From positions 1 to 64,000 of the forward strand of contig NZ_JAFKFW010000005.1 in the NCBI RefSeq assembly GCF_017308015.1: DNA of 64,000 nucleotides, in the 5' to 3' direction. The position numbers and the translations under genes are program-made. Below are positions 1 through 64,000 of the stretch, in pieces (position 1 is the first letter of the stretch; each line of letters begins with the position of its first letter). This DNA is from Allobosea sp. (lineage in GTDB: Bacteria; Pseudomonadota; Alphaproteobacteria; Rhizobiales; Beijerinckiaceae). Under the pieces are notes generated by a model. The model had not been told where the DNA came from. It saw nothing but the letters and a program-made list of their open reading frames with translations, and made no database searches.

Positions 1-396
1 TCTCTCCCCGCCGGGGGGAGATGGACCCGGAACCGAGGCGAAGCGTCAGCGCGACAGGCCGGTTTTCCCGGTCGTCGTTTTGGTCGTGAGTTTCGTCGTC
101 GTCAGACGGACAGTCACAGAGCCAATCCCGAAGGGCTGAAAACTTCGCTATGCGGCGCAACCTCGCGCCACGCCCTGTCAGAACACCGGGAACGGCGAAA
201 AGTCAATCTCCTCCTCATAGCCGGGACCAGGCCGCACGTTAACCCTGCCCGTTGACCTCCCGTTCACGCTGCCAGCCGATTGGCCGGCGCCGGTAACCCG
301 AAGGCTACCCGCGCGGTCCAGCCTGCCTTCCGGAATGAAGATGGCGCGGTCCTTATGCCGCGCGGGAGTACCGGGTTGCGTTTGCGTTCTAACGAG
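1..396. other. Intergenic stretch, no supported gene
   Basis: Apart from the hairpin at 3-21, I see no convincing gene here. A TTG-initiated upstream extension of the next reading frame (from 280, or ATG at 355) is possible, but it adds low-complexity, arginine-rich sequence without a clear ribosome binding site. The upstream gene's end is not recognisable. Confidence 0.4.
3..21. repeat. Short GC-rich hairpin at window start
   Basis: A seven-base inverted repeat (TCTCCCC at 3-9, GGGGAGA at 15-21) brackets a five-base loop. It could be the end of a terminator of a gene left of the window or a REP-like palindrome. The sequence alone does not distinguish these. Confidence 0.4.
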
Positions 397-1479
397 ATGA
401 TGCAACGGCTTCAGCGCGAATTGCGGCACGGAGTGTCGTGCGCCCGCGCGCTGGGCGGCAGCGCCTGGACTCGGGCCGCAAAGATCGATCTCGTCCCGCT
501 TCTCATCACCGGCGCCGACCGGATCGAAACGGGCTTCCAGATTGCCTGCCGCGTCGGCCGCGGCCTGATGTCGCGCGGCGGCTTAGGTCTGCCCGGCGCG
601 CTTGCCTGGCGCATCGCCGCCGCGCTCGGCGGCGTCAGCCTGACAGCCGCCCTCGTCACCAGCCTTTCGGGAAATGGCGAAGGCCAGCCCCAGCTCGCCA
701 GCCTTGCATCTCCGGTTGCGGCCGCCACCACCCAGACCACCGCCGTCAATCGTAAGCCGCTCCTCGCCTCCACGGAAGCCGACTGGATCGCGATCACCCG
801 ACCGATCGCGATCTTTAATCTGGAGGCGCCAGAACTCGGCCGCGAGGCTCCCGCAATCGAAGCTCGACGCAGCCGCGACGGCAGCCGGCGCGAGGACCTT
901 CTGAGCTTTGGCACCTTTGCAGGCGGCGCTCCCCATCTCTCGCTGCGACTGCAAACGGGCGACGGCATCGCCGCCCAATCCGGCTCCTTCACGATCGCAC
1001 TGGTTCATGCGGCGGCGCTCCGCACCCTCGCCGTCGAGCGTGCCAGCACGTCAGCGGTGATCGAGACGCGCTTCGGCTCGCTCGAAACCGCCGACATCGT
1101 CCTTGGTGACGGCACGGAGAGCCACGCCTGCCTCGCCTTCCGTATGGTCGGGCCCGACGCCCCCTTCGCGATGAGCGGCTGGTGGTGCGCCGGCGCCAGG
1201 CCCAGCGACCGCCGGCAACTCGCTTGTCTGATCGACAGGCTCGACCTCGCCAATGCCGGCGCCGAGCCTGAATTACGCGCGGCCTTCGCCCGCAGCGAGT
1301 TGCAGCGCCAGCCGGGTTGTGCGACGCCGCGCCTCTCGGCGGCAGGCCGCAAGCTCTCCTGGCTCGACGCGAACGGCGCAATGCCCGCCCTGCGCATGAA
1401 GACCGCAAATGCAGAGCCGGCGAAGTCGGCAGCGGAACCGCGTCAGCGCCGTACCAGGAAGCCCCGTCGCGAGCGCTAA
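397..1479 (+). CDS. Hypothetical single-pass membrane protein
   Basis: I do not recognise a family. The protein is 360 residues from the tandem ATG at 397/400. One hydrophobic segment lies at about residues 66-90, preceded by a basic region and followed by an Ala/Ser/Thr-rich linker and a ~230-residue domain with alternating charged and hydrophobic segments. The C-terminus is strongly basic. This looks like an inner-membrane anchored protein with a periplasmic domain. Codon use is strongly GC at third positions, supporting a real gene. The frame is open from a TTG at 280; I prefer 397 because the earlier part is low complexity, but no strong ribosome binding site settles it. The stop overlaps a TAACAA/TTGTTA palindrome. 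Confidence 0.6.
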   Translation: MMQRLQRELRHGVSCARALGGSAWTRAAKIDLVPLLITGADRIETGFQIACRVGRGLMSRGGLGLPGALAWRIAAALGGVSLTAALVTSLSGNGEGQPQLASLASPVAAATTQTTAVNRKPLLASTEADWIAITRPIAIFNLEAPELGREAPAIEARRSRDGSRREDLLSFGTFAGGAPHLSLRLQTGDGIAAQSGSFTIALVHAAALRTLAVERASTSAVIETRFGSLETADIVLGDGTESHACLAFRMVGPDAPFAMSGWWCAGARPSDRRQLACLIDRLDLANAGAEPELRAAFARSELQRQPGCATPRLSAAGRKLSWLDANGAMPALRMKTANAEPAKSAAEPRQRRTRKPRRER

Positions 1480-1490
1480 CAAAGTTGTTA
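1477..1490. repeat. Small palindrome upstream of secreted protein gene
   Basis: TAACAA at 1477-1482 and TTGTTA at 1485-1490 form a perfect inverted repeat with a two-base centre, overlapping the stop codon of the upstream gene. It lies about 80 bases before the next start codon, so it could be an operator, but it is short and unsupported by a second copy. Confidence 0.3.
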
Positions 1491-1568
1491 ACGACGCGAT
1501 GCTAGTCTTTGCGCCGGTTTTTCCATGCTTACATCGAGTGGATCGGTCCGCTCCCGGAGATTGCCGTC

Positions 1569-1874
1569 ATGATGTCGTTCAAGCGCGTTGCCGCCATCCT
1601 CGCCGTCGCTGTCACGGCCTCGACCATCATGGCCAGCATCGCCGAGGCGCAGAGCCGCCGCGGCCCGCTGCGCGTCACCGTGCAGAAGCGCAGCTATCTC
1701 GACGCCGGCAATATCGTTCCGGTGGGCTCGCTGAACCGCTATGCCAGCCAGCACATGTCGGCCTCGCCGGTCTATGCCGGCCAGGGCGATCTCTACGGCG
1801 AAGGCACCCTGCCCGGCCGCATCGGCGCGGGCACGAACCCGTTCGCGAACACGTTTGCGACACCGCGGTTCTGA
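1569..1874 (+). CDS. Small secreted hypothetical protein
   Basis: The product is about 101 residues and starts with a basic N-terminus and a hydrophobic stretch ending in an alanine-rich cleavage-like site (IAEAQS, around residue 27), a typical Sec signal peptide. The mature ~75 residues are rich in Gly, Tyr, Ser and Pro with no cysteines. The start ATG at 1569 (or 1572) follows a GGAG at about 1555-1558; the frame is open from 1509 but the earlier codons would break the signal peptide. I do not recognise a family. It probably resides in the periplasm or envelope. Confidence 0.65.
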   Translation: MMSFKRVAAILAVAVTASTIMASIAEAQSRRGPLRVTVQKRSYLDAGNIVPVGSLNRYASQHMSASPVYAGQGDLYGEGTLPGRIGAGTNPFANTFATPRF

Positions 1875-2011
1875 GAGACGCTGTTAAGGCACCTTCTTGA
1901 AGGGCGCCATTTGAAAGGCACTTGTCATCCCGTGTCCGCGCAGCAGCACTACGTGCCGCAGCGCATGCGGGAAGACACACTTCATTGAAGCGCGCCCTTC
2001 ATTGACGCTTC

Positions 2012-4411
2012 TTACTCCGGCAACGCCCTGAGATATCGCACCGGCCGCCCCGGCGCCGCGGCGTTGGCCGCATGCACGATCGCGTTCGCGTCGATGCCGA
2101 AGTGACGGTAGAGATCCGCGACCGTGCCGGTCTGGCCGAAATGCTCGACGCCGAGCGCTTTCTGCTTGTGGCCATGGACGCTACCGAGCCACGCTAGCGT
2201 CGCCGGATGCCCGTCCAGCACCGAGACGATGCCGCAATCGCGCGAGAGTTCGCCAAGCAAGCGCTCGACATGGCTCGTCGCCTCGTGATTGCCGCGTTGG
2301 CGCGCCCGCTCCGCCGCCTGCCAGCCGGCATTGAGTCGGTCCGCCGAGGTGATGGCGAGCAGGCCGACATCGCGCCGGTCTTCGGAGAGCAGTCCCACCG
2401 CCTCGATCGCCTCCGGCGCCACCGCGCCGGTATAGGCGATCACGACCGAGGCGTTCGGCCCCGGCTTCCGCAGCCAATAGGCGCCGTCGATGATGGCGCG
2501 CTCCAGCTCCGGGGTCATCACCCGGCTCGGCTGCTCGACCTGCCGGGTGGACAGGCGCAGATAGACCGAGCCGCCGGTCTCGTCGCGCAGCCAGGTGCGC
2601 TCGTCCGGGTCGCCCTCGCCATCGCGCTGCATGTAGTCGAACGACCAGCGCATCATCACCGCGAGCTCGTCGACGAAGGCCGGCTCGAAGGAGCAAAGCC
2701 CATCCTGGCTCATGCCGATCAATGGCGTCGCGATCGACTGGTGCGCCCCACCCTCCGGCGCCAGCGTCACGCCGGACGGCGTCGCCACGACCATGAAGCG
2801 CGCATCCTGGTAGCAGGCATAGTTCAGCGCATCGAGCCCGCGTGAGATGAAGGGGTCGTAGAGCGTGCCGATCGGGATCAATCGCTCGCCGAAGATGGAG
2901 TGCGACAGGCCCAGCGCCGACAAGTTGATGAACAGGTTCATCTCGGCGATGCCGAGCTCGACATGCTGCCCCTTCGGCGAGAATTCCCATTTCTGCATCG
3001 AGGGAATGCGCTCGTCCTTGAAGGTGTCGGCCATCGATGCCTTGGCGAAGAGCCCGCGTCGGTTCACCCAGGGCCCGAGATTGGTCGAGACGGTGACGTC
3101 CGGCGCCGTGGTGACGATGCGGTCGGCCAGCGGCCCGCCAGTCTTGGCGAGATCGTCCAGCACCTTGCCGAAGCCCATCTGGGTGGACATCGACGGCTGG
3201 ATGCCGGCCTCCAGCTTCTCCGGAACCGGCAGCTTGACGGCCGAGAAGCGCCGGCGCCCTTCCGAGAAGAACGGCACCTTGTCGAGGAAGGCCCGCATCT
3301 CCCTCTCGGGAAGCCCGAGCCCCTCGAACAGGTCCCATTCATGGCCGGGGCGGACGCCGTTCGCCTTGCGGAAGCCGTCGAGCTGCTCCTTGGTCATCAG
3401 CCCGGCATGGTTATCCTTGTGCCCGGCGATCGGCAGGCCGAAGCCCTTCACCGTATAGGCGAGGAAGCAGACCGGCCGGTCATGGTCGATCGCCTCGAAG
3501 GCTTCGAGGATCGACGGCAGGTCATGGCCGCCGAGATTGCACATCAGCTTCGAGAGCTCGGCATCCGAGCGCTTCTCGATCAGCGTGGTCACCGGCCCCT
3601 GATCGCCGAGATCGTCCATCAGGCGCTTGCGCCAGGCCGCGCCGCCCTGGAAGGTCAGCGCCGAATAGAGCTGGTTCGGGCAGGAATCGATCCAGGCCTT
3701 AAGCCGTTCACCGCCCTTTTCCTTGAACGCCGCCTGCTGCAGCGAGCCGTATTTCAGCGTGACCACGTCCCAGCCGAAATTGCGGAACATCGTCTCGAAA
3801 CGGTCGTAAAGCCCCTCGCGGATCACCGCGTCGAGCGACTGGCGATTATAGTCGATGATCCACCAGGTATTGCGCAGGCCGTGCTTCCAGCCCTCCATCA
3901 GGGCTTCGAAGATATTGCCCTCGTCGAGCTCGGCATCACCGATCAGCGAGACCATGCGGCCTTCCGGCCGGTCCTTGGCCCAGCCATGCGCCTTCACATA
4001 ATCCTGCGTCAGCGACGAGAACAGCGTCTGCGCGACGCCGAGGCCGACCGAGCCGGTCGAGAAATCGACATCGTCGATATCCTTGGTGCGCGAGGGATAG
4101 CTCTGCGCGCCCTTGTAGCCACGGAAGTTCTCGAGCTTCTCGCGCGTCTGCAGGCCCATCAGGTAGTTGATGGCGTGGAAGATCGGCGAGGCATGCGGCT
4201 TCACCGCGACCCGGTCCTGCGGCTTGAGAGCCGCCATGTAGAGCGCGGTCATGATCGTGGCGAGCGAGGCCGAGGAGGCCTGGTGCCCGCCGACCTTCAT
4301 CCCGTCCTCGTTCTGGCGGATATGGTTGGCGTGGTGGATCGTCCACGAGGCCAGCCAGAGGATCTTCTTCTCCAGCTCGGCGAGAAACGGCAGGCGCGGA
4401 TCTGTTGTCAT
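2012..4411 (-). CDS. AceE-like transketolase-family ThDP enzyme
   Basis: This is a 799-residue thiamine diphosphate-dependent enzyme of the transketolase superfamily, resembling the homodimeric pyruvate dehydrogenase E1 (AceE) more than classical transketolase. An HASP motif at residues 73-76 and the ThDP/Mg signature GDAELDEGN at 158-166 are visible. The pyrimidine-binding and C-terminal domains follow. AceE proteins are usually near 890 residues, so this is a shorter relative; such proteins are often annotated simply as transketolase. No E2 or E3 gene lies nearby, so assignment as a pyruvate dehydrogenase subunit is not supported by context and the real substrate is unknown. It is divergent from an M20 amidohydrolase. 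No strong ribosome binding site precedes the ATG. Confidence 0.8.
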   Translation of the reverse strand: MTTDPRLPFLAELEKKILWLASWTIHHANHIRQNEDGMKVGGHQASSASLATIMTALYMAALKPQDRVAVKPHASPIFHAINYLMGLQTREKLENFRGYKGAQSYPSRTKDIDDVDFSTGSVGLGVAQTLFSSLTQDYVKAHGWAKDRPEGRMVSLIGDAELDEGNIFEALMEGWKHGLRNTWWIIDYNRQSLDAVIREGLYDRFETMFRNFGWDVVTLKYGSLQQAAFKEKGGERLKAWIDSCPNQLYSALTFQGGAAWRKRLMDDLGDQGPVTTLIEKRSDAELSKLMCNLGGHDLPSILEAFEAIDHDRPVCFLAYTVKGFGLPIAGHKDNHAGLMTKEQLDGFRKANGVRPGHEWDLFEGLGLPEREMRAFLDKVPFFSEGRRRFSAVKLPVPEKLEAGIQPSMSTQMGFGKVLDDLAKTGGPLADRIVTTAPDVTVSTNLGPWVNRRGLFAKASMADTFKDERIPSMQKWEFSPKGQHVELGIAEMNLFINLSALGLSHSIFGERLIPIGTLYDPFISRGLDALNYACYQDARFMVVATPSGVTLAPEGGAHQSIATPLIGMSQDGLCSFEPAFVDELAVMMRWSFDYMQRDGEGDPDERTWLRDETGGSVYLRLSTRQVEQPSRVMTPELERAIIDGAYWLRKPGPNASVVIAYTGAVAPEAIEAVGLLSEDRRDVGLLAITSADRLNAGWQAAERARQRGNHEATSHVERLLGELSRDCGIVSVLDGHPATLAWLGSVHGHKQKALGVEHFGQTGTVADLYRHFGIDANAIVHAANAAAPGRPVRYLRALPE

Positions 4412-4497
4412 GAATGTGGCCCGAACTCCCAGTGCCGCCGATCATGCACGGAAGCACTGGCAGAACGAGCCAAATTTCCATGCATCACTGGCCGACT

Positions 4498-4545
4498 TTG
4501 GTGATTTCCGCCATGGCGTGCCGGCCGGACAGGCGAAATCACCAA
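4498..4545. promoter_or_regulatory. 11-base inverted repeat in divergent promoter region
   Basis: TTGGTGATTTC at 4498-4508 is exactly inverted as GAAATCACCAA at 4535-4545, with 26 bases between. Four further bases next to the loop almost pair as well. It lies between the divergent AceE-like gene and the M20 gene. It could be a pair of operator half-sites or a stem-loop; no candidate regulator is adjacent. Confidence 0.4.
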
Positions 4546-4690
4546 TCAGCCCTCCACATGCCTTGTTGCCGGCTCCTTGCCGGCTGGCGCGGCCCGGCTA
4601 TGTCTGCGCCTCGCTTGTGAGCCGCCGTCGCACCATGCCAGAAACCCGCCACGGAATCGGGCCGAACGACCCGCGCAGGAGGAAGCTTCC

Positions 4691-6112
4691 ATGAGCAACA
4701 GCAAGGATGTCTGGCGTCGGATCGACGACAAGGCCCCGGCCTATTTCGGGCTCTCCGACCGCATCTGGCACATGCCTGAGCTGAATTACCAGGAAGTTCG
4801 CTCCGCTGCCGAGCACCGCGCCATGCTGGAGAGCGAAGGCTTCCGTGTCACCACCGGCATCGCCGGCATTCCAACCGTCGTCATCGGCGAGGCTGGCGAA
4901 GGCGGCCCGGTCATCGCGATCATGGGCGAATTCGACGCACTTCCCGGCCTGAGCCAGGAAGCCGGCAATGCCACCGAAACGCCGATAGAGAAGGGTGGCA
5001 ACGGCCATGGCTGCGGCCACAACATGCTGGGTTCGGCCTCGCTGCTCGCTGCAGCCGCGGTGAAGGACTATCTCGCGGCCAACAGGCTGAAAGGCCGCGT
5101 GCGCTACTATGGCTGCCCGGCGGAAGAAGGCGGCTCGGCCAAGGGCTTCATGGTGCGCGCCGGCGCCTTCGACGATGTCGATATCGCGCTGTGCTGGCAC
5201 CCGGCCTCGTTCAACGGCGTCAACCGCGCCTTCTCGCTCGCCTGCGTCGAGATCGAGTTCACCTTTACCGGCCGCGCCTCGCATGCCGCCGCCGCGCCCC
5301 ATCTCGGCCGCTCCGCGCTCGATGCGGTCGAACTGATGCATATCGGCGTGAACTACATGCGCGAGCATATGCCTTCGACGGCGCGCGTGCATTACGCGAT
5401 CATCAATGCCGGCGGCATTGCCCCGAATGTCGTCCAGGCCACCGCGACGACGCGCCAGCTCATCCGCGCCGCGACTCTCGGTGAAATGTGGGAGCTCGTC
5501 GCCCGCGTGAAGAAGATCGCCGAGGGCGCCGCCCTGATGAGCGAGACCACCGTCGCGATCAGGCAGCTCTCGGGCGACGCCAATCTCGTCGGCAACCGCC
5601 CGCTGGAAGAAGCGATGCAGGCCAATCTGCAGGCACTGGGCGGCCCCGGCTTCGACGCCGCCGACCATGCCTTCGCCGCCAGGTTCCAGCAGACCCTGAG
5701 CCCGCAGGACATCGCCGCCGCCTATGGCCGCTTCGACCTGAAGCCGAAGGACGGCGAGGCGCTCAGCGACGAGATCTACCCGCTGGGCGCCGGCAACGAC
5801 ACCTCCGTCGGCTCGACCGATGTCGGCACGGTGAGCTGGGTCGTCCCGACCGTGCAGTGCCGCACCGCCTGCTACGCCATCGGCACACCCGGCCATTCCT
5901 GGCAGCTCGTCGCGCAGGGGCTCGCCCCGGCCGCACATAAGGGGCTGGCGCTTGCGGCCAAGGCGATGGCCGGCGTCGCCACCGACGTGCTGAACGATCC
6001 TGCCCTGCTCAAGGCGGCCAAGGACGAGTTCGCGGCCTTTCGCGCCAAAAACCCCTTCGCCAATCCGATCGCCGACGATGTCGAGCCGCCGCTCGACATG
6101 GCCGCGCACTGA
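4691..6112 (+). CDS. M20 amidohydrolase, AbgB-like
   Basis: This 473-residue cytoplasmic metallohydrolase belongs to peptidase family M20, subfamily like AbgB (p-aminobenzoyl-glutamate hydrolase subunit B, ~480 residues). Metal-binding and catalytic motifs are intact: GHGCGH at residues 105-110 and PAEEGG at 143-148, plus the SHAAAAPHLGRSALDA segment of the dimerisation region and GSTDVG near the C-terminus. The family cleaves amide bonds of aminoacyl or N-acyl substrates; the exact substrate cannot be read from sequence. The start is set by AGGAGGA at 4677-4683. It is paralogous to the gene at 22831-24258, with motifs at the same residue positions. An imperfect hairpin follows it. Confidence 0.88.
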   Translation: MSNSKDVWRRIDDKAPAYFGLSDRIWHMPELNYQEVRSAAEHRAMLESEGFRVTTGIAGIPTVVIGEAGEGGPVIAIMGEFDALPGLSQEAGNATETPIEKGGNGHGCGHNMLGSASLLAAAAVKDYLAANRLKGRVRYYGCPAEEGGSAKGFMVRAGAFDDVDIALCWHPASFNGVNRAFSLACVEIEFTFTGRASHAAAAPHLGRSALDAVELMHIGVNYMREHMPSTARVHYAIINAGGIAPNVVQATATTRQLIRAATLGEMWELVARVKKIAEGAALMSETTVAIRQLSGDANLVGNRPLEEAMQANLQALGGPGFDAADHAFAARFQQTLSPQDIAAAYGRFDLKPKDGEALSDEIYPLGAGNDTSVGSTDVGTVSWVVPTVQCRTACYAIGTPGHSWQLVAQGLAPAAHKGLALAAKAMAGVATDVLNDPALLKAAKDEFAAFRAKNPFANPIADDVEPPLDMAAH

Positions 6113-6119
6113 CCAGAAC

Positions 6120-6161
6120 GCGGGTCATCCCGGGGCTCTCGGGTCGCCCGGAATGACCCGC
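6120..6161 (+). terminator. Hairpin downstream of M20 gene
   Basis: Fifteen-base arms (6120-6134 and 6147-6161) pair with one mismatch around a 12-base loop and are followed by a T-rich run at 6163-6172, consistent with an intrinsic terminator eight bases after the stop. The arm contains GTCATcCCGGG, a word almost repeated at 12149-12159 downstream of argH, so it may be a dispersed palindrome serving as a terminator. Confidence 0.6.
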
Positions 6162-6188
6162 ATGTTTCGTTTTAGAATCGGAAAAGCG

Positions 6189-6467
6189 CTAGCTGCCCTG
6201 CGGCCCGGACAATTCGACACGGATCGTCGGCCGGGTTGCCTTGAACTCGGCCACGGCCGCCGAGGTGAGATCGGAAATCGAGTCGGACGCGTTCGACATC
6301 AGGCGCAGGATGATTCGCCCCAACCGGTCGCGCGCTTCGGTCTCCAGCTCGGTATCGAGCCTGTCGTCATGCCCGAGCACGGCCCAGGCTCTTGCCTGGA
6401 CGGCTTCTGCGACGAGCAGTTCCTGGGAGTTCAGTACACCTGGAAAGCGAAAGTTAGAGATAGACAT
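6189..6467 (-). CDS. Small hypothetical protein
   Basis: I do not recognise a family. The product is 92 residues from the ATG at 6467 (alternatives at 6482 and 6563 add mostly arginine-rich residues; no ribosome binding site is decisive). It has no signal peptide or membrane segment; the centre is predicted helical with many acidic residues (LDTELETEARDRLGRIILRLM), and the C-terminus ends in a short beta-like segment. It is convergent with the M20 gene. Confidence 0.45.
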   Translation of the reverse strand: MSISNFRFPGVLNSQELLVAEAVQARAWAVLGHDDRLDTELETEARDRLGRIILRLMSNASDSISDLTSAAVAEFKATRPTIRVELSGPQGS

Positions 6468-6626
6468 CGGCGATTCAAACATTGCTGGCCAACGGATATA
6501 GGGCGACCGCGGTTCCCGGCAAGGCGGAGAGAAAATTCGCAGTCGATTGGGCCGCGCTATCACCTTCGAAACTCCGTGTGACGAGCGCGCTACGAAGCCG
6601 GGCGCGGAACCCGGATAAACATAAAA

Positions 6627-6653
6627 TCCAAATTGGACTTATTGTCCAAATTT
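6627..6653. promoter_or_regulatory. TTGGA/TCCAA operator-like repeats, aminotransferase A promoter
   Basis: TTGGAC at 6633-6638 is inverted as GTCCAA at 6644-6649 across five bases, and another TCCAA (6627-6631) abuts the left arm, giving three alternating half-sites. The site lies about 90 bases before the GTG start of the aminotransferase at 6742. The same half-sites occur at 10633-10670 before the paralogous aminotransferase and argH. The YheO/DauR-like regulator encoded at 8831-9448 is the obvious candidate binder; that link is inference. Confidence 0.55.
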
Positions 6654-6741
6654 GCCTTGACCCGCCCCTCCCGGCCTGCACAGATGGCCGCTATAGCCTT
6701 GCCGCCACGCGGCAGGTCAGACGCCCAAGGCGGAGGCTCAC

Positions 6742-7851
6742 GTGAAATTCGACATTTTCCAGATGGAGCGGAACCAGACGCTCTTCGAGAACGACGTCGA
6801 GATCAACCTGACTGAAAGCGGCGTCCATCCCTGGTCAATCGAGGACATTCTGGGCGAACAGGCCGCCCGCGACCTGCTGAAGCAGCCGCTCGGCTATGGC
6901 TGGACCGACGGCCGGCCGGACCTGCGCGCCAACATCGCCTCCTGGTATCACGGCGCAACCGCGGCGAACGTGCTCGTGACCAACGGCTCTTCCGAGGCGA
7001 CGATGATCGCGTTGATGGCGCTGTTCGAGCCCGGCGACGCGCTGGTCTTCGCCCTGCCGAATTTCATGCAGATTGATGGGCTGGGCCGTGCGCTCGGCTT
7101 CGACATCCGACGGCTCGAACTCTCCGGCAACACCGACTGGCAGATCGATCCCGCAGAACTCGACAAGGTCGTTGCCGGCGCCAAGGCGATCGCCGTGACC
7201 AACCCGGCCAATCCCACCGGCAGCGTGCTGTCGGCAGCAAGCCGCGCCGCCCTTATCGAAACTGCGAAACGCAACGACGCCTGGCTGCTGGTCGATGAGA
7301 TCTATCGCGGCGGCGAGATCGACGGCGCCGAGACCGAGACGCTCTGGGGCAGCTATCCCAAGGTGGTCGTCACCTCCAGCCTGTCGAAATCCTTCGCCTG
7401 CCCCGGCCTGCGTTTAGGCTGGATCGTCGCACCGGAGGCGATCGTGGCCTCCGCCGCCGAGCGGCAGGACTACACCACGATCGGCAGCGGCATCCTCAGC
7501 CAGATCCTCGCCGAAGAGGTGATGCGCCCGGAAACACGCGGCCGCCTGCTTGCGCACGGCCGCGATTTGCTGCGCAGCAATGCCGATCTCGTGGCGCAAT
7601 GGATGGCGCAACATAACGACTGGTCATGGCGGCGCCCGCAGGCCGGCGGCATGGCCTTCCTGCACTATCCGCACGACATGCCCTCCGAGATTTTCTCGCA
7701 GAAGCTGCGCGAGGAAGAGAGCGTCTTCGTCGTGGCCGGAAGCTGGTTCGGGATCGAGAACCATATCCGCATCGGCATCGGCGTACCGACCGAGGTACTG
7801 CGTGACGGACTGGCGCGGATGGATCGGTTCCTGGCGCGTCACAGAGGCTGA
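6742..7851 (+). CDS. Class I/II PLP enzyme (aminotransferase A)
   Basis: This 369-residue fold-type-I PLP enzyme has the expected residues: GYGWTDG at 51-57 near the N-terminus, NPANPTG at 154-160, cofactor aspartate D185 in VDEIYR, and Schiff-base lysine K216 in SSLSKSFACPGLRLGW. No signal peptide is present, so it should act in the cytoplasm. Start is GTG at 6742, set by GGAGG at 6732-6736. It is clearly paralogous to the protein at 9459-10574 (shared GVHP and GYGWT motifs). The family includes transaminases and beta/gamma-lyases; substrate is unknown. It is convergent with the OCD gene, and its promoter carries the shared TTGGA/TCCAA repeats. Confidence 0.85.
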   Translation: MKFDIFQMERNQTLFENDVEINLTESGVHPWSIEDILGEQAARDLLKQPLGYGWTDGRPDLRANIASWYHGATAANVLVTNGSSEATMIALMALFEPGDALVFALPNFMQIDGLGRALGFDIRRLELSGNTDWQIDPAELDKVVAGAKAIAVTNPANPTGSVLSAASRAALIETAKRNDAWLLVDEIYRGGEIDGAETETLWGSYPKVVVTSSLSKSFACPGLRLGWIVAPEAIVASAAERQDYTTIGSGILSQILAEEVMRPETRGRLLAHGRDLLRSNADLVAQWMAQHNDWSWRRPQAGGMAFLHYPHDMPSEIFSQKLREEESVFVVAGSWFGIENHIRIGIGVPTEVLRDGLARMDRFLARHRG

Positions 7852-7864
7852 AGCGCGTTGGGAA

Positions 7865-7885
7865 GGGCGACGCTACGCGTCGCCC
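7865..7885. terminator. Hairpin between convergent genes
   Basis: GGGCGACG at 7865-7872 and CGTCGCCC at 7878-7885 form a perfect eight-base stem with a five-base loop, and the loop holds the TAG of the minus-strand gene. It sits between convergent genes and probably acts in both directions, although no U-tract follows. Confidence 0.45.
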
Positions 7886-8838
7886 TGACGCCCGATTCCG
7901 TCCAGCACCACCCGCGCGATCGCGATATCCTGCACCGCGATCCCCGTGAGGTCGGCGATGGTGATATCGTCATCCGAACCGCGCGCCGGCGCGTCACCAG
8001 CCAGCACGGCCCCCAGCTCGACGCAGTCCCCAGCATCGATCAGCCCGACGGCTGCTGCTGCCGCGAACTCGCCATGGTCGAGGCTCTGCTCCAGCGAATC
8101 CGCGATCCGCGTATCGGCAAGCGCGACCAATGCCGTATCCAGCTCCTGCTTGCCCGGCGCATCGGCCCCGAGCGCAGTAATATGCGTGCCGGGCCTGATC
8201 CAGTCGCCGAGGATGATCGGCGCGGCGGCCGGCGTCACCGTGATCAGCGCATCCGACTGCGCGCAGAGTACCTCCAGCTCCGCCACCGGCTCGATGGTGA
8301 TGCCCTCCCCTGCGAGATCACGCCGCAGCGCGTCCAACTTCTCCGATGAACGCGCCCATACTGCGAAGATCGGCTCGCGCTCGCGCAACAGATGCGCGGC
8401 GGCGCGGATCTGGAACCGCGCCTGCGTGCCCGCGCCGACGATCCCGACCCGGCGCGCATCGGCCCGCATCCCGGCCCGCGTCGCGATGGCACCGGCCAGC
8501 GCAGTCCTGAGATCGGTCAGCCAGCCCTCGTCGCGGAGGATGGCGACGACAGTGCCGGTCTCGGCCGAGAGCGCGATCATCATGCCGCTCGTCGTCGGCA
8601 GGCCCCTGGCGGGGTTGTCGTAGAACCCCGTCGCGATCTTCACGACGAAGATGGCATTGCCTGCGATATGGCCGAACTTGATATGGCAATCGCCGTTATG
8701 CGCGGGGAAGCCGAGATAGCCGACCGGCGGCATCTGCACCTTGCCGGCCGCAGCGGCCTTGAAGCCTTCTTCCAGCGCAATGAAGGCCCGGTCGAGATCG
8801 ACGGCGGCCTCGATCTCCGCACGCGACAGGTCAAGCAT
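7873..8838 (-). CDS. Ornithine cyclodeaminase/mu-crystallin family protein
   Basis: The product (321 residues) fits the OCD/mu-crystallin family, NAD(P)-dependent enzymes that include ornithine cyclodeaminase, ketimine reductases and amino acid dehydrogenases. A substrate-binding N-terminal half (HIKFGHIAGN, LPTTSG) is followed by a Rossmann motif, GIVGAGTQARFQ, and the typical acidic DAPGKQELD segment. Start ATG at 8838 overlaps the stop of the upstream regulator gene by a few bases, indicating translational coupling; the longer frame to 8952 would overlap the regulator further. It is the last gene of a three-gene operon with aminotransferase B and the regulator. True ornithine cyclodeaminase activity is not established. 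Confidence 0.82.
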   Translation of the reverse strand: MLDLSRAEIEAAVDLDRAFIALEEGFKAAAAGKVQMPPVGYLGFPAHNGDCHIKFGHIAGNAIFVVKIATGFYDNPARGLPTTSGMMIALSAETGTVVAILRDEGWLTDLRTALAGAIATRAGMRADARRVGIVGAGTQARFQIRAAAHLLREREPIFAVWARSSEKLDALRRDLAGEGITIEPVAELEVLCAQSDALITVTPAAAPIILGDWIRPGTHITALGADAPGKQELDTALVALADTRIADSLEQSLDHGEFAAAAAVGLIDAGDCVELGAVLAGDAPARGSDDDITIADLTGIAVQDIAIARVVLDGIGRQGDA

Positions 8839-9448
8839 CCGGGGTCTCGTTGGCTTGGTTGAGGTAGTTGTAGACGGTCGCACGGGCGAGCCCGAGAATG
8901 CGCGAGATATAGGCGGCGGCATTGCGCCCGCCGAAAGCTCCGTTGGCGGCAAGGTCCGCCACCAGCGCCCGCTTCTCGGCCCGGCTGAGGCTGGTCACGG
9001 CAAGCCCGCGGCTTTGCGTCCATTGCTGCACGAACTCGTTGATGCGCTCGTGCCAGTCTTCCTTGAACAGGGCCTGCGGCTTCTCCGTGCCAGCCGGCAC
9101 CGTGGCGAAGGCCGAGAGCGTCTGCATCAGCGCATGGAACTGCGAGACATCGACATTGATGCAGAGCACACCGATGGCCTTGCTCCCGGCCGAGAGCACG
9201 ATGCTGATCGATTTCAGCCGCCGCCCGTCCCAGTTCACCTTCTCATAGGGGCCGATGATCGTCTCGTTCGGATCGAAGCCGATCTCGTCGAGCAGGGAAG
9301 GTTCGCCCAGCACGCGCTGTGAGAAATTCCCGGCGATATGCACGACGCTCTGCGAGCCGAGATCGTGCAGCACGACCTCGGCATGCGGCCGGAACAGCAA
9401 AGCCACCGCATCGCAGACCGGCAGGTAGGGAGCGAGTTCCGGCGTCAT
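8831..9448 (-). CDS. YheO/DauR-like transcriptional regulator
   Basis: This 205-residue protein has a PAS-like YheO domain (about residues 8-120; HAEVVLHDLGSQSVVHIAGN) and a C-terminal helix-turn-helix (about 165-200; GAFGGRNAAAYISRILGLARATVYNYL), the architecture of DauR, which controls D-arginine use in Pseudomonas. It lies ten bases after the aminotransferase B stop and overlaps the OCD gene start, so it is an operon-internal regulator. It probably senses a cationic amino acid or derivative and binds the TTGGA/TCCAA repeats in the two aminotransferase promoters. The domain call is firm; ligand and sites are inferred. Confidence 0.82.
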   Translation of the reverse strand: MTPELAPYLPVCDAVALLFRPHAEVVLHDLGSQSVVHIAGNFSQRVLGEPSLLDEIGFDPNETIIGPYEKVNWDGRRLKSISIVLSAGSKAIGVLCINVDVSQFHALMQTLSAFATVPAGTEKPQALFKEDWHERINEFVQQWTQSRGLAVTSLSRAEKRALVADLAANGAFGGRNAAAYISRILGLARATVYNYLNQANETPDA

Positions 9449-9458
9449 GCGCGAGCCT

Positions 9459-10574
9459 TTAGCGCGGCTGTGACTTGAGATAATCGCTCAGGCGTTCCAG
9501 TCCCGCGGAGAGATGCTCGGCCGGCGCGCCGATGCCGATGCGGATATAGCCGTCCATCCCGTAGACATCGCCCGGCAACAGCATGATGCCACGCTCTTCG
9601 CGCAAGCGGTGCACGAGCTGCGTCGAGTTCATCGAGTGGCTGTACCTGATGAAGGCCATGCCGCCCGCCTTGGGCGGCACGAAGGAGAAGAACTCGTCGT
9701 TAGCCTCCACCCAGTTCGTCAGCAGCGCGAGGTTCTCCCGCAGGATAGTCTTGCTCCGCTGCAGGATTTCGGCGCGCTTGGCCGGCTGCACGACGATGCG
9801 GGCGATGTGCTCGCTCAGTGCGCTCGTCGTGATCGAGGTGTAGTCCTTGTTCTGCCAGGCCGTGTAGATGTCCTTGGCCGGCCCGACCAGCCAGCCGATG
9901 CGCAGCCCGGGCAGCGCCATCGCCTTGGAGAGCCCGCTGGTGATGATCGCCTTCTCGTAGAGATCAGCGAAGCTCGGAGGCTCGTCGGCCTCCAGCTCCG
10001 CGCCCTTGTAGACCTCGTCGGCATGCAGGTAGCAACCCTGTGCACGAGCGATCGCGACCAGAGCATCCATCGTCTCGCGCGAGAGCAGACTGCCGGTCGG
10101 GTTGTTCGGATTGCAGATCGTCATCAGCTTGGTGCGCGGCGTGATCGCCTGGCGGACCTCGTCGAGATCGGGCGTCCAGCCTAGTTCCTCTCGCAGCTTC
10201 ACTTCCTTGACGGTGGCGCCGATGGCCCGCGCCCAGCCCCAGATCTGCAGGTAATTCGGTACGAAGACGACGATCTCGTCACCCGGCTCGATCAGCGACA
10301 TGACCATCAGGAAATTGGCTTCGGCCGAGCCGTTCGTGACGATCACCTCATCCGAGGTCCGGTTGCGGTAGAGCTTGGCGATGTCCTCGCGCAACTCGAC
10401 GGCGCCATTGGTCCAGCCATAGCCAAGCTCGACCCCCATCAGCTTCGCGCGCTCATCGGCGCTGAGCAGCTCGTTCAGCGAATAGGGATGGACGCCGCTA
10501 TCGGAGAGATTGAACTCGACGGTGTTCTCGTAGAGCGACTGGATGCGCTCCAGTGTGAATTCTTCGATCTTCAT
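9459..10574 (-). CDS. Class I/II PLP enzyme (aminotransferase B)
   Basis: About 371 residues from ATG at 10574 (an in-frame ATG at 10583 is also possible, and the frame continues to 10643). PLP residues are NPNNPTG at 155-161, D186 in HADEVYKG and K217 in SGLSKAMALPGLRIGW. It is a close paralogue of the enzyme at 6742-7851, sharing GVHP at 27-30 and GYGWTNG at 51-57. It is the first gene of an operon with the YheO/DauR-like regulator and the OCD-family enzyme, and is divergent from argH. Its role could be transamination of a basic amino acid or a lyase reaction; the sequence does not decide. Confidence 0.85.
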   Translation of the reverse strand: MKIEEFTLERIQSLYENTVEFNLSDSGVHPYSLNELLSADERAKLMGVELGYGWTNGAVELREDIAKLYRNRTSDEVIVTNGSAEANFLMVMSLIEPGDEIVVFVPNYLQIWGWARAIGATVKEVKLREELGWTPDLDEVRQAITPRTKLMTICNPNNPTGSLLSRETMDALVAIARAQGCYLHADEVYKGAELEADEPPSFADLYEKAIITSGLSKAMALPGLRIGWLVGPAKDIYTAWQNKDYTSITTSALSEHIARIVVQPAKRAEILQRSKTILRENLALLTNWVEANDEFFSFVPPKAGGMAFIRYSHSMNSTQLVHRLREERGIMLLPGDVYGMDGYIRIGIGAPAEHLSAGLERLSDYLKSQPR

Positions 10575-10632
10575 GCTGCCCATCCCGCGGCGACCGATCC
10601 GCCGCACCTCCCGCGAGTATGATGGGCATAGA

Positions 10633-10670
10633 TTGGACGTCAAGGTCGATTTTGGAATTTACAGTCCAAA
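10633..10670. promoter_or_regulatory. TTGGA/TCCAA operator-like repeats, aminotransferase B/argH
   Basis: TTGGAC at 10633-10638, TTTGGA at 10651-10656 and TCCAAA at 10665-10670 repeat the half-sites seen at 6627-6653; the last two form an inverted repeat across eight bases. The site sits between divergent aminotransferase B (start 10574) and argH (start 10725), so one bound regulator could control both. Confidence 0.55.
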
Positions 10671-10724
10671 TCACGATTGCTATTCCTTGGCGACCACATC
10701 CCAGCCGCTCCCGGAGAGCCCATC

Positions 10725-12143
10725 ATGTCCGACCAGAACCCCGGTGCCAACAAGATGTGGGGCGGCCGCTTCACCACCGCGCCGGCCGATGTGATGCGCA
10801 AGATCAATCCCTCGATCAGCTTCGACTATCGGCTCTACCGGCAGGACATCGCGGCATCCAAGACCCATGCCGCGATGCTGGCCCGCCAGGGCATCATCGC
10901 GAGCGCCGACAACGAGCGCATCCAGGCCGGGCTCGACCAGATCCGTGGCGAGATCGATCGCGGCGAACTCCAGTTCAGCATCGACCTCGAGGACATCCAC
11001 ATGAACGTGGAAGCGCGCCTCAAGGAGATCATCGGCGAGCCGGCCGGGCGTCTGCACACCGCCCGCAGCCGCAACGACCAGGCCGTCACCGATGTCCGCC
11101 TCTGGATGCGCGACGCCATCGATGCTCTCGACGGCACCATCCGCGACTTGCAGCAGGCCCTGATCGAGCGTGCCAGCGAGCATGCCGACACGATCATGCC
11201 GGGCTTCACCCATATGCAGGTCGCCCAGCCCGTGACCTTCGGCCACCATCTGATGGCCTATGTCGAGATGTTCGGCCGCGACCGCGAACGACTGGCCGGC
11301 GCCCGCCAGCGCACCAATGTCTCACCGCTCGGCGCCGCAGCGCTCGCCGGCACCGCCTTCCCGATCGACCGGCAGTTCACGGCAGCCAAGCTCGGCTTCG
11401 CCCGGCCGACCGAGAACTCGATGGATTCGGTCGGCGCGCGCGACCATATCTGCGAATTGCTGTTCTGCTGCTCGATGCTGGCCGTGCATCTCTCGCGCCT
11501 CAACGAAGAGATCACGCTCTGGTGCAGTGACGGCTTCCGCTTCATCGCGCTGTCCGACGCCTTCACCACCGGCTCCTCGATCATGCCGCAGAAGCGCAAC
11601 CCCGACGCCGCCGAACTGGTGCGCGGCAAGACCGGCCGCGTCGTCGGCTCGCTCACCGCCATGCTGGTAATGGTCAAGGGCCTGCCCATGACCTTCATGA
11701 AGGACATGCAAGAGGACAAGGAGCCGATGTTCGACGCGCTGGAGACGGTCGAGCTCTGCGTCGCTGCCACCACGGGCATGGTCCGTGACCTGACCGTGCG
11801 CCCCGAAGGCATGCGCGCCTTCCTCGATCGCGGCTTCCCGACCGCGACCGACCTCGCCGACTGGCTGGTGCGCGAGGCCGGAATCCCCTTCCGCGACGCC
11901 CATCACATCACCGCCCGCATCGTCGCGCTGGCCGAGGCCAAGGGCTGCACCTTGCAGGCGCTCGATCTCGACGCGATGCGCTCGGTCGATGCGCGCATCA
12001 ATGAAGCGGTCTTCGAGGTGCTGGCGCCGGAGCACTCCGTCCGCAGCCGCCGCAGCTATGGCGGCACAGCCCCAGACACCGTCCGCGAGGCGATCGAGCG
12101 GGCGAGGCAGCGCTGGCTGTCCGACAAGCCGATCCAGGGCTGA
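10725..12143 (+). CDS. argH: Argininosuccinate lyase family protein
   Basis: A 472-residue member of the fumarase/aspartase superfamily matching ArgH in length and motifs: KMWGGRF near the start, TARSRNDQ in the first conserved region, and the superfamily signature [12 protein letters not shown]. ArgH cleaves argininosuccinate to arginine and fumarate in the cytoplasm. ATG at 10725 is set by GGAGAG at 10713-10718. In many Alphaproteobacteria biosynthetic argH is followed by a small lipoprotein gene and lysA; here it is followed by a kinase-M23-aminotransferase fusion and faces a transaminase operon. It may therefore be a second, catabolic copy acting on argininosuccinate or an analogue. That is inference. 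Confidence 0.9.
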
Positions 12144-12148
12144 ATTGT

Positions 12149-12159
12149 CATTCCGGGGC
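12149..12159 (+). repeat. Partial copy of GTCATtCCGGG palindrome word
   Basis: GTCATTCCGGG just after the argH stop closely matches the arm of the hairpin at 6120-6161. The pairing arm is not clearly present here, so it looks like a remnant or single arm of a dispersed palindromic element. Confidence 0.3.
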
Positions 12160-12281
12160 GCATCGCCAACTTTGCGGAAGCAAACTGACGGTCTTTCTGG
12201 CTATGGATGACGACGTCGCTTGATTCGAGCGAGCGTGAGGATCGAGCGCGGCGCCATGCAGCTCCGCAGCGGGGAGAGACG

Positions 12282-15200
12282 ATGGAACACGTCTGGTTGC
12301 GCGGAGTGGCCGAGAAGTTCGGCATCGACGGCGGGCTGCGGCAGCTCGGCGGCGAATACGATCTTAACTTCCGCGGCCGGACCAGCGAAGGCGACGTCAT
12401 CGTCAAGGCGATGCGCCCGCAGGGCGAGCCCGCGCTCGTCGACCAGCAATGCGCCGCGATCACCCACGCGCTCGCCGTCGATCCGACTTTGCCCTTGCCT
12501 CGCCTCCTCCCTGTCGAAGGCAATCGTTTCTGGCAGACCGTGGCCGACGCCCAGGGCCAGCAGCGCATGGTCTGGGTCCAGCGCGCCTTTACCGGCATTC
12601 CGATGGGCGAGGCCGGGCCGCAGCCACCTGTCGTCCTCGCCGAGCTCGGCGCGCTGACTGCGCGTCTCGACCTCGCGCTGCGCGATTTCAAGGTCACCGC
12701 TGCCCCGGACGCCGCGAAATGGGACCTGACCGAAGCCGGCTGGGTCAAGCCGCATCTCGACGTGCTGGAAGGCTCGCGCCGCAAGCTCGTGGCGGAGATC
12801 GTCGCTGGCTTCGAAGCGCTCAAGCCTGCGCTCGACAAGCTGCCGCGCCAGACCATCCATAACGACCTCAACGACTTCAACATCCTCGTCCAGCCCCGCC
12901 TCGGCGAGCCCGCACGGATCAGCGGCCTGATCGATTTCGGCGACATGACCCATGGCCCGCGCGTCTGCGAGATCGCCATCGCCGCTGCCTACGCCATCCT
13001 CGACCACGAGACGCCGGAAGCAGCGCTCGCCGCCTTCGTCGCCGGCTATCATGGCGTCTCGGCCCTGAGTGCCCAAGAGATCGGCCTGATCTGGCCGCTC
13101 GCCCGCATGCGTCTTGCGGTCAGCGTCGTGAACTCGACGATCGAAGCGAAGGGCCGCCCGAACGACCCCTACGTGACGATCTCGCAGGCACCCGCCTGGC
13201 GTCTCCTCGAAAACCCCGCCATCGATGGCGAACTGATGGGCGCGCGCCTGCGCAACGCCTGCGGCCTGCCCGTCACCGACGCCGCCGGCCGCATCGCGAA
13301 TTGGATCGCCGGACAGCGCAGCAGCTTCGCGCCCGTGCTCGGCCGCGCGCTCGACGGCCTGCCCGTCGGCTCGCTCGGCGTGGCCGAGGCGACGATCCCT
13401 GCGAACCCGTTCGAACTGCGCGCCGACGAAGCCCGCAATCTCGGCACCGGGCTCGGCATCACATCCGAGTGGTGGCTCGGCCAGTATGGCGAGCCGCGGC
13501 TGGTCTATACCGACAAGGCTTTCCGCAAGGGCCGCTGGCTCGCCTCGAACCGCCGCACCATCCATATGGCCGTCGATATTTTTGCGCCGGCAGGGGAGCC
13601 GGTCTGCGCGCCGCTCGCCGGCAAGGTCGTGCTGGCGGAGAACCGCAAGGGCCATCTCGACTATGGCGGCGTCGTCATCCTTGAGCACCGCACGCCCGCA
13701 GGCGACGTCTTCCACACGCTCTACGGCCATCTCGCAGCGGACGGCGCAGCGAAGCTGAAACCAGGCCAGGAGATCGCGGCAGGTGAAACCTTCGCCAGGC
13801 TCGGTCCGGCCGAGGAGAATGGCGGCTGGGAGCCGCATCTGCATTTCCAGCTCGCGCTGACGCTGGACGGCATGGGCCATGACTGGCCGGGCGTCGCCGA
13901 TCCCGACGACTGGGCGCTCTGGCAGGCGATCTGCCCGAACCCGGCCGCCCTGCTCAACCTGCCCGACGATGTCGTCGCCTATCGAGCAATCGACGAGGCC
14001 GCTCTGCTGGCCGAGCGCAAGGCCCGCTTCGGCGCCAACCTCAAGCTGAGCTACAGGAAGCCTGTCACCTTCCTGCGCGGCTGGCGCCACCATCTCTTCG
14101 ACGCGATGGGCCGGCCCTATCTCGACGCCTATAACAACGTGCCGCATGTCGGCCACGCCCATCCTCGCATCCGCAAGGTGGCGATGGACCAATTGGCGCG
14201 GATGAACTCCAACACGCGTTATCTCCACCCGGCGCCGATGGCGCTGGCCGAGCGGCTGACCGCCAAACTTCCCAAGGAGCTGGAAGTCTGCTTCTTCGTC
14301 AATTCCGGCTCGGAGGCGAACGAGTTGGCGCTGCGCCTCGCCCGTGCGGCCAGCGGCGGCTATGACATCGTGACGCCCGATCACGGCTATCACGGCAACA
14401 CCACCGGCGCGATCGACATCTCCGCCTATAAATTCAACAAGCCGAACATGGGCGGGCGCAAGCCTTGGGTGCAACTCGTCGACGTCGCCGACGATTATCG
14501 CGGCCGCTTCCGCCGCGATGACCCCGACCGGGCTCTCCACTACGCACAGCAGGTCGATGGTGCGCTGAAGGCGATCGCGGAACGCGGCGGCAAGGTCGCG
14601 GGCTTCATCGCCGAAACCTTCCCGAGTGTCGGCGGCCAGATCATCCCGCCACCGGGCTATCTCGCCGCGGTCTACGAGCGCATCCGCGCCGCCGGCGGCA
14701 TCTGCATCGCCGACGAGGTGCAGACCGGCCTTGGGCGCCTCGGCGACTATTATTTCGGCTTCGAGCAGCAGAATGTGCGCCCGGATATCGTCGTGCTCGG
14801 CAAGCCTTTCGGTAACGGCCACCCGATCGGTGCTGTGATCACCACTCGCGCCATCGCCGAGCGCTTTGCTGAAGGTCCGGAATATTTCTCGACCTTCGGC
14901 GGCTCGAACCTGTCCTGCCGCATCGCTGCAGAGGTACTCGATATCGTCGAGGAGGAAGGGCTCGCGACCAATGCGAAGGTCATGGGCGAGAAGCTGCTCA
15001 CGGGCATGCGAACGCTGATGGCGGATTACCCTTGTGTCGGCGACGTCCGCGGCATTGGCCTCTTCCTCGGCCTCGAACTGGTCACGGATCGCGAGACGCT
15101 GGAGCCCGCGACGGATGCGGCCTCCCATGTCATGAACCGTCTGCGCGACATGCGCATCCTCGTCGGGCGCGAGGGGCCGGCTGACAACATCCTCAAGATC

Positions 15201-15290
15201 CGCCCGCCTCTGACGATCGGCGCCGACGATGTCGAGATGATCCTCGACCGGCTCAGGATCTGCCTGCGCGAGGTCGAAGCGGCGCGATAG
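12282..15290 (+). CDS. Kinase-M23-class III aminotransferase fusion
   Basis: A 1002-residue three-domain protein. Residues ~1-330: aminoglycoside-phosphotransferase/hydroxylysine-kinase-like kinase with catalytic HNDLNDFN at 193-200 and DFGD at 218-221. Residues ~395-545: M23/LytM-like domain with HxxxD (H428, D432), YGH at 481-483 and HLH at 519-521 all retained. Residues ~575-1000: class III aminotransferase with NSGSEAN at 674-680, DEVQTG at 811-816 and PLP lysine K841, the group containing ethanolamine-phosphate and 5-phosphohydroxylysine phospho-lyases. No signal peptide is present. The likely chemistry is phosphorylation of a hydroxylated amine followed by elimination of phosphate and ammonia. 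ATG at 12282 is set by GGGGAGAG at 12271-12278. The M23 domain's cytoplasmic role is unknown. Confidence 0.88.
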   Translation: MEHVWLRGVAEKFGIDGGLRQLGGEYDLNFRGRTSEGDVIVKAMRPQGEPALVDQQCAAITHALAVDPTLPLPRLLPVEGNRFWQTVADAQGQQRMVWVQRAFTGIPMGEAGPQPPVVLAELGALTARLDLALRDFKVTAAPDAAKWDLTEAGWVKPHLDVLEGSRRKLVAEIVAGFEALKPALDKLPRQTIHNDLNDFNILVQPRLGEPARISGLIDFGDMTHGPRVCEIAIAAAYAILDHETPEAALAAFVAGYHGVSALSAQEIGLIWPLARMRLAVSVVNSTIEAKGRPNDPYVTISQAPAWRLLENPAIDGELMGARLRNACGLPVTDAAGRIANWIAGQRSSFAPVLGRALDGLPVGSLGVAEATIPANPFELRADEARNLGTGLGITSEWWLGQYGEPRLVYTDKAFRKGRWLASNRRTIHMAVDIFAPAGEPVCAPLAGKVVLAENRKGHLDYGGVVILEHRTPAGDVFHTLYGHLAADGAAKLKPGQEIAAGETFARLGPAEENGGWEPHLHFQLALTLDGMGHDWPGVADPDDWALWQAICPNPAALLNLPDDVVAYRAIDEAALLAERKARFGANLKLSYRKPVTFLRGWRHHLFDAMGRPYLDAYNNVPHVGHAHPRIRKVAMDQLARMNSNTRYLHPAPMALAERLTAKLPKELEVCFFVNSGSEANELALRLARAASGGYDIVTPDHGYHGNTTGAIDISAYKFNKPNMGGRKPWVQLVDVADDYRGRFRRDDPDRALHYAQQVDGALKAIAERGGKVAGFIAETFPSVGGQIIPPPGYLAAVYERIRAAGGICIADEVQTGLGRLGDYYFGFEQQNVRPDIVVLGKPFGNGHPIGAVITTRAIAERFAEGPEYFSTFGGSNLSCRIAAEVLDIVEEEGLATNAKVMGEKLLTGMRTLMADYPCVGDVRGIGLFLGLELVTDRETLEPATDAASHVMNRLRDMRILVGREGPADNILKIRPPLTIGADDVEMILDRLRICLREVEAAR

Positions 15291-15375
15291 CACAGCCGGC
15301 AGCGCGTCCTCATCCGCCCGCTGCTGGTACCGCCGGCCCGGCCATGGCATCCTGTGCAGGTGCGGAGGATAGACG

Positions 15376-16377
15376 ATGGAGTTGAAATGGCTGGAAGACG
15401 TCCTGAGCCTGTCGACCACGCTCAGCTTCTCGCGCGCGGCTCGTGAACGCAACGTCACGCAATCGGCCTTGAGCCGTCGGGTCAAGCAGCTCGAGGCTTC
15501 GCTTGGCTCACCGCTGTTCGACCGCAGCAGCTACCCGATTCGCCTGACGGAAGCGGGACGGACCTTCCTTCCGCGCGCGCAAGAGATCGTCCGGCAGATT
15601 CAGGCCGCGCGGCAGGAGCTGCGCCATCTGCACGAGGTCGCTTCCGAGACCCTGACCTTCTCCACGCTGAACACCCTGTCCCTGACCTATTTCCCCGGCC
15701 TCGTCCGCCGCATGGAAGAGAAGCTCGGCCCGCTGAAGACGCGGTTCTGCGAACAACGCTCGTCCTTCGACGGCAACGTCGGGCTTCTCGCCCATGGCGA
15801 ATGCGATTTCCTGCTGACCTACGCGCATGAATGCGTGCTGCCGGATCTCGACCCAGAGCTTTTCATTTATCGCTGCCTCGGCACCGAGCGGGCGATTCCC
15901 GTCTCGATCCCCGACGGCAATGGCGAGCCGCTCCACGCCTTCCACTGCGGAGAAGCACCGGTACGCCTGCTGAGCTATGGCAGCTCGACCTTTTTCGCGC
16001 GGCGGCTTGCCCTGCTCTTCGCCGAGCGCCCGACCCCGCTCGTCACCGTCTACGAAAACCCGATGTCCGTGGGTCTCAAGGCGATGGTCCTGGCCGGGCG
16101 TGGCGTCGCCTGGGTGCCGGAGAGTCTGGTCGTGGAGGAACTGCGAAGCGGCCAGCTCGTGCCGGCCGCCGATACCTCCTGGTACATCTCTGCCGAAATC
16201 AGGCTCTATCGGGCGAGACAGCAGAGCCGCCCCCCCGTCGAGCAGTTCTGGGCCGCCACCGCGGAAGCCAGCCAGACGGCGCGCACCGAGGACCCTGGCC
16301 GCCCTGTCTTTCCCCGGCTCTGCTTTGCACGCCCAGCCTTCGACAACAGGGAGCCAGGTGTGCCGGCGGTCGTGTGA
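15376..16377 (+). CDS. LysR regulator, HypT/YjiE-like
   Basis: A 333-residue LysR-type regulator: winged helix at about residues 3-62 (FSRAARERNVTQSALSRRVKQLE) and an effector domain after ~95. The N-terminal ELKWLEDVLSL start and the C-terminal GLKAMVLAGRGVAWVPESLV segment resemble HypT (YjiE), a hypochlorite-responsive regulator, but a metabolite-sensing role is equally possible. The C-terminal ~40 residues extend beyond the usual length. GGAGGAT precedes the ATG. It follows the fusion gene by 85 bases in the same direction and is convergent with the serine hydrolase of the peptide cluster, so it could control either. Confidence 0.8.
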   Translation: MELKWLEDVLSLSTTLSFSRAARERNVTQSALSRRVKQLEASLGSPLFDRSSYPIRLTEAGRTFLPRAQEIVRQIQAARQELRHLHEVASETLTFSTLNTLSLTYFPGLVRRMEEKLGPLKTRFCEQRSSFDGNVGLLAHGECDFLLTYAHECVLPDLDPELFIYRCLGTERAIPVSIPDGNGEPLHAFHCGEAPVRLLSYGSSTFFARRLALLFAERPTPLVTVYENPMSVGLKAMVLAGRGVAWVPESLVVEELRSGQLVPAADTSWYISAEIRLYRARQQSRPPVEQFWAATAEASQTARTEDPGRPVFPRLCFARPAFDNREPGVPAVV

Positions 16378-16384
16378 TACGCGC

Positions 16385-17440
16385 TCAGCCCGGCTGGCGG
16401 GCTTCAAGGATCAGGCGCAGCAGGCGTCCGAAAGCGAAGCGGTTCACCTCCGTGCCCTTGATATCGGTGTTGACCCGATGGACGATCACGAGATCGAGCG
16501 ACGGGATAACGAGGCAATACTGCCCGCCGACGCCCTGGGCGCTGTAGCTGCCGGCCGGCAGCACGACGCCGGGGAAGCCAGCGCCGGAGCGCTCGGTCCA
16601 CCACATATAGCCGTAGCCGCCGCGCGGCCCGGCATCTGAAAGCGGCAGCACGCTGGTCGCGACCCAGTTGGCCGGCACGACCTGTTCATTCTGCCAGCGG
16701 CCCTGCCGCAGGAACAGCAGGCCGAAACGAGCGAGATCGCGCGTCGACATCCGGAACGGATAGGCGGGATGGGCAGAGCAATCATCCGGCTCCAGCCAGC
16801 CGTCACGGCGCTCGCCATCGAGGCGGAAATCCTCCAGGCCGAGCGGGCGGCCGATCCGTTCGAGGAAATCGTCATGGATTCCGGCGCCGGTGAGCGCAGT
16901 GAAGATCGTGCCCAGCGCATTGAAGTCCCAGTTGTTGTACAACCAGAAGGCGCCCGGCGGCTGCGAATGGCGCTGCGGCTTGATCGACTTCATCCAAGGC
17001 GATTCATAGCCTGCGGGATGGAAGATGCCGGAGCGCGCCGTCAGCAGATCGTAGATCGTCGCCGCCTTCTCGCGGTCGCTCAGTCCTTCCTTGTCGTCGA
17101 TGCCGAGATCGGCGAGCGTACGGGACAGGTCGATCCGGCCTTCCTCCTCATGGATGCCGATCAGCGCGCTGAGGAAGCTCTTGCGGACGGAATGGCACTG
17201 GTAGCGATGGGCGAGGTCGCCGCGGCTCGCGATCACGCGTCCGCCCTGTACGATCATCACTGTCGCCGTCGAGATGGTGTCGGCATAGCGCCAGGCCCGG
17301 TCGAGCCCCTCGCGCGACCAGCCGGCCGCCTCCGGCGTCACCGCCTCCCAGCCATTTGCCGGCCAATGTTCTCCCGCCAGGGCCTTACCCGTCATGACTG
17401 CCTCTTCCATGTCCTGATCCGTCGAATCCCTGCCGCTCAC
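16385..17440 (-). CDS. Beta-lactamase-fold serine hydrolase
   Basis: About 351 residues from the GTG at 17440, which overlaps the upstream ATPase stop (GTGA); ATGs at residues 11 and 16 are alternatives. The SxxK nucleophile motif is SVRK (S84-K87), and YNN around residue 177 supplies the class C-type YxN. The family (beta-lactamase/penicillin-binding fold) covers esterases, D-aminopeptidases, D-Ala-D-Ala carboxypeptidases and amidases. There is no signal peptide, which argues against a cell-wall enzyme or true beta-lactamase. As the last gene of a peptide transport and hydrolysis operon it may hydrolyse an imported amide or peptide. Confidence 0.8.
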   Translation of the reverse strand: MSGRDSTDQDMEEAVMTGKALAGEHWPANGWEAVTPEAAGWSREGLDRAWRYADTISTATVMIVQGGRVIASRGDLAHRYQCHSVRKSFLSALIGIHEEEGRIDLSRTLADLGIDDKEGLSDREKAATIYDLLTARSGIFHPAGYESPWMKSIKPQRHSQPPGAFWLYNNWDFNALGTIFTALTGAGIHDDFLERIGRPLGLEDFRLDGERRDGWLEPDDCSAHPAYPFRMSTRDLARFGLLFLRQGRWQNEQVVPANWVATSVLPLSDAGPRGGYGYMWWTERSGAGFPGVVLPAGSYSAQGVGGQYCLVIPSLDLVIVHRVNTDIKGTEVNRFAFGRLLRLILEARQPG

Positions 17441-18231
17441 GCGATCGGGCGATAGCCGACGCTCGCCTCGAGAAACTCGCGCGTATAGGGCTCGTGCGCC
17501 CGGCCGGCCCGAACATCCTCGGCGCTCATCTGTTCGAGGATGCGGCCTTCACTCATCATCGCGACGCGCTCGCACAGATGCGTCACCACCGCGAGGTCAT
17601 GGCTCACCATCAGATAGGTGAGATCGCGATCGCGACGGAGCTGCTTCAGCAGGTTGAGGATCTCGGCCTGCACGGAGACGTCGAGCGCCGAAGTCGGCTC
17701 GTCCAGCAGCAGAAGCTCCGGCTCGATGATCAGCGCACGAGCGATCGCGACACGCTGGCGCTGTCCGCCCGAAAGCTCGTGCGGGAAGCGATAGCGGAAG
17801 GACGGCCCCAGACCGACGGCGGTCAGGATCTCGTCGATGCGTTCCTGCGGCCGGTCGAAGCCATGGATCTTCAGCGGCTCGGCCAGCACGTTCTGGACCA
17901 TCTTGCGCGGATGCAGCGAGGCATAGGGGTCCTGGAACACCATCTGCACGCGCCGGAAGAAGGCCTTGTCGCGCTTGTGCGGCACCTCCCGGTCATGGAA
18001 GGCGATGGAGCCGCCATATTCGCTGTTGAGCCCGGCCAGCGCGCGCAGCACGGTCGACTTGCCGCAACCGGATTCGCCGATCAGGCCGAAGGCTTCGCCA
18101 TGCCCGAGCGTGAAGGAGACATCGTCCACCGCCTTCAGAGCCGAGGCGCCACGGCCGAAGACGACCGAGAGATGGCTCACCGTCAGCGCGGCGGGGCGGT
18201 TCGACGCCGGGGTCTGGTTGATCGCGCTCAT
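17437..18231 (-). CDS. Peptide ABC transporter ATPase (DppF/OppF type)
   Basis: A 264-residue ATPase with Walker A GESGCGKST, Q-loop region [13 protein letters not shown], signature LSGGQRQR, Walker B LLLLDEPTSALD and the switch histidine in SHDLAVV. It energises the adjacent dipeptide/oligopeptide-type permease from the cytoplasmic face. Its start overlaps the stop of the DppD-type gene (ATGA), and its own stop overlaps the serine hydrolase start. It is shorter than typical DppF (~330), lacking the usual C-terminal cysteine-containing extension. Confidence 0.9.
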   Translation of the reverse strand: MSAINQTPASNRPAALTVSHLSVVFGRGASALKAVDDVSFTLGHGEAFGLIGESGCGKSTVLRALAGLNSEYGGSIAFHDREVPHKRDKAFFRRVQMVFQDPYASLHPRKMVQNVLAEPLKIHGFDRPQERIDEILTAVGLGPSFRYRFPHELSGGQRQRVAIARALIIEPELLLLDEPTSALDVSVQAEILNLLKQLRRDRDLTYLMVSHDLAVVTHLCERVAMMSEGRILEQMSAEDVRAGRAHEPYTREFLEASVGYRPIA

Positions 18232-19094
18232 GCCCGGCTCCCGCTCTGCAAGGTCGGACCGTCCAGCCAGGCCGGATCGCGGCTCGGCACCTGCAGCATG
18301 TCGGCCTGCCGGTCTAGCCGCGGCAGGCTGTCGAGCAGCGCGCGCGTGTAGGGATGGCGCGCGTTGCGCAGCTCGCGCGCCGGGATGTCCTCCATGATCC
18401 GGCCGGCATACATCACCAGAACGCGATCGCAGAAATCCGCCACGAGATTGAGGTCGTGGCTGATGAAGATCAGCCCGGCGCCGCGCCGCGTCACCAGCTC
18501 GTCGAGAATGCTCAGAACCTGGCGCCGGATCGTGACGTCGAGCGCCGAAGTCGGCTCGTCCGCGATGATCAGGTCGGGCTCCGGGATCAGCATCATCGCG
18601 ATCATGATGCGCTGGCCCATGCCGCCCGAGACCTCGTGCGGGAAGAGCCTGAAAACGCGGGCGGGATCGCGGATCTTTACGGCCTCCAGCATGGCGAGCG
18701 CCCGGGCTTCGGCCTCCTTGCCGCCGACCTTGTGGTGCAGCCGGTAGGCCTCTGTGATCTGCTCGCCGACCCGCATCAGAGGATTGAGCGAGAATTTCGG
18801 GTCCTGCAGGATCATCGAGATGCGGTTACCGCGGATCGTCCGCATCTGCCGTTCACCGGCGGCGAGCAGGTCGATCCCGTCGAAGGACAGCTTCTTGGCG
18901 GAGATCGTCGCCGCCTTCGGCGTCAGCTTCAGGATCGTGCGTCCGGTCAGCGACTTGCCGGAGCCGGATTCGCCGACGATGCCGACCTTCTCGCGGCCGA
19001 CGCTGAACGAGATGCCGCGCACCGCCTGCACCGTGCGATGCGCGCTCTTGAAGGTGACGGAGAGGTCCTCGACCTCGAGCAGCGGCTTATCCAT
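18228..19094 (-). CDS. Peptide ABC transporter ATPase (DppD/OppD type)
   Basis: A 288-residue ATPase with Walker A GESGSGKS, signature SGGMGQR, Walker B LIIADEPTSALD and an H-loop SHDLNL. The ATG at 19094 overlaps the end of the upstream permease gene by eight bases; a longer frame to 19193 would run into that gene. It pairs with the DppF-type ATPase as a heterodimer driving the DppB/DppC-type channel. Confidence 0.9.
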   Translation of the reverse strand: MDKPLLEVEDLSVTFKSAHRTVQAVRGISFSVGREKVGIVGESGSGKSLTGRTILKLTPKAATISAKKLSFDGIDLLAAGERQMRTIRGNRISMILQDPKFSLNPLMRVGEQITEAYRLHHKVGGKEAEARALAMLEAVKIRDPARVFRLFPHEVSGGMGQRIMIAMMLIPEPDLIIADEPTSALDVTIRRQVLSILDELVTRRGAGLIFISHDLNLVADFCDRVLVMYAGRIMEDIPARELRNARHPYTRALLDSLPRLDRQADMLQVPSRDPAWLDGPTLQSGSRA

Positions 19095-20019
19095 GGCGCG
19101 GATCCAGGATGTCGCGCAGGCCGTCGCCGAAAAGGTTGAAGGCCAGGCTGGTGACGAGGATGGCGAGGCCGGGAATCCCGGCGATCCAGCCATTGGTCAG
19201 GATGAACTCGCGACCTGAGGCCAGCATCGCCCCCCATTCCGGGCTCGGCGGTTGCGCGCCAAGGCCCAGGAAGCCAAGCCCCGCCGCGGTCAGGATGATC
19301 GACGCCATGCTGAGGGTAATGCGCACAACGACGGAGGGGATGCACATCGGCACGACATGGCCGAGGATGATCCGGAGCGGCGATGCGCCCTGCAGGCGCA
19401 CCGCTGCAATGTAGTCGGACTTGCGGATCGACAGCGTCTCGGCCCGCGCCAGCCGCGCGATCGGCGGCCAGGCGGCGAGCGCGATCGCGATGATCGCATG
19501 GTCGATGCTGGGGCCCAGGGCCGCGACGAAGGCGAGCGCCAGCACCAGGCTCGGGAAGGCCAGGAAGATGTCGACGATGCGCATCAGCACGGTATCGACC
19601 CAGCCGCCGAGATAGCCGGAGGTGGTGCCGACGATCAGCCCGAGCGGCGCCGCGATCACTGCCGTCAGCATGGCTATGTAGAGCGTGATCCGCGCGCCGA
19701 AGACCAGCCGGCTGAAAATGTCGCGGCCGAGCTCGTCGGTGCCGAACCAATGCGCGGCCGAAGGCCGCTGCAACCGCTGCGTCAGGTCCTGCGCGTAGAT
19801 GTCGTGGGTCGCGACCAGCGGCGCGAACAGCGCCGTCAGCGCGATCACCACGATGATGGCGAGGCCGAACATGGCGGCGGGATTGGCTCGCAGCCGCCAC
19901 CATTTCAGCGACAACTGCTGCATCCGTGCCTGGAAGGGCGAGGATGGGACGGGTGCTGCGAGCCAGGCCTTGAGGCCCTGCCCGCCGGCCTGGTCGATGG
20001 GTTGTGGTGCCATGGCCAT
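19087..20019 (-). CDS. Peptide ABC transporter permease (DppC type)
   Basis: A 310-residue inner-membrane protein with the OppC N-terminal segment (PAAMFGLAIIVVIALTALFAPL), the FGTDELGRDIFSRL motif typical of DppC/OppC, about six membrane segments and the EAA-loop region (AAVRLQGASPLRIILGHVVP) that contacts the ATPase. ATG at 20019 lies three bases after the DppB stop; ATG at 20013 is an alternative. Confidence 0.92.
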   Translation of the reverse strand: MAMAPQPIDQAGGQGLKAWLAAPVPSSPFQARMQQLSLKWWRLRANPAAMFGLAIIVVIALTALFAPLVATHDIYAQDLTQRLQRPSAAHWFGTDELGRDIFSRLVFGARITLYIAMLTAVIAAPLGLIVGTTSGYLGGWVDTVLMRIVDIFLAFPSLVLALAFVAALGPSIDHAIIAIALAAWPPIARLARAETLSIRKSDYIAAVRLQGASPLRIILGHVVPMCIPSVVVRITLSMASIILTAAGLGFLGLGAQPPSPEWGAMLASGREFILTNGWIAGIPGLAILVTSLAFNLFGDGLRDILDPRHG

Positions 20020-20022
20020 GCC

Positions 20023-21093
20023 TCAGCGGGTCCGCGGGTCGAAGACCCGGTAGAGCAGGTCGCACAACAGGTTGAGCGTGACGAAGATGACGCCGACCAG
20101 AAGCGTGCAGCCGACGACAGCATTCATGTCGCCTGCGAGCAGCGCATTGGTCAGGTAGCGGCCGAAGCCCGGCCAGGCGAAGACGGTCTCGGTCAGCACA
20201 GCGCCTTCGAGCAGAAAGGCATAGGACAGCGCCACCACCGTCAGCACCTGCACGGCGATGTTGCGGAAGGCATGGCCCCATACAGTGCGCGCCCACGACA
20301 GGCCCTTCACCCGCGCCGTCACCACATATTCCTGCCCGAGCTGCTCCATCATGAAGCTGCGGGTCATCCGGCTGATATAGGCAAGCGAGCTGAAGGCCAG
20401 GATCGAGGCCGGCAGAATGATATGTGACACCGCATTGCCGAACATCTCCCAGTTGCCGGCGAGCAGGCTGTCGATCAGCAGGAAGCCGGTGACGGGCTCG
20501 AGGTCGAACTCATAGGTGAAGTCGATGCGGCCCGGGCCGCCGACCCAGCCCAGCGTCGCGTAGAACAGCACGAGCCCCATCAGGCCGAGCCAGAAATTCG
20601 GCGCGGAATAGCCGATCAGCCCGATGACCCGGACGATCTGGTCGAGCCAGGAGCCGCGATACATCGCCGAGAGCACGCCGAGCGGAATACCGAGGCTGGT
20701 ACCGATCACGATCGCCACGCTGGCGAGTTCGATCGTCGCCGGAAAGACGCGGGCGATATCCGCCATCACCGGCTTGCCGGTGGTCAGCGCCATCCCGAAA
20801 TCGAGATGCAGCACGCCCCAGATATAGCGGCCGAACTGGACGTAGAGCGGCTGGTCGAGACCGAGCTGCTTGTACATCGCCTGATAGGCTTCCTGGGTCA
20901 CGTTGTCGCCGAGCACGGCGACGACGGGATCGAGCGGCAGCAGGCGGCCGATGAAGAAGGTCAACGCCGCCAGCCCGAGCAGGGTGACGGCGAAGGAGGC
21001 TAGCGTTCGACCGGAGGCCTTGATCCAGGACGGAAGGATGGTCCGCCCTGGATCGGAGCTCTGGCCGGGTGCCGCGGTGGCGGTCCGGGACAT
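20023..21093 (-). CDS. Peptide ABC transporter permease (DppB type)
   Basis: A 356-residue permease with an N-terminal membrane segment (about residues 31-52), a large extracytoplasmic loop containing LGLDQPLYVQFGRYIWG, and the conserved C-terminal block GAVLTETVFAWPGFGRYLTNALLAGDM. About 25 N-terminal residues precede the usual DppB start. It starts ten bases after the solute-binding protein stop with an AAGG ribosome binding site, and forms the channel with the DppC-type protein. Confidence 0.92.
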   Translation of the reverse strand: MSRTATAAPGQSSDPGRTILPSWIKASGRTLASFAVTLLGLAALTFFIGRLLPLDPVVAVLGDNVTQEAYQAMYKQLGLDQPLYVQFGRYIWGVLHLDFGMALTTGKPVMADIARVFPATIELASVAIVIGTSLGIPLGVLSAMYRGSWLDQIVRVIGLIGYSAPNFWLGLMGLVLFYATLGWVGGPGRIDFTYEFDLEPVTGFLLIDSLLAGNWEMFGNAVSHIILPASILAFSSLAYISRMTRSFMMEQLGQEYVVTARVKGLSWARTVWGHAFRNIAVQVLTVVALSYAFLLEGAVLTETVFAWPGFGRYLTNALLAGDMNAVVGCTLLVGVIFVTLNLLCDLLYRVFDPRTR

Positions 21094-21103
21094 TCAGATG
21101 ACC

Positions 21104-22741
21104 TTACTTGGCGGTGCGCTCGTAATAGGTCCGGAAGCCGTTCCAGGTCCACGACTTCAAGTCCTTACGCACGCCGGCGACGCTGTTCATCTGGAACATG
21201 AAGGCCATCGGCCCCTTGGCCATCACTTCCTTCTGGATCGTGGCGTAGAGCGCGTCGCGCTTGGCCGCATCGGGCTCGAGCAGGGCTGCGTCGATCTGCT
21301 TGTTCAGCTCGAGGTCCTGATAGGCCGAGCGCCAGCTCGGATACTGGGTCTGCTTGGCTTCCAGCCGGTTGTCCGGGTTGAAGACGAGGCGCGAGGCATT
21401 GCCGTGAGCATCCGGCACGCCGGTCTGCCAAGCCAGCATCGCCGACTGATACTCACGCCCGCGTACCTTGCTGAAGAGCTGAGCATTGGCCATCCGCTCG
21501 AGCGAGAGCTTGACGCCGACCTTGGCCGCATTCTGCTGGACGCTTTGGGCGATCGGGTTCGCATGCGGCAGCGTTCCGAACAGCACGCTCGCCTCGAAGC
21601 CGTTGGGATAGCCGGCCTCCGTCAGAAGCTGCTTGGCCTTGTCGAGATCGAGCTTGAAAGGCTGCCCCTCCTTCTCGTCCAAGGCACCGACCGCGCCGAG
21701 CTGGGCGAAGCTGGCCCGCGGCACGCCAAGATGGGTCATCACCGTCTTGCCGAGGCCGTCATAGTCGATGAGGTAGCGCATCGCGAGGCGCACCTTCTCC
21801 TTGGAGAACGGACCGTCCGCGACGTTGAAGCCCCAGTAGAACAATTGCGGGCGCAGGACCTTCTCGATCGCGATGTCCTTCGAGCCTTCGAGGTCCCGCA
21901 GGTCCTCGGGGGTCAGGTCGCGCGCCACGTCGACATCGCCCTGGCTGAGCAGCAGGCGCTGGGTACCGGGCTCGGCGACATGGCGGATCAGCACGCGCTT
22001 CAGCGCCGGCGCCTTGCCCCAGTAGTTGTCGTTAGCTTCCAGCACGATCGACTCGCCGGCGTTCCAGCGCGTCAGCTTGTAGGGGCCGACGCAGGCCGTG
22101 CGGGTCGCGAGATACTTGTTGCCGAGATCGCTGCCCTGCTCGTTCGCCATCAAGGTCTTCTTGTCCATGACCATGGAGACCCGGTTGGCGGCGATCGCTT
22201 GCAGGACCAGCGTCGTCGGATAGGTCTTGTCGAGCTTGAGGGTGAGCGTGTCGCCGCTGCCGGCGACGATGGTCTGCTCGACATTGTCCTTGGTGAAGCC
22301 GTACTCGGTCAGCGTCGCGGCATTACCGAAGTTCAGCTTGACCACGCGGTGCAGCGACCAGGCGACGTCTTCCGCCGTGACAGGATTGCCGGACGGGAAC
22401 TTCGCGCCCTTCTGCAGGTGGAAGGTGATCTCCTTGCGGTCCGGCGAGACCTCCCAGCGCGCGGCGAGGCTCGGCACGACCTTGCGCTCGTCGGCCGGAT
22501 CGAAATCGACCAGCGTGTCGCAGGTATTCTGCAGGATTTCGTTGGTGACGACCTCGCCGACCTGGGCGGGATCGAAGGTGCTGATCGCGTCGATGTTCCA
22601 GGCCATCACCAGCGCGTTCTTCGGCGTGGCCGCGACGGCAGCTCCCGCCCCCGCGCAAAGGGCTGCAGCCGCAACCGCCGAAAGGAGCTTGCCACCGGCG
22701 AGGCGTCGCTTGGTTCCGGTCTCGTGGTTCTGGTTGGCCAT
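21104..22741 (-). CDS. Peptide-type ABC solute-binding protein
   Basis: A 545-residue periplasmic protein of the SBP_bac_5 (DppA/OppA) family. A signal peptide (basic KRR, hydrophobic alanine-rich stretch, cleavage near AVAA, about residue 38) precedes the mature protein. Family segments include FHLQKGAKFPSGNPVTAEDVAWSL and the VRLAMRYLIDYDGL region. The frame stays open upstream to 23881, but that part is antisense-type sequence within the M20 gene; ATG at 22741 is set by the signal peptide. It delivers a peptide or related ligand to the permeases encoded next. Confidence 0.9.
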   Translation of the reverse strand: MANQNHETGTKRRLAGGKLLSAVAAAALCAGAGAAVAATPKNALVMAWNIDAISTFDPAQVGEVVTNEILQNTCDTLVDFDPADERKVVPSLAARWEVSPDRKEITFHLQKGAKFPSGNPVTAEDVAWSLHRVVKLNFGNAATLTEYGFTKDNVEQTIVAGSGDTLTLKLDKTYPTTLVLQAIAANRVSMVMDKKTLMANEQGSDLGNKYLATRTACVGPYKLTRWNAGESIVLEANDNYWGKAPALKRVLIRHVAEPGTQRLLLSQGDVDVARDLTPEDLRDLEGSKDIAIEKVLRPQLFYWGFNVADGPFSKEKVRLAMRYLIDYDGLGKTVMTHLGVPRASFAQLGAVGALDEKEGQPFKLDLDKAKQLLTEAGYPNGFEASVLFGTLPHANPIAQSVQQNAAKVGVKLSLERMANAQLFSKVRGREYQSAMLAWQTGVPDAHGNASRLVFNPDNRLEAKQTQYPSWRSAYQDLELNKQIDAALLEPDAAKRDALYATIQKEVMAKGPMAFMFQMNSVAGVRKDLKSWTWNGFRTYYERTAK

Positions 22742-22830
22742 GATCTCTGTCCCGCTCTCTGGTTTGTTGTTTGATTGAAAACGCGTCGGCCGCCGGGAGC
22801 AACCGCTAATGCTGCTCCTGGCGGAGATGT

Positions 22831-24258
22831 TCAGGCGGCCTGGGGCCGCGGCTTGATCGGCGGCTTCACATCGGCCGGGATCGGGCAGACATACGGCGTC
22901 TGCGTCACCCGCTCCTGATGGTCCTTCTTCGCGCGCGCCAGCAGCGTCTCGTCGCTGATCACGTCGACCGCCGTCGCAGCCATGATCTTGGCGGCATGGA
23001 CCATGCCCTTGTGGGCGGCGGGAGCCTTGCCCTGCGCCGTGATCTGCCAGGAATGGCCGGGCGTGCCGATCGCATGGGTCGCGACCCTGGCCTGGATGGT
23101 CGGCACCTTCCAGCTCACGTCGGCGACATCCGTCGAGCCGATCATCGGCACGCCGCGTGTGCCCTGCGGCACGACGAAGTCGCAAAGCGGCGTATTCTCC
23201 CGCGGGGCGATGCCGGTCTTGCGATAGTCGTTGAGGATGTCGGCCGGACCGAGCGTCGCCTGGATCTTGGCCGCATAAGCCTTGTCGGCCGCATCGAAGG
23301 GCACGGGACCGAGCCGCTCGATGTTCCTGAACATCGCGTCTTCCAGCGGTGTGTTGCCGAGCATGTTGGAGACTGCACTCATGATCGAGATCGAGACCGT
23401 GGTCTCGGTCATCAACGCGGCGCCCTCGGCGATCTTCTTCACGCGCTCGTTGAGTTCCAGCATTCCGGCGAGGTCGCGCGCCCGGATGGCATAGCGCACC
23501 TTGGCGGAGGCCTGAACGACGTTCGGCGCGATGCCGCCGGCGTCGAGATAGGCATAATGGATGCGCGCGTCGGATGGCGCATGCTCGCGCATGTAGTTCA
23601 CGCCGACATTCATCAGTTCGACCGCATCGAGCGCCGAGCGGCCGAGATGCGGGGCCGCCGCCGCATGCGAGGCGCGGCCGGTGAACTGGAAATCCATCCG
23701 GGTATTGGCCAGCGACATGGCGTCGTCGACCTTGGTCATCGAGGCCGGATGCCAGGATATCGCGACATCGACATCGTCGAAGGCGCCGGCCCGCACCATG
23801 AAGGCCTTGGCGGCGCCGCCCTCTTCCGCCGGACAGCCGAAATAGCGCACACGCCCCGGGCGGCCGGTCTTCGCGAGCCAATCCTTCACCGCAGTCGCCG
23901 CCAGCAGCGCGGCCGAGCCCAGCATGTTGTGGCCGCAGCCATGACCGTGGCCGCCGGCCTCGACCGGCTTCGGCTCGGCGATATTGGCCTCCTGGCTTAG
24001 GCCGGGCAGTGCGTCATATTCACCGAGGATGGCGATGACCGGACCGCCTTCGCCCGCCTCGCCCATCACCGCGGTCGGGATGCCCGCGACGTTCTCGGTG
24101 ATGCGGAAGCCCTGCTCCTTGAGCATCGCGATATGCTCGCCGACCGAGCGATACTCGGTATAGGCGATCTCGGGCATGCCCCAGACGCGGTCGCTCAGCG
24201 CTTCGAAAGGCTGCCGCTTGGCATCGACCAGCTCCCAGACGATATCGGAATTCTGCAT
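22831..24258 (-). CDS. M20 amidohydrolase, AbgB-like (second copy)
   Basis: A 475-residue paralogue of the enzyme at 4691-6112, with GHGCGH at residues 105-110, the PAEEGG motif, SHAAAAPHLGRSALDA and GSTDVADVSW. No signal peptide. Its position between the S9 peptidase and the peptide-binding protein suggests it hydrolyses an imported acyl-amino acid or dipeptide-like compound. AbgB normally pairs with AbgA, and no AbgA-type partner is visible, so it probably acts alone. Confidence 0.88.
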   Translation of the reverse strand: MQNSDIVWELVDAKRQPFEALSDRVWGMPEIAYTEYRSVGEHIAMLKEQGFRITENVAGIPTAVMGEAGEGGPVIAILGEYDALPGLSQEANIAEPKPVEAGGHGHGCGHNMLGSAALLAATAVKDWLAKTGRPGRVRYFGCPAEEGGAAKAFMVRAGAFDDVDVAISWHPASMTKVDDAMSLANTRMDFQFTGRASHAAAAPHLGRSALDAVELMNVGVNYMREHAPSDARIHYAYLDAGGIAPNVVQASAKVRYAIRARDLAGMLELNERVKKIAEGAALMTETTVSISIMSAVSNMLGNTPLEDAMFRNIERLGPVPFDAADKAYAAKIQATLGPADILNDYRKTGIAPRENTPLCDFVVPQGTRGVPMIGSTDVADVSWKVPTIQARVATHAIGTPGHSWQITAQGKAPAAHKGMVHAAKIMAATAVDVISDETLLARAKKDHQERVTQTPYVCPIPADVKPPIKPRPQAA

Positions 24259-24277
24259 GGCTGGTTATCCCTTCCAG

Positions 24278-24330
24278 AGCACTTTCAAGCGAAGTGAGTA
24301 CCGTTTCGCGTGAAGAAAATGCGATAAAAC
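24278..24330 (+). repeat. Dispersed intergenic repeat, copy 1
   Basis: A ~50-base element between the S9 and M20 genes. Its core (AGCGAA, then ACCG-TTCGCGTGAAGAAAATG, then CGATA) recurs in inverted orientation at 30075-30123 with about five substitutions in fifty. It seems to be a non-coding dispersed repeat. Confidence 0.65.
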
Positions 24331-24336
24331 AAAGAT

Positions 24337-26151
24337 CTACAGATGCTCGCGCAGGAAACGGGCCACGCCGCCGAAGACGGTGCGCCGGTTCTCGATGCGG
24401 GCGAAGCCATGGCCCTCATGCGGGATGCGCACATACTCGACCGGGCGGCCGAGTCCGCGCAACACCGAATAGACCATCTCGCTCTCGCCCGGCGGCACGC
24501 GGGGATCGTCGAAACCCTGCGCGACGAACAGCGGCACGCGGATCTGGTCGAGCTTGTGGATCGGCGAGAAGCGGATCAGGTTTTCGCGGTCCGCGACCGG
24601 ATCGCCATATTCGACCGCGCGCAGATAACGCCGCCACGGCCCGGTCGTCTCCAGCAGCGTCAGGAAATTGGCAATGCCGTAGAACTCGATCCCGACCTTC
24701 CACAGCTCCGGCTGCTCGGTGAGCGCCGCCAGCACCATGAAGCCGCCATAGGAGCGCCCATAGACCGCGACGCGGTCGTCATTCACGTCGGATTGCTCGC
24801 GCAGCCAGAGCCTGACCGCCTTGAGATCGGCGACGCTGTCCATGCGCAGATGCTTGTCGTCGAGATGGTGGTAGCTGCGGCCATAGCCGGTCGAGCCGCG
24901 GACATTCGGCGCGATCACCATGATGCCCTGACTCAGGAAGAACTGCAGGTCGGCCCGGAAGATCGGGGTCCATTGCGCCTCCGGCCCGCCATGCACCACG
25001 ACCACGGCCGGATAGCCGCCCTCAGGCGCCTTGCCGCGCGGACGATAGACGAAGAACGGCACCTCGAGCCCGTCGAAGCTTTTGGTGCTCGCGACCGTCG
25101 GCTCGACGAAGGTGGCCTGATCGAGCCCGGCTTTCGAGGCGTCGGTCAGGCGCTTCACCTGCTTCGAGGCGATGTCGAAGCGCCAGATATCCGGCGACGA
25201 TGTCGAGCCGTCGACGGGGAAGACCAGGCCCGAACCATCCGGCAGCCAGGCGACGGAGCCGACCGAGCCGGCCGGAAAGCCTTGGACCTCGAATTCCGCT
25301 CCGTCAGCGATCTCGCGCACGAAGATGCGGTTCCAGCCGCGATCATTCGCGACATAGGCCAGGCGTTTCTGGTCCGGCGCCAGAGCTACCGCCTCGATAT
25401 CCTGCCCCTCGCGCTCGACGATCCAGCTCAGCGCACCGTCCGCGGCTGAACGAAAGGCGACGCTGAGAAACTCCCGGCCCTGATCGGTGATGGTGAAGAA
25501 GCCGCTGCCGTCCTTCTTCATCCGGTTCGCGGCATAGCGGGCACGGCCCTCGTGCGGCAGCAGGGCCTCGCGCGCCCCGCTTTCGAGATCGAGCCGGAAC
25601 AGGTCCTGGTCGTTCATCGCATGCGTGGCGTCGGCAACCAGCAACGAACGCCCGTCGGGGAAGAAGGCCACCGCCTCGCGATAGCCGTTGCCCTCGAAAA
25701 CGCGCCGCGCCGCCCGCGTCGCCATGTCCATCACATAGATGTCCATATGCTCGCGGTCGCGCGCGTTCGAAGCGAAGGCGATGCGCTGTCCGTCCGGCGC
25801 CCAGCAGCCCCAGACATGCACGACGGTCGGATCGTCCGTCAGCGGCTGCGGCACGCCGGAGGCACCCGGCACGAGCCAGAGCTGGTGGCGTTCGTCGCCG
25901 CCGCAATCCATCGTGAACAGCAGGTCGCGGCTCTTCGGGTTGAAGGCGATCGCGCCGACAGGCTCCGGCATGTCGGTCAGGCGCCAGGGCGCCCCGCCGG
26001 CGAGCGGCCGGAGCCAGATCTGGTGCGTGCCGCTCTCGTCGCTGAGATAGGCGAGAAGTTCGCCATCCGGCGCCACCGCCGGGCTCTTGGCGCTGCGGAT
26101 TTCGAGATAGGGCTCGATACCCAGACGGATCTGACTGGCGGCTTCGTACAT
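24337..26151 (-). CDS. S9 family (prolyl oligopeptidase-type) peptidase
   Basis: About 604 residues. The N-terminal ~350 residues form a TolB/WD40-like beta-propeller (repeats such as AVAPDGELLAYLSD and WAPDGQRIAFAS), and the C-terminal ~250 are an alpha/beta hydrolase with nucleophile motif GRSYGG, the acid in QGFDDPRVP and the histidine in HEGHGF. The family comprises acylaminoacyl and dipeptidyl peptidases; the propeller restricts substrates to short peptides. There is no signal peptide. ATG at 26151 is spaced six bases from AAGGA, better than the ATG at 26157. It lies ten bases after the prolyl aminopeptidase gene. Confidence 0.88.
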   Translation of the reverse strand: MYEAASQIRLGIEPYLEIRSAKSPAVAPDGELLAYLSDESGTHQIWLRPLAGGAPWRLTDMPEPVGAIAFNPKSRDLLFTMDCGGDERHQLWLVPGASGVPQPLTDDPTVVHVWGCWAPDGQRIAFASNARDREHMDIYVMDMATRAARRVFEGNGYREAVAFFPDGRSLLVADATHAMNDQDLFRLDLESGAREALLPHEGRARYAANRMKKDGSGFFTITDQGREFLSVAFRSAADGALSWIVEREGQDIEAVALAPDQKRLAYVANDRGWNRIFVREIADGAEFEVQGFPAGSVGSVAWLPDGSGLVFPVDGSTSSPDIWRFDIASKQVKRLTDASKAGLDQATFVEPTVASTKSFDGLEVPFFVYRPRGKAPEGGYPAVVVVHGGPEAQWTPIFRADLQFFLSQGIMVIAPNVRGSTGYGRSYHHLDDKHLRMDSVADLKAVRLWLREQSDVNDDRVAVYGRSYGGFMVLAALTEQPELWKVGIEFYGIANFLTLLETTGPWRRYLRAVEYGDPVADRENLIRFSPIHKLDQIRVPLFVAQGFDDPRVPPGESEMVYSVLRGLGRPVEYVRIPHEGHGFARIENRRTVFGGVARFLREHL

Positions 26152-26161
26152 GGTCATTCCT

Positions 26162-27139
26162 TCAGGCCGCGAGGGCCGGCATCGAGTCGCGCAGGCGGTC
26201 GGTAGCATCGCGCAGTGCCAGCGACAGGGCCGGCGCATTCGGCGTCGCCGCGTGATTGGCCTCGGTCACGATGGTGAAGCGCGCCTCGGGCCAGGCGGTC
26301 TTCAGGCGCCAGGCGGTGCACATCGGGGTCACGATATCGTAGCGCCCCTGCACGATCTCGGCCGGCAGGTGGCGGATACGCGAGACGTCGCGCACCAACT
26401 GGCCCGGCTGGAGGAAGGCGCCGTTGACGCAGTAATGCGTGAAGATGCGAGCCAGCGCGAGCGCGGCCTCAGGTTCGGTCAAGGCCGCGACATGCTCGGC
26501 ATCGGGCAGGAAGGTCTGGGTTTTCCCCGAGAAGCTGCGCAGGGCGACAGCAGCCGCGATCTGCTGCTCGCGATCGGGCCCGGTGAGGCGACGGTAGTAA
26601 GCGCCGAGCAGGTCGCCGCGTTCCGCCTCCGGCACGAAATTGGCGAAGGTCTCCCAATGGTCCGGGAAGATCGTGCGCGAGCCGTGGAACCACCAGTCGA
26701 TCTCGGCACTTTCGGCCATGAAGATGCCGTGCAGGCGGAAGCCGAGGCAGCGCTCGGGGTGGGCCTGTCCATAGGCCAGACCGAGGCAACTCCCCCAGGA
26801 GCCGCCTGTGACGAGCCAACGCTCGATGCCGAGATGCTCTCTGATGCGTTCGAGATCGGCGATCAGCGCCTGCGTGGTGTTGCCGGTGAGTTCCGCCGAG
26901 GGGGTGGAGCGCCCCGCACCGCGCTGGTCGAAAGTCACGATCCGGAAGGCGGACGGGTCGAAAGTCTTGCGCTGGGCCGGCTTGGTGCCGCCGCCGGGAC
27001 CGCCATGCAGAAAGACGACGGGAATGCCGTTCGGGTTACCGCTGAGCTCGACATGGAGTTCATGGCCGTCGCCGACCGGCAGGCGCAGGGACTGATAGGG
27101 CTCAACCGCCTCGTAAAGGGCGCTGTAGTCGTCTGGCAC
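26162..27139 (-). CDS. pip: Prolyl aminopeptidase
   Basis: A 325-residue alpha/beta hydrolase of peptidase family S33. Oxyanion segment LHGGPGGG, the DQRGAGRS motif, nucleophile GGSWGS and the late aspartate (GRYDIVTP) and histidine (ANHAA) are all present, matching Pip in length and motif. It releases N-terminal proline from peptides in the cytoplasm. GTG at 27139 has GGAG eight bases upstream; the frame to 27223 adds a poorly conserved lead. It heads the minus-strand peptide-use block and so gives imported peptides a proline-specific route. Confidence 0.9.
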   Translation of the reverse strand: MPDDYSALYEAVEPYQSLRLPVGDGHELHVELSGNPNGIPVVFLHGGPGGGTKPAQRKTFDPSAFRIVTFDQRGAGRSTPSAELTGNTTQALIADLERIREHLGIERWLVTGGSWGSCLGLAYGQAHPERCLGFRLHGIFMAESAEIDWWFHGSRTIFPDHWETFANFVPEAERGDLLGAYYRRLTGPDREQQIAAAVALRSFSGKTQTFLPDAEHVAALTEPEAALALARIFTHYCVNGAFLQPGQLVRDVSRIRHLPAEIVQGRYDIVTPMCTAWRLKTAWPEARFTIVTEANHAATPNAPALSLALRDATDRLRDSMPALAA

Positions 27140-27735
27140 GCCGGGCTCCGTCGAACCGGAGCGTCGTGACGCTCCCTTGATGCGGGCAGGATGGCACGCC
27201 CGAAGCACTGCTGGCCAATGCATTTGGAGCGCATTGTTATGATGATACGGAATAGATTAGTTTCCGCCGGCCTGCAGACCCTGGGCGCGACCTGAGAAGA
27301 ACAGATCGGACGCCGACAGGCTTCGAATTGTCCCCGCGACCAGCAGCGCACGCATCGCCATAGACTCCTGCTTGCAACGGCAGAAGAAATCGACCTCCCT
27401 TCCGGCAGCCGCCCTGTCGGCCGCGACGTTCGGTGCGCCGGGCAGGCCGATCCCGAAGAGCACCAGACTCACAACCCGGCAGCCCGGGGCCTCCTTGCAG
27501 ATGCACGCTGCGGCGACGCCCCCGGCGGCTCGAACGCGCCTGCGGCAAAGGTCTCGTCGTCCGGCGCGGAGCCGGCAGGGTCGCGTGTGGATCACATGAC
27601 GGTATGGCTGTACACAGCCATACCGTCATGTCCATTGGCCGGCACCGAAGCATGGTCGAGCAACGCGGACGCTATAGCGCGCGAAGACGACGCGACAGGT
27701 GGAATACTCCACCATTCCGCCCGCTGGAGGATTGT
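27140..27735. other. 596-base intergenic region without supported gene
   Basis: It separates the divergent prolyl aminopeptidase and phosphatase genes. Short arginine/alanine-rich frames exist on both strands (for example minus 27257-27595) but have no recognisable domain or convincing ribosome binding site. It contains the perfect 38-base palindrome at 27594-27631 and an AT-rich patch near 27228-27262 that may hold the pip promoter. Confidence 0.5.
27594..27631. repeat. Perfect 38-base palindrome
   Basis: Eighteen-base arms (27594-27611 and 27614-27631) pair without mismatch around a two-base AC centre, beginning ACATGACGG and ending CCGTCATGT. Both strands therefore start the same short frame, ATG ACG GTA TGG CTG. 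There is no T-run after it, so it is not a classical terminator. The near-absent loop favours a dimer-binding site or a dispersed palindrome. Confidence 0.75.
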
Positions 27736-28287
27736 TTGCACAAACCCGCCCCTTCCGTTTCCCGCCTCGTGCTGCCCGGCTTCGCCGGGGCACTCCTGCT
27801 CGGGCCTTGTCCCGGCCGGCGCCAGGATGCGCTCGATGAAGCTGCATCGCAGACGGCCCTGACGGAAGACCTGTCACGGCTTGCGGATATGGATGCCACC
27901 GGCCTGCTGAGTCTCGTGGAAACGAAGGAACTCCCGGGCGGTTTCGCCATGGCCGTCGACGCAGCCGGGCTGGAATGGGTCCATCTCCCGATTCCCGATT
28001 ACGGCGTGCCCGATGCCGACTTCATGGCCGGCTGGCGCAAGCTCGATCTGGCGCGCCGGCTCCGCGAGGGCGAGAGCTGGGCGATCCATTGCCGCGCTGG
28101 CCTCGGCCGCACCGGAACGGTCGCCGCGTTGCTGCTGGTCGAGAACGGAGCAAAGGCAGCCGAGGCCATCGCACAGATCCGTGGCGGGCATGATGCTGCC
28201 GCTGTCGAGACCGAGGCCCAGGCCGCCTTCCTGGCCGCGCAGGAACAGAGTGCGCTTCGGCCTGCGTTCGCCCGAGGCACACCCTGA
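27736..28287 (+). CDS. Dual-specificity-type protein phosphatase
   Basis: A 183-residue cysteine phosphatase with active-site motif HCRAGLGRTG (H118, C119, R125; the CX5R signature) and a candidate general acid D88 in IPDYGVP. It resembles the CDKN3-like/dual-specificity group found in bacteria. It has no clear signal peptide, although residues 10-25 are mildly hydrophobic. The start is TTG at 27736 with GGAGGA four bases before it; the open frame to 27433 is arginine-rich and crosses the palindrome. Its substrate could be a phosphoprotein or a small phosphate ester. It is convergent with the cupredoxin gene. Confidence 0.75.
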   Translation: MHKPAPSVSRLVLPGFAGALLLGPCPGRRQDALDEAASQTALTEDLSRLADMDATGLLSLVETKELPGGFAMAVDAAGLEWVHLPIPDYGVPDADFMAGWRKLDLARRLREGESWAIHCRAGLGRTGTVAALLLVENGAKAAEAIAQIRGGHDAAAVETEAQAAFLAAQEQSALRPAFARGTP

Positions 28288-28300
28288 ACCAGCATGGCCG

Positions 28301-28621
28301 TCACGGGGCAGAGACCGTGATGCGCCCCTTCATGTTCGGGTGGAAGCGACAGTAATAGTCGATCGCCTCCGCTTTCTGGAGCATCAGCCGGGCCGTCTTC
28401 TTGGCGGGAATCATCACCTCCGGACCACTCTTCACTGTGGCGGTATGGGCGAGGATGTCACGGTTGACCCATTCGATGGTGTCGCCGACCTTCGCGTTGA
28501 CCTCCGCCGGCACGAAGACCAGCTTATCGACCATCACCTGAATGGTTTCCGCCCGGGCGGGAACGGCGGCCGTGGCCAACATCACGACCATGACAGCCGA
28601 CAGAGCGCATGTCGCGTCCAT
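28301..28621 (-). CDS. Cupredoxin-domain periplasmic protein
   Basis: A 106-residue exported protein with a signal peptide (to about residue 25) and a plastocyanin/amicyanin-like fold. Type I copper ligands are visible: the histidine in LAHTA, then cysteine, histidine and methionine in YYCRFHPNM. It should bind copper in the periplasm, for electron transfer or copper handling. It starts ten bases after the DUF4142 gene and shares its operon, downstream of the ECF sigma factor gene. Confidence 0.85.
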   Translation of the reverse strand: MDATCALSAVMVVMLATAAVPARAETIQVMVDKLVFVPAEVNAKVGDTIEWVNRDILAHTATVKSGPEVMIPAKKTARLMLQKAEAIDYYCRFHPNMKGRITVSAP

Positions 28622-28631
28622 CGTCCCGCCC

Positions 28632-29156
28632 TCAGTGCATCTCGGCAGCGACATGCACCGCATGCTGCTCATGCCCCTGGAAGATCTTGAGCCCGGTCTC
28701 CAGCAGCCCCTTGAGCTCGGGATTGCTGGCGGAGGGGATCAGCACGGACTGCAGTGCCCCGTTCACCTGCTGGTGGAAGGCGACCTCGTTGGCGACATAG
28801 GCCTTGTCGAAGGCCTTGCCGCGCAGCTTGGCGAGTGACGCCCTGGTCTTGCCGGCGGCATCGGTCAGGGCCCGGCTCGTCGCGTTGTCCTCCGGCTTGA
28901 CCTTCAGCTTGGCGACGAGGTCGAGCGCCTGCTTGTTGACGGCCTGATGGTCGCGCAGCATGTCCTTGGCGAAGGACACGACCACCTTGTTCCGTGATTT
29001 CGCGATGGCCTGCTTCGCCGCCGCGACGTCGATCGCCCCGGCCGTATAGGCAATATGGGCGATCTGCGGGTCGGTCGGTTTGTCGGCGGCCTGCGCAACG
29101 GCCGCTGACCCCAGGAATGCCAGGACAAGCGCGAAGCTATACTTGCGAACGGACAT
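28632..29156 (-). CDS. DUF4142 exported protein
   Basis: A 174-residue protein with a signal peptide (cleavage near AQAA, about residue 23) and a mostly helical DUF4142 domain with paired histidine motifs (RDHQAVNKQA, then EVAFHQQVN and QGHEQHAVH), reminiscent of ferritin-like four-helix bundles. Function is not established. ATG at 29156 has GGAGG in front. It is co-directional with the cupredoxin gene, and an ECF-type promoter element precedes it. Confidence 0.85.
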   Translation of the reverse strand: MSVRKYSFALVLAFLGSAAVAQAADKPTDPQIAHIAYTAGAIDVAAAKQAIAKSRNKVVVSFAKDMLRDHQAVNKQALDLVAKLKVKPEDNATSRALTDAAGKTRASLAKLRGKAFDKAYVANEVAFHQQVNGALQSVLIPSASNPELKGLLETGLKIFQGHEQHAVHVAAEMH

Positions 29157-29214
29157 GACGCCTCCTTGTTCCGGCCGCGGCAGCGGATCGGAACGCTTTG
29201 TTTCATCGACGCTT

Positions 29215-29244
29215 ATTGGATGTCGGCGTGGCCGAAACGTTCCC
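29215..29244 (-). promoter_or_regulatory. ECF-type promoter before DUF4142 gene
   Basis: Reading the minus strand, GGGAAC (29244-29239), sixteen bases, then CATCC (29222-29218) followed by AAT. The same words and spacing occur before the sigma gene at 29969-29998. It sits between the sigma stop and the DUF4142 start, with a ~50-base leader. Confidence 0.6.
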
Positions 29245-29250
29245 GCAATT

Positions 29251-29949
29251 TCAGCCGGAAAACCCAAGTCTCTGCATCACGGCAGCGGTCAGGCGTTCGC
29301 AGCGCCGCCCCGCGAAGGGGAAAGCGTCGAGCAGCACCGGGCCGATCTGCTGCTCCAGTTCCTTGCGGATGAGGAGTCGCCCCCGATGCAGCCGGGTCTT
29401 GACCGTCTCCGGCCGGATGCCGAGGAGCTCCGCAGTTTCCTCGACGCTGCGCCCCTCGATCACCCGCGCCATGAACACACCCCGATAGACATCGGGGAGG
29501 TTGTCCGTCGCGCGCTCGACCAGTTGCAGGATCTGCCGCTGCGCCATCATTCGCTCCGGATCGTCGCCGCTGGTGCTGCCGGGAAAGGGGATGATCTGCG
29601 CGGGAACGCCCGGGTCCTCGGCGCGCAATGCCTTGTCCGCCCGCTTCTTGCGGCGCAGGCGGCCCAGCGCCTCGTTGAGGGTGATGCGCGACAGCCAGGT
29701 CGCAAGCGTCGCCTCGCCGCGAAAGCTGTCGAGATGGCTGAAGGCCCTGACATAGGCCTCCTGCACCACGTCCTCGGCCTCGCTGTCGTTGCGGATCACG
29801 GCCCGTGCGATGCGGTAGAGCGCCTGGTTATGCGTCGTCATGATCGTGCGGAAAGCCTGCGGGTCGCCTGCACTCGCACGGCGGGCGAGATCGAGATCGC
29901 CTGCCGAGGCGGAACCTGCATCGCGCACGACGGTCGGAATGGGTGGCAT
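29251..29949 (-). CDS. ECF sigma factor
   Basis: A 232-residue sigma-70 family protein of the ECF type. Region 2 (AEDVVQEAYVRAFSHLDSFRGEATLATWLSRITLN) and region 4 (LPDVYRGVFMARVIEGRSVEETAELLGI, with the recognition helix PETVKTRLHRGR) are clear. ATG at 29949 follows AGGAGG. No anti-sigma gene is adjacent, unlike many ECF loci. It most likely directs transcription of its own gene and the DUF4142-cupredoxin operon, as the paired promoter elements suggest. Confidence 0.9.
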   Translation of the reverse strand: MPPIPTVVRDAGSASAGDLDLARRASAGDPQAFRTIMTTHNQALYRIARAVIRNDSEAEDVVQEAYVRAFSHLDSFRGEATLATWLSRITLNEALGRLRRKKRADKALRAEDPGVPAQIIPFPGSTSGDDPERMMAQRQILQLVERATDNLPDVYRGVFMARVIEGRSVEETAELLGIRPETVKTRLHRGRLLIRKELEQQIGPVLLDAFPFAGRRCERLTAAVMQRLGFSG

Positions 29950-29968
29950 GATCTGTCCTCCTGCCCGC

Positions 29969-29998
29969 ATCGGATGGCGCAGACCGTCAAAGGTTCCC
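29969..29998 (-). promoter_or_regulatory. ECF-type promoter before sigma gene
   Basis: GGGAAC (29998-29993), sixteen bases, then CATCC (29976-29972) followed by GAT, on the minus strand, matching 29215-29244. The start ATG is at 29949 and AGGAGG at 29962-29957, so the leader would be very short. This suggests autoregulation but fits tightly. Confidence 0.55.
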
Positions 29999-30074
29999 GA
30001 GGATTGGCGACAGGACAAGCTATGGCAGGCTGGCGATTGCGGCGCCGGCGAACCTGCTGAAGCCGCTTCTGTCC

Positions 30075-30123
30075 TATCGCATTTTCTTCACGCGAACCGG
30101 TGCCCATTTCGCTCGAAAATGCT
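30075..30123 (-). repeat. Dispersed intergenic repeat, copy 2
   Basis: Inverted copy of the element at 24278-24330, sharing AGCGAA, the TTCGCGTGAAGAAAATG core and CGATA. It lies between the divergent sigma gene and the HpxZ-like gene. Confidence 0.65.
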
Positions 30124-30202
30124 GCGGATCGCCGGCCGATCGACAGGCCGAACGCCGCCATGCCAGCATCATCTCCATCGCACGGACTATGGAGGCCGCA
30201 TC

Positions 30203-30607
30203 ATGACCGACTTGACCCCCAACATTCCGGAAGTCGTGGCCGAGATCGGCGCCCTGTTCGAGCGTTACGAGCAAGCCCTGATCGACAAGGATGTCGATGT
30301 CCTCGACGCCTCGTTCTGGAACAGCCCGCACACGATCCGCTACGCCCTGCACGAGAACGGCTACGGCTTCCACGAAATCCACGCACACCGCGTCGCGCGC
30401 CCGCCGGGCCCCGGGATCAAGGAGAAGCGGCTTCGGCTGGAGATCCTGACGCTGGGACGCGACATCGCCACCGTGAATCTCGAGTTCAAGGTACGCGGGC
30501 GCGATGTGGTCGGCCGGCAGAGCCAGAACTGGGTCCGCTTTCCCGGCCTGGGTTGGAAGGTGATCTCCGCCCATGTCTCGACGATGGAGGGGCCGCGTCT
30601 CTGGTAG
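30203..30607 (+). CDS. HpxZ/AtzH-like (DUF3225) protein
   Basis: A 134-residue protein of the SnoaL/NTF2-like fold, DUF3225 group, related to HpxZ of oxalurate use and AtzH of atrazine degradation. The segment SFWNSPHTIRYALHENGYGFHEIHAHR and the SQNWVRFPGLGWKVISAHVS end are family-like. ATG at 30203 is set by GGAGG at 30191-30195. No other oxalurate or allantoin genes are adjacent, so the pathway is unclear. Confidence 0.75.
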   Translation: MTDLTPNIPEVVAEIGALFERYEQALIDKDVDVLDASFWNSPHTIRYALHENGYGFHEIHAHRVARPPGPGIKEKRLRLEILTLGRDIATVNLEFKVRGRDVVGRQSQNWVRFPGLGWKVISAHVSTMEGPRLW

Positions 30608-30621
30608 GCGCGGCGCGGATC

Positions 30622-30921
30622 TCAGCGCTTGCGGACGAACTCCGTCCGCAGCACGAGCCCCCTGATCGTCTCGTGGCGGCAGTCGATCTCCTCGACATTC
30701 TCGGTCAGGCGGATCGAGCGGATGACGGTACCCTGCTTCAGGGTCTGGTTGGCGCCCTTCACCTTGAGGTCCTTGACCAGCACGACAGAATCGCCGTCGG
30801 CGAGCACGTTTCCGGCGGCGTCGCGCACCATCGGCACGGCGGCGGCCGCAGCCTGCTTCACTTCCGAGGCCGGGCGCCATTCCCCGGTGGCCTCGTCATA
30901 GATGTAATCGTCGTCGGACAT
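30622..30921 (-). CDS. PhnA-like protein lacking the zinc ribbon
   Basis: A 99-residue protein whose C-terminal ~70 residues match the PhnA (YjdM) domain (ANGxxLxDGDSVxLVKDLKVKG, ending in EFVRKR). E. coli PhnA has an N-terminal zinc ribbon with CxxC pairs; here the N-terminus is acidic (MSDDDYIYDEATGEW) without those cysteines. Despite the name, the family's role in phosphonate use is not established and no phosphonate genes are nearby. ATG at 30921 has GGGAAAG upstream. Confidence 0.8.
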   Translation of the reverse strand: MSDDDYIYDEATGEWRPASEVKQAAAAAVPMVRDAAGNVLADGDSVVLVKDLKVKGANQTLKQGTVIRSIRLTENVEEIDCRHETIRGLVLRTEFVRKR

Positions 30922-31007
30922 GTCTTTCCCGTCTTGCGGCCGGGCGCTCGCCATCGGCCCGATCCGGCGGGGTTACACGATGCCCGGCAATTTCGCCAAA
31001 TCGGTCG

Positions 31008-31565
31008 CTACACCGTACCCAACGGCCGTTCGGCCATTTCGATTGCGATGCCAGCGTCGATCGGCGTCTCGTAGGTCATCAGCATATAGCCGAGCACCGA
31101 GTAGAACCCGACCGTCGCCATCAGGTCGAACACCGCCTCGCGCCCGATCGCAGCAGCGAGCTCGGCCTCCTGCGCGGGCGACAGGCGCTTGTCGTCGAAG
31201 AGCGCATCGACGGCCCGCACGATCAGGCCGTCCTCGCCCTCCGGATCACCGCGCAGTGCGGCGATGCGGGCATCGCTCATGCCGAGCCCCCGCGCCCGGC
31301 TGACATGATGCTCCCATTCATAGGGCGAGCCCATGCGATGCGCGGCGCGCAGGATCACCACTTCCGAACGCACCGGCCCGAGCGCGCTGTCCTTGACAAC
31401 ATGCTGTCGCAAAGGCGCCCATGCCTTCAGCAACGCCGGGTGGTGCGCCATCGTCCGGTAGACATTGAGCGCACCGGCAAAGCCGGCCCTCATCTCGGCG
31501 ATGGCCTCGGGCCAGTCGGCATCGCTGATCGGCGGGCAGGGAGAGGTCGTCATCTGGTGTCTCAT
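31008..31565 (-). CDS. Carboxymuconolactone decarboxylase family protein
   Basis: A 185-residue helical protein of the CMD/AhpD-like superfamily. The core segment EVVILRAAHRMGSPYEWEHHVSRARGLGMSDARIAAL is typical; the AhpD CxxC redox pair is absent, leaving the EWEHH arrangement of CMD-type members. Function may be decarboxylation or hydrolysis of a small acid. Starts at 31565 or 31553 (no decisive ribosome binding site). It lies downstream of, and in the same direction as, the aminotransferase at 31680-33005. Confidence 0.78.
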   Translation of the reverse strand: MRHQMTTSPCPPISDADWPEAIAEMRAGFAGALNVYRTMAHHPALLKAWAPLRQHVVKDSALGPVRSEVVILRAAHRMGSPYEWEHHVSRARGLGMSDARIAALRGDPEGEDGLIVRAVDALFDDKRLSPAQEAELAAAIGREAVFDLMATVGFYSVLGYMLMTYETPIDAGIAIEMAERPLGTV

Positions 31566-31679
31566 GATGGTCGAAGGGGTCGATATCTGGCGCGGAGAAC
31601 CATGCCGGAATGTCGGATCTTGCCAAGGCCGGCTGCAATCATGCGGTGGTTTCGAAGATGCGGATCGACATCCCTGCCG

Positions 31680-33005
31680 TCAGCCCCGGACCGCCGCGTC
31701 GATCGCGCCGCCGATCCGCTCCACGATCAGGTCGATCTCCTCCGGCGTGACGATATAGGGTGGCGCCAGCAGCACATGGTCGCCATGACGTCCGTCGATG
31801 GTGCCGCCCATCGGGTAGCTCAGAAGGCCCCGCGCCATCGCTTCCTTCTTGATCCGGGCATGGATCTTCAATGCGGGATCGAAGGGCGTCTTGCTCTCCT
31901 TGTCGGCCACGATCTCGATGCCGCGGAACAGGCCACGCCCACGGATATCGCCGACATGGGGGTGCTGCCCGAGCCCCGCGTCGAGCCCTGCCTGAAGGCG
32001 CTCGCCCATCGATCGCACATTCGCCAACATCTCCGGACGCGAGATCAGTTCGACGACCTTGTTCGCCGCCGCAGCAGCCACCGGATGGCAGATATAGGTA
32101 TGACCATGCTGGAACAGGCCGGAGCCTTCCGCGAAGGAGCGATAGATCCTGTCGGAGAGCAGCACGGCGCCAATCGGCTGGTAGCCGCCGCCGAGCCCCT
32201 TGGCGATGGTGAGAAGATCGGGCGCAATTCCCTCCTGCTCGCAGGCGAACAGGGTGCCGGTACGACCCATGCCGCACATTACCTCGTCGAGGATCAGCAG
32301 CACGCCGTACGTGTCGCAGACACGCCGGATGCGGGCGAAATAGTCCGCGACCGGGCCGGCGGCGCCGAGCGTCGCGCCAACCACTGGCTCGGCGATGAAG
32401 GCGATGACCTCGTCCCCGCCGAGCTCCAATATCTTGGCCTCGAGCTCATCGGCGAGCCGGGCGGCATAGGCCTCAGGAGCTTCGCCGTCCGTCCGGTCGC
32501 GATAGGCGTAACAGGGCGAGACATGGTGGGTCTCGGGCAGGATCGGCTGGAACTGCGCCCGCCGCCAGGCATTCCCGCCGGCGGCCAGTGCCCCCAGCGT
32601 ATTGCCGTGATAGCTCTGCCGGCGCGCGATGAAATGGCGGCGTTGCGGCTGGCCGATCTCGACGAAATATTGCCGCGCCATCTTCATGGCTGCCTCGACG
32701 GCCTCGGAACCGCCGGAGACGAGATAGACGTAGTCGAGCCCCTCCGGGGCAAGACCGACCAGCCGCTCGGCCAGTTCCTCGGCGACATCGGTGGTGAAGA
32801 AGGAGGTGTGGGCGTAGGCGATGCGGTCCATCTGCGCGCGCATCGCGGCCATCACCTCCGGGTGCCCATGACCGAGGCAGGAGACGGCGGCGCCGCCCGA
32901 ACCGTCGATATAGCTGCGCCCGTCCGCATCGGTGATATAGACGCCCTGCCCTGCGACGGCTTGTGGCAAGCGGCCGCCGATCGAGCGATGGAGAATTCTG
33001 GTCAT
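31680..33005 (-). CDS. Class III aminotransferase
   Basis: A 441-residue PLP enzyme of class III (aspartate aminotransferase superfamily, fold type I). The SGGSEAVE phosphate-binding segment, LDEVMCGMGRTG with the cofactor aspartate and PLP lysine in TIAKGLGGGYQPIGA are intact. Such enzymes transfer an omega or alpha amino group, often from diamines, beta-alanine or taurine, to pyruvate or 2-oxoglutarate. No signal peptide. It lies 234 bases downstream of a second class III aminotransferase in the same direction. Confidence 0.85.
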   Translation of the reverse strand: MTRILHRSIGGRLPQAVAGQGVYITDADGRSYIDGSGGAAVSCLGHGHPEVMAAMRAQMDRIAYAHTSFFTTDVAEELAERLVGLAPEGLDYVYLVSGGSEAVEAAMKMARQYFVEIGQPQRRHFIARRQSYHGNTLGALAAGGNAWRRAQFQPILPETHHVSPCYAYRDRTDGEAPEAYAARLADELEAKILELGGDEVIAFIAEPVVGATLGAAGPVADYFARIRRVCDTYGVLLILDEVMCGMGRTGTLFACEQEGIAPDLLTIAKGLGGGYQPIGAVLLSDRIYRSFAEGSGLFQHGHTYICHPVAAAAANKVVELISRPEMLANVRSMGERLQAGLDAGLGQHPHVGDIRGRGLFRGIEIVADKESKTPFDPALKIHARIKKEAMARGLLSYPMGGTIDGRHGDHVLLAPPYIVTPEEIDLIVERIGGAIDAAVRG

Positions 33006-33239
33006 CTCGGCTTCCCGGATTGGCGCAGGCAGGCTGTCACGGCGGCCAGCCCCATCACCCGCTTCGCCGGGAACATGCCCGCCTCGACGGTCCGGGCGGC
33101 ACGGTAGGCGACGAACCGATCAGGACACAAGCGACAGCGCCCTCGGCACCGCAACGGCCTGCGTCCCCGCCTCGAAGCGCTCACCCGAACATGACGGCCC
33201 TCCATCCTCGCCAGGACGGAGGGACTGCGCGCGAAACGC

Positions 33240-34589
33240 TCAGGCCACGCGCTTCAGCGCACCGCGCAGCGTCTCGACCATCTCGCCGATCTGGTCCTCC
33301 TCAACGATAAGCGGCGGCGACAGCGCGATGATGTCGCCGGTCACGCGGATCAGCAGCCCCTTCTCGAAGCAGTCGACGAAGACCTCATAGGCGCGGGCGC
33401 CAACCGCACCGTCGCGCGAGGCGAGCTCGATGCCGGCGACGAGGCCGAGATTGCGAATGTCGACGACATGCGGGGCATCGCGCAGCGAATGCATCGCGTT
33501 CTCCCAGGCCTGCGCCAGCGTCGCCGCCCGCGTCAGCAGCCCCTCGGACGCATAGATGTCGAGCGTGGCGAGGCCCGCCGCGCAGGCGACCGGATGGCCG
33601 GAATAGGTATAGCCGTGGAAGAGCTCGATCATGCCCTCCGGCCCGTGCATCAGACCGTCATGCACCTTGCGGCTGGCGAAGACCGCGCCCATCGGCACCG
33701 CGCCGTTGGTCAGGCCCTTGGCGGTGGTCATCAGGTCCGGCATCACCCCGAAATAATCGGCGGCGAAAGGCGTGCCGAGACGGCCGAACCCGGTGATGAC
33801 CTCGTCGAAGATCAGCAGGATGCCGTGCTTCGTCGCGATCTCGCGCAGGCGCTGCAGATAGCCCTTCGGCGGCAGCAGCACGCCGGTGGAGCCGGCCATC
33901 GGTTCGACGATGACGGCCGCGATCGTCTCCGCGCCATGCAAAGCAACCAGCCGCTCGAGATCGTCGGCAAGCTCGGCGCCATGCTCGGGCAGGCCGCGGG
34001 TGAAGGCGTTGCGGGCGGGATCATGCGTGTGGCGCAGATGGTCGGCGCCCGGCAGCTGCGGGAAGACGCGGCGGTTATTGACGAGGCCACCGACCGAGAT
34101 GCCGCCGAAGCCGACGCCGTGATAGCCGCGCTCGCGCCCGATCAGGCGGGTCCGCGTGCCCTGGCCGATGGCGCGCTGATAGGCGACCGCGATCTTGAGC
34201 GCGGTGTCGACCGATTCCGAACCCGAGCCGGTGAAGAACACGCGGTCGAGCTTATGCGCGCCCTCGCCCGGCGCGATGGCGGCGAGCCGCTCGGCGAAAT
34301 CGAACACGATGGGGTGGCCCATCTGGAAGGCCGGCGCGAAATCGAGCTCGGCGATCTGGTGCGAGACGGCCTCGCTGATCTGCCGGCGGCCATGGCCGGC
34401 ATTGCAGCACCACAGACCCGCCGTGCCGTCCATGACCTTCCGGCCATCCTCGGTGGCGTAGTGCATGCCGCTGGCGCTGGCGAGCAGGCGCGGCGCCTGC
34501 TTGAACTGCCGGTTCGCGGTGAACGGCATCCAGAAGGCATCGAGCGAACGGGCGTTCTGCAGCGTGGACGGCTTGGTGTTGACGGTCAT
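33240..34589 (-). CDS. Beta-alanine/omega-amino acid:pyruvate aminotransferase
   Basis: A 449-residue class III aminotransferase closest by pattern to omega-amino acid:pyruvate (beta-alanine) transaminases: FWMPFTANRQFK near the start, GLWCCNAGHGR, FTGSGSESVDTA, FDEVITGFGRLG and PLP lysine in TTAKGLTNGAVPMGAV. It would convert beta-alanine or similar amines to the semialdehyde. ATG at 34589 follows GGGAGG; the frame to 34652 crosses the operator-like repeat. It is divergent from an XRE-cupin regulator. Confidence 0.87.
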   Translation of the reverse strand: MTVNTKPSTLQNARSLDAFWMPFTANRQFKQAPRLLASASGMHYATEDGRKVMDGTAGLWCCNAGHGRRQISEAVSHQIAELDFAPAFQMGHPIVFDFAERLAAIAPGEGAHKLDRVFFTGSGSESVDTALKIAVAYQRAIGQGTRTRLIGRERGYHGVGFGGISVGGLVNNRRVFPQLPGADHLRHTHDPARNAFTRGLPEHGAELADDLERLVALHGAETIAAVIVEPMAGSTGVLLPPKGYLQRLREIATKHGILLIFDEVITGFGRLGTPFAADYFGVMPDLMTTAKGLTNGAVPMGAVFASRKVHDGLMHGPEGMIELFHGYTYSGHPVACAAGLATLDIYASEGLLTRAATLAQAWENAMHSLRDAPHVVDIRNLGLVAGIELASRDGAVGARAYEVFVDCFEKGLLIRVTGDIIALSPPLIVEEDQIGEMVETLRGALKRVA

Positions 34590-34646
34590 GACGGCCTCCC
34601 TTTGTGGCCCGTCAGTGCTCATGTTTTCGTCATCGCAACAAGTCTG

Positions 34647-34673
34647 TTTCAAGGTAAACCTAATTCCTTGAAA
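34647..34673. promoter_or_regulatory. Inverted repeat between aminotransferase and XRE-cupin gene
   Basis: TTTCAAGG (34647-34654) and CCTTGAAA (34666-34673) form an exact eight-base inverted repeat with an 11-base centre in the divergent promoter region, about 60 bases from each start. It is a natural operator for the adjacent XRE-cupin regulator. Confidence 0.55.
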
Positions 34674-34729
34674 AACTTGAACCGATCTGAATATCGTTGA
34701 GGATCGAGAACAGCAGGAACAGGCCCGCG

Positions 34730-35278
34730 ATGAATATCGATGTTGGAGCCCGGCTCAGATATGTCCGGATGCAGCGCGGCCTGTCGCAGCGCGCGCTCGC
34801 CAAACAGGCCGGCGTGACCAATTCCTCGATCTCGTTGATCGAGGCGAATGAGGTGAACCCCTCGGTCGGCGTGCTCAAGCGCATCCTCGACGGCCTTCCG
34901 ATCAGCCTCTCGGAATTCTTCGCCTTCGAGCCGGAGAAGCCGCGGCAGGTGTTCTATCAGGCCGAGGAACTGGTCGAGATCGGCAAGGGCGGCATCTCCT
35001 TCCGCCAGGTCGGCGAGAACCTGTTCGGCCGGGCACTCCAGATCATCAAGGAACGCTACGAGCCCGGCGCTGATACCGGCCGCGTGATGCTGACCCATGA
35101 GGGCGAGGAAGGCGGCGTCGTCATCAGCGGCCGCATGGAGCTCACCGTCGGGGAGGAGCGCCGCATCCTCGGCCCCGGCGACGCCTATTATTTCGAGAGC
35201 AACCGTCCACACCGTTTCCGCTGCGTCGGCCCGGTTCCCTGCGAGATGGTCAGCGCCTGCACGCCGCCGACATTCTAG
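34730..35278 (+). CDS. XRE-cupin (PuuR-like) regulator
   Basis: A 182-residue regulator with an N-terminal XRE helix-turn-helix (about residues 6-60; LSQRALAKQAGVTNSSISLIE) and a C-terminal cupin (about 110-180; GEEGGVVISGRMELTVG, GDAYYFESNRPHRF). The architecture and N-terminal MNIDVGARL resemble PuuR, the putrescine-use repressor. It faces the beta-alanine-type aminotransferase across a TTTCAAGG inverted repeat, so it probably senses an amine or omega-amino acid. Confidence 0.85.
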   Translation: MNIDVGARLRYVRMQRGLSQRALAKQAGVTNSSISLIEANEVNPSVGVLKRILDGLPISLSEFFAFEPEKPRQVFYQAEELVEIGKGGISFRQVGENLFGRALQIIKERYEPGADTGRVMLTHEGEEGGVVISGRMELTVGEERRILGPGDAYYFESNRPHRFRCVGPVPCEMVSACTPPTF

Positions 35279-35432
35279 CTTTTGACGCAGGCCAGCCACT
35301 GGGCTGGCTGGGAGCACGCCAAGGCCGAACATCGTTCAGTTTCTGCATAATGATGATCCGAGGATTTTACGGGCCAAGCCGCCCGGACGTCGGGAAGCCG
35401 GCATGTGCCGGTCTGGAAGAAGGAGATGCCTC

Positions 35433-36632
35433 ATGTCCGATACCCTCTTGATCCGGAACGTCCGCCCGGCCGGCGGCACAGCGACAGACGTGCTGGTGCG
35501 TGACGGGCGCATCGCGGCAATCGGTCCCGGCGCCGCCGGGGCCGGAGCCGAAGTCACCTTCGATGCCGGTGGCCGATTATTGATCCCCGGTCTCGTCGAG
35601 GCCCACACCCATCTCGACAAAAGCTTCTGGGGCATGGGCTGGCAGCGCCATACTGCCGGCCCCACCCTGATCGACAAGATCGAGACCGAGCGTCGCAACC
35701 GCCGCGAGCTCGGCATCGATGCTGACCGCCAGTCGGGCCGGCTGGTCGCCCAGATGGTCAGGATGGGCACCACCCATATCCGCAGCCATGTCGATGTCGA
35801 CACCGAAACCGGGCTTGCCGGCATCGAGGGCGTCATGGCCATGCGCGAGCGCCTCAAGAACGTGATCGACGTCGAGATCGTCGCCTTCGCGCAATCCGGG
35901 CTGCTGATCCGGCCGGGCACGCTCGACCTGGTCGACCGGGCGATGGCGATGGGCGCGGAGGTCGTCGGCGGCCTCGATCCCTGTGCGGTCGACCGCGACC
36001 CGAAGGGCCATCTCGATGCGATCTTCGGCCTTGCCCAGAAATACGGCCGCCCGCTCGACATCCACCTGCACGAGCGCGGCGAGATGGGCGCCTTCTCGAT
36101 GGAGCTGACCCTGGAGCGCGTGCGCGCGCTCGGGATGCAGGGCAAGGTCGCGATCAGCCACGCCTTCTGTCTGGGGATGCCCGATGTCGACCATGCCCGC
36201 CGCCTCATCGATGAGTTGGCGGCGGAGCGCATTGCGCTGGTCACCACTGCGCCCGCCGCCTCGCCGGCCCCGTCGGTCACGGCCTGCCTCAAGGCGGGCG
36301 TCGTCATCGCCGGCGGCTCGGATGGCGTGCGCGACAGCTGGAACCCCTATGGCATGGGCGACATGCTGGAGCGGGCGACTCTCGTCGGCCTGCGTAATAA
36401 TTTCCGTCGCGACGAAGAGATGGAGCTGGCGCTCGACGTCTGCACCTATCAGGGCGCCAAGGTGATGGGCATAGCGGATTATGGCCTCGATATCGGTTGC
36501 ACGGCCGATCTCGTGATCCTGCCTGGCGAAACCCTGTGCGAGGCCATCGTCGAACGTCCGGGCGACCGCACGGTCGTCAAGCGCGGCAAGATCGTTGCCC
36601 GCCACGGCGAACTTGCCCAGCCGATCGCCTGA
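35433..36632 (+). CDS. Cytosine-deaminase-like amidohydrolase
   Basis: A 399-residue metal-dependent hydrolase of the amidohydrolase superfamily. The HTH metal motif is at H58-H60 (EAHTHLDKS), with DIHLHERGE, SHAFCLG and the catalytic aspartate in GGSDGVRDSWNP, matching the CodA-like group that deaminates cytosine or related heterocycles, or opens cyclic amides. The substrate is unknown. ATG at 35433 follows AAGGAGA. It lies 154 bases after the XRE-cupin gene in the same direction and may share its regulation. Confidence 0.85.
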   Translation: MSDTLLIRNVRPAGGTATDVLVRDGRIAAIGPGAAGAGAEVTFDAGGRLLIPGLVEAHTHLDKSFWGMGWQRHTAGPTLIDKIETERRNRRELGIDADRQSGRLVAQMVRMGTTHIRSHVDVDTETGLAGIEGVMAMRERLKNVIDVEIVAFAQSGLLIRPGTLDLVDRAMAMGAEVVGGLDPCAVDRDPKGHLDAIFGLAQKYGRPLDIHLHERGEMGAFSMELTLERVRALGMQGKVAISHAFCLGMPDVDHARRLIDELAAERIALVTTAPAASPAPSVTACLKAGVVIAGGSDGVRDSWNPYGMGDMLERATLVGLRNNFRRDEEMELALDVCTYQGAKVMGIADYGLDIGCTADLVILPGETLCEAIVERPGDRTVVKRGKIVARHGELAQPIA

Positions 36633-36700
36633 CGAAGCCATCCGCATCACGAGCAGCGGCTCGAGATATAAAGTCTCGCGCCGCCGTTTTCGCGCGGTTC

Positions 36701-37900
36701 CTATGAATTGATGAGTTCGGCTTCCGCCTCGCGGCCGAGCAGTCTGAGCGACTGCGCCTTGTGCTGGCGGTAGAGCGGGTTTCCGGGATCGGATGCGATC
36801 GCGACCTCGATCGCCGCAATCGCCTCCTCATGCCGGCCGAGCGAACGCAGACTGTTGCCCTTGTGGAAGGCGAAGTCGTAGCGGCCGGGATCACGCGCTA
36901 GCAATTCATCCATCACCGCGACGGCGGCCTCATGGCGGCCGAGTTCGCGCAGATAGTTTGACTTGTGATAGCGCAGGAACTGTGCCGCCGGCTGCTTTGC
37001 GACGCCCGCATCGAAAGCCGCCAGTGCGGCTTCCGGCTGCCTCATCGCCCGATAGGCGTAGGCGACGTAGAAATGGAACTCGATGGCGTCAGGGCTCGCG
37101 GCCAGCATCGCCTCGAAAGCGTCGATCGCCCCTTCGTGGCGCCCGAGTTCGTGGAGATAATAGCCCTTGTAATAGCTGAGGTCGGCATCGCCGGGGTATC
37201 GCGCCAGCGCGGTTTCGACAGTGGCCAGCGCCTCCTCGTAGCGCTCTGCCTTCTCGGCCTGCTTCGCCTGCCGGATCACGGCTGCGCCCGGGCCGCCCGC
37301 GGCCCCCTCGCCGCGGAAGATCGCCAGCACGCGGTGCTGGCCACGCGCCTGTGCATGCTCCAGCGCGGACCTGCCATCGTGATCCCTGAGATGCTGATCG
37401 GCGCCCGCTTCGACAAGCGCCTCGACGACATCGCCATAGAGCCTTCCGCCGTCGCCCAGGATGACGGCTTCGAGCAGCGCCGACCAGCCGAGATCATTGG
37501 TGCGGTCCACCGGAATGCCTGCCGCCAGGCAGACCCGAACGGTACGCAGAAAACCCTTCTCGCTCGATGGCAGAAGCGGCGTACCGCCGAAGCGGTTGAC
37601 ACTGTTCGGATCGGCGCCCGAGGCGAGAGCCAGCTTCAGGATTTCGTTGAAGCCGTTCGCCCCGGCACAGAGATAGGGCGAGAGCATGGTGATGTCGCGG
37701 GCGTTGACGTCACCGCCTGCCGCGATCAGGCGCTGCACCACAGGCAGGTTGTTCTTCTGGGTCGCCACCAATAGCGCCGTCCGGCCGGCTGCGTCCTTGG
37801 CATCGACCTTGGCGCCCTCGGCGAGGAGGCGCCCGACGGCAACCATGTCCCCGTTTTCGGCGGCAGCAATCAGGGGCGGGCGGGCGAGCGGGGCGTTCAT
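36701..37900 (-). CDS. Ankyrin-repeat/TPR protein
   Basis: A 399-residue repeat protein. Residues about 8-190 hold ankyrin repeats (PLIAAAENGDMVAVGRLLAEG, TALLVATQKNNLPVVQRLIA, and others), and about 215-395 hold TPRs (ALATVETALARYPGDADLSYYKGYYL and similar ~34-residue units). There is no signal peptide, catalytic domain or membrane segment, so it is likely a cytoplasmic protein-interaction scaffold. ATG at 37900 follows AGGAAG. No partner is obvious nearby. Confidence 0.8.
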   Translation of the reverse strand: MNAPLARPPLIAAAENGDMVAVGRLLAEGAKVDAKDAAGRTALLVATQKNNLPVVQRLIAAGGDVNARDITMLSPYLCAGANGFNEILKLALASGADPNSVNRFGGTPLLPSSEKGFLRTVRVCLAAGIPVDRTNDLGWSALLEAVILGDGGRLYGDVVEALVEAGADQHLRDHDGRSALEHAQARGQHRVLAIFRGEGAAGGPGAAVIRQAKQAEKAERYEEALATVETALARYPGDADLSYYKGYYLHELGRHEGAIDAFEAMLAASPDAIEFHFYVAYAYRAMRQPEAALAAFDAGVAKQPAAQFLRYHKSNYLRELGRHEAAVAVMDELLARDPGRYDFAFHKGNSLRSLGRHEEAIAAIEVAIASDPGNPLYRQHKAQSLRLLGREAEAELINS

Positions 37901-38296
37901 CGGGGCTTCCTGTCGACTGGCGGTGCAACGCCCGGTCCGGCGCTGCGGAGTGCTCGGGCGGCGGTCTTTACTGTACTGGCACGGCCGATCCCCCTCCGCA
38001 TCACGCGGCCTTCCTCTCACGGGGCGAGGCGATGCTTGAACACCCCGGATCGTGCTCTCGCCAGATAGACAATCGATCCATCGCTCTTTCTCGAAGGCGC
38101 GCTCCGGTGGCAGGCCCCGGCATCCGAACGATCTTCTCTCGAGGGGCACCGAGCCGCCATTTTCATCGAATTCGGATAAAAGTGAACCTTCCTACCCGAA
38201 TTCGCGAGCGAATTATCGCCTTTCACTCCTCCCGCGATGGCGCGCAGAAGCAGTCGGTCTTGAAGCAGGCCCGCCTGACCTAGGGGAAGGAAGACC
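37901..38296. other. 396-base intergenic region
   Basis: It lies between the divergent ankyrin/TPR gene and a small hypothetical gene. Short overlapping frames are present on both strands but none looks coding. A relatively AT-rich patch near 38158-38225 contains two CGAATTCG words (around 38167 and 38201) and probably holds the promoter of the gene at 38297. Confidence 0.4.
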
Positions 38297-38533
38297 TTGC
38301 CAATCTGTGTCGCCTGCAGCGGCGATACGCTGGAGATCTCGTGCCGCCTGGATGTCCACCGGAAGACGGTTCTCGACAGGCTCGGCGACATCCAGGCGGA
38401 AACCGGCATGGATTTCAGCGATGCAGAGCAGATGCTTTTGGTCCGGATCGGCCTCCGGATCCTGAAAATGGAGGAGGCAATCGACGCCGCCCAACGTTAT
38501 TTCCCGTCACGCACGAAGGAGCCAGGACCGTAG
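38297..38533 (+). CDS. Small hypothetical protein
   Basis: A 78-residue product from a TTG at 38297 preceded by GGAAGGAAG at 38285-38293. It has two N-terminal cysteines (CVAC), a mostly helical body, and no signal peptide. I do not recognise the family. It lies 78 bases before the secreted protein gene in the same direction. Confidence 0.45.
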   Translation: MPICVACSGDTLEISCRLDVHRKTVLDRLGDIQAETGMDFSDAEQMLLVRIGLRILKMEEAIDAAQRYFPSRTKEPGP

Positions 38534-38611
38534 CGCAAACATCGATTGACGCAGCGGCAGAACCCCGGAGATCATCGCACCCCGAACGCCACCAGCCCCG
38601 AAGGGAAACCG

Positions 38612-39079
38612 ATGAGCCGCATTTCGGGATACCGTACGATCGCCCTTTCCGCCCTGGCCCTCGTCCTGAGCGGGTCTCTGGCGCTGCCTGCCGAGCCTGT
38701 CCGCCTGATCACGCCCGAGGAGGCGCGCCTGCCCTCCGTCGATCCGGGTGCGGCGCAGGAGCGCAACCTGACGCGCGGCCCCGGCATCGATGCGGTCGCG
38801 CCGCCCCCGATCGGGGTCAGCGGGACGTTCCGGCTGGCGGTGAGGTTCAAGCCGCGTAACAGTGTCGCGATCGATCCCGAGAGCGTGCGCGTCACCTATC
38901 GGCGTCAGCCCGAGATCGACCTGACCGCGCGCCTGAAGCCTTTCGTAACGGCAGGCGGCATCGAGGCGCCGGCCGTGATCGTGCCGCCCGGCAAGCATGT
39001 GATCGTCATCGAGGCGACCGACAAGGAAGGCCGGACCGGGCGTAGCCAGATGACGCTGACGGTCGCCGAAGCCAAATGA
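38612..39079 (+). CDS. Exported hypothetical protein
   Basis: A 155-residue protein with an N-terminal signal peptide (basic MSRISGYR, hydrophobic stretch, cleavage near LPAEP, about residue 28), then an extended beta-rich region with an Ig-like character (FRLAVRFKPRNSVAIDPESVRVTYRR, ending VIVIEATDKEGRTGRSQMTLTV). I do not recognise a named family. It should act in the periplasm. ATG at 38612 follows AAGGGAAA. Its stop is one base from the stop of the convergent caspase-like gene. Confidence 0.7.
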   Translation: MSRISGYRTIALSALALVLSGSLALPAEPVRLITPEEARLPSVDPGAAQERNLTRGPGIDAVAPPPIGVSGTFRLAVRFKPRNSVAIDPESVRVTYRRQPEIDLTARLKPFVTAGGIEAPAVIVPPGKHVIVIEATDKEGRTGRSQMTLTVAEAK

Positions 39080-39080
39080 G

Positions 39081-40973
39081 CTAGCGAGCGGCCTTCTTCG
39101 GCAACAGCGCCACGGCCGGCGCCGCGCCGTAGGCTGCCGGCACCTGACGCCCCTCGGTCTTCTCGGAGACGAGGGCCGTTGTTTCCTGCACGACCGCATC
39201 CAGCGCCTTACCCGGCGACGAGAGCGTCTCCAGCAAGGCACGCACGAAGGGACTGTCGAGACCGTCGCCGTCGGAGGCAGTCTTGCCGGGCTGCGTCGAG
39301 TGCAAAACGACATTGTTGGGCGCGGGCTGCGGCACGGCCGCCAGCCCGCCATGGATGCGCTCCGGCAGCGCGGCGAGCGGCCGCCCGCCCGTCCCGCGCG
39401 ACGCCGCCACGGCCTGCGCCTCTGCGAAGGGATCGTCCCGGCAGGCATCCACGATGACGAGCGCGCCGCGCCGGGCCCTGGCCGCAGCAGCCGTCAGATC
39501 GCGGAGCGCGAGCGCGTCGCTTTGCAGCGCCTTGTCGCTGTCGAGCGTCGCATCGGTGGGCACGAGATAGTTGACCCCGCCGGTCTCGACCCCGTGCCCG
39601 GCATAGAACACCAGCACGACATCGGCCTGCGCAGCCTGCTCGGCGACGACGGCAGGAATCCGGCGCAGATCGGCCTTCGCGACATTCTCCGCAATCTCGA
39701 TCGCATCGAACCCCATATCGGCGAGCGCATTCGCCATGACGGCCGCATCGCGCCGTGCATTCGGCAGGCTCGACAACTCGGTATAGTCGCTGGAGCCGAT
39801 TACGAAGGCGATGCGCTTCAGCCCGTCCGGTGAAGCCTTGGCCGGGGCGACGCCGGAATCGAAGCCGCTGCGGAACGGCCCCGTGCCGCGGAAGGCCGGC
39901 TGCGAGAGCTGCTTCAGCCGCCACGAAGCGAGGAGGCGCTCCAGCAGCTTCGGCGTGGACCGCGTTCCGGCCAGGATACGCTTGTAGATCGCCTCGGCCT
40001 TCGCCTTCTCGCCCTTGACCTCGGCGACCCGCGCCAGACCGAGCGCCACCGCCCAGTTCTTCGGCGCGAGCTTCTCCGCCTCGCGGTAGAGCTTGTCCGC
40101 CGTCTCGGGGTCCTTGAGCTTGTCGAGCGCGAGCGCGCCCGCCTGAACGAAGAGATCGGAGCTCGCCAGCGCGGCATCCGCCTTGGGCATGTCTCCGGTC
40201 TCGCGCGACGCCGCGATGAGATCGTCATAGGCGGCGCGCAAGTCGCCCGCGCGCAATTCGAGCTCCGACTTGCGCATCAGCGCCAGCCGCCGGAATGGCG
40301 GCCCCAATGCCGCCGCACCGTCCAGATCGGTCCGCGCTCGCCGCAGATAACCCAAACGTCGCAGCAGGTCGCCGCGTGCCGACAGGGCCGTTCCGGCTTT
40401 CGGATCGAGTTCGAGCGCCCGGTCGAGATCGATCATGGCGGCATTCACGTCGCCGTTGCGCTCATGTTCCAGCGCCCGCTGCACGAAAGGCGTTGCATCC
40501 TGCGGAGCGGCCTGCATCGCCTCCGCGACATCCGCCCGCGCTTCGGCGCTGCGTCCGATCGTCTGATTGATCGTAGCCCGCAGCGTCAACGCATCGCCCT
40601 TCATCGGCCCGTCCAGCCCGATCGCAGTCTCGACATCAACGAGCGCCGACCGGACCTGCGCCAGGGTAGGCGGCGCATAAGCCACCGAACCGTCCGCCTT
40701 CCCTGTCGACGCCATGCCCTTTTGCACGACTTGCAGGAAGCGCATCAGCCCACGGTAGAACGAAGCCTTCTGCTGCTCCACCGTCGGCGTACTGCCGGCG
40801 AGCACGCGGCTGCAGGCGGCCTCCGCCGCCGCCAGCTGAGCGGGCTGCAGCATCGCTGTCTTGACGCGATCGTCTGCGCAGGACGCCAGATCGGCAGGCG
40901 TCTGCGGCCACGCCGCGCAGGGCAGCGCCAGCGTCAACGCCAATGCGGCGGGCGCGAAACGAAGATGAGGCAA
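39081..40973 (-). CDS. Secreted TPR-caspase (C14) family protein
   Basis: A 630-residue protein: signal peptide (to about residue 24), TPR-like helical repeats (about 100-350), then a caspase-fold domain (385-625) with catalytic histidine H460 in YAGHG and cysteine C511 in VDACRDDP. Bacterial caspase homologues (orthocaspases/metacaspases) are cysteine peptidases usually cleaving after basic residues; both catalytic residues are kept. The signal peptide puts it in the periplasm, unlike cytoplasmic cell-death types. The start is TTG at 40973, with GGAG eight bases upstream. Confidence 0.85.
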   Translation of the reverse strand: MPHLRFAPAALALTLALPCAAWPQTPADLASCADDRVKTAMLQPAQLAAAEAACSRVLAGSTPTVEQQKASFYRGLMRFLQVVQKGMASTGKADGSVAYAPPTLAQVRSALVDVETAIGLDGPMKGDALTLRATINQTIGRSAEARADVAEAMQAAPQDATPFVQRALEHERNGDVNAAMIDLDRALELDPKAGTALSARGDLLRRLGYLRRARTDLDGAAALGPPFRRLALMRKSELELRAGDLRAAYDDLIAASRETGDMPKADAALASSDLFVQAGALALDKLKDPETADKLYREAEKLAPKNWAVALGLARVAEVKGEKAKAEAIYKRILAGTRSTPKLLERLLASWRLKQLSQPAFRGTGPFRSGFDSGVAPAKASPDGLKRIAFVIGSSDYTELSSLPNARRDAAVMANALADMGFDAIEIAENVAKADLRRIPAVVAEQAAQADVVLVFYAGHGVETGGVNYLVPTDATLDSDKALQSDALALRDLTAAAARARRGALVIVDACRDDPFAEAQAVAASRGTGGRPLAALPERIHGGLAAVPQPAPNNVVLHSTQPGKTASDGDGLDSPFVRALLETLSSPGKALDAVVQETTALVSEKTEGRQVPAAYGAAPAVALLPKKAAR

Positions 40974-41154
40974 GGCGGATCTCCAGATTGACGCTCGGGA
41001 AGCATGCTACCGGGGAGCGTGAGCCCTGGATAGAATGCGCGTCTCATCCAACGGGAAATACCAGGATCTCCTTTCCCGGATCGGCCGGCCCGGGCCTCAC
41101 GATCTCGAGCCATTGCCGCTCGTGGTCAGTTTCGACACGACGACGCCTTCCCGC

Positions 41155-42129
41155 TCATGCGCCGGCCGATCGGGCGGCTCTGGGGCTCCTCGCGGCAGCC
41201 TCGACCTCCACCGCCGTCGGCAGATCGGCGCCCCGGCGCGTCACCGTGATCGCCGCCGCCGCTGCGGCATAGGCGAGCAGATCGGCGAGAGCCTCGCGAT
41301 CGAGCCCCGCGATCGCCTCCGGGCTGAGTCGACCGGTGAGGGCAAGCCGTGCGAGGAGCGCGGCGTGGAACGTATCACCGGCTCCGACCGTGTCCTTCAC
41401 CTCGACCCTGTGGCCCGGCACGGAAACCTGGCCGGCCGCGGAAAAGCCGGTCGCACCCTGCTCGCCCAGCGTGACGACGACGAGACGGGCTCCCAGATCC
41501 AGCCAATGGAAAGCGGCTTCCGCAGGGGAGCGCCGCCCGTCCCAGGCGATCCGGATATCCTCTTCGCTGGCCTTGATGATGGTCGCGGCGCGATAGAAGC
41601 GTTCGGCCGCCCGATGCCAGACTGCCATGTCGCCGATCGCGGTCGGGCGCAGATTGGGATCGATGCTGATGACGCGCCGTCCTCGCTCCCGCTCGGCCAG
41701 CGCCGCGAAGGCCGAGCCGACCGGCTCCACCGCCATCGTATAGGAGCCAAAGGTCAGCGCCCGGATTGCGTCCGGCAGGACGGCCGGCAGATCGGCTGCG
41801 GTGAGCGAGCGATCAGCCGCACCCTCGCCGTGGAAAGCGTAACCGGGATGACCATCCCTGTCGGTCGTCACGACCGAGATCGTGCTGAGCCGCTCCGTCC
41901 GGACGAGATAGCGATCGTCCACGCCTTCGCGCGCCAGAAGTTCGGCGAGCAGGGTGCCGAAGCCGTCGCGCGAGATGCCGCCGAGGAAGGCCGACTCGAT
42001 GCCGAGCCGCGCAAGGCCGATCGCAACATTGTAGGGCGAGCCGCCGGCCACGATCCGCGCGGGCATCTCTCCGCCTGTGCTGGTCTCGGCGAACAGATCG
42101 ACCAACGCTTCGCCGCAGACCAGGATCAT
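41155..42129 (-). CDS. PfkB-family sugar kinase, fructokinase-like
   Basis: A 324-residue ribokinase/PfkB-family kinase. GGSPYNVAIGLARLG near the N-terminus and DTVGAGDTFHAALL with the catalytic base near the C-terminus are intact. The pattern resembles bacterial fructokinases. It is cytoplasmic and phosphorylates a sugar such as fructose using ATP. It is co-directional with the RpiR-transporter operon, 105 bases after the histidine phosphatase, and so probably processes the transported sugar. Confidence 0.85.
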   Translation of the reverse strand: MILVCGEALVDLFAETSTGGEMPARIVAGGSPYNVAIGLARLGIESAFLGGISRDGFGTLLAELLAREGVDDRYLVRTERLSTISVVTTDRDGHPGYAFHGEGAADRSLTAADLPAVLPDAIRALTFGSYTMAVEPVGSAFAALAERERGRRVISIDPNLRPTAIGDMAVWHRAAERFYRAATIIKASEEDIRIAWDGRRSPAEAAFHWLDLGARLVVVTLGEQGATGFSAAGQVSVPGHRVEVKDTVGAGDTFHAALLARLALTGRLSPEAIAGLDREALADLLAYAAAAAAITVTRRGADLPTAVEVEAAARSPRAARSAGA

Positions 42130-42234
42130 GATGACCGACCTTAGCTGTTCGCCCTCACGCGAGCATGTTTCGCGAGGCTATCGGACGAACGGGGCCGCTC
42201 CAACCCGAACTGGCGGAGCGGTGCGGGCAATTGC

Positions 42235-42840
42235 TCAATCCGCGACGGAGACGTCCGGCGCGACCGATCCGATATTGTAGCCTTCGAGCTGGGCTGCCGG
42301 CGCGTCGGCGGAGGCGAAGTTCAGGATCGTCGCGGTCCCCGGTGTCACGGGAATGACCCGGGACGGCGGCAGGCCGACGAACTCATGACAAGCCGCGCGG
42401 ATGACGCCGCCATGGACGACCGCGAGCAGGTCGCCCTGCGCCTTATGCAGCCAGTCCCGGATTCCGGCCGCGACCCGGGCGCGAAAATCGCCCCAGCTTT
42501 CGCCTTTGTCCGGCGTGAACGTGCCGGCCCGCCAGGCGTGATAGCGCTCCGGCTGCTCGGCGATCAGGTCGCGCTTCCGGCGCCCCGTCCATTCGCCCAT
42601 GTCGAGTTCGCGCAGGCGGGCGTCGGACGGCGCATCCGGGTAGCCGATCAGGCCGACCGTCTGGCGGGTGCGGCCGAGATCGGAGGAGACGACATGCGCT
42701 GGCAGCAGCGCCCTGACATAGGGCACGAACTCGCGCGCCTGCCGGATACCGCGCTCGGAGAGCTCGGAATTGTCGTGCCCCTGCAGCCGCTGCTCGACGT
42801 TCCACAGCGTCTCGCCATGGCGCATCAGGATAAGTCTCAT
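42235..42840 (-). CDS. Histidine phosphatase (phosphoglycerate-mutase fold)
   Basis: A 201-residue member of the histidine phosphatase superfamily with the RHGET motif (phosphorylated histidine H8) and the second histidine in VVHGGVIRA. Such proteins dephosphorylate sugar phosphates and other small esters or act as mutases. The start overlaps the ABC ATPase stop (ATGA), so it belongs to the transporter operon. If the transporter brings in a sugar phosphate, this enzyme could remove the phosphate before kinase action. That is inference. Confidence 0.82.
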   Translation of the reverse strand: MRLILMRHGETLWNVEQRLQGHDNSELSERGIRQAREFVPYVRALLPAHVVSSDLGRTRQTVGLIGYPDAPSDARLRELDMGEWTGRRKRDLIAEQPERYHAWRAGTFTPDKGESWGDFRARVAAGIRDWLHKAQGDLLAVVHGGVIRAACHEFVGLPPSRVIPVTPGTATILNFASADAPAAQLEGYNIGSVAPDVSVAD

Positions 42841-43940
42841 GGATCGATCCTTTCGCCGTCCATCGTGAAGGCGGCATCGGGTGTGCTGGAGAACGACAGA
42901 CCGACCTCGTCGCCCGGTGTCGCGGTGAAGAACCCCTCGGCCATGCCGGTGAGGCGCAGGTCTCCGACCATGACCGTGACCATCGACTGGCCGGCGATCG
43001 GGGCGGCCTCGGCGAAGCGCCCGACGAGCTGGTGCCCGTCATCGACCCGTCCGACGGCGACGTCCTGCGCCCGGTAGAGCAGTTGCACTCGCTCGTGCCC
43101 CGCAGCGAACGCGGCCGGAGCCAGCGCCACATCCGCGAAAGCGAACCGGTCCTGCACGCGGGTGACCGGCAGCAGATTGGCTGGCGGCGTGCCGAGGAAG
43201 GACGCGACGAAGGTCGTCGTCGGCCGGCGCAGCAGGTCGATCGGCGCGCCGAACTGCTCGACCCGGCCATGGTTGAGGACGGCGACATGGCTGGCCATCG
43301 TCATGGCCTCGACCTGATCATGCGTGACATAGACCGATGTCGCGCCCGTCGCCCGGTGGATGCGCATCAATTCGCTGCGCATCTCGATGCGCAGCTTGGC
43401 GTCGAGATTCGACAAGGGCTCGTCGAACAGCAGGATGCTCGGCTTCGGCGCGATGGTCCGTGCGATCGCGACGCGCTGCTGCTGGCCGCCCGAGATCTCG
43501 GCCGGGTAGCGATCGCGCAGCGCCGATATCCCGAGCAGGGACAGGACCTCGTCGACGCGGGCGTTGCGGTCGGCCTTGGACCAGCGCGCAACCTTGAGCG
43601 GCCAGGCGATATTGCCGGCGACCGTCATATGCGGCCACAGCGCATAGGACTGGAAGACCAGTCCCGCATCGCGCGCGCCGGCATCGGCGATGACGCCGCC
43701 TGTCCCGCTCGACACCGTGCGGCCGACGAAAGCGATCTCGCCCGCGCTCGGCGCTTCCAGCCCGGCGAGCATCCGGAGCAGCGTGGACTTGCCGCAGCCG
43801 GACGGGCCGACCAGTACCAGGAAGGCGCCTCGCGGCACCGAGATGTTCACGTCCTTGACGGCGGCGACGTCGCCGAAGCGCTTCACGAGCTGGCTGATGC
43901 GGATGGCGTCCTGCGCCGGGCCGATCGATGCGGGCGCCAT
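42837..43940 (-). CDS. ABC ATPase (AfuC/FbpC/PotA type)
   Basis: A 367-residue ATPase: Walker A GPSGCGKST, signature ISGGQQQR, Walker B ILLFDEPLSNLD, H-loop THDQVEAM, followed by a TOBE-type C-terminal domain (about 250-365). The start overlaps the permease stop (TGATG) with GGAAG upstream; the ATG at 43952 is a less likely alternative. It energises the fused permease encoded upstream. Confidence 0.9.
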   Translation of the reverse strand: MAPASIGPAQDAIRISQLVKRFGDVAAVKDVNISVPRGAFLVLVGPSGCGKSTLLRMLAGLEAPSAGEIAFVGRTVSSGTGGVIADAGARDAGLVFQSYALWPHMTVAGNIAWPLKVARWSKADRNARVDEVLSLLGISALRDRYPAEISGGQQQRVAIARTIAPKPSILLFDEPLSNLDAKLRIEMRSELMRIHRATGATSVYVTHDQVEAMTMASHVAVLNHGRVEQFGAPIDLLRRPTTTFVASFLGTPPANLLPVTRVQDRFAFADVALAPAAFAAGHERVQLLYRAQDVAVGRVDDGHQLVGRFAEAAPIAGQSMVTVMVGDLRLTGMAEGFFTATPGDEVGLSFSSTPDAAFTMDGERIDP

Positions 43941-45679
43941 CACTGCTTCCACTTCTGCACGCGGGTCTGGATGAGATGCGCCGCCAGCGAAGCCGCCAGG
44001 CAGATCACCAGGATCACCAGCGTGATCGCGTTGGCGAACTGCATGAAGCCCTCGGACGCATAGCGATAGGCGACCATGCTGAGCACCGGGGAGGTCGCGG
44101 TGAACAGCAGCACGACGAGCGACAGGTCCCTGACCATCTTGACGAAGACCAGGATCGCGCCGGCGAGCAGGCCCCGGATCGTCAGCGGGAAGATGATGAA
44201 GACGAGACGGGTGAGCAGCCCCGCACCGGTCAGGCGGGCGCTCTCCTCGATATCGTTGGAGATCTGGCCGAGGACCGAACGGCCCGACTGCACCGCATAG
44301 GGCAGGTTATGCGCGGTTGCCGCCAGCACCAGCAGCGCGAAGGTGCCGTAGAGCGACGGCAGCGGCCCGATCGGCGCGCCGAACAGCGCGATATAGGCCG
44401 CGGCGAAGGCGATGCTGGGGACCAGCAGCGGCAGGAACGCGAGCTGGCTGAGCACGGTCGCGAGCCACGTCCCCTTGTTGCGGACGATCGTATAGGCCAG
44501 CGCCAGCCCGAGCAGCATGGTCGTGAGCGCCACCGTCAGTCCGAGCTTGAGCGTGTTCCACAAGGCCTCGACGATCATCGGGTTGCGGAAGAGGCCGGCC
44601 TGCCCCTGGGCGAGGGCGCCGCCACCTTCCCCGATCCAGAAATGCAGCGTCCAGTTGGAGAACAGCACCCCGCCCTGCGGCGCGAGGCTCGACGCTGCCA
44701 ATACCAGCACCGGCAGCACCGAGGTCGCGAGCCCGATGATGAGCGCGACCGCGAAGAGCGGCCAGCGCCAGGCTCCGAGCGGAAAGCGCTTGATGCGCCC
44801 GCCCTTGCCGGTGACGGTGGTGAAAGCCTTGCGGCCGGCGACGAGCCGGTCGCTGCAGAACAGCAGCGCCGCCGAGACCGCGATCAGCAGCAGCGCCAGC
44901 ACGAAGCCGCGCTCGGTCTCGCCAGTCTCGATCATACCGAACAGCCGGGTCGAGAGCGTCTGCATTCGGACCGGCAGGCCGAGCAGGGCCGGCGCGGCGA
45001 AATTCGCCACCGCCCCCGCGAAGGTCAGCGAGGCCGCAGCGACCAGGGCCGGCGTAACGACCGGTAGGACGATGCCGAAGAAGATGCGTCCCCGCCGTGC
45101 GCCAGCCATCTGCCCTGCTTCGATCAGGTCGGCACCGACCGAGCTGAGCGCGGCGGCGATGATCGTGTAGGCGAGCGAGAAGTAATGCGCGATCAGGACG
45201 ATCATGGTCGGTGCCAGCCCCCAGGCCAGCCAGTCCGGCACGTCGAAGCCATTCGCCTGGAACACGCCGGGCGAGCCGCCGAGCCGCTCGTTGCGGAACA
45301 GGGTGCCCCAGGCCAGCGCACCAGCGAAGCTCGGAATCATGAACGGCAGCGTCGAGAGCGTCGCTACGAGGCCGCGTCCCGGCAGGTCGGTCAGCGTCAC
45401 AAGCCATGCGAGGAAGCCACCGAGCAGCAGGCAGCCGGCCGCCACGCCGAGACCGAGCAGCATCGTCGTCGAGAGCGGGCGCCACCAGAGATTGGCCGAG
45501 AGCGGGCTGGCGAGCACGGTCGTCCAGGCCTGGAGCCCGTCCGGTGTCAGCGTCGCCAGCAGGATCTTGACCAGTGGCGCCGCGACCAGAAGCGCAATTA
45601 CCACGGAAAGAAAGAGCGGCAGGACACGGTTGGCGCGCAGCAGCGGCGCGCGCCCGGATACAAGCGCGAGTGAGGTCAT
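43940..45679 (-). CDS. ABC permease with two fused domains (AfuB/FbpB type)
   Basis: A 579-residue inner-membrane protein with about twelve membrane segments in two tandem BPD-type halves, as in FbpB/AfuB. Each half has an EAA-like loop (ARLTGAGLLTRLVFIIFPL in the second). ATG at 45679 is preceded by CGGGAAAC; the frame to 45736 adds a glycine-rich lead. It forms the transmembrane channel. Confidence 0.9.
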   Translation of the reverse strand: MTSLALVSGRAPLLRANRVLPLFLSVVIALLVAAPLVKILLATLTPDGLQAWTTVLASPLSANLWWRPLSTTMLLGLGVAAGCLLLGGFLAWLVTLTDLPGRGLVATLSTLPFMIPSFAGALAWGTLFRNERLGGSPGVFQANGFDVPDWLAWGLAPTMIVLIAHYFSLAYTIIAAALSSVGADLIEAGQMAGARRGRIFFGIVLPVVTPALVAAASLTFAGAVANFAAPALLGLPVRMQTLSTRLFGMIETGETERGFVLALLLIAVSAALLFCSDRLVAGRKAFTTVTGKGGRIKRFPLGAWRWPLFAVALIIGLATSVLPVLVLAASSLAPQGGVLFSNWTLHFWIGEGGGALAQGQAGLFRNPMIVEALWNTLKLGLTVALTTMLLGLALAYTIVRNKGTWLATVLSQLAFLPLLVPSIAFAAAYIALFGAPIGPLPSLYGTFALLVLAATAHNLPYAVQSGRSVLGQISNDIEESARLTGAGLLTRLVFIIFPLTIRGLLAGAILVFVKMVRDLSLVVLLFTATSPVLSMVAYRYASEGFMQFANAITLVILVICLAASLAAHLIQTRVQKWKQ

Positions 45680-45741
45680 GACAGCGTTTCCCGGAGCGAG
45701 ACCGGCCTCTCCTGTGAGAGAGCCGGCTCGCGGCATCGGCG

Positions 45742-46872
45742 TTACTGGAGCGAGATGATGAGGTCGTTGATGCGCTTCCTTGCCGCGGCCGTCCGCGCCG
45801 GGTCGATGCGCCAGGCCTTCAGCTTGTCGAGCGGGACCGAGTCCGGATCATCCGCGATCGTCTTGCGCGTGGCGTAGTCGCCGGGAACGTTGAACGGCTC
45901 GAAGGCAGCGCCGCCGGTCGACGAATTGTCCCCGAACATGAAGTCGATCAGCAGGCGGGCGGCGGCCGGATGCGGCGCCTTGCTCGCGATCGTCAGCACG
46001 GCCGGGAACAGGATGCCGTTGGCCGGCTCGACATTATTCGCCACCTGCAGCGCCCAGCCTTCCTTCTTGTTGTCGCGCCGGTCGGAATAGGTGCTGAAGC
46101 CGACGGGCGGGTTCTTGCTGGTCTTGTCGCCGACCGCCTTGTTCACGAGGTCGCTGTTGGCGACCAGGATCAGGTCGTTCTTGAACAGGGCGCGGATGAA
46201 CTGCTCGCCGGCGCCCTTCAGATCCTTGTCGATCGCGATGTCCTTGCCGAACTGGGCCTTGTAGGCCGCCGCCATCTCGTCCGGATGCAGGGCGATCTCG
46301 GTCATCAGGTCGAGCAGTTCACCGCGCTGCGCCGGGTCGACCATCAGCACCTTGCCGCGCCATTGCGGGGTGGTGAGCTGCCAGAGATTGGTGACCGGCG
46401 AGCCGTTGGGATGCGCGGCCTCGTTATACATCAGGACCTTGGTCGAGAGCCGGTGCACGAGCAGCGGCGCCTTATGCGCGGCGTCGATCTCGCCCGCGAC
46501 ACGCGGCGGCACATAGTTCTGGACCCGGCCGGCCTTGAGCAGCTTGTCGTAGACCACCGGAGTATCCGCCAGATACAGCACGTCCACGGCATTCACGCCC
46601 GCCTGCTGCTCAGCTTCCAGCCGCGCGATCTGCTTGACCGAGCTCATGTCGAGGCCGATCAGGTCGATGCCGGGATACGCGCTTTCGAAGGCTTTCTCGA
46701 TGCGGGCGATCCGGCTCGACAGCGAGAAGATCGTCACGCTGCCTTCCTTAATCGCCTGGGCAACGAGCTGCTCGCGCGTCATCGTGTCGAGATTCTGGGC
46801 CGCCGTTCCGCCTGCCGCCAGCAGCATCGCCGGCAACAGCAGAGACCGCGCCAGTTTCGATAGGATCTGCAT
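45742..46872 (-). CDS. ABC solute-binding protein (AfuA/FbpA-like)
   Basis: A 376-residue periplasmic binding protein with a signal peptide (cleavage near AAQN, about residue 26) and a PBP-II fold. FbpA-like and AfuA-like proteins were first described as iron binders, but characterised AfuA from Actinobacillus binds hexose phosphates. The RpiR regulator, phosphatase and kinase neighbours favour a phosphorylated sugar over iron. It follows rpiR by 24 bases. Confidence 0.87.
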   Translation of the reverse strand: MQILSKLARSLLLPAMLLAAGGTAAQNLDTMTREQLVAQAIKEGSVTIFSLSSRIARIEKAFESAYPGIDLIGLDMSSVKQIARLEAEQQAGVNAVDVLYLADTPVVYDKLLKAGRVQNYVPPRVAGEIDAAHKAPLLVHRLSTKVLMYNEAAHPNGSPVTNLWQLTTPQWRGKVLMVDPAQRGELLDLMTEIALHPDEMAAAYKAQFGKDIAIDKDLKGAGEQFIRALFKNDLILVANSDLVNKAVGDKTSKNPPVGFSTYSDRRDNKKEGWALQVANNVEPANGILFPAVLTIASKAPHPAAARLLIDFMFGDNSSTGGAAFEPFNVPGDYATRKTIADDPDSVPLDKLKAWRIDPARTAAARKRINDLIISLQ

Positions 46873-46896
46873 CCGTCCCTCCCGCTTATCGTTATG

Positions 46897-47733
46897 TCAT
46901 TCGAATTCGGCGAACAGGTCCGCGAGCTTCTCCAGCCGGCTCATGATCGGATCCTGGTGTCGCCCCGCGATCGTCATCAGGATGGCGTTGACGATCGCGA
47001 AGGGAATGGTCGGCGTCTGGAATTCGCTGCCGGAGCGCCCGCGCGGCGCCGCCAGCAGGAGCTGCGCCTCCGGCTGCATCATCGGTCCGGCGAGGTCGGA
47101 GATCAGGAGCGTCGCGGCTCCCGCCTGCGCGGCATGCCGCATCAATGGCTCGTAGCTCGCGGGCTGCTTGCGGAACGCCAGCGTCAGGACGACATCGCCG
47201 GGCTTCAGGCTGACCACGCGCTCCGCGATGTCGCGCCCGCGCCCGGACAGGGCGATCGCCGTCATGCCGAAGCGATCCAGCCGCCGCTGCAGGAAACTCG
47301 CGACCGAGCGTGCATGGCCCTGGGCGAAGATGAAGACGCGCCCGGCCGCGAAGATCATGTCCGCCGCCTGGTCGATATCGGCCTGCGAGATGCAATGGCT
47401 GAGCTCGTTGAGCGCAGCGATCTCGGCACCGATCAGGTCGGCGAGGAAATGCCCGCCCTCGACCTTGGCCACCGAGCGGCGCATGCGGTTGGCCGCGTCC
47501 TGTCCTTCGAGAACCTCGCGCTGGAGCTGGTTGCGCAGCTCCGGATAGCCCTTGTAGCCGAGCTTCTGCGCCAGCCGTGTCGCCGTCGCCTCATGGACCT
47601 GCGCCCGTTCGGCGAGTTGCATCCCGTTCAGATAGGCCGCCTCCGCCCTGTTCTCGAGCAAGGTCGTGACGAGCCTGCGATCGGCGTCGGTCAGCTTCGC
47701 GGAATGCGACTTGATCCGCTCGATGATGCTCAT
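46897..47733 (-). CDS. RpiR/MurR-family regulator
   Basis: A 278-residue regulator: N-terminal RpiR helix-turn-helix (about residues 3-77; LAERAQVHEATATRLAQKLGYKGYPELR) and a SIS sugar-phosphate-binding domain (about 120-250; FIFAQGHARSVASFLQRRLDRFG). SIS-domain regulators sense phosphosugars, fitting control of the following transporter. GGGAAGG precedes the ATG. Two GCAA-N6-TTGC palindromes lie upstream. Confidence 0.88.
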   Translation of the reverse strand: MSIIERIKSHSAKLTDADRRLVTTLLENRAEAAYLNGMQLAERAQVHEATATRLAQKLGYKGYPELRNQLQREVLEGQDAANRMRRSVAKVEGGHFLADLIGAEIAALNELSHCISQADIDQAADMIFAAGRVFIFAQGHARSVASFLQRRLDRFGMTAIALSGRGRDIAERVVSLKPGDVVLTLAFRKQPASYEPLMRHAAQAGAATLLISDLAGPMMQPEAQLLLAAPRGRSGSEFQTPTIPFAIVNAILMTIAGRHQDPIMSRLEKLADLFAEFE

Positions 47734-47742
47734 GGCCTTCCC

Positions 47743-47756
47743 GCAATATTTTTTGC
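47743..47756. promoter_or_regulatory. GCAA-N6-TTGC palindrome 1 (RpiR operator candidate)
   Basis: GCAA (47743-47746), six bases, TTGC (47753-47756), starting ten bases upstream of the rpiR ATG. Binding here could block the ribosome binding site region or promoter. A second site of the same form lies at 47819-47832. Confidence 0.55.
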
Positions 47757-47818
47757 AGGATTAAGCTAGTTCACAATTTCTCCTGCCGTCAACTGGAATT
47801 GTAGATCCGAAAGCGATT

Positions 47819-47832
47819 GCAAAATTCCTTGC
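47819..47832. promoter_or_regulatory. GCAA-N6-TTGC palindrome 2 (RpiR operator candidate)
   Basis: GCAA (47819-47822), six bases, TTGC (47829-47832); one more base on each side pairs (TGCAA/TTGCA). Same form as the site at 47743-47756, 76 bases away. Confidence 0.55.
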
Positions 47833-48069
47833 AGTGGCTTGCCGGAGCGACTTCACGGCCCGTTGAGCGACATGTTCCAATGGGAAACACTGCCGGCTCT
47901 GCGTCCGATTCGACCACGCATGGCGATGCAATGGCAGCTCGGCGCACCGGCATTCGCCTGTGTTTCGATCGAAATCCACCGGCCGAACTGTCAACCTTGC
48001 CCGGGGGCCTCGCTCTCGTCGGATGCAGCATCAAGCTCCTGCGGCATCGACCTTGGCGCAGCTTCCCGG

Positions 48070-49074
48070 TTAGGCCGGGCGAAGCGAAGGAGACGGGCTG
48101 TCGGCATGATGGCAGGCCACCAGCCTTTCATCGACGGTCCTGAGCGCCGGCCGCTCGCTCCGGCATCGGCCTGTCGCGGCGGGGCAGCGGCGCGCGAAGG
48201 CGCAGCCCTCGAAACGGTCGAACGGGGACGGCAATTCGCCGGCGATCTTCACATGCCGCGAGCGCGCGGCACCATCGATGGACGGCGTCGCGGCAAGCAG
48301 AGCCTGCGAATAGGGATGCAGCGGGCGGGCGAAGAAGCGCTCCTTCTCGCAATGCTCGACCACGGCGCCGAGATACATGACCATCACGCGGTCGGCGATG
48401 TGACGGACGACGCCGAGATCATGCGAGATGAACAGGTAGGAGGGCGACAGCTCCTCCTGCAGGTCCATCATCAGGTTGAGGACCTGGGCGCGGACGGAAA
48501 CGTCGAGCGCGGAGACCGGTTCATCGGCGACGACGATCTTCGGGTTGAGGATGAGCGCGCGGGCGATCGCGACGCGCTGGCGTTGGCCGCCTGAGAACAT
48601 ATGCGGGTAGCGCACGGCATGTTCGGGCCGAAGCCCGACACGCTCCAGCATGGCGATGACCGCGTCATGCCGGGCATCCCGGTCGAGCCCGGTATTCACG
48701 GCCAGCGGTTCGTCCAGGATATCGCCGATGCGCTTGCGCGGATTGAGCGAGCCGAAAGGGTCCTGGAAGATCAGTTGAACCGAGGGGCGCATGGTCCGCA
48801 GCTCTTCCGGCGCCGCCGCCCCGACCTCGACTCCGCCGATATGCAACTGACCTGCCGTCGGCCGTTCGATCATCGTGACCAGGCGCGCCAGCGTCGATTT
48901 CCCGCAGCCGGATTCGCCGACCACCGCGAGCGTGCGCCCGGCCTCCAGCGAGAAGCTGACGCCGTTGACCGCCCGCAGCGTGCGGGGCTTCGACAGGAAG
49001 CCGGACGACACGAGGTAATCGCGCTGCAATTCGCGCGCTTCGAGCACGACCTCGGGAGCTTCCGTCATCGTCAT
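48070..49074 (-). CDS. Peptide ABC transporter ATPase (DppF/OppF type, second system)
   Basis: A 334-residue ATPase with Walker A GESGCGKST, QLIFQDPFGSLNPRKR, signature FSGGQRQR, Walker B IVVADEPVSALD and a full C-terminal oligopeptide-transporter extension with cysteines (CAFARRCPAATGRC). ATG at 49074 overlaps the DppD-type stop (ATGA). It is the last gene of the operon starting at 53632. Confidence 0.92.
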   Translation of the reverse strand: MTMTEAPEVVLEARELQRDYLVSSGFLSKPRTLRAVNGVSFSLEAGRTLAVVGESGCGKSTLARLVTMIERPTAGQLHIGGVEVGAAAPEELRTMRPSVQLIFQDPFGSLNPRKRIGDILDEPLAVNTGLDRDARHDAVIAMLERVGLRPEHAVRYPHMFSGGQRQRVAIARALILNPKIVVADEPVSALDVSVRAQVLNLMMDLQEELSPSYLFISHDLGVVRHIADRVMVMYLGAVVEHCEKERFFARPLHPYSQALLAATPSIDGAARSRHVKIAGELPSPFDRFEGCAFARRCPAATGRCRSERPALRTVDERLVACHHADSPSPSLRPA

Positions 49075-50042
49075 CGCGGCTGCTCGCTGAGGGGATGATG
49101 GCACCGGACCTGGCCGGCATTCAGCCCGACCAGCGACGGCGGCACGTCGCGGCAGCGCGCATCGACGAACTGGCAGCGTGGCGAGAAGATGCAGCCGCTC
49201 GGCCTATCGGCGAGGCCGGGAACGGTGCCGGGGATGACGCTCAGGCGCCGCTTGCCGCGATTGCGCTCGGGCAGCGCCTCCAGGAGCGCCGCGGTATAGG
49301 GATGGCGCGGGCACTCGAAGAGCGCGCGCGTCGTCTGCAATTCGAATGGCTGGCTGGCATACATCACCATGACGCGGTCGACCGCCTCGGCCACCACACC
49401 CATGTCATGGGTGATCAGCACCATCGCCATCCCCTGCTCGCGCTGGAGCTCGGCGAGCAGGCCGAGGATTTCGGCCTGGATGGTGACGTCGAGCGCGGTC
49501 GTCGGCTCGTCGGCGATCAGGAGGCGCGGCCGGCAGGCGATCGCCATCGCGATCATCACCCGCTGGCACATCCCGCCCGACAACTGATGCGGGAACGCGT
49601 GGATACGGCGCTCCGGGTCAGGGACGCCGACCTTCTCCAGAAGCTCGACCGCCCGTCGGCGCAGGGCGATACGCGCCCCGCCCTCATGGGTCTTCAAGGC
49701 CTCGACCAGTTGGAAGCCGACGCTGAAGCACGGGTTCAGCGATGTCATCGGCTCCTGAAAGACCATGGCGATGTCCTTGCCCATGATCCGCTGGCGCCGC
49801 GAGGCGCGCAGGTTCCGCAGATCGATGCCGTCGAAGGACATCCGGTCGGCCCGCACCCTCGCCGGCCAGGGCAGGAGGCCCATCAGCGCGAGCATGGTCA
49901 CGCTCTTGCCGGAGCCGGATTCGCCGACGATGCCCAGCACCTCGCCCCGGTCGAGATCGAGGTCGAGCCCGTCGACCGCCCGGAACGTACCGTCATCCGT
50001 GGGGAATTCGACGGTGAGATTGCGGATTTCGAGCAGGGGCAT
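49071..50042 (-). CDS. Peptide ABC transporter ATPase (DppD/OppD type, second system)
   Basis: A 323-residue ATPase with Walker [21 protein letters not shown], signature LSGGMCQR, Walker [13 protein letters not shown] and the C-terminal cysteine extension ([14 protein letters not shown]). Start 50042 lies eight bases after the permease stop; the frame to 50312 overlaps the permease gene and is not used. Confidence 0.92.
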
Positions 50043-50050
50043 CGCGTCTC

Positions 50051-50959
50051 TCACCGCTTCAGTTTCGGATCCAGCGCATCGCGCAGGCCGTCGCCGAGAA
50101 GGTTGAAGGCGAGCACGGTGATCAGGATGGCGCAGCCGGGCAGCGTCACGACCCAGGGCGCGGCCTGGAGGAAGCTCAACGCCGATGCGAGCATCGTGCC
50201 CCATTCCGGCGTCGGCGGCTGGGCGCCGAGTCCGAGAAAGCCAAGCGCAGCGGCATCGAGGATCGCGGCCGAGAAGCTCAGCGTCGTCTGGACGATCAGC
50301 GGCGCCACGCAATTGGGCAGGATCGTATCGGTCATCAGGCGCCAGCGGCTGGCTCCCGCGACCCGCGAGGCGACGACATAGTCCCGCGCCGCCTCACTCA
50401 GCACCGAGGCGCGCATGAGTCGTGCGAAATGCGGCAGGAAGACCACCGCCACGGCGATCATCGCGTTGGTGAGGCCGGGTCCCAGGATCGCGACGATCAC
50501 CAGCGCCAGCAGCAGGCTCGGCAGTGCCAGCAGGATATCCATCGCCCGCATGATCAGGAGATCGGCGGTTCCGCCGAAGAAGCCGGCCACCAGCCCGAGC
50601 AGACCGCCGCAGGTCAGAGAGAAGCTCACGACCAGGAAGCCGATCAGCAGCGACAGGCGCGAGCCGTGGATGAGCCGGGACAGCACGCAGCGCCCGAGAT
50701 CGTCCGTCCCGAACGGGAACCGCCATGCCCCGCCCTCCGACCAGACGGGCGGCTGGAGCAGGTGGTCGCGAAACTGCTCCGCCGGGCCGTGCGGTGCGAC
50801 GATGTCGGCGAAGACCGCGGTCAGCAACAGGAGCACGACGATGGCGAGCCCGCTCATCGCACCGCGGTTGCGGCGCAGCGAGCGCCAGGTCTCGGCCGTC
50901 AGGCTCTCGCGCCTGGCGCGTGATGACGGTTTCGTCGTTCCGGTTTCGAGCGCGGCCAT
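50051..50959 (-). CDS. Peptide ABC transporter permease (DppC type, second system)
   Basis: A 302-residue permease with the OppC N-terminal segment (LRRNRGAMSGLAIVVLLLL), FGTDDLGRCVLSRL and the EAA-loop (ASRVAGASRWRLMTDTILP). ATG at 50959 is two bases after the DppB-type stop; the open frame to 52009 runs antisense-like through the DppB gene and is rejected. Confidence 0.92.
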   Translation of the reverse strand: MAALETGTTKPSSRARRESLTAETWRSLRRNRGAMSGLAIVVLLLLTAVFADIVAPHGPAEQFRDHLLQPPVWSEGGAWRFPFGTDDLGRCVLSRLIHGSRLSLLIGFLVVSFSLTCGGLLGLVAGFFGGTADLLIMRAMDILLALPSLLLALVIVAILGPGLTNAMIAVAVVFLPHFARLMRASVLSEAARDYVVASRVAGASRWRLMTDTILPNCVAPLIVQTTLSFSAAILDAAALGFLGLGAQPPTPEWGTMLASALSFLQAAPWVVTLPGCAILITVLAFNLLGDGLRDALDPKLKR

Positions 50960-50961
50960 GA

Positions 50962-51972
50962 TCAGCGCCCGTGCCGGATTCGCGGGTTGAGCAACCCGTA
51001 GGCGACGTCGACGATCAGGTTCACCAGCATCACCAGCGAGGCGATGATGAGCACGCCGCCTTGCAGGACAGGGTAATCGCGCCGTGCGATGGCTTCGACC
51101 AGCCATTTCCCGATGCCGGGCCAGGAGAAGATCGTCTCGGTGATGATTGCCCCGCCGAGCAGCACGCCGATCTGCAGGCCGATGACGGTGACGATCGGGA
51201 TCAGGGCATTGCGCAGCGCGTGGAGATTGACGACGCGCAGGGCTGACAGTCCCTTTGCGCGGGCGGTGCGGATATAATTCTCGCCGAGAACCTCGAGCAT
51301 GGCCGACCGGGTCATGCGCGCGATCACCGCCAGCGGCAGCGTCGCCAGCACGATCGTCGGCAGCATGAGATGCATGATCGCCGAGCGGAAGGCGCCGCGT
51401 TCGTCCGACAGCAGGGCGTCGATGGTCATGAAGCCGGTGACGCTGTCGACGAAATAGGACAGGTCGATGCGGCCGGAGACCGGGGTCCAGTGCAGATTGA
51501 CCGAGAAGGTCAGGATCAGCAGCAAACCCCACCAGAAAATCGGCATGGAATAGCCGGTGAGCGAAGCCGTCATCATCAGGTGGTCGTAGAGCGATCCGCG
51601 TTTCATTCCCGCCAGGATGCCGGCAGGGATTCCGATCAGAACGCCCAGCAGCACGGCGCAGAAGGTCAGCTCGATCGTCGCCGGGAACAGGCTCATGAAT
51701 TCCCGCAGGACCGGCTGCTGCGTCGAGAACGAGACCCCGAGATCGCCGCGCAGGACGCCTGCGACATAGCCGAGGAACTGTTCCGCAAGCGGCTTGTCGA
51801 GCCCCATCTGCCTGAGCAGCGCGGCGTGCCGTTCCGGCTCGATGCCGCGTTCGCCGAGACGCACCTCCACGGGATCGCCCGGAACCAGGCGGATCAGGAT
51901 GAAGGTTAGGAAGATGATGCCGAAAAACGTCGGGACGATCAGGCCGATCCGGGCCGCAAGATAACGGAGCAT
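50962..51972 (-). CDS. Peptide ABC transporter permease (DppB type, second system)
   Basis: A 336-residue permease starting MLRYLAARIGLIVPTFFGIIFLTF, typical of DppB, with the C-terminal GAIITETIFSWPGIGKWLVEAIARRDYP block. ATG at 51972 has AGGCGAGG upstream, better than the ATG at 51987. It pairs with the DppC-type protein. Confidence 0.92.
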   Translation of the reverse strand: MLRYLAARIGLIVPTFFGIIFLTFILIRLVPGDPVEVRLGERGIEPERHAALLRQMGLDKPLAEQFLGYVAGVLRGDLGVSFSTQQPVLREFMSLFPATIELTFCAVLLGVLIGIPAGILAGMKRGSLYDHLMMTASLTGYSMPIFWWGLLLILTFSVNLHWTPVSGRIDLSYFVDSVTGFMTIDALLSDERGAFRSAIMHLMLPTIVLATLPLAVIARMTRSAMLEVLGENYIRTARAKGLSALRVVNLHALRNALIPIVTVIGLQIGVLLGGAIITETIFSWPGIGKWLVEAIARRDYPVLQGGVLIIASLVMLVNLIVDVAYGLLNPRIRHGR

Positions 51973-52036
51973 GAGCCTCGCCTGCATGGAAGGAGCGGCG
52001 GAAGCGCATCCGCTTCCGCCGCGGCGATGGCTGCTC

Positions 52037-53632
52037 TTACTCGTCGATATCGACGCCTTCGAAGATCGGCGTGCCCAGCGGATGGATCTGGTAGTTTTTC
52101 ACCTTCTTGCTGGCGACGTGATAGACGATCCCGTGCGCGATCGGCAGCCACGGTGCCTCGGCATGGAAGACCTCCTGCGCCTTCCGGTAGAGTTCGGTCC
52201 GCTTCGCCGTATCGGTGATGAACTTGGCCTGCTCGACCAGATCCGAATACTCCTTGCTGCACCAGCGGGCGATGTTCTGGCCGCCCTGACGGGCGGTCGA
52301 GCACGACAGCAACACGTTCATGAAGTTGTCGGGATCGCCATTGTCGCCGATCCAGCCATATTGTCCGAGCGTATGCTCGCCGGCCTGGAGGCGCTTGCGG
52401 TACTCACCCCACTCGTAGCTCTTGATTTCGGCCTTGATGCCGACCTTGGCGAGGTCCGCCTGCATCATCTCGGCCATCTTCCGGGCGTCGGGGTTGTAAG
52501 GCCGCTGCACCGGCATGGCCCAGAGATCGACCGAGAGTTCGCCGACGCCTGCCTCCTTCAGCAGGGCCTTGGCCTTCTCGACATCGTAGGGATAGGGCTT
52601 CAGCGTCTCGTTATAGGCCCAGATCGTCGGCGGGATCGGATTGGCCGCAACGATGCCGGTGCCGCGGAAGACCGCCTTGACGATGGCATCGCGGTCGATG
52701 GCCATGCTGACAGCATGGCGGACCCGCTTGTCGTCGAACGGCTTCTTGCTGGTATTGAAGGCGAGGTAGCCGACATTGAGGCCTTCGCGCTCCATGACAT
52801 TCAGCTTGGCGTCCCCTTTCAGCCGCGGCAGGTCGGCAGGGCTCGGATAGGGCGCGAGCAGGCACTCGCCTGCCTGGACCCTGGCCATGCGCACGGCGGC
52901 ATCCGGCGTGATCGCGTAGACGAGCCGGTCGATCGGCTGCTTGCCGTTGAAATAATCCGGATTGACCGTGTAGCGGATCGTCGCGTCCTTCTTGTAGTCG
53001 ACGAACATGAAGGGTCCGGTTCCGACCGGGACCTGGTCGACCTTCTCCGGGGTTCCCGCCTTCAGCATCGCATCCATGTATTCCTTCGAGTGGATGGAGG
53101 CGAAAGTCATCGCGAGGCTGGCGAGGAAGGTCGCATCAGGCTTGGTCAGTTCGACGCGCAAGGTGTTGTCGTCGACCTTGGTGATAGATTTCAGCAGCGT
53201 GTGAAATCCCATGTCGTTGAAGTAGTCGTAAGCTCCGCCCGAGACCTGATGGTAGGGGTGATCCTTGCGCCACATCCGGTCGAAGGTCGCGATCACGTCG
53301 TCGGCCGTGAAGCTGCGCGTCGGCTTGAAATCGTTGCGCGCATGGAACTTCGCGTTCTTGCGCAGACGGAAGGTATAGGTCAGCCCGTCGGCCGAGATCT
53401 CCCAGGATTCCGCCAGACCGGGCCTGAGCTTGGTCGAGTCGCGCTCGAACTCGACGAGCCGGTTGAAGACCGGGTGGGCTGCGCTGAGGCTCGGGCCCGT
53501 CGTGTTGATCTGAGGGTTGAAGTTCTCCGGGCTGCCCTCGGAGCAATAGGTCATCGTCTTTGCCAATGCACCGGACGTCATGGCCACTGCCAGCGCAGCC
53601 GCCGCGGCTGTCCTGAAGAATATCGCCTTCAT
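52037..53632 (-). CDS. Dipeptide-type solute-binding protein (DppA-like)
   Basis: A 531-residue periplasmic binding protein of the SBP_bac_5 family with a signal peptide (cleavage near ALAK, about residue 24). The mature start KTMTYCSEGSPENFNPQ and the VRHAVSMAIDRDAIV region closely follow DppA, the dipeptide (and haem) binding protein of E. coli. It heads the five-gene Dpp-type operon and is divergent from a GcvA-like LysR gene. Confidence 0.92.
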   Translation of the reverse strand: MKAIFFRTAAAAALAVAMTSGALAKTMTYCSEGSPENFNPQINTTGPSLSAAHPVFNRLVEFERDSTKLRPGLAESWEISADGLTYTFRLRKNAKFHARNDFKPTRSFTADDVIATFDRMWRKDHPYHQVSGGAYDYFNDMGFHTLLKSITKVDDNTLRVELTKPDATFLASLAMTFASIHSKEYMDAMLKAGTPEKVDQVPVGTGPFMFVDYKKDATIRYTVNPDYFNGKQPIDRLVYAITPDAAVRMARVQAGECLLAPYPSPADLPRLKGDAKLNVMEREGLNVGYLAFNTSKKPFDDKRVRHAVSMAIDRDAIVKAVFRGTGIVAANPIPPTIWAYNETLKPYPYDVEKAKALLKEAGVGELSVDLWAMPVQRPYNPDARKMAEMMQADLAKVGIKAEIKSYEWGEYRKRLQAGEHTLGQYGWIGDNGDPDNFMNVLLSCSTARQGGQNIARWCSKEYSDLVEQAKFITDTAKRTELYRKAQEVFHAEAPWLPIAHGIVYHVASKKVKNYQIHPLGTPIFEGVDIDE

Positions 53633-54014
53633 GCTTTCCTCCCCGAGATCGTTGTTCCGCGCAGCCCGCGGCTTCTGCCGACTTGTGCTGCCGCTTCGAT
53701 GTGTCGGCTGCCTGCAGCGCCGGCTTCACGAGCGCTCGGCCTTCGATGACGATCTGTGTCGCCACGATCGCGGGCCGCCGACCGGTTGCGCCTTGTCAGT
53801 CGCAGTCTGGCCGGCAGATCTCGCCGGCAATGCAGCCCTCCGTCCGTATCCTTCCGCTGCTGGCGAAAGATCCATCGAAGGTTAGGGAAGTCGATATCTG
53901 GGCGACAAATGATATGACTTCATCTCAAGCATTAGAAAAAATAACTCGTACACATCGAGATTATCCGCTCTGATCATACGATCTCGCGACCTCTCCGGCG
54001 CTCACGGCAGACCG
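53633..54014. other. 382-base divergent promoter region
   Basis: It separates the DppA-like gene and a LysR gene. The last ~130 bases before the LysR start are relatively AT-rich (around 53905-53975) and likely hold promoters and LysR sites. A weak six-base inverted repeat CGAGAT/ATCTCG spans 53956-53986. No gene is supported. Confidence 0.4.
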
Positions 54015-54989
54015 ATGCACGTCTCACTCAGTCATCTGAAAGCGCTCAAGGTTTTCGAGGCCGCGGCGCGGCTGGCCAGCTTCACCCGCGCAGCCGACGA
54101 ACTCTGCGTCACGCAGGCCGCCGTCAGCCACCAGATCAAGGGATTGGAACAGAAGCTCGGCTTCTCCCTGTTCCACCGGCAGATCCGCAAGGTCGCGCTC
54201 ACCACCGCTGGCGAAAACCTGTTCCGCATCCTCACCAGCGCGTTTCAGGACATCGAGGCCACCATCCGGGACCTGCGCGCCCATGCCGCCCAGAGCGCAA
54301 GCCTGAACATCTCGCTGACCCCATCCCTCAGCTCGAAATGGCTCCTCCCGCGGCTTGCCTCTTTCACCGCGGAGTTTCCCAATATCGAGCTGCACCTCTA
54401 TCACTCGATTTCGAGCCGCGACCTGATCAAGACCGAAATCGATCTCGCGATCAGATGGGGCGACGGAAAATGGTCGGGCTTCTGTGCCGAACAGCTCTGC
54501 CGCAGCCATCTGATCCCCGTCTGCGCACCCGACTATCTGCGGGACGACCTGCCCCTGAACAAGCCGGACGACCTGCGGCACTACACCTTGCTGCATGAAG
54601 ACAACCACGCCGAATGGGGGCAATGGCTGCGGGCGGCGGGCGCGCGCCGGGTCAACTCCAATCGCGGCCTGATCATCGACGACAGCAACACGCTGCTGCT
54701 CGCCGCGATGAATGGCCAGGGGATCGCGCTCGGTCGCACGCCGCTCATCTTCGCGGACATCAAGGCGGGTCGGCTCGTCTGCCCGTTCGATGTCTCAATT
54801 CCGTGCGAGCAGTCCTATTACGTCCTTTATGCGCCGGCCAAGGAAGGCCACCCGGCCATCCGCTCGTTTCGTGCTTTTCTCGCCAAACAGGTGATGGACG
54901 AAGCCTCGATGACGCCCGCCTCCCGGCTGCCTTCGTCCCGCGCCGGAAAGGGACGCGCGGCTCCCGCAGCGCCCTCCCCGGAAGGGTGA
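54015..54989 (+). CDS. LysR regulator, GcvA-like
   Basis: A 324-residue LysR-type regulator: N-terminal SLSHLKALKVFEAAARLASFTRAADELCVTQAAVSHQIKGLE is the GcvA-group helix-turn-helix, followed by an effector domain (about 95-300). The last ~25 residues are Pro/Ala-rich and poorly structured. GcvA-type regulators often respond to glycine, purines or amino acids; its divergent position suggests control of the Dpp-type operon. Confidence 0.87.
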   Translation: MHVSLSHLKALKVFEAAARLASFTRAADELCVTQAAVSHQIKGLEQKLGFSLFHRQIRKVALTTAGENLFRILTSAFQDIEATIRDLRAHAAQSASLNISLTPSLSSKWLLPRLASFTAEFPNIELHLYHSISSRDLIKTEIDLAIRWGDGKWSGFCAEQLCRSHLIPVCAPDYLRDDLPLNKPDDLRHYTLLHEDNHAEWGQWLRAAGARRVNSNRGLIIDDSNTLLLAAMNGQGIALGRTPLIFADIKAGRLVCPFDVSIPCEQSYYVLYAPAKEGHPAIRSFRAFLAKQVMDEASMTPASRLPSSRAGKGRAAPAAPSPEG

Positions 54990-55018
54990 GCTCCCTGCCG
55001 CCCCTATGAGGAGGCGCC

Positions 55019-55624
55019 TCAGCCGGTCTCGCACCAGACCCAGAGCAGGGTCGCGTCGACATCGCCGATCGTATAGCAGAGATGGGTCAGCCGGCTGTCG
55101 AAATAGAGGCTGTCACCGTGCTTCAGCCTGATCTCGTCATAGGTACCGCTGACGAAGGCGACCTCCCCCGCCAGCACGTAGAGGAACTCCTCGCCCTTGT
55201 GCGAGGCCGGCTTCTCGAACTGATGCGCGGCGCGTGCCTTGACGGTGGTCACGAAGGGCACCATCCGTCGGTCCTTCAGCCCGGTGCAGAGATATTCGTG
55301 GACGTAGTTCGCTTCCTCGCTGCGCCGGCCTTCACCGGCGGGCGTCGTCGTCAGGCGGCCGGGCTGGCCCGCCCCCTGTTCCGAGAGCAGGCTGACCAGC
55401 GTGACGCCGAGGCCGGCGGCGACCAGTTCCAGGACCTCGAAGGTCGGCGATGCCCGGCCGTTCTCGATCTTCGACAGTGCCGATTTCGAGACGCCGCCGC
55501 GGCGGCTGACCTCGTCCAGCGTCAGTCCCTGTTCGGTGCGCGACGCCCGGATCCGCTCTCCGATCCTCATCTGAGGGCGCACCGAACCGGTATCCGGCAC
55601 GGGAGGCGTGGCGATATCCGGCAT
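55019..55624 (-). CDS. XRE-cupin regulator (amine/peptide operon)
   Basis: A 201-residue regulator with an XRE helix-turn-helix (about residues 20-75; GLTLDEVSRRGGVSKSALSKIENGR) and a C-terminal cupin (about 120-195; HKGEEFLYVLAGEVAFVSG, GDSLYFDSRLTHL). It starts three bases after the fused ATPase stop, so it is the last gene of the HemL-ABC operon and likely controls it. Confidence 0.87.
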   Translation of the reverse strand: MPDIATPPVPDTGSVRPQMRIGERIRASRTEQGLTLDEVSRRGGVSKSALSKIENGRASPTFEVLELVAAGLGVTLVSLLSEQGAGQPGRLTTTPAGEGRRSEEANYVHEYLCTGLKDRRMVPFVTTVKARAAHQFEKPASHKGEEFLYVLAGEVAFVSGTYDEIRLKHGDSLYFDSRLTHLCYTIGDVDATLLWVWCETG

Positions 55625-55627
55625 GCG

Positions 55628-57295
55628 TCAACGACCTTTCACTTCATCGGCGCCCATGGCGCCTTCCCGTTGCGACGCCCCGCGAGGCGCCCCCGGCACG
55701 GCTGCGAGCAGCTCCCGTGTGTAGGCATGTTCTGGGTCAGCAAATACCGCTTCTGTCGCACCGATTTCAACGATCCTGCCGCGCTGCATGATCGCGACCC
55801 GGTCACAGATCTGGGCCGCAACCCGCAGATCATGGGTGATGAACACCAGCGACAGCGCCATCTTCTGCTTCAGCTCGGCGAGAAGCGCGAGCACCTGCGC
55901 CTGCACGGAGACATCGAGCGCCGAAACCGCCTCGTCGGCGACGATGACCTCGGGTTCGAGCGCGAGCGCCCGGGCGATGCCGATGCGCTGGCGCTGGCCG
56001 CCGGAGAATTCGTGCGGATAGCGTTTCAGGCTGTCGGCATTGAGCCCGACGAGTTCCATCAGTTCGCCGGCCCGACGCTCGGCCACTTGCCGCGCGACGC
56101 CGTGCGCGATCGGCCCGTCGGTGATGATCCGGCTAACCGTCTTGCGCGGATTGAGCGAGGCATAGGGATCCTGGAAGATCATCTGCACCTTGCGGCGGGC
56201 AGCCCGCAGGGACTCGCCGCGCAGGGCGAGGAAATCGGTATCTCCCAACCGGATCGCGCCCGCATCCGGCACCAGCAGGCGCACCAGACACTTGCCCACC
56301 GTCGACTTGCCCGAACCGGATTCGCCGATCAGGCCGAGCGTCTCGCCGCGCCGCAGATTGAAGCTGACATCGTCGGCCGCGGCGACCTTGCGCGGCGCCC
56401 TGAACAGGCTCGCCCGGCTGACATAAGTCTTGCGCAGGCGCTCGACGCTGAGCGCAATCGGCTGCCCGCCGAGCGAAGCTGCCGGCGGGGGCGTCAGAGA
56501 GGGCACCGCGGCGAGCAGCGTCTTGGTATAGGCATGTTGCGGGTGCTGAAGAACATCGGCCGCCGTACCGCTCTCGACGACGCGGCCCTGATGCATCACC
56601 ACGACCCGGTCGGCAATCTCGGCGACAACGCCGAAATCATGGGTGATCAACAGCACGCTCATCCCGCGCTCGCGCTGGAGCCGGGCGATCAGCTTCAGGA
56701 TCTGCCCCTGCGTGGTCACGTCGAGCGCCGTCGTCGGCTCGTCGGCGATCAGGAGATGCGGCTCCAGCGCCACCGCCATCGCGATCATCACGCGCTGGCG
56801 CTGGCCGCCGGAAAGCTGATGCGGGAAGGCACGCAGCAACGTCTCCGGCTCTGGCAGACCGACTTCGGTCAGCAGCGCCAGGGCCTTCGCACGGCGCTCG
56901 CCCGGACTCAGCGCGCCATGGGCCTTGAAGACCTCGACGATCTGATCGCCGATCCGCTGTACCGGATTGAGCGAGGTCATCGGCTCCTGGAAGATCATTC
57001 CGATGGAGCGGCCGCGAATGGCGCGCCATTCGCGATCGGAGCAAGCGGTCAGTACCTTCCCGGCCAGCTTGATCTCGCCGGCTCCCACCTTGAGGCCTTG
57101 CGGCAGAAGTCCCATCACGGCATGAGCCGTCATCGACTTGCCGGAGCCGGATTCACCGACGATGCAGAGCGTCTCGCCGCGCCGGACCTCGAAGCCGACA
57201 TTGCGGATCGCGTGGGCGCGGTCGCCGCCGCCCGGCAAGGCAACGGCGAGGTCGCGGATGGACAGGACCGGCTCCATCATCGAGGCCCCGCTCAT
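55628..57295 (-). CDS. Fused double ATPase of peptide ABC transporter
   Basis: A 555-residue protein with two complete ATPase domains. The first has [16 protein letters not shown] and [12 protein letters not shown]; the second [17 protein letters not shown] and [12 protein letters not shown], where the usual DEP proline is replaced by alanine. This is the GsiA/YejF-type DppD-DppF fusion. ATG at 57295 overlaps the permease stop (ATGA) and has GGGAGG; the frame to 57409 overlaps the permease gene. Confidence 0.92.
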
Positions 57296-58127
57296 GTGCG
57301 CCTCCCGCGCAGGGTCGGGTTGAAGGCGTCGTTCAGGCCCTCGCCGATGAGGTTCAGCGCCAGCACGGTGACGAAGATCGCCGAGCCTGGAATGAAGCTG
57401 ATCCACCACTGGTCGAGCACGCGGCTGCGACCCGAGCCGACCATGTAGCCCCAGCTCATCACATTGGGGTCGCCGAGCCCGAGGAAGGAGAGCGAGCTTT
57501 CCAGCAGGATCGCCGTCGCGGTCATCAGCGAGGCCAGCACGATCACCGGCGAGATCACATTGGGCAGCACCTCTCCCAGGATGATCTTGCGGACCGGCAG
57601 ACCGGTGACCACCGCCGCCTGGACATAGTCGCGGGTGCGGATGCTCAAAACCTCACCGCGCACCAGCCGCGCCACCGGTGGCCAGCTCACGATCGCGATG
57701 GCGAGCACGATCGAGGCGACCGAGGGTTGCAGGATCGAGACGATGACGATGGCGAGCGCGAAGGAGGGGATGGTCTGGAAGAACTCGGTCACCCGCATCA
57801 GCGCGGCATCGACCCAACCGCCGAAATACCCGGAAACGGCGCCGAGCGGCACGCCGACCAGCAGCGCGACCAGGGTCGAGACCAGTCCGATCAGGAGTGA
57901 GACGCGCGCGCCATGGACCAGCCCGGCGAGGATGTCCCGCCCGACCGTGTCCGAGCCGAGCGGTGCCCGGTCCAGAACGAAGGGCGCGAGGAACGGCCGG
58001 TGCACCATCCGCCAGGGCGAGCCGGGGTAGAGCAGCGGGGCGAGGACCGCGACAATGATGACGACCGCGAGGATGCATAATCCGATCACCGCGCCGCGAT
58101 TGCGCGCGAAGGTCCGCATGAAGGAGC

Positions 58128-58131
<4 letters not shown>
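57292..58131 (-). CDS. Peptide ABC transporter permease (DppC type, third system)
   Basis: A 279-residue permease with FARNRGAVIGLCILAVVIIVAVLAPL at the N-terminus, LGSDTVGRDILAGLVHG and the EAA-loop (AAVVTGLPVRKIILGEVLP). It overlaps both neighbours by four bases (ATGA), so the three transporter genes are translationally coupled. Confidence 0.92.
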
Positions 58132-59105
<974 letters not shown>

Positions 59106-59170
59106 GCGTTCCTCCACGCTCCCGACGGCAGCGAGGGAAAAGCGATCCCCCGCGCCATCGGCGGCCTGCC

Positions 59171-60775
59171 TCAGGCCTTCCAGGCGTCCTGGAAGGCGTC
59201 GTTCATGCCGGTCGCGGTCTTGATCAGGTTGCTGAAATTGCTTCGGTAGATCGTCGGGAACTCGAGCTCCAGCATCCAGGCAACCGGCAGGTCGTCAACC
59301 AGGATTTGCTGAACCTTGGTGTAGAGTTCCTGCCGCGCCGCATCACCATTCGCGACAGCAGCCTCCGCGAACAGCCGGTCGACCTCCGGGTTGGAATAGC
59401 CGGCGACATTGTTCCAGGGCGAGCCCTTGGCGATGTTGCTGGAAACATAGGTCCGCGCCACGCCCAGCGCCGGATCGCCGAACTGCGACAGCCAGGTGAA
59501 GGCGAGATCGAAATCCCAGTCCGACAGACGCTGGCCATAGCCGGCGACATCGGTGGTCACGAGCTGGACGTTCATGCCGATATCGGCAAGATTCTGCTTC
59601 ACCGCTTCCGCCCAGCGCGTCCAGGCCTCGCCATAGGGCAGCGCCAGCAGGCGGATCGGCTCGCCCTTGTAGCCGGATTCCTTGAGCAGCGTCTTGGCCT
59701 TGGCAGGGTCGAAGCCGTAAGCCGTGACCTTGTCGCTGTAGAAGCGGGTCTTCGAGTTGACCGGCCCCGTGGCCAGCCGCGCCAGCCCGTTCCAGATCAC
59801 GTCCTTGGCGAATTCCCGGTCCATGCCGTACATCACCGCCTGGCGGAAGGACTTCTTCGCCATCAGGCCCTGACGATGGTTGAACCAGAGCCAGGACTGG
59901 GGCGCGATCATCTCCCAGCCCTTGCCGGTGACCGCGGTGTTCGGCTGCTTCGAGAGCTTGGCGACGTCGAAATTCTCGACCGTGCCGCCGGTCAGGATGT
60001 CGACCGCGCCGGTTTCGTAGGCGACGACGCGCGCCGCGGCGTCCGGGATGATCTGCCAGTAGATTTCGTCGAGATAGGGCAGTCCCTGCACATGGTAGTC
60101 GGGATTGCGGGTCAGCTTGATATGCGAGCCGCGCGTCCATTCCGCCAGCTTGAACGGGCCGGTGCCGATCGGCGTGTTGTTATTGGGATTGGTCTTGTAG
60201 TCGGTGCCGGCATAGAGGTGCTTCGGCACGATCGGCGTGGTGCTCAGCTCGAACATCAGGATGAACGGGCCGAAGGGGTTCTTCAACTGGTAGCGCACGG
60301 TGAAGTCGTCGAGTTTCTCGATACGCTCGACATGGGTGGTGGCGACCGGGCGCCAACGCGGGTGCAATTCGCGCAGGAAGACGTCGGTCGAGAAGACCAC
60401 GTCATCGGCGGTGAAGGGCTTGCCGTCATGCCATTTGACGTTGCGCTTGAGATGGAAGGTATAGGCCTTACCGTCTTCCGATATCTCCCAGCGCTCGGCG
60501 AGCGAGGGAATCGGCTTCAGATCATGGCCATATTTCAGCAGGCTCTCGTAGATGCTGCCGGCGACCATCTGCGTCGGCGTGTTCTGGACGAGGCCCAGCA
60601 TCAGGCTCGACGGCTCCGGATGAACCACTGCCCGCGCGACACCCCCGCGCTTGGCCGTCTGTGCCAGCGCCGTGATCGATCCGCTGGCCAGCGGGCTCAG
60701 CCCGAAGAACACTTCACCCGCCGCAAGGCCGGCGGCGCCGGCCTTGAGCAGTTCACGTTTGTTGAAGCCCGTCAT
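59171..60775 (-). CDS. Peptide-type solute-binding protein (third system)
   Basis: A 534-residue SBP_bac_5 family protein. The N-terminus MTGFNKRELLKAGAAGLAAG resembles a signal sequence but shows KRELL instead of a twin-arginine, so Sec or atypical export is likely. Mature segments include FHLKRNVKWHDGKPFTADDVVFS. It precedes the permeases by 65 bases and follows the HemL-like gene. The ligand is unknown. Confidence 0.88.
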   Translation of the reverse strand: MTGFNKRELLKAGAAGLAAGEVFFGLSPLASGSITALAQTAKRGGVARAVVHPEPSSLMLGLVQNTPTQMVAGSIYESLLKYGHDLKPIPSLAERWEISEDGKAYTFHLKRNVKWHDGKPFTADDVVFSTDVFLRELHPRWRPVATTHVERIEKLDDFTVRYQLKNPFGPFILMFELSTTPIVPKHLYAGTDYKTNPNNNTPIGTGPFKLAEWTRGSHIKLTRNPDYHVQGLPYLDEIYWQIIPDAAARVVAYETGAVDILTGGTVENFDVAKLSKQPNTAVTGKGWEMIAPQSWLWFNHRQGLMAKKSFRQAVMYGMDREFAKDVIWNGLARLATGPVNSKTRFYSDKVTAYGFDPAKAKTLLKESGYKGEPIRLLALPYGEAWTRWAEAVKQNLADIGMNVQLVTTDVAGYGQRLSDWDFDLAFTWLSQFGDPALGVARTYVSSNIAKGSPWNNVAGYSNPEVDRLFAEAAVANGDAARQELYTKVQQILVDDLPVAWMLELEFPTIYRSNFSNLIKTATGMNDAFQDAWKA

Positions 60776-60845
60776 GATCGTTTCCCCTTGTTCTGATTGT
60801 GTTGAATCTGGCGAGGCCGGGCGGTCTTGGCGCCGCCCGTTCCTC

Positions 60846-62168
60846 TCACAACGTGGCGAGCGTGCGTGCCACCGCTTCGGCCGTCGCCTTGATCTCGACC
60901 TCGCCATGCGCGAGCGAGCTCAGACTGTGCAGGGTGTTTGCAGGTGACATGTAGACCCCCTCCTGCATCAGGGTATTGGCGAAAGCCTTGAACTTGGCGC
61001 GGTCGACATGCGTGCAGAATTCGCGATAGTCCGTGATTTCATCGCGGTCGGTGAAATAGATCTGGAAGACCGATCCGACGTTCTGGACGATCGCGCGGTG
61101 GCGTTTCTGGGCGCCGATCACCTCCCGCAGCGCGTTCGCCATTGCGGTTCCGGAGGCTTGCAATTGCGCGAAGCCGGCCGCCTTGTCCGCGGTCATCACC
61201 TCCAGCATGGTCTTGGTGGCGTAGAGCCCGAGCCGCGGCGCATTATGGCTGCCGTAATGGAGGATCTTCCCCCACTCCAGACCTTCCATGATGTGGTCGG
61301 GGCCGCAGATCGCCGCGATCGGGAAGCCCTGGCCGAGCGCCTTGCCATAGGTGACGATGTCCGGAGAAAGCCCGTAGCGCTCGACGCAGCCGCCGGCGCC
61401 CAGGCGGAAACCAGTCACCGTTTCATCCAGGTAGAATAGCGCGCCATGGGCCTTGCAGATCGACTGGATGAACTGGAGATAGCCCTCCTTCGGCGGAATC
61501 ACGCCCATATTGGTCATGACGCCTTCGGTGACGACGCAGGCGATATCGCGGCCATGCGCTTCCATAACCCGGGTCAGCGCTGCCTCGTCATTCCACGGCA
61601 CGACGAGCGTGTCGGCCCAGGAGCCCGCCGTCAGGCCCGAGCTGTCGGGGATGCGGATCGGGTCGTTGGGATGCCCCAGCGAGGTCGGCAATTGCGGATT
61701 GCTGTTCAGCAGCACCGCATCGTACCAACCATGGTAGTGCCCCTCGAACTTGAGGATCTTGGAGCGCCCGGTGAGGCCCCGCGCCAGGCGGAACGCGGCC
61801 ATGCAGGCCTCGGTGCCGGTATTGGCGAAGCGGATCTTCTGTGCGTGCGGCAGCAGACCGACCAGCATCTCGGCGACCTCGACCTCGACCTCCAGAGCCG
61901 TGGCGAAATGGGTGCCGTGCACAACCTCGCGCTGGACCGCCTCCACGATCGCCGGATGCGCGTGGCCGAGCGGCAGAGCGCCGAAGGACATCATCCAGTC
62001 GATATATTCGTTGCCGTCGACATCACGAAGGCGAGCGCCGGAACCGCTGCGCATATAGGGCGGATAAGGGGCATAATTGGTCGGCCCGCGTGAAGCCGAG
62101 CTCACCCCCTCCACCAGCACCTTCATGCCCCGCTCGAAGAGCTGACCCGAAGCCGTATTCCGCAGCAT
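60846..62168 (-). CDS. HemL-like class III aminotransferase/aminomutase
   Basis: A 440-residue PLP enzyme resembling glutamate-1-semialdehyde 2,1-aminomutase: FANTGTEACMAAFRLARG, the KFEGHYHGWYD block, and PLP lysine in VTYGKALGQGFPIAAICG. The SSxSRGPTNYAPYPPYM start differs from tetrapyrrole HemL (which has GGVNSPVR), and the gene sits in a peptide ABC operon, so it is more likely a catabolic aminotransferase or aminomutase than a haem enzyme. It is divergent from an acetylpolyamine-type deacetylase. Confidence 0.85.
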   Translation of the reverse strand: MLRNTASGQLFERGMKVLVEGVSSASRGPTNYAPYPPYMRSGSGARLRDVDGNEYIDWMMSFGALPLGHAHPAIVEAVQREVVHGTHFATALEVEVEVAEMLVGLLPHAQKIRFANTGTEACMAAFRLARGLTGRSKILKFEGHYHGWYDAVLLNSNPQLPTSLGHPNDPIRIPDSSGLTAGSWADTLVVPWNDEAALTRVMEAHGRDIACVVTEGVMTNMGVIPPKEGYLQFIQSICKAHGALFYLDETVTGFRLGAGGCVERYGLSPDIVTYGKALGQGFPIAAICGPDHIMEGLEWGKILHYGSHNAPRLGLYATKTMLEVMTADKAAGFAQLQASGTAMANALREVIGAQKRHRAIVQNVGSVFQIYFTDRDEITDYREFCTHVDRAKFKAFANTLMQEGVYMSPANTLHSLSSLAHGEVEIKATAEAVARTLATL

Positions 62169-62246
62169 GTCTCGCCTTCCTCACCTTGCAGCCGGCACCG
62201 CGCCATCACGCGGTTCGCCTTGACCCTTGTTCTCTACTGTGCTCAT

Positions 62247-62266
62247 TTGTTGACTATAGGAAACAA
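62247..62266. promoter_or_regulatory. TTGTT/AACAA repeat in HemL-deacetylase promoter
   Basis: TTGTT (62247-62251) and AACAA (62262-62266) form an inverted repeat with ten bases between, in the 147-base divergent region. It might be a site for the XRE-cupin regulator of the operon; it is short and has no second copy. Confidence 0.3.
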
Positions 62267-62315
62267 GCTGATTTGCGTTGTCAAGGCGCCGCGTCGACCG
62301 AAAGCGAGAAACGGA

Positions 62316-63332
62316 ATGCAGGTTGTTTGGTCGGCTCAGCAATTGGTGCATCACGGCACGCGGTTCATTCGGTCAGGCCAGATCGTGTCCAGCCCTGAGA
62401 CCGCCGAACGGGCGACCTTCATCCGCGACGCCGTGGTTCGGCGAGGGCATGAGCTGATCGGGCCGCGCGATCTCGGGCTCGCTCCGATCCTGGCCGTGCA
62501 TGACGCGGATTTCGTCGCGTTCCTGCAAGCGGCACGCAACGACTGGACCGCGTTCGCGGGAGCGGAGGCTGCGGCCATGCCGAATGTGCACCCGCGCGGC
62601 CCAACGGCGCGCCGCCCTTCCGGCCCTGTCGGGCAGCTCGGCTGGTACACCGGCGACATGGCCTGCGAGATTACCGACGGAACCTGGCCGGCCGCCTATG
62701 CCGCCGCCCAGGGCGCGGCGACGGCGGCGCAGCTGGTGATCGAGGGCAATGCCACCGTCTACGCCCTGTGTCGGCCACCGGGCCACCATGCCGGCGGCGA
62801 TCGTGCCATGGGCTTCTGCTATCTCAACAATGCGGCGGTCGCTGCCGAGGAGCTGCGCAGGCACTTCGCGCGCGTCGCCATCCTCGATGTCGACGTTCAT
62901 CATGGCAACGGCACGCAGGAGATCTTCTACGAGCGTGGCGATGTCTATTTTGCCTCGATCCACGGCGATCCCGACCAATATTATCCGTTCTACTGGGGCT
63001 ATGCGGATCAGTGCGGCGAAGGCGGGGGCAAAGGCGCGACCCTCAACGTCCCCTTTCCCGTCGGATCGGGCGATGGACCCTTCCTCGAAGCTCTCGCGGC
63101 GGCGCTGGATGGCATCCAGGCTTTTGCCCCGCAGGCGCTCGTTCTCTCGCTCGGCGTCGATGCCTCGGTCCATGATCCGCATGGACGACACAAGGTCAGC
63201 GATGCCGGCTTCCGGCGCATGGCCGAGATGATCGCACGGCTGAATCTGCCGATGGCGATCGTGCAGGAAGGCGGCTACGCATCCGCCGCGCTCGGCGAGA
63301 CTGTTGCCGATATTCTCGACATCCTGGGGTGA
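62316..63332 (+). CDS. Histone-deacetylase-family / acetylpolyamine amidohydrolase
   Basis: A 338-residue zinc amidohydrolase of the class II HDAC-like family. RPPGHHAG (H157-H158), zinc ligands D193 and H195 in DVDVHHGNGT, and the second aspartate in GVDASVHD are intact; the YYPFYWGYADQ loop is typical of acetylpolyamine amidohydrolases, which remove acetyl groups from acetylputrescine, acetylspermidine or similar amines. It is cytoplasmic. It is divergent from the HemL-like operon and followed two bases later by a Rossmann-type gene. Confidence 0.87.
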   Translation: MQVVWSAQQLVHHGTRFIRSGQIVSSPETAERATFIRDAVVRRGHELIGPRDLGLAPILAVHDADFVAFLQAARNDWTAFAGAEAAAMPNVHPRGPTARRPSGPVGQLGWYTGDMACEITDGTWPAAYAAAQGAATAAQLVIEGNATVYALCRPPGHHAGGDRAMGFCYLNNAAVAAEELRRHFARVAILDVDVHHGNGTQEIFYERGDVYFASIHGDPDQYYPFYWGYADQCGEGGGKGATLNVPFPVGSGDGPFLEALAAALDGIQAFAPQALVLSLGVDASVHDPHGRHKVSDAGFRRMAEMIARLNLPMAIVQEGGYASAALGETVADILDILG

Positions 63333-63334
63333 CC

Positions 63335-64000
63335 ATGTCTGCCACGCTTCTCATCGTCTCGCTCGGCGAGCTCGGCACCAATGTGCTCGAAGCGGCGGGA
63401 CGCAGCGGCCTGTTCGAGCGGATCGTGGTGGCGAGCCGCTCGGTCGAGAAGGCGCGCGCCCGCATCAACAACGCCCTGCTCGGCTGCGGCATCGACGGCT
63501 TCTTCCCGCGCTTCGAGGCCGTCGGCTTCGATTTCAACGAGCCGGCCAGCGTCGCGGCCTTGCGCAGCATCGCGCCGGACATCGTCTTCTGCGCGCCGAC
63601 GCTCCTGCCCTGGTGGAAAGTCGGGGGACTCGATGGCGCGGCGGAGACGCCCGCCGAGAAGGTGCCGTTCGGCGGCTATGTCAGCCTTCAGCTCGCACCG
63701 ATGGCGATGTTCCGCTCCCGCCTCGCCGAAGCCGGCATCGACACGCACTGGATCGCGGCCTCCTTCCCCGATGTCGTCAATCCCAGCCTCGCACGCAGCG
63801 GCCTCGGGCCGTGTTGCGGCATCGGCAATGTCCGCGAGCCCGTCGCCAAGATCCAGGCCCTGCTCGGCGGCAGGCTCGGCGTCGCGCCGGCGCAGGTCGA
63901 GGTCCGGCTGGTCGCGCAGCACGCTTTCGAATATGCCGTGTTCCAGGCTGAGCCGGCTGCTGAGTTGCCGCCCTATCTCCTGGAGGTCGTGGTCGACGGC
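63335..64000 (+). CDS. Rossmann-type protein, cut by window end
   Basis: The frame from ATG at 63335 is open to the last base (222 codons visible, no stop). The N-terminus reads LLIVSLGELGTNVLEAAGRSGLFERIVVASRSVEKA, an NAD(P)-binding Rossmann start of the type seen in homoserine or saccharopine dehydrogenase-like proteins. It starts two bases after the deacetylase stop, so the two are coupled. The rest of the protein and its substrate are not visible. Confidence 0.75.
   Translation, partial: MSATLLIVSLGELGTNVLEAAGRSGLFERIVVASRSVEKARARINNALLGCGIDGFFPRFEAVGFDFNEPASVAALRSIAPDIVFCAPTLLPWWKVGGLDGAAETPAEKVPFGGYVSLQLAPMAMFRSRLAEAGIDTHWIAASFPDVVNPSLARSGLGPCCGIGNVREPVAKIQALLGGRLGVAPAQVEVRLVAQHAFEYAVFQAEPAAELPPYLLEVVVDG

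What the first reader, a model, noticed from the sequence alone, without database searches (positions are those of the whole stretch)
12282..15290. Kinase-M23-aminotransferase triple fusion in the cytoplasm
Three complete domains with intact catalytic residues are fused in one 1002-residue protein without a signal peptide. The kinase and phospho-lyase halves make chemical sense together (phosphorylate a hydroxyl, then eliminate phosphate and ammonia, as in hydroxylysine or ethanolamine breakdown). The M23/LytM domain with HxxxD and HxH retained has no obvious job inside the cell. Similar fusions may already be in databases, but I know of no described function.
Basis: partly seen in the sequence, partly recalled or inferred. 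Interest (0 to 1): 0.8.

Follow-up and report, generated by a model that had tools for sequence, protein, structure and literature searches.

The report
Intracellular kinase–metallopeptidase–lyase triple enzyme
One bacterial protein joins a kinase, a zinc-peptidase-type domain and a lyase that together look able to free, phosphorylate and break down an amino alcohol inside the cell; the family is already listed in databases without a function, and its peptidase part is kept intact, which is unexpected for a domain otherwise known from cutting cell walls.

Summary
Window 12282-15290 (+) is one uninterrupted 1002-aa gene (APH kinase, M23, class III PLP domain; no signal peptide) in a Bosea-like genome. 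It is not an artefact: 75 of 80 named-genome loci carry the same order in one complete frame. It is not new as an object: it passes the NCBIfam model PRK06148 ('hypothetical protein'); I found no described function. The C-terminal part is a phospho-lyase homologue (best fold match human ETNPPL, TM 0.95, 43% identity; motif KPxGNGHP), not a plain transaminase. All five M23 catalytic positions, including two non-ligand histidines, are unchanged wherever aligned in 95 rows, and the M23 part is under purifying selection like the kinase. In the sister family PRK06149 the four histidines are gone in 7 of 7 proteins. So the M23 domain probably still catalyses something in the cytoplasm. Best reading: it releases an amino alcohol from a small amide or peptide, the kinase phosphorylates it, the lyase removes phosphate and ammonia. 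Substrate unknown; neighbouring genes do not settle it. Hydroxylysine is plausible, not shown.

The parts
12282..15290 (+). Triple-fusion gene, 1002 aa (kinase - M23 - PLP lyase)
   Evidence: Single open frame; NCBIfam NF004799 PRK06148 1342.9 bits, cut-off 1128, profile 14-1013 of 1015
12339..13052 (+). APH-type kinase domain (Pfam match, residues 20-257; catalytic-type residues K42, H193, D195, N200, D218, D221)
   Evidence: PF01636 E 2.7e-21; residue conservation
13377..13991 (+). M23 region used for searches (residues 366-570), with a conserved extension before the Pfam core (YGEPRLVYT) and a WPGVADP...CPNPAALL tail after it
   Evidence: Alignments A2 and A4; AF2 model and Foldseek of residues 326-575
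13560..13853 (+). Pfam Peptidase_M23 core (residues 427-524)
   Evidence: PF01551 E 1.3e-16
13563..13577 (+). Hx3D motif codons, H428 and D432
   Evidence: 94 of 95 rows, the other a contig-end gap
13728..13730 (+). H483 codon (YGH), the extra active-site histidine
   Evidence: 95 of 95 rows
13836..13844 (+). HxH motif codons, H519 and H521
   Evidence: 95 of 95 rows
14094..15263 (+). Class III PLP domain (residues 605-994), phospho-lyase homologue
   Evidence: PF00202 E 8.1e-68; Foldseek 6tor TM 0.95, 43% identity
14802..14825 (+). KPFGNGHP, PLP lysine K841 and phospho-lyase-like motif
   Evidence: Alignment with 6tor and 5g4i; motif counts
10677..12143 (+). Neighbour upstream, same strand: second argH-type lyase
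   Evidence: TIGR00838 594.8 bits; another full copy elsewhere in the genome; homologue near the fusion in nine Bosea-type loci, of which L068 and L074 carry the same protein. Association only
15376..16377 (+). Neighbour downstream: LysR-type regulator
   Evidence: Pfam. Association only

Best explanation
A cytoplasmic, self-contained catabolic enzyme. The M23 domain acts as a zinc amidase/peptidase that frees a small amino alcohol (an amine with a hydroxyl on the next carbon) from an imported or salvaged amide or short peptide; the APH-type kinase phosphorylates the hydroxyl with ATP; the C-terminal PLP phospho-lyase eliminates phosphate and ammonia to give an aldehyde or semialdehyde. Shown here by sequence: the three domains in one frame, complete catalytic sets, purifying selection on all three, homology of the last domain to solved phospho-lyases. 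Inferred: all three activities, their order, and that M23 acts first. Component confidence: kinase plus phospho-lyase chemistry 0.8; M23 catalytically active 0.7; M23 releasing the kinase's substrate 0.45; substrate hydroxylysine or a hydroxylysine-containing (e.g. collagen-type Hyl-Gly) peptide 0.2.
For: The closest solved relatives of the PLP domain are the phospho-lyases 6tor (human ETNPPL, 407.6 bits; TM 0.95, 43%) and 5g4i (A1RDF1, 295 bits; TM 0.92-0.93, 37%), ahead of dialkylglycine decarboxylase (209 bits) and of the racemases and transaminases in the 50 rows shown. KPxGNG(H/Y)P at the PLP lysine in 33 of 34 triple fusions sampled (one not parsed by the pattern), as in both phospho-lyases; the three class III paralogues of the same genome that I read have K(A/G)LGGG. 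M23: H428 and D432 in 94 of 95 rows (one contig-end gap), H483, H519, H521 in 95 of 95 (93 distinct rows). A review assigns zinc binding to H(x)nD and HxH and water activation to the first His of HxH, which is not a ligand (PMC9662197, passages), so catalytic non-ligand residues are kept too. Mean column entropy 1.34 bits in the M23 region against 1.70 in the kinase and 1.07 in the lyase, 88 complete rows; dN/dS 0.08-0.22 for M23, 0.06-0.24 for the kinase, 0.05-0.14 for the lyase in 7 comparisons. Whole-protein model pLDDT 90.1, pTM 0.90. Fold of the middle region matches LytM-, lysostaphin- and ShyA-type structures. In S. meliloti pSymB the gene follows an amino-acid-type binding protein, a permease and an SDR on the same strand. 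The same genome has three kinase-lyase pairs without M23, one of them near a histone-deacetylase-fold amidohydrolase.
Against: No activity was measured. Most of the 95 rows were found with M23-region queries, so the sample leans towards intact M23. Kinase-lyase fusions without M23 exist (L176-L178, L020; open frames of 779-796 aa), and PRK06149 keeps the kinase and lyase residues with a ruined M23 site, so M23 is dispensable in some lineages; one more distant full-length relative (L184) has lost residues of all three sites. Triple-fusion loci show no significantly enriched partner among 19 gene categories (lowest p 0.075), so no pathway context supports any substrate. The window's genome has no HglS match, one route on from aminoadipate. 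Hydroxylysine rests on animal homologues (recalled) and a weak genome correlation.
Confidence: 0.42

Rival explanations
1. The M23 domain is a structural or regulatory zinc domain: it orients kinase and lyase or senses metal or ligand, without hydrolysing anything.
For: M23 proteins without a complete catalytic set mostly serve protein-protein interactions (PMC9662197, passages); PRK06149 keeps a middle region with the four histidines lost in 7 of 7 distinct proteins above its cut-off; high pTM suggests fixed packing.
Against: The histidines that are not zinc ligands (H483, H519) are as unchanging as the ligands; a stand-alone member without hydrophobic N-terminus (L055, 298 aa, no kinase or lyase found in the about 9.6 kb held on either side) has all five residues.
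Confidence: 0.25
2. The enzyme is an ethanolamine-type scavenger: kinase and lyase handle ethanolamine or another simple amino alcohol, and M23 serves an N-acyl or aminoacyl amide of it.
For: Best structural match is ethanolamine-phosphate phospho-lyase; fusion genes often stand alone (23 of 96 loci have no same-strand neighbour within 250 bp, contig-end cases and the non-triple L055-L057 included), which fits a general salvage role.
Against: ETNPPL and the hydroxylysine enzyme are close relatives (recalled), so the match does not choose between them; S. meliloti has an amino-acid-type binding protein next to the gene.
Confidence: 0.3
3. The C-terminal domain is an ordinary transaminase and the fusion is unrelated to phospho-lyase chemistry.
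For: Public annotation calls relatives 'aminotransferase class III-fold'; the Pfam model is Aminotran_3.
Against: The two closest solved relatives are both phospho-lyases; motif unlike three of the genome's own class III paralogues; fusion or pairing with a kinase recurs.
Confidence: 0.05
4. Three separate genes joined by an assembly or sequencing error.
For: None found.
Against: 75 of 80 named-genome loci, and 10 of 13 strong M23-domain places in a class-wide sample, carry the same order in one complete frame.
Confidence: 0.01

Closest known systems
NCBIfam NF004799 / PRK06148 ('hypothetical protein', subfamily model)
   Same: Whole length, same domain order, 1342.9 bits against a cut-off of 1128; this protein is a member
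   Different: No difference in architecture seen; the model carries no function
NCBIfam NF004800 / PRK06149 ('aminotransferase', equivalog model)
   Same: Kinase, residual M23-like middle and PLP domain in the same order
   Different: Score 692 below the cut-off of 973; the four M23 histidines are lost in all 7 members above cut-off found (the aspartate aligns in 3 of them); KGMG(N/D)G instead of KPxGNG in the 6 sampled
Ethanolamine-phosphate phospho-lyase ETNPPL (6tor) and bacterial phospholyase A1RDF1 (5g4i, 5g4j)
   Same: Fold, PLP lysine, KPMGNGHP motif, 43% and 37% identity in the structural alignment
   Different: The solved chains (499 and 446 aa) hold the PLP domain without kinase or M23; substrate of the window protein unknown
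Animal hydroxylysine kinase / 5-phosphohydroxylysine phospho-lyase pair (HYKK, PHYKPL; recalled)
   Same: Same two-step logic, APH-type kinase and class III PLP lyase
   Different: Separate proteins, no M23; no direct comparison with HYKK or PHYKPL was made here
M23 peptidases (LytM, lysostaphin, ShyA, LysTt72)
   Same: Fold and complete catalytic set
   Different: The reviewed members act on peptidoglycan outside the cytoplasm or are phage lysins (PMC9662197, passages); here the domain has no export signal and is fused to small-molecule enzymes

Membership tests
PRK06148 (NF004799) | Score above curated cut-off over the whole profile | tested here: met
   1342.9 against 1128; profile 14-1013 of 1015
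PRK06149 (NF004800) | Score above curated cut-off | tested here: not met
   692.3 against 973
Phospho-lyase branch of class III PLP enzymes (ETNPPL, PHYKPL, A1RDF1) | Closest similarity to solved phospho-lyases | tested here: met
   6tor 407.6 bits, 5g4i 295, next dialkylglycine decarboxylase 209; Foldseek order the same
Phospho-lyase branch of class III PLP enzymes (ETNPPL, PHYKPL, A1RDF1) | KPxGNGHP at the PLP lysine (motif read here from the two solved members, not a published definition) | tested here: met
   KPFGNGHP; 33 of 34 triple fusions match KPxGNG(H/Y)P, one not parsed
Phospho-lyase branch of class III PLP enzymes (ETNPPL, PHYKPL, A1RDF1) | Phosphate and ammonia elimination | not testable with these tools
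   Needs an enzyme assay
APH-type small-molecule kinase | APH model and catalytic-type residues | tested here: met
   PF01636 76.9 bits against 23.2; D195, N200 and D218 in 91 of 95 rows, 4 gaps; H193 in 89, with two Q; no PDB sequence match for the kinase part alone at E up to 0.01
Hydroxylysine kinase (HYKK) | Orthology to HYKK or activity on hydroxylysine | not tested
   No animal sequence compared; substrate needs an assay
M23 metallopeptidase | Hx3D and HxH zinc motifs plus extra active-site histidine | tested here: met
   H428, D432, H483, H519, H521; motifs as in PMC9662197 (passages)
M23 metallopeptidase | M23 fold | tested here: met
   AF2 model pLDDT 89.1; 36 PDB matches at E up to 0.001, M23/LytM-type at the top
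M23 peptidoglycan hydrolase | Export to the cell wall (signal peptide or membrane segment) | tested here: not met
   No hydrophobic N-terminus by hydropathy scan
M23 metallopeptidase | Zinc binding and peptide hydrolysis | not testable with these tools
   Needs protein

The most novel reading that the evidence does not exclude
The M23 fold, known from cell-wall cutting, has been recruited as an intracellular zinc amidase or peptidase that is the first step of a three-in-one catabolic enzyme: it clips a hydroxylated amine (for instance hydroxylysine from Hyl-Gly-type peptides) from an amide, and the same polypeptide phosphorylates it and eliminates phosphate and ammonia. This would be a new substrate class and location for M23 enzymes and a complete pathway on one chain.
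Probability: 0.4. Interest if true: 0.75.

Novelty: new variant of a known kind. Interest (0 to 1): 0.5.

Why it matters
A widespread family (Alpha- and Gammaproteobacteria, and MAGs labelled Gemmatimonadota) has been listed as 'hypothetical protein' or 'aminotransferase' although its sequence predicts a whole catabolic route. If the intact M23 domain hydrolyses something in the cytoplasm, it extends a peptidase family otherwise tied to peptidoglycan, and it gives a testable route for breaking down hydroxylated amines in soil, marine and plant-associated bacteria.

Tried and rejected
Sequencing-error fusion: rejected. Plain transaminase: disfavoured.

Pathway from gene neighbours: clustering of neighbours in 96 loci gave mostly genus-level synteny. 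A tblastn census of 19 gene categories in 45 triple-fusion stretches (picked by hand from those held, about one per genus), 19 stand-alone-lyase stretches and 31 control stretches gave nothing significant for the triple fusion (lowest p 0.075, a glutamine-synthetase-like gene, 5 of 45 against 0 of 31). Of the 19 stand-alone-lyase stretches only 12 have a kinase next to the lyase. They showed aldehyde dehydrogenase (7 of 19 against 0 of 31, p 0.0005; 6 of 18 and p 0.001 without the stretch that supplied the query), a histone-deacetylase-fold amidohydrolase (4 of 19, p 0.017; 3 of 18, p 0.044; L189, L202, L203, L209, all of the window's own genus, so not independent) and a PotD-type binding protein (5 of 19 against 1 of 31, p 0.024; 4 of 18, p 0.054). 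The census is weak: one to three query sequences per category, many taken from the loci counted; E up to 1e-12 (it found LysR only in the window, although other LysR genes are present); p values uncorrected; many category labels given by eye; a 20th category (other class III aminotransferases) was queried but not counted.

Hydroxylysine via HglS (PF07063): 3 of 11 genomes with this M23 subfamily against 8 of 278 others (p 0.006); strong HglS only, 2 of 11 against 2 of 278 (p 0.008); without the stand-alone-M23 genome, 2 of 10 against 9 of 279 (p 0.05); the window's genome has none. Too weak to use.

Literature: the shown parts of ten search listings (86 returned none) named no paper on the fusion; passages of PMC2405808 on fused genes did not either. 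The 2012 paper on hydroxylysine kinase and the ammoniophospholyases (Veiga-da-Cunha, seen only as a reference) is not held, so I could not see whether it mentions bacterial fusions. A guess that S. meliloti tags SMb20705/20706 belong to this locus could not be checked and is not used.

Tree label: L184 was entered as a stand-alone lyase; one search shows a full-length, eroded relative (kinase, M23 and PLP-lysine positions changed). It is the long outlier of that tree; the clades quoted do not contain it.

Active-site geometry and distances between the three sites: not measurable, since the models came without coordinates.
Full report
What is there. Window 12282-15290 (+) encodes one 1002-residue protein in one frame. 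The window is G000:C55:1-64000 of a 4.89 Mb draft; the nearest named relatives are Bosea (L070-L074 and L141, 92-96% in the M23 region). Pfam finds APH, Peptidase_M23 and Aminotran_3, each above its cut-off. There is no hydrophobic N-terminus; of three ordinary M23 proteins found as weak matches, L050 and L051 have a hydrophobic stretch near the start and L052 is less clear.

Is it real and how common. Of 80 named-genome loci fetched with the M23 region (the best 80 of 92 confirmed), 75 have the whole kinase-M23-lyase order in one complete frame; four are cut by contig ends and one (L118) has an in-frame stop. Hosts are mostly roseobacters and other Alphaproteobacteria, with Oceanospirillaceae, Osedax symbionts Rs1 and Rs2 (three records), Granulosicoccaceae and MAGs labelled Gemmatimonadota; single MAG labels such as Kuenenia or Flavobacteriia may be binning errors. 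In a class-wide sample, 14 of 289 genomes match the M23 region at 1e-10; 13 strong places in 11 of them comprise 10 triple fusions, two M23-lyase fusions without the kinase (L056, L057) and one stand-alone M23 protein (L055); the matches in the other three genomes look like ordinary M23 proteins. Within the genus sample, 7 of 37 genomes (own included) pass the PRK06148 cut-off and one more match is cut by a contig end. In the plasmid collection 89 records match the M23 region, 64 of them Sinorhizobium.

Known family. The protein scores 1342.9 bits with NF004799 (PRK06148, 'hypothetical protein'; cut-off 1128) over nearly the whole model, and 692 with NF004800 (PRK06149; cut-off 973). So the architecture is catalogued. 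I found no described function, within the limits of an open-access library and the shown parts of ten listings.

The lyase end. The C-terminal domain's closest solved relatives are human ethanolamine-phosphate phospho-lyase (407.6 bits; Foldseek TM 0.95, 43% identity) and the bacterial phospholyase A1RDF1 (295 bits; 0.92-0.93, 37%), ahead of dialkylglycine decarboxylase (209 bits). Around the PLP lysine it reads KPFGNGHP, like both phospho-lyases (KPMGNGHP); 33 of 34 sampled triple fusions match KPxGNG(H/Y)P and one was not parsed, while three class III paralogues of the same genome have K(A/G)LGGG. Such lyases are rare exceptions in a group made mostly of transaminases (PMC8154272, passages).

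The kinase end. APH-type, with K42, H193, D195, N200, D218 and D221; D195, N200 and D218 are found in 91 of 95 rows (4 gaps), H193 in 89 with two Q, and one further triple fusion (L175) has Y there. No solved structure matches this part by sequence, and outside PRK06148/06149 only homoserine kinase appears in NCBIfam, weakly. The same genome holds three kinase-lyase pairs as neighbouring genes without M23.

The M23 middle. A model of residues 326-575 (pLDDT 89.1) matches LytM-, lysostaphin- and ShyA-type structures, and a profile finds M23 chains by sequence. In 95 aligned rows (93 distinct) H428 and D432 are present in 94 (one contig-end gap) and H483, H519 and H521 in 95. Most of these rows were found through the M23 region, so intact sites are favoured. 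A search with the whole PRK06149 model is fairer: of the full-length proteins from it and that I compared, the window gene included, 14 have all five residues and 8 have none of the four histidines. The 8 are the seven above the PRK06149 cut-off, which keep kinase and PLP residues (the M23 aspartate still aligns in 3 of them), and L184, an eroded relative below the cut-off that has lost residues of all three sites. No half-way M23 site was seen. Because the first histidine of HxH is not a zinc ligand but is proposed to activate water (PMC9662197, passages), its conservation speaks for catalysis. dN/dS between the window gene and seven relatives is 0.08-0.22 in the M23 part, like the kinase (0.06-0.24), a little above the lyase (0.05-0.14).

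Evolution. A tree of 65 lyase domains puts the six PRK06149 proteins sampled in one clade (100/100) and 18 stand-alone lyases, with one kinase-lyase fusion, under one branch (98/100); triple fusions lie outside that branch in several lines, with kinase-lyase (L176-L178) and M23-lyase (L056, L057) fusions among them. The outlier L184 was mislabelled there. An early triple fusion with later loss or decay of M23, or of the kinase, fits, but the tree is unrooted and repeated gain is not excluded.

Whole protein. AlphaFold2 on 52 sequences gives pLDDT 90.1 and pTM 0.90, a confident three-domain arrangement.

Context. In nine Bosea-type loci (L068 and L074 carry the same protein) the gene lies near a second argH-type lyase, PRK07324-type PLP enzymes, an ornithine-cyclodeaminase-family gene and M20 amidohydrolases; in the window a peptide ABC transporter follows downstream. 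In S. meliloti pSymB it follows a family-3 binding protein, an amino-acid permease and an SDR on the same strand. In Ruegeria sp. TM1040 a BCCT transporter, dipeptidase, aldehyde dehydrogenase and Ldh-type oxidoreductase lie upstream. Elsewhere neighbours differ, and 23 of 96 loci have no same-strand neighbour within 250 bp. In a weak census of 19 categories nothing is significantly enriched around the triple fusion, whereas stand-alone lyases do sit with aldehyde dehydrogenases (7 of 19 against 0 of 31) (limits under Tried and rejected). The triple fusion thus looks genomically self-sufficient.

Reading. Kinase then phospho-lyase on a vicinal amino alcohol is the strongest inference. M23 enzymes cut peptide bonds, M23B ones with a preference for glycylglycine in the first studies (PMC9662197, passages), and one Bosea kinase-lyase pair has a separate amidohydrolase near it, so the simplest role for the fused M23 domain is to free the kinase's substrate. 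Collagen-type Hyl-Gly is attractive because hydroxylysine there precedes glycine (recalled) and because Osedax (bone-worm) symbionts carry the gene, but this is suggestion, not evidence. A non-catalytic scaffold role remains possible.

Verdict. Observation confirmed; a member of a catalogued, functionally unassigned family; the new element is the finding that the intracellular M23 site is strictly kept and selected, with a natural contrast in PRK06149.

Noticed in passing
window 6742-10643: Two PRK07324-type PLP enzymes (below that model's cut-off; next best GntC and VioD, arginine-derivative enzymes) flank an ornithine-cyclodeaminase-family gene and a YheO-like regulator, next to a second argH; kept in nine Bosea-type loci. 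May be a hydroxyarginine- or arginine-like catabolic set.
   Followed up: partly
window 16385-27139: Beta-lactamase-fold hydrolase, peptide ABC transporter, M20 amidohydrolase, prolyl-oligopeptidase and alpha/beta hydrolase in a row: a peptide-use island beside the fusion.
   Followed up: partly
L189 7481-14769 (own genome C5): Kinase-lyase pair with an aldehyde dehydrogenase and a GntR regulator (both named by eye) and a histone-deacetylase-fold amidohydrolase; homologues of the latter also in L202, L203, L209, all of the same genus.
   Followed up: partly
L055 about 9594-10301 (-): Stand-alone 298-aa M23 protein of the same subfamily, without hydrophobic N-terminus and without kinase or lyase in the stretch held.
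   Followed up: partly
L056, L057: M23-lyase fusions without kinase; PLP motif changed to KPxGAGHP, so the reaction may differ.
   Followed up: no
L176, L177, L178, L020: Kinase-lyase fusions (open frames 779-796 aa) without an M23 domain.
   Followed up: partly
L184: Eroded full-length relative (904 aa) in which kinase, M23 and PLP-lysine positions are all changed; may be a pseudo-enzyme.
   Followed up: partly
L064, L065, L091: Triple fusion downstream, on the same strand, of a glutamine-synthetase-like gene and a regulator-like gene, with a branched-chain-type ABC transporter nearby (names by eye); L064 and L065 also have a second class III PLP gene.
   Followed up: no
L118: Copy of the gene in a single-cell genome with an in-frame stop (open frame 269 aa); described only.
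   Followed up: no
window 2012-4411 (-): 799-aa transketolase/pyruvate-dehydrogenase-E1-like protein with weak Pfam matches.
   Followed up: no
L108, downstream of the fusion: A 2823-aa open frame directly downstream on the same strand, not examined.
   Followed up: no
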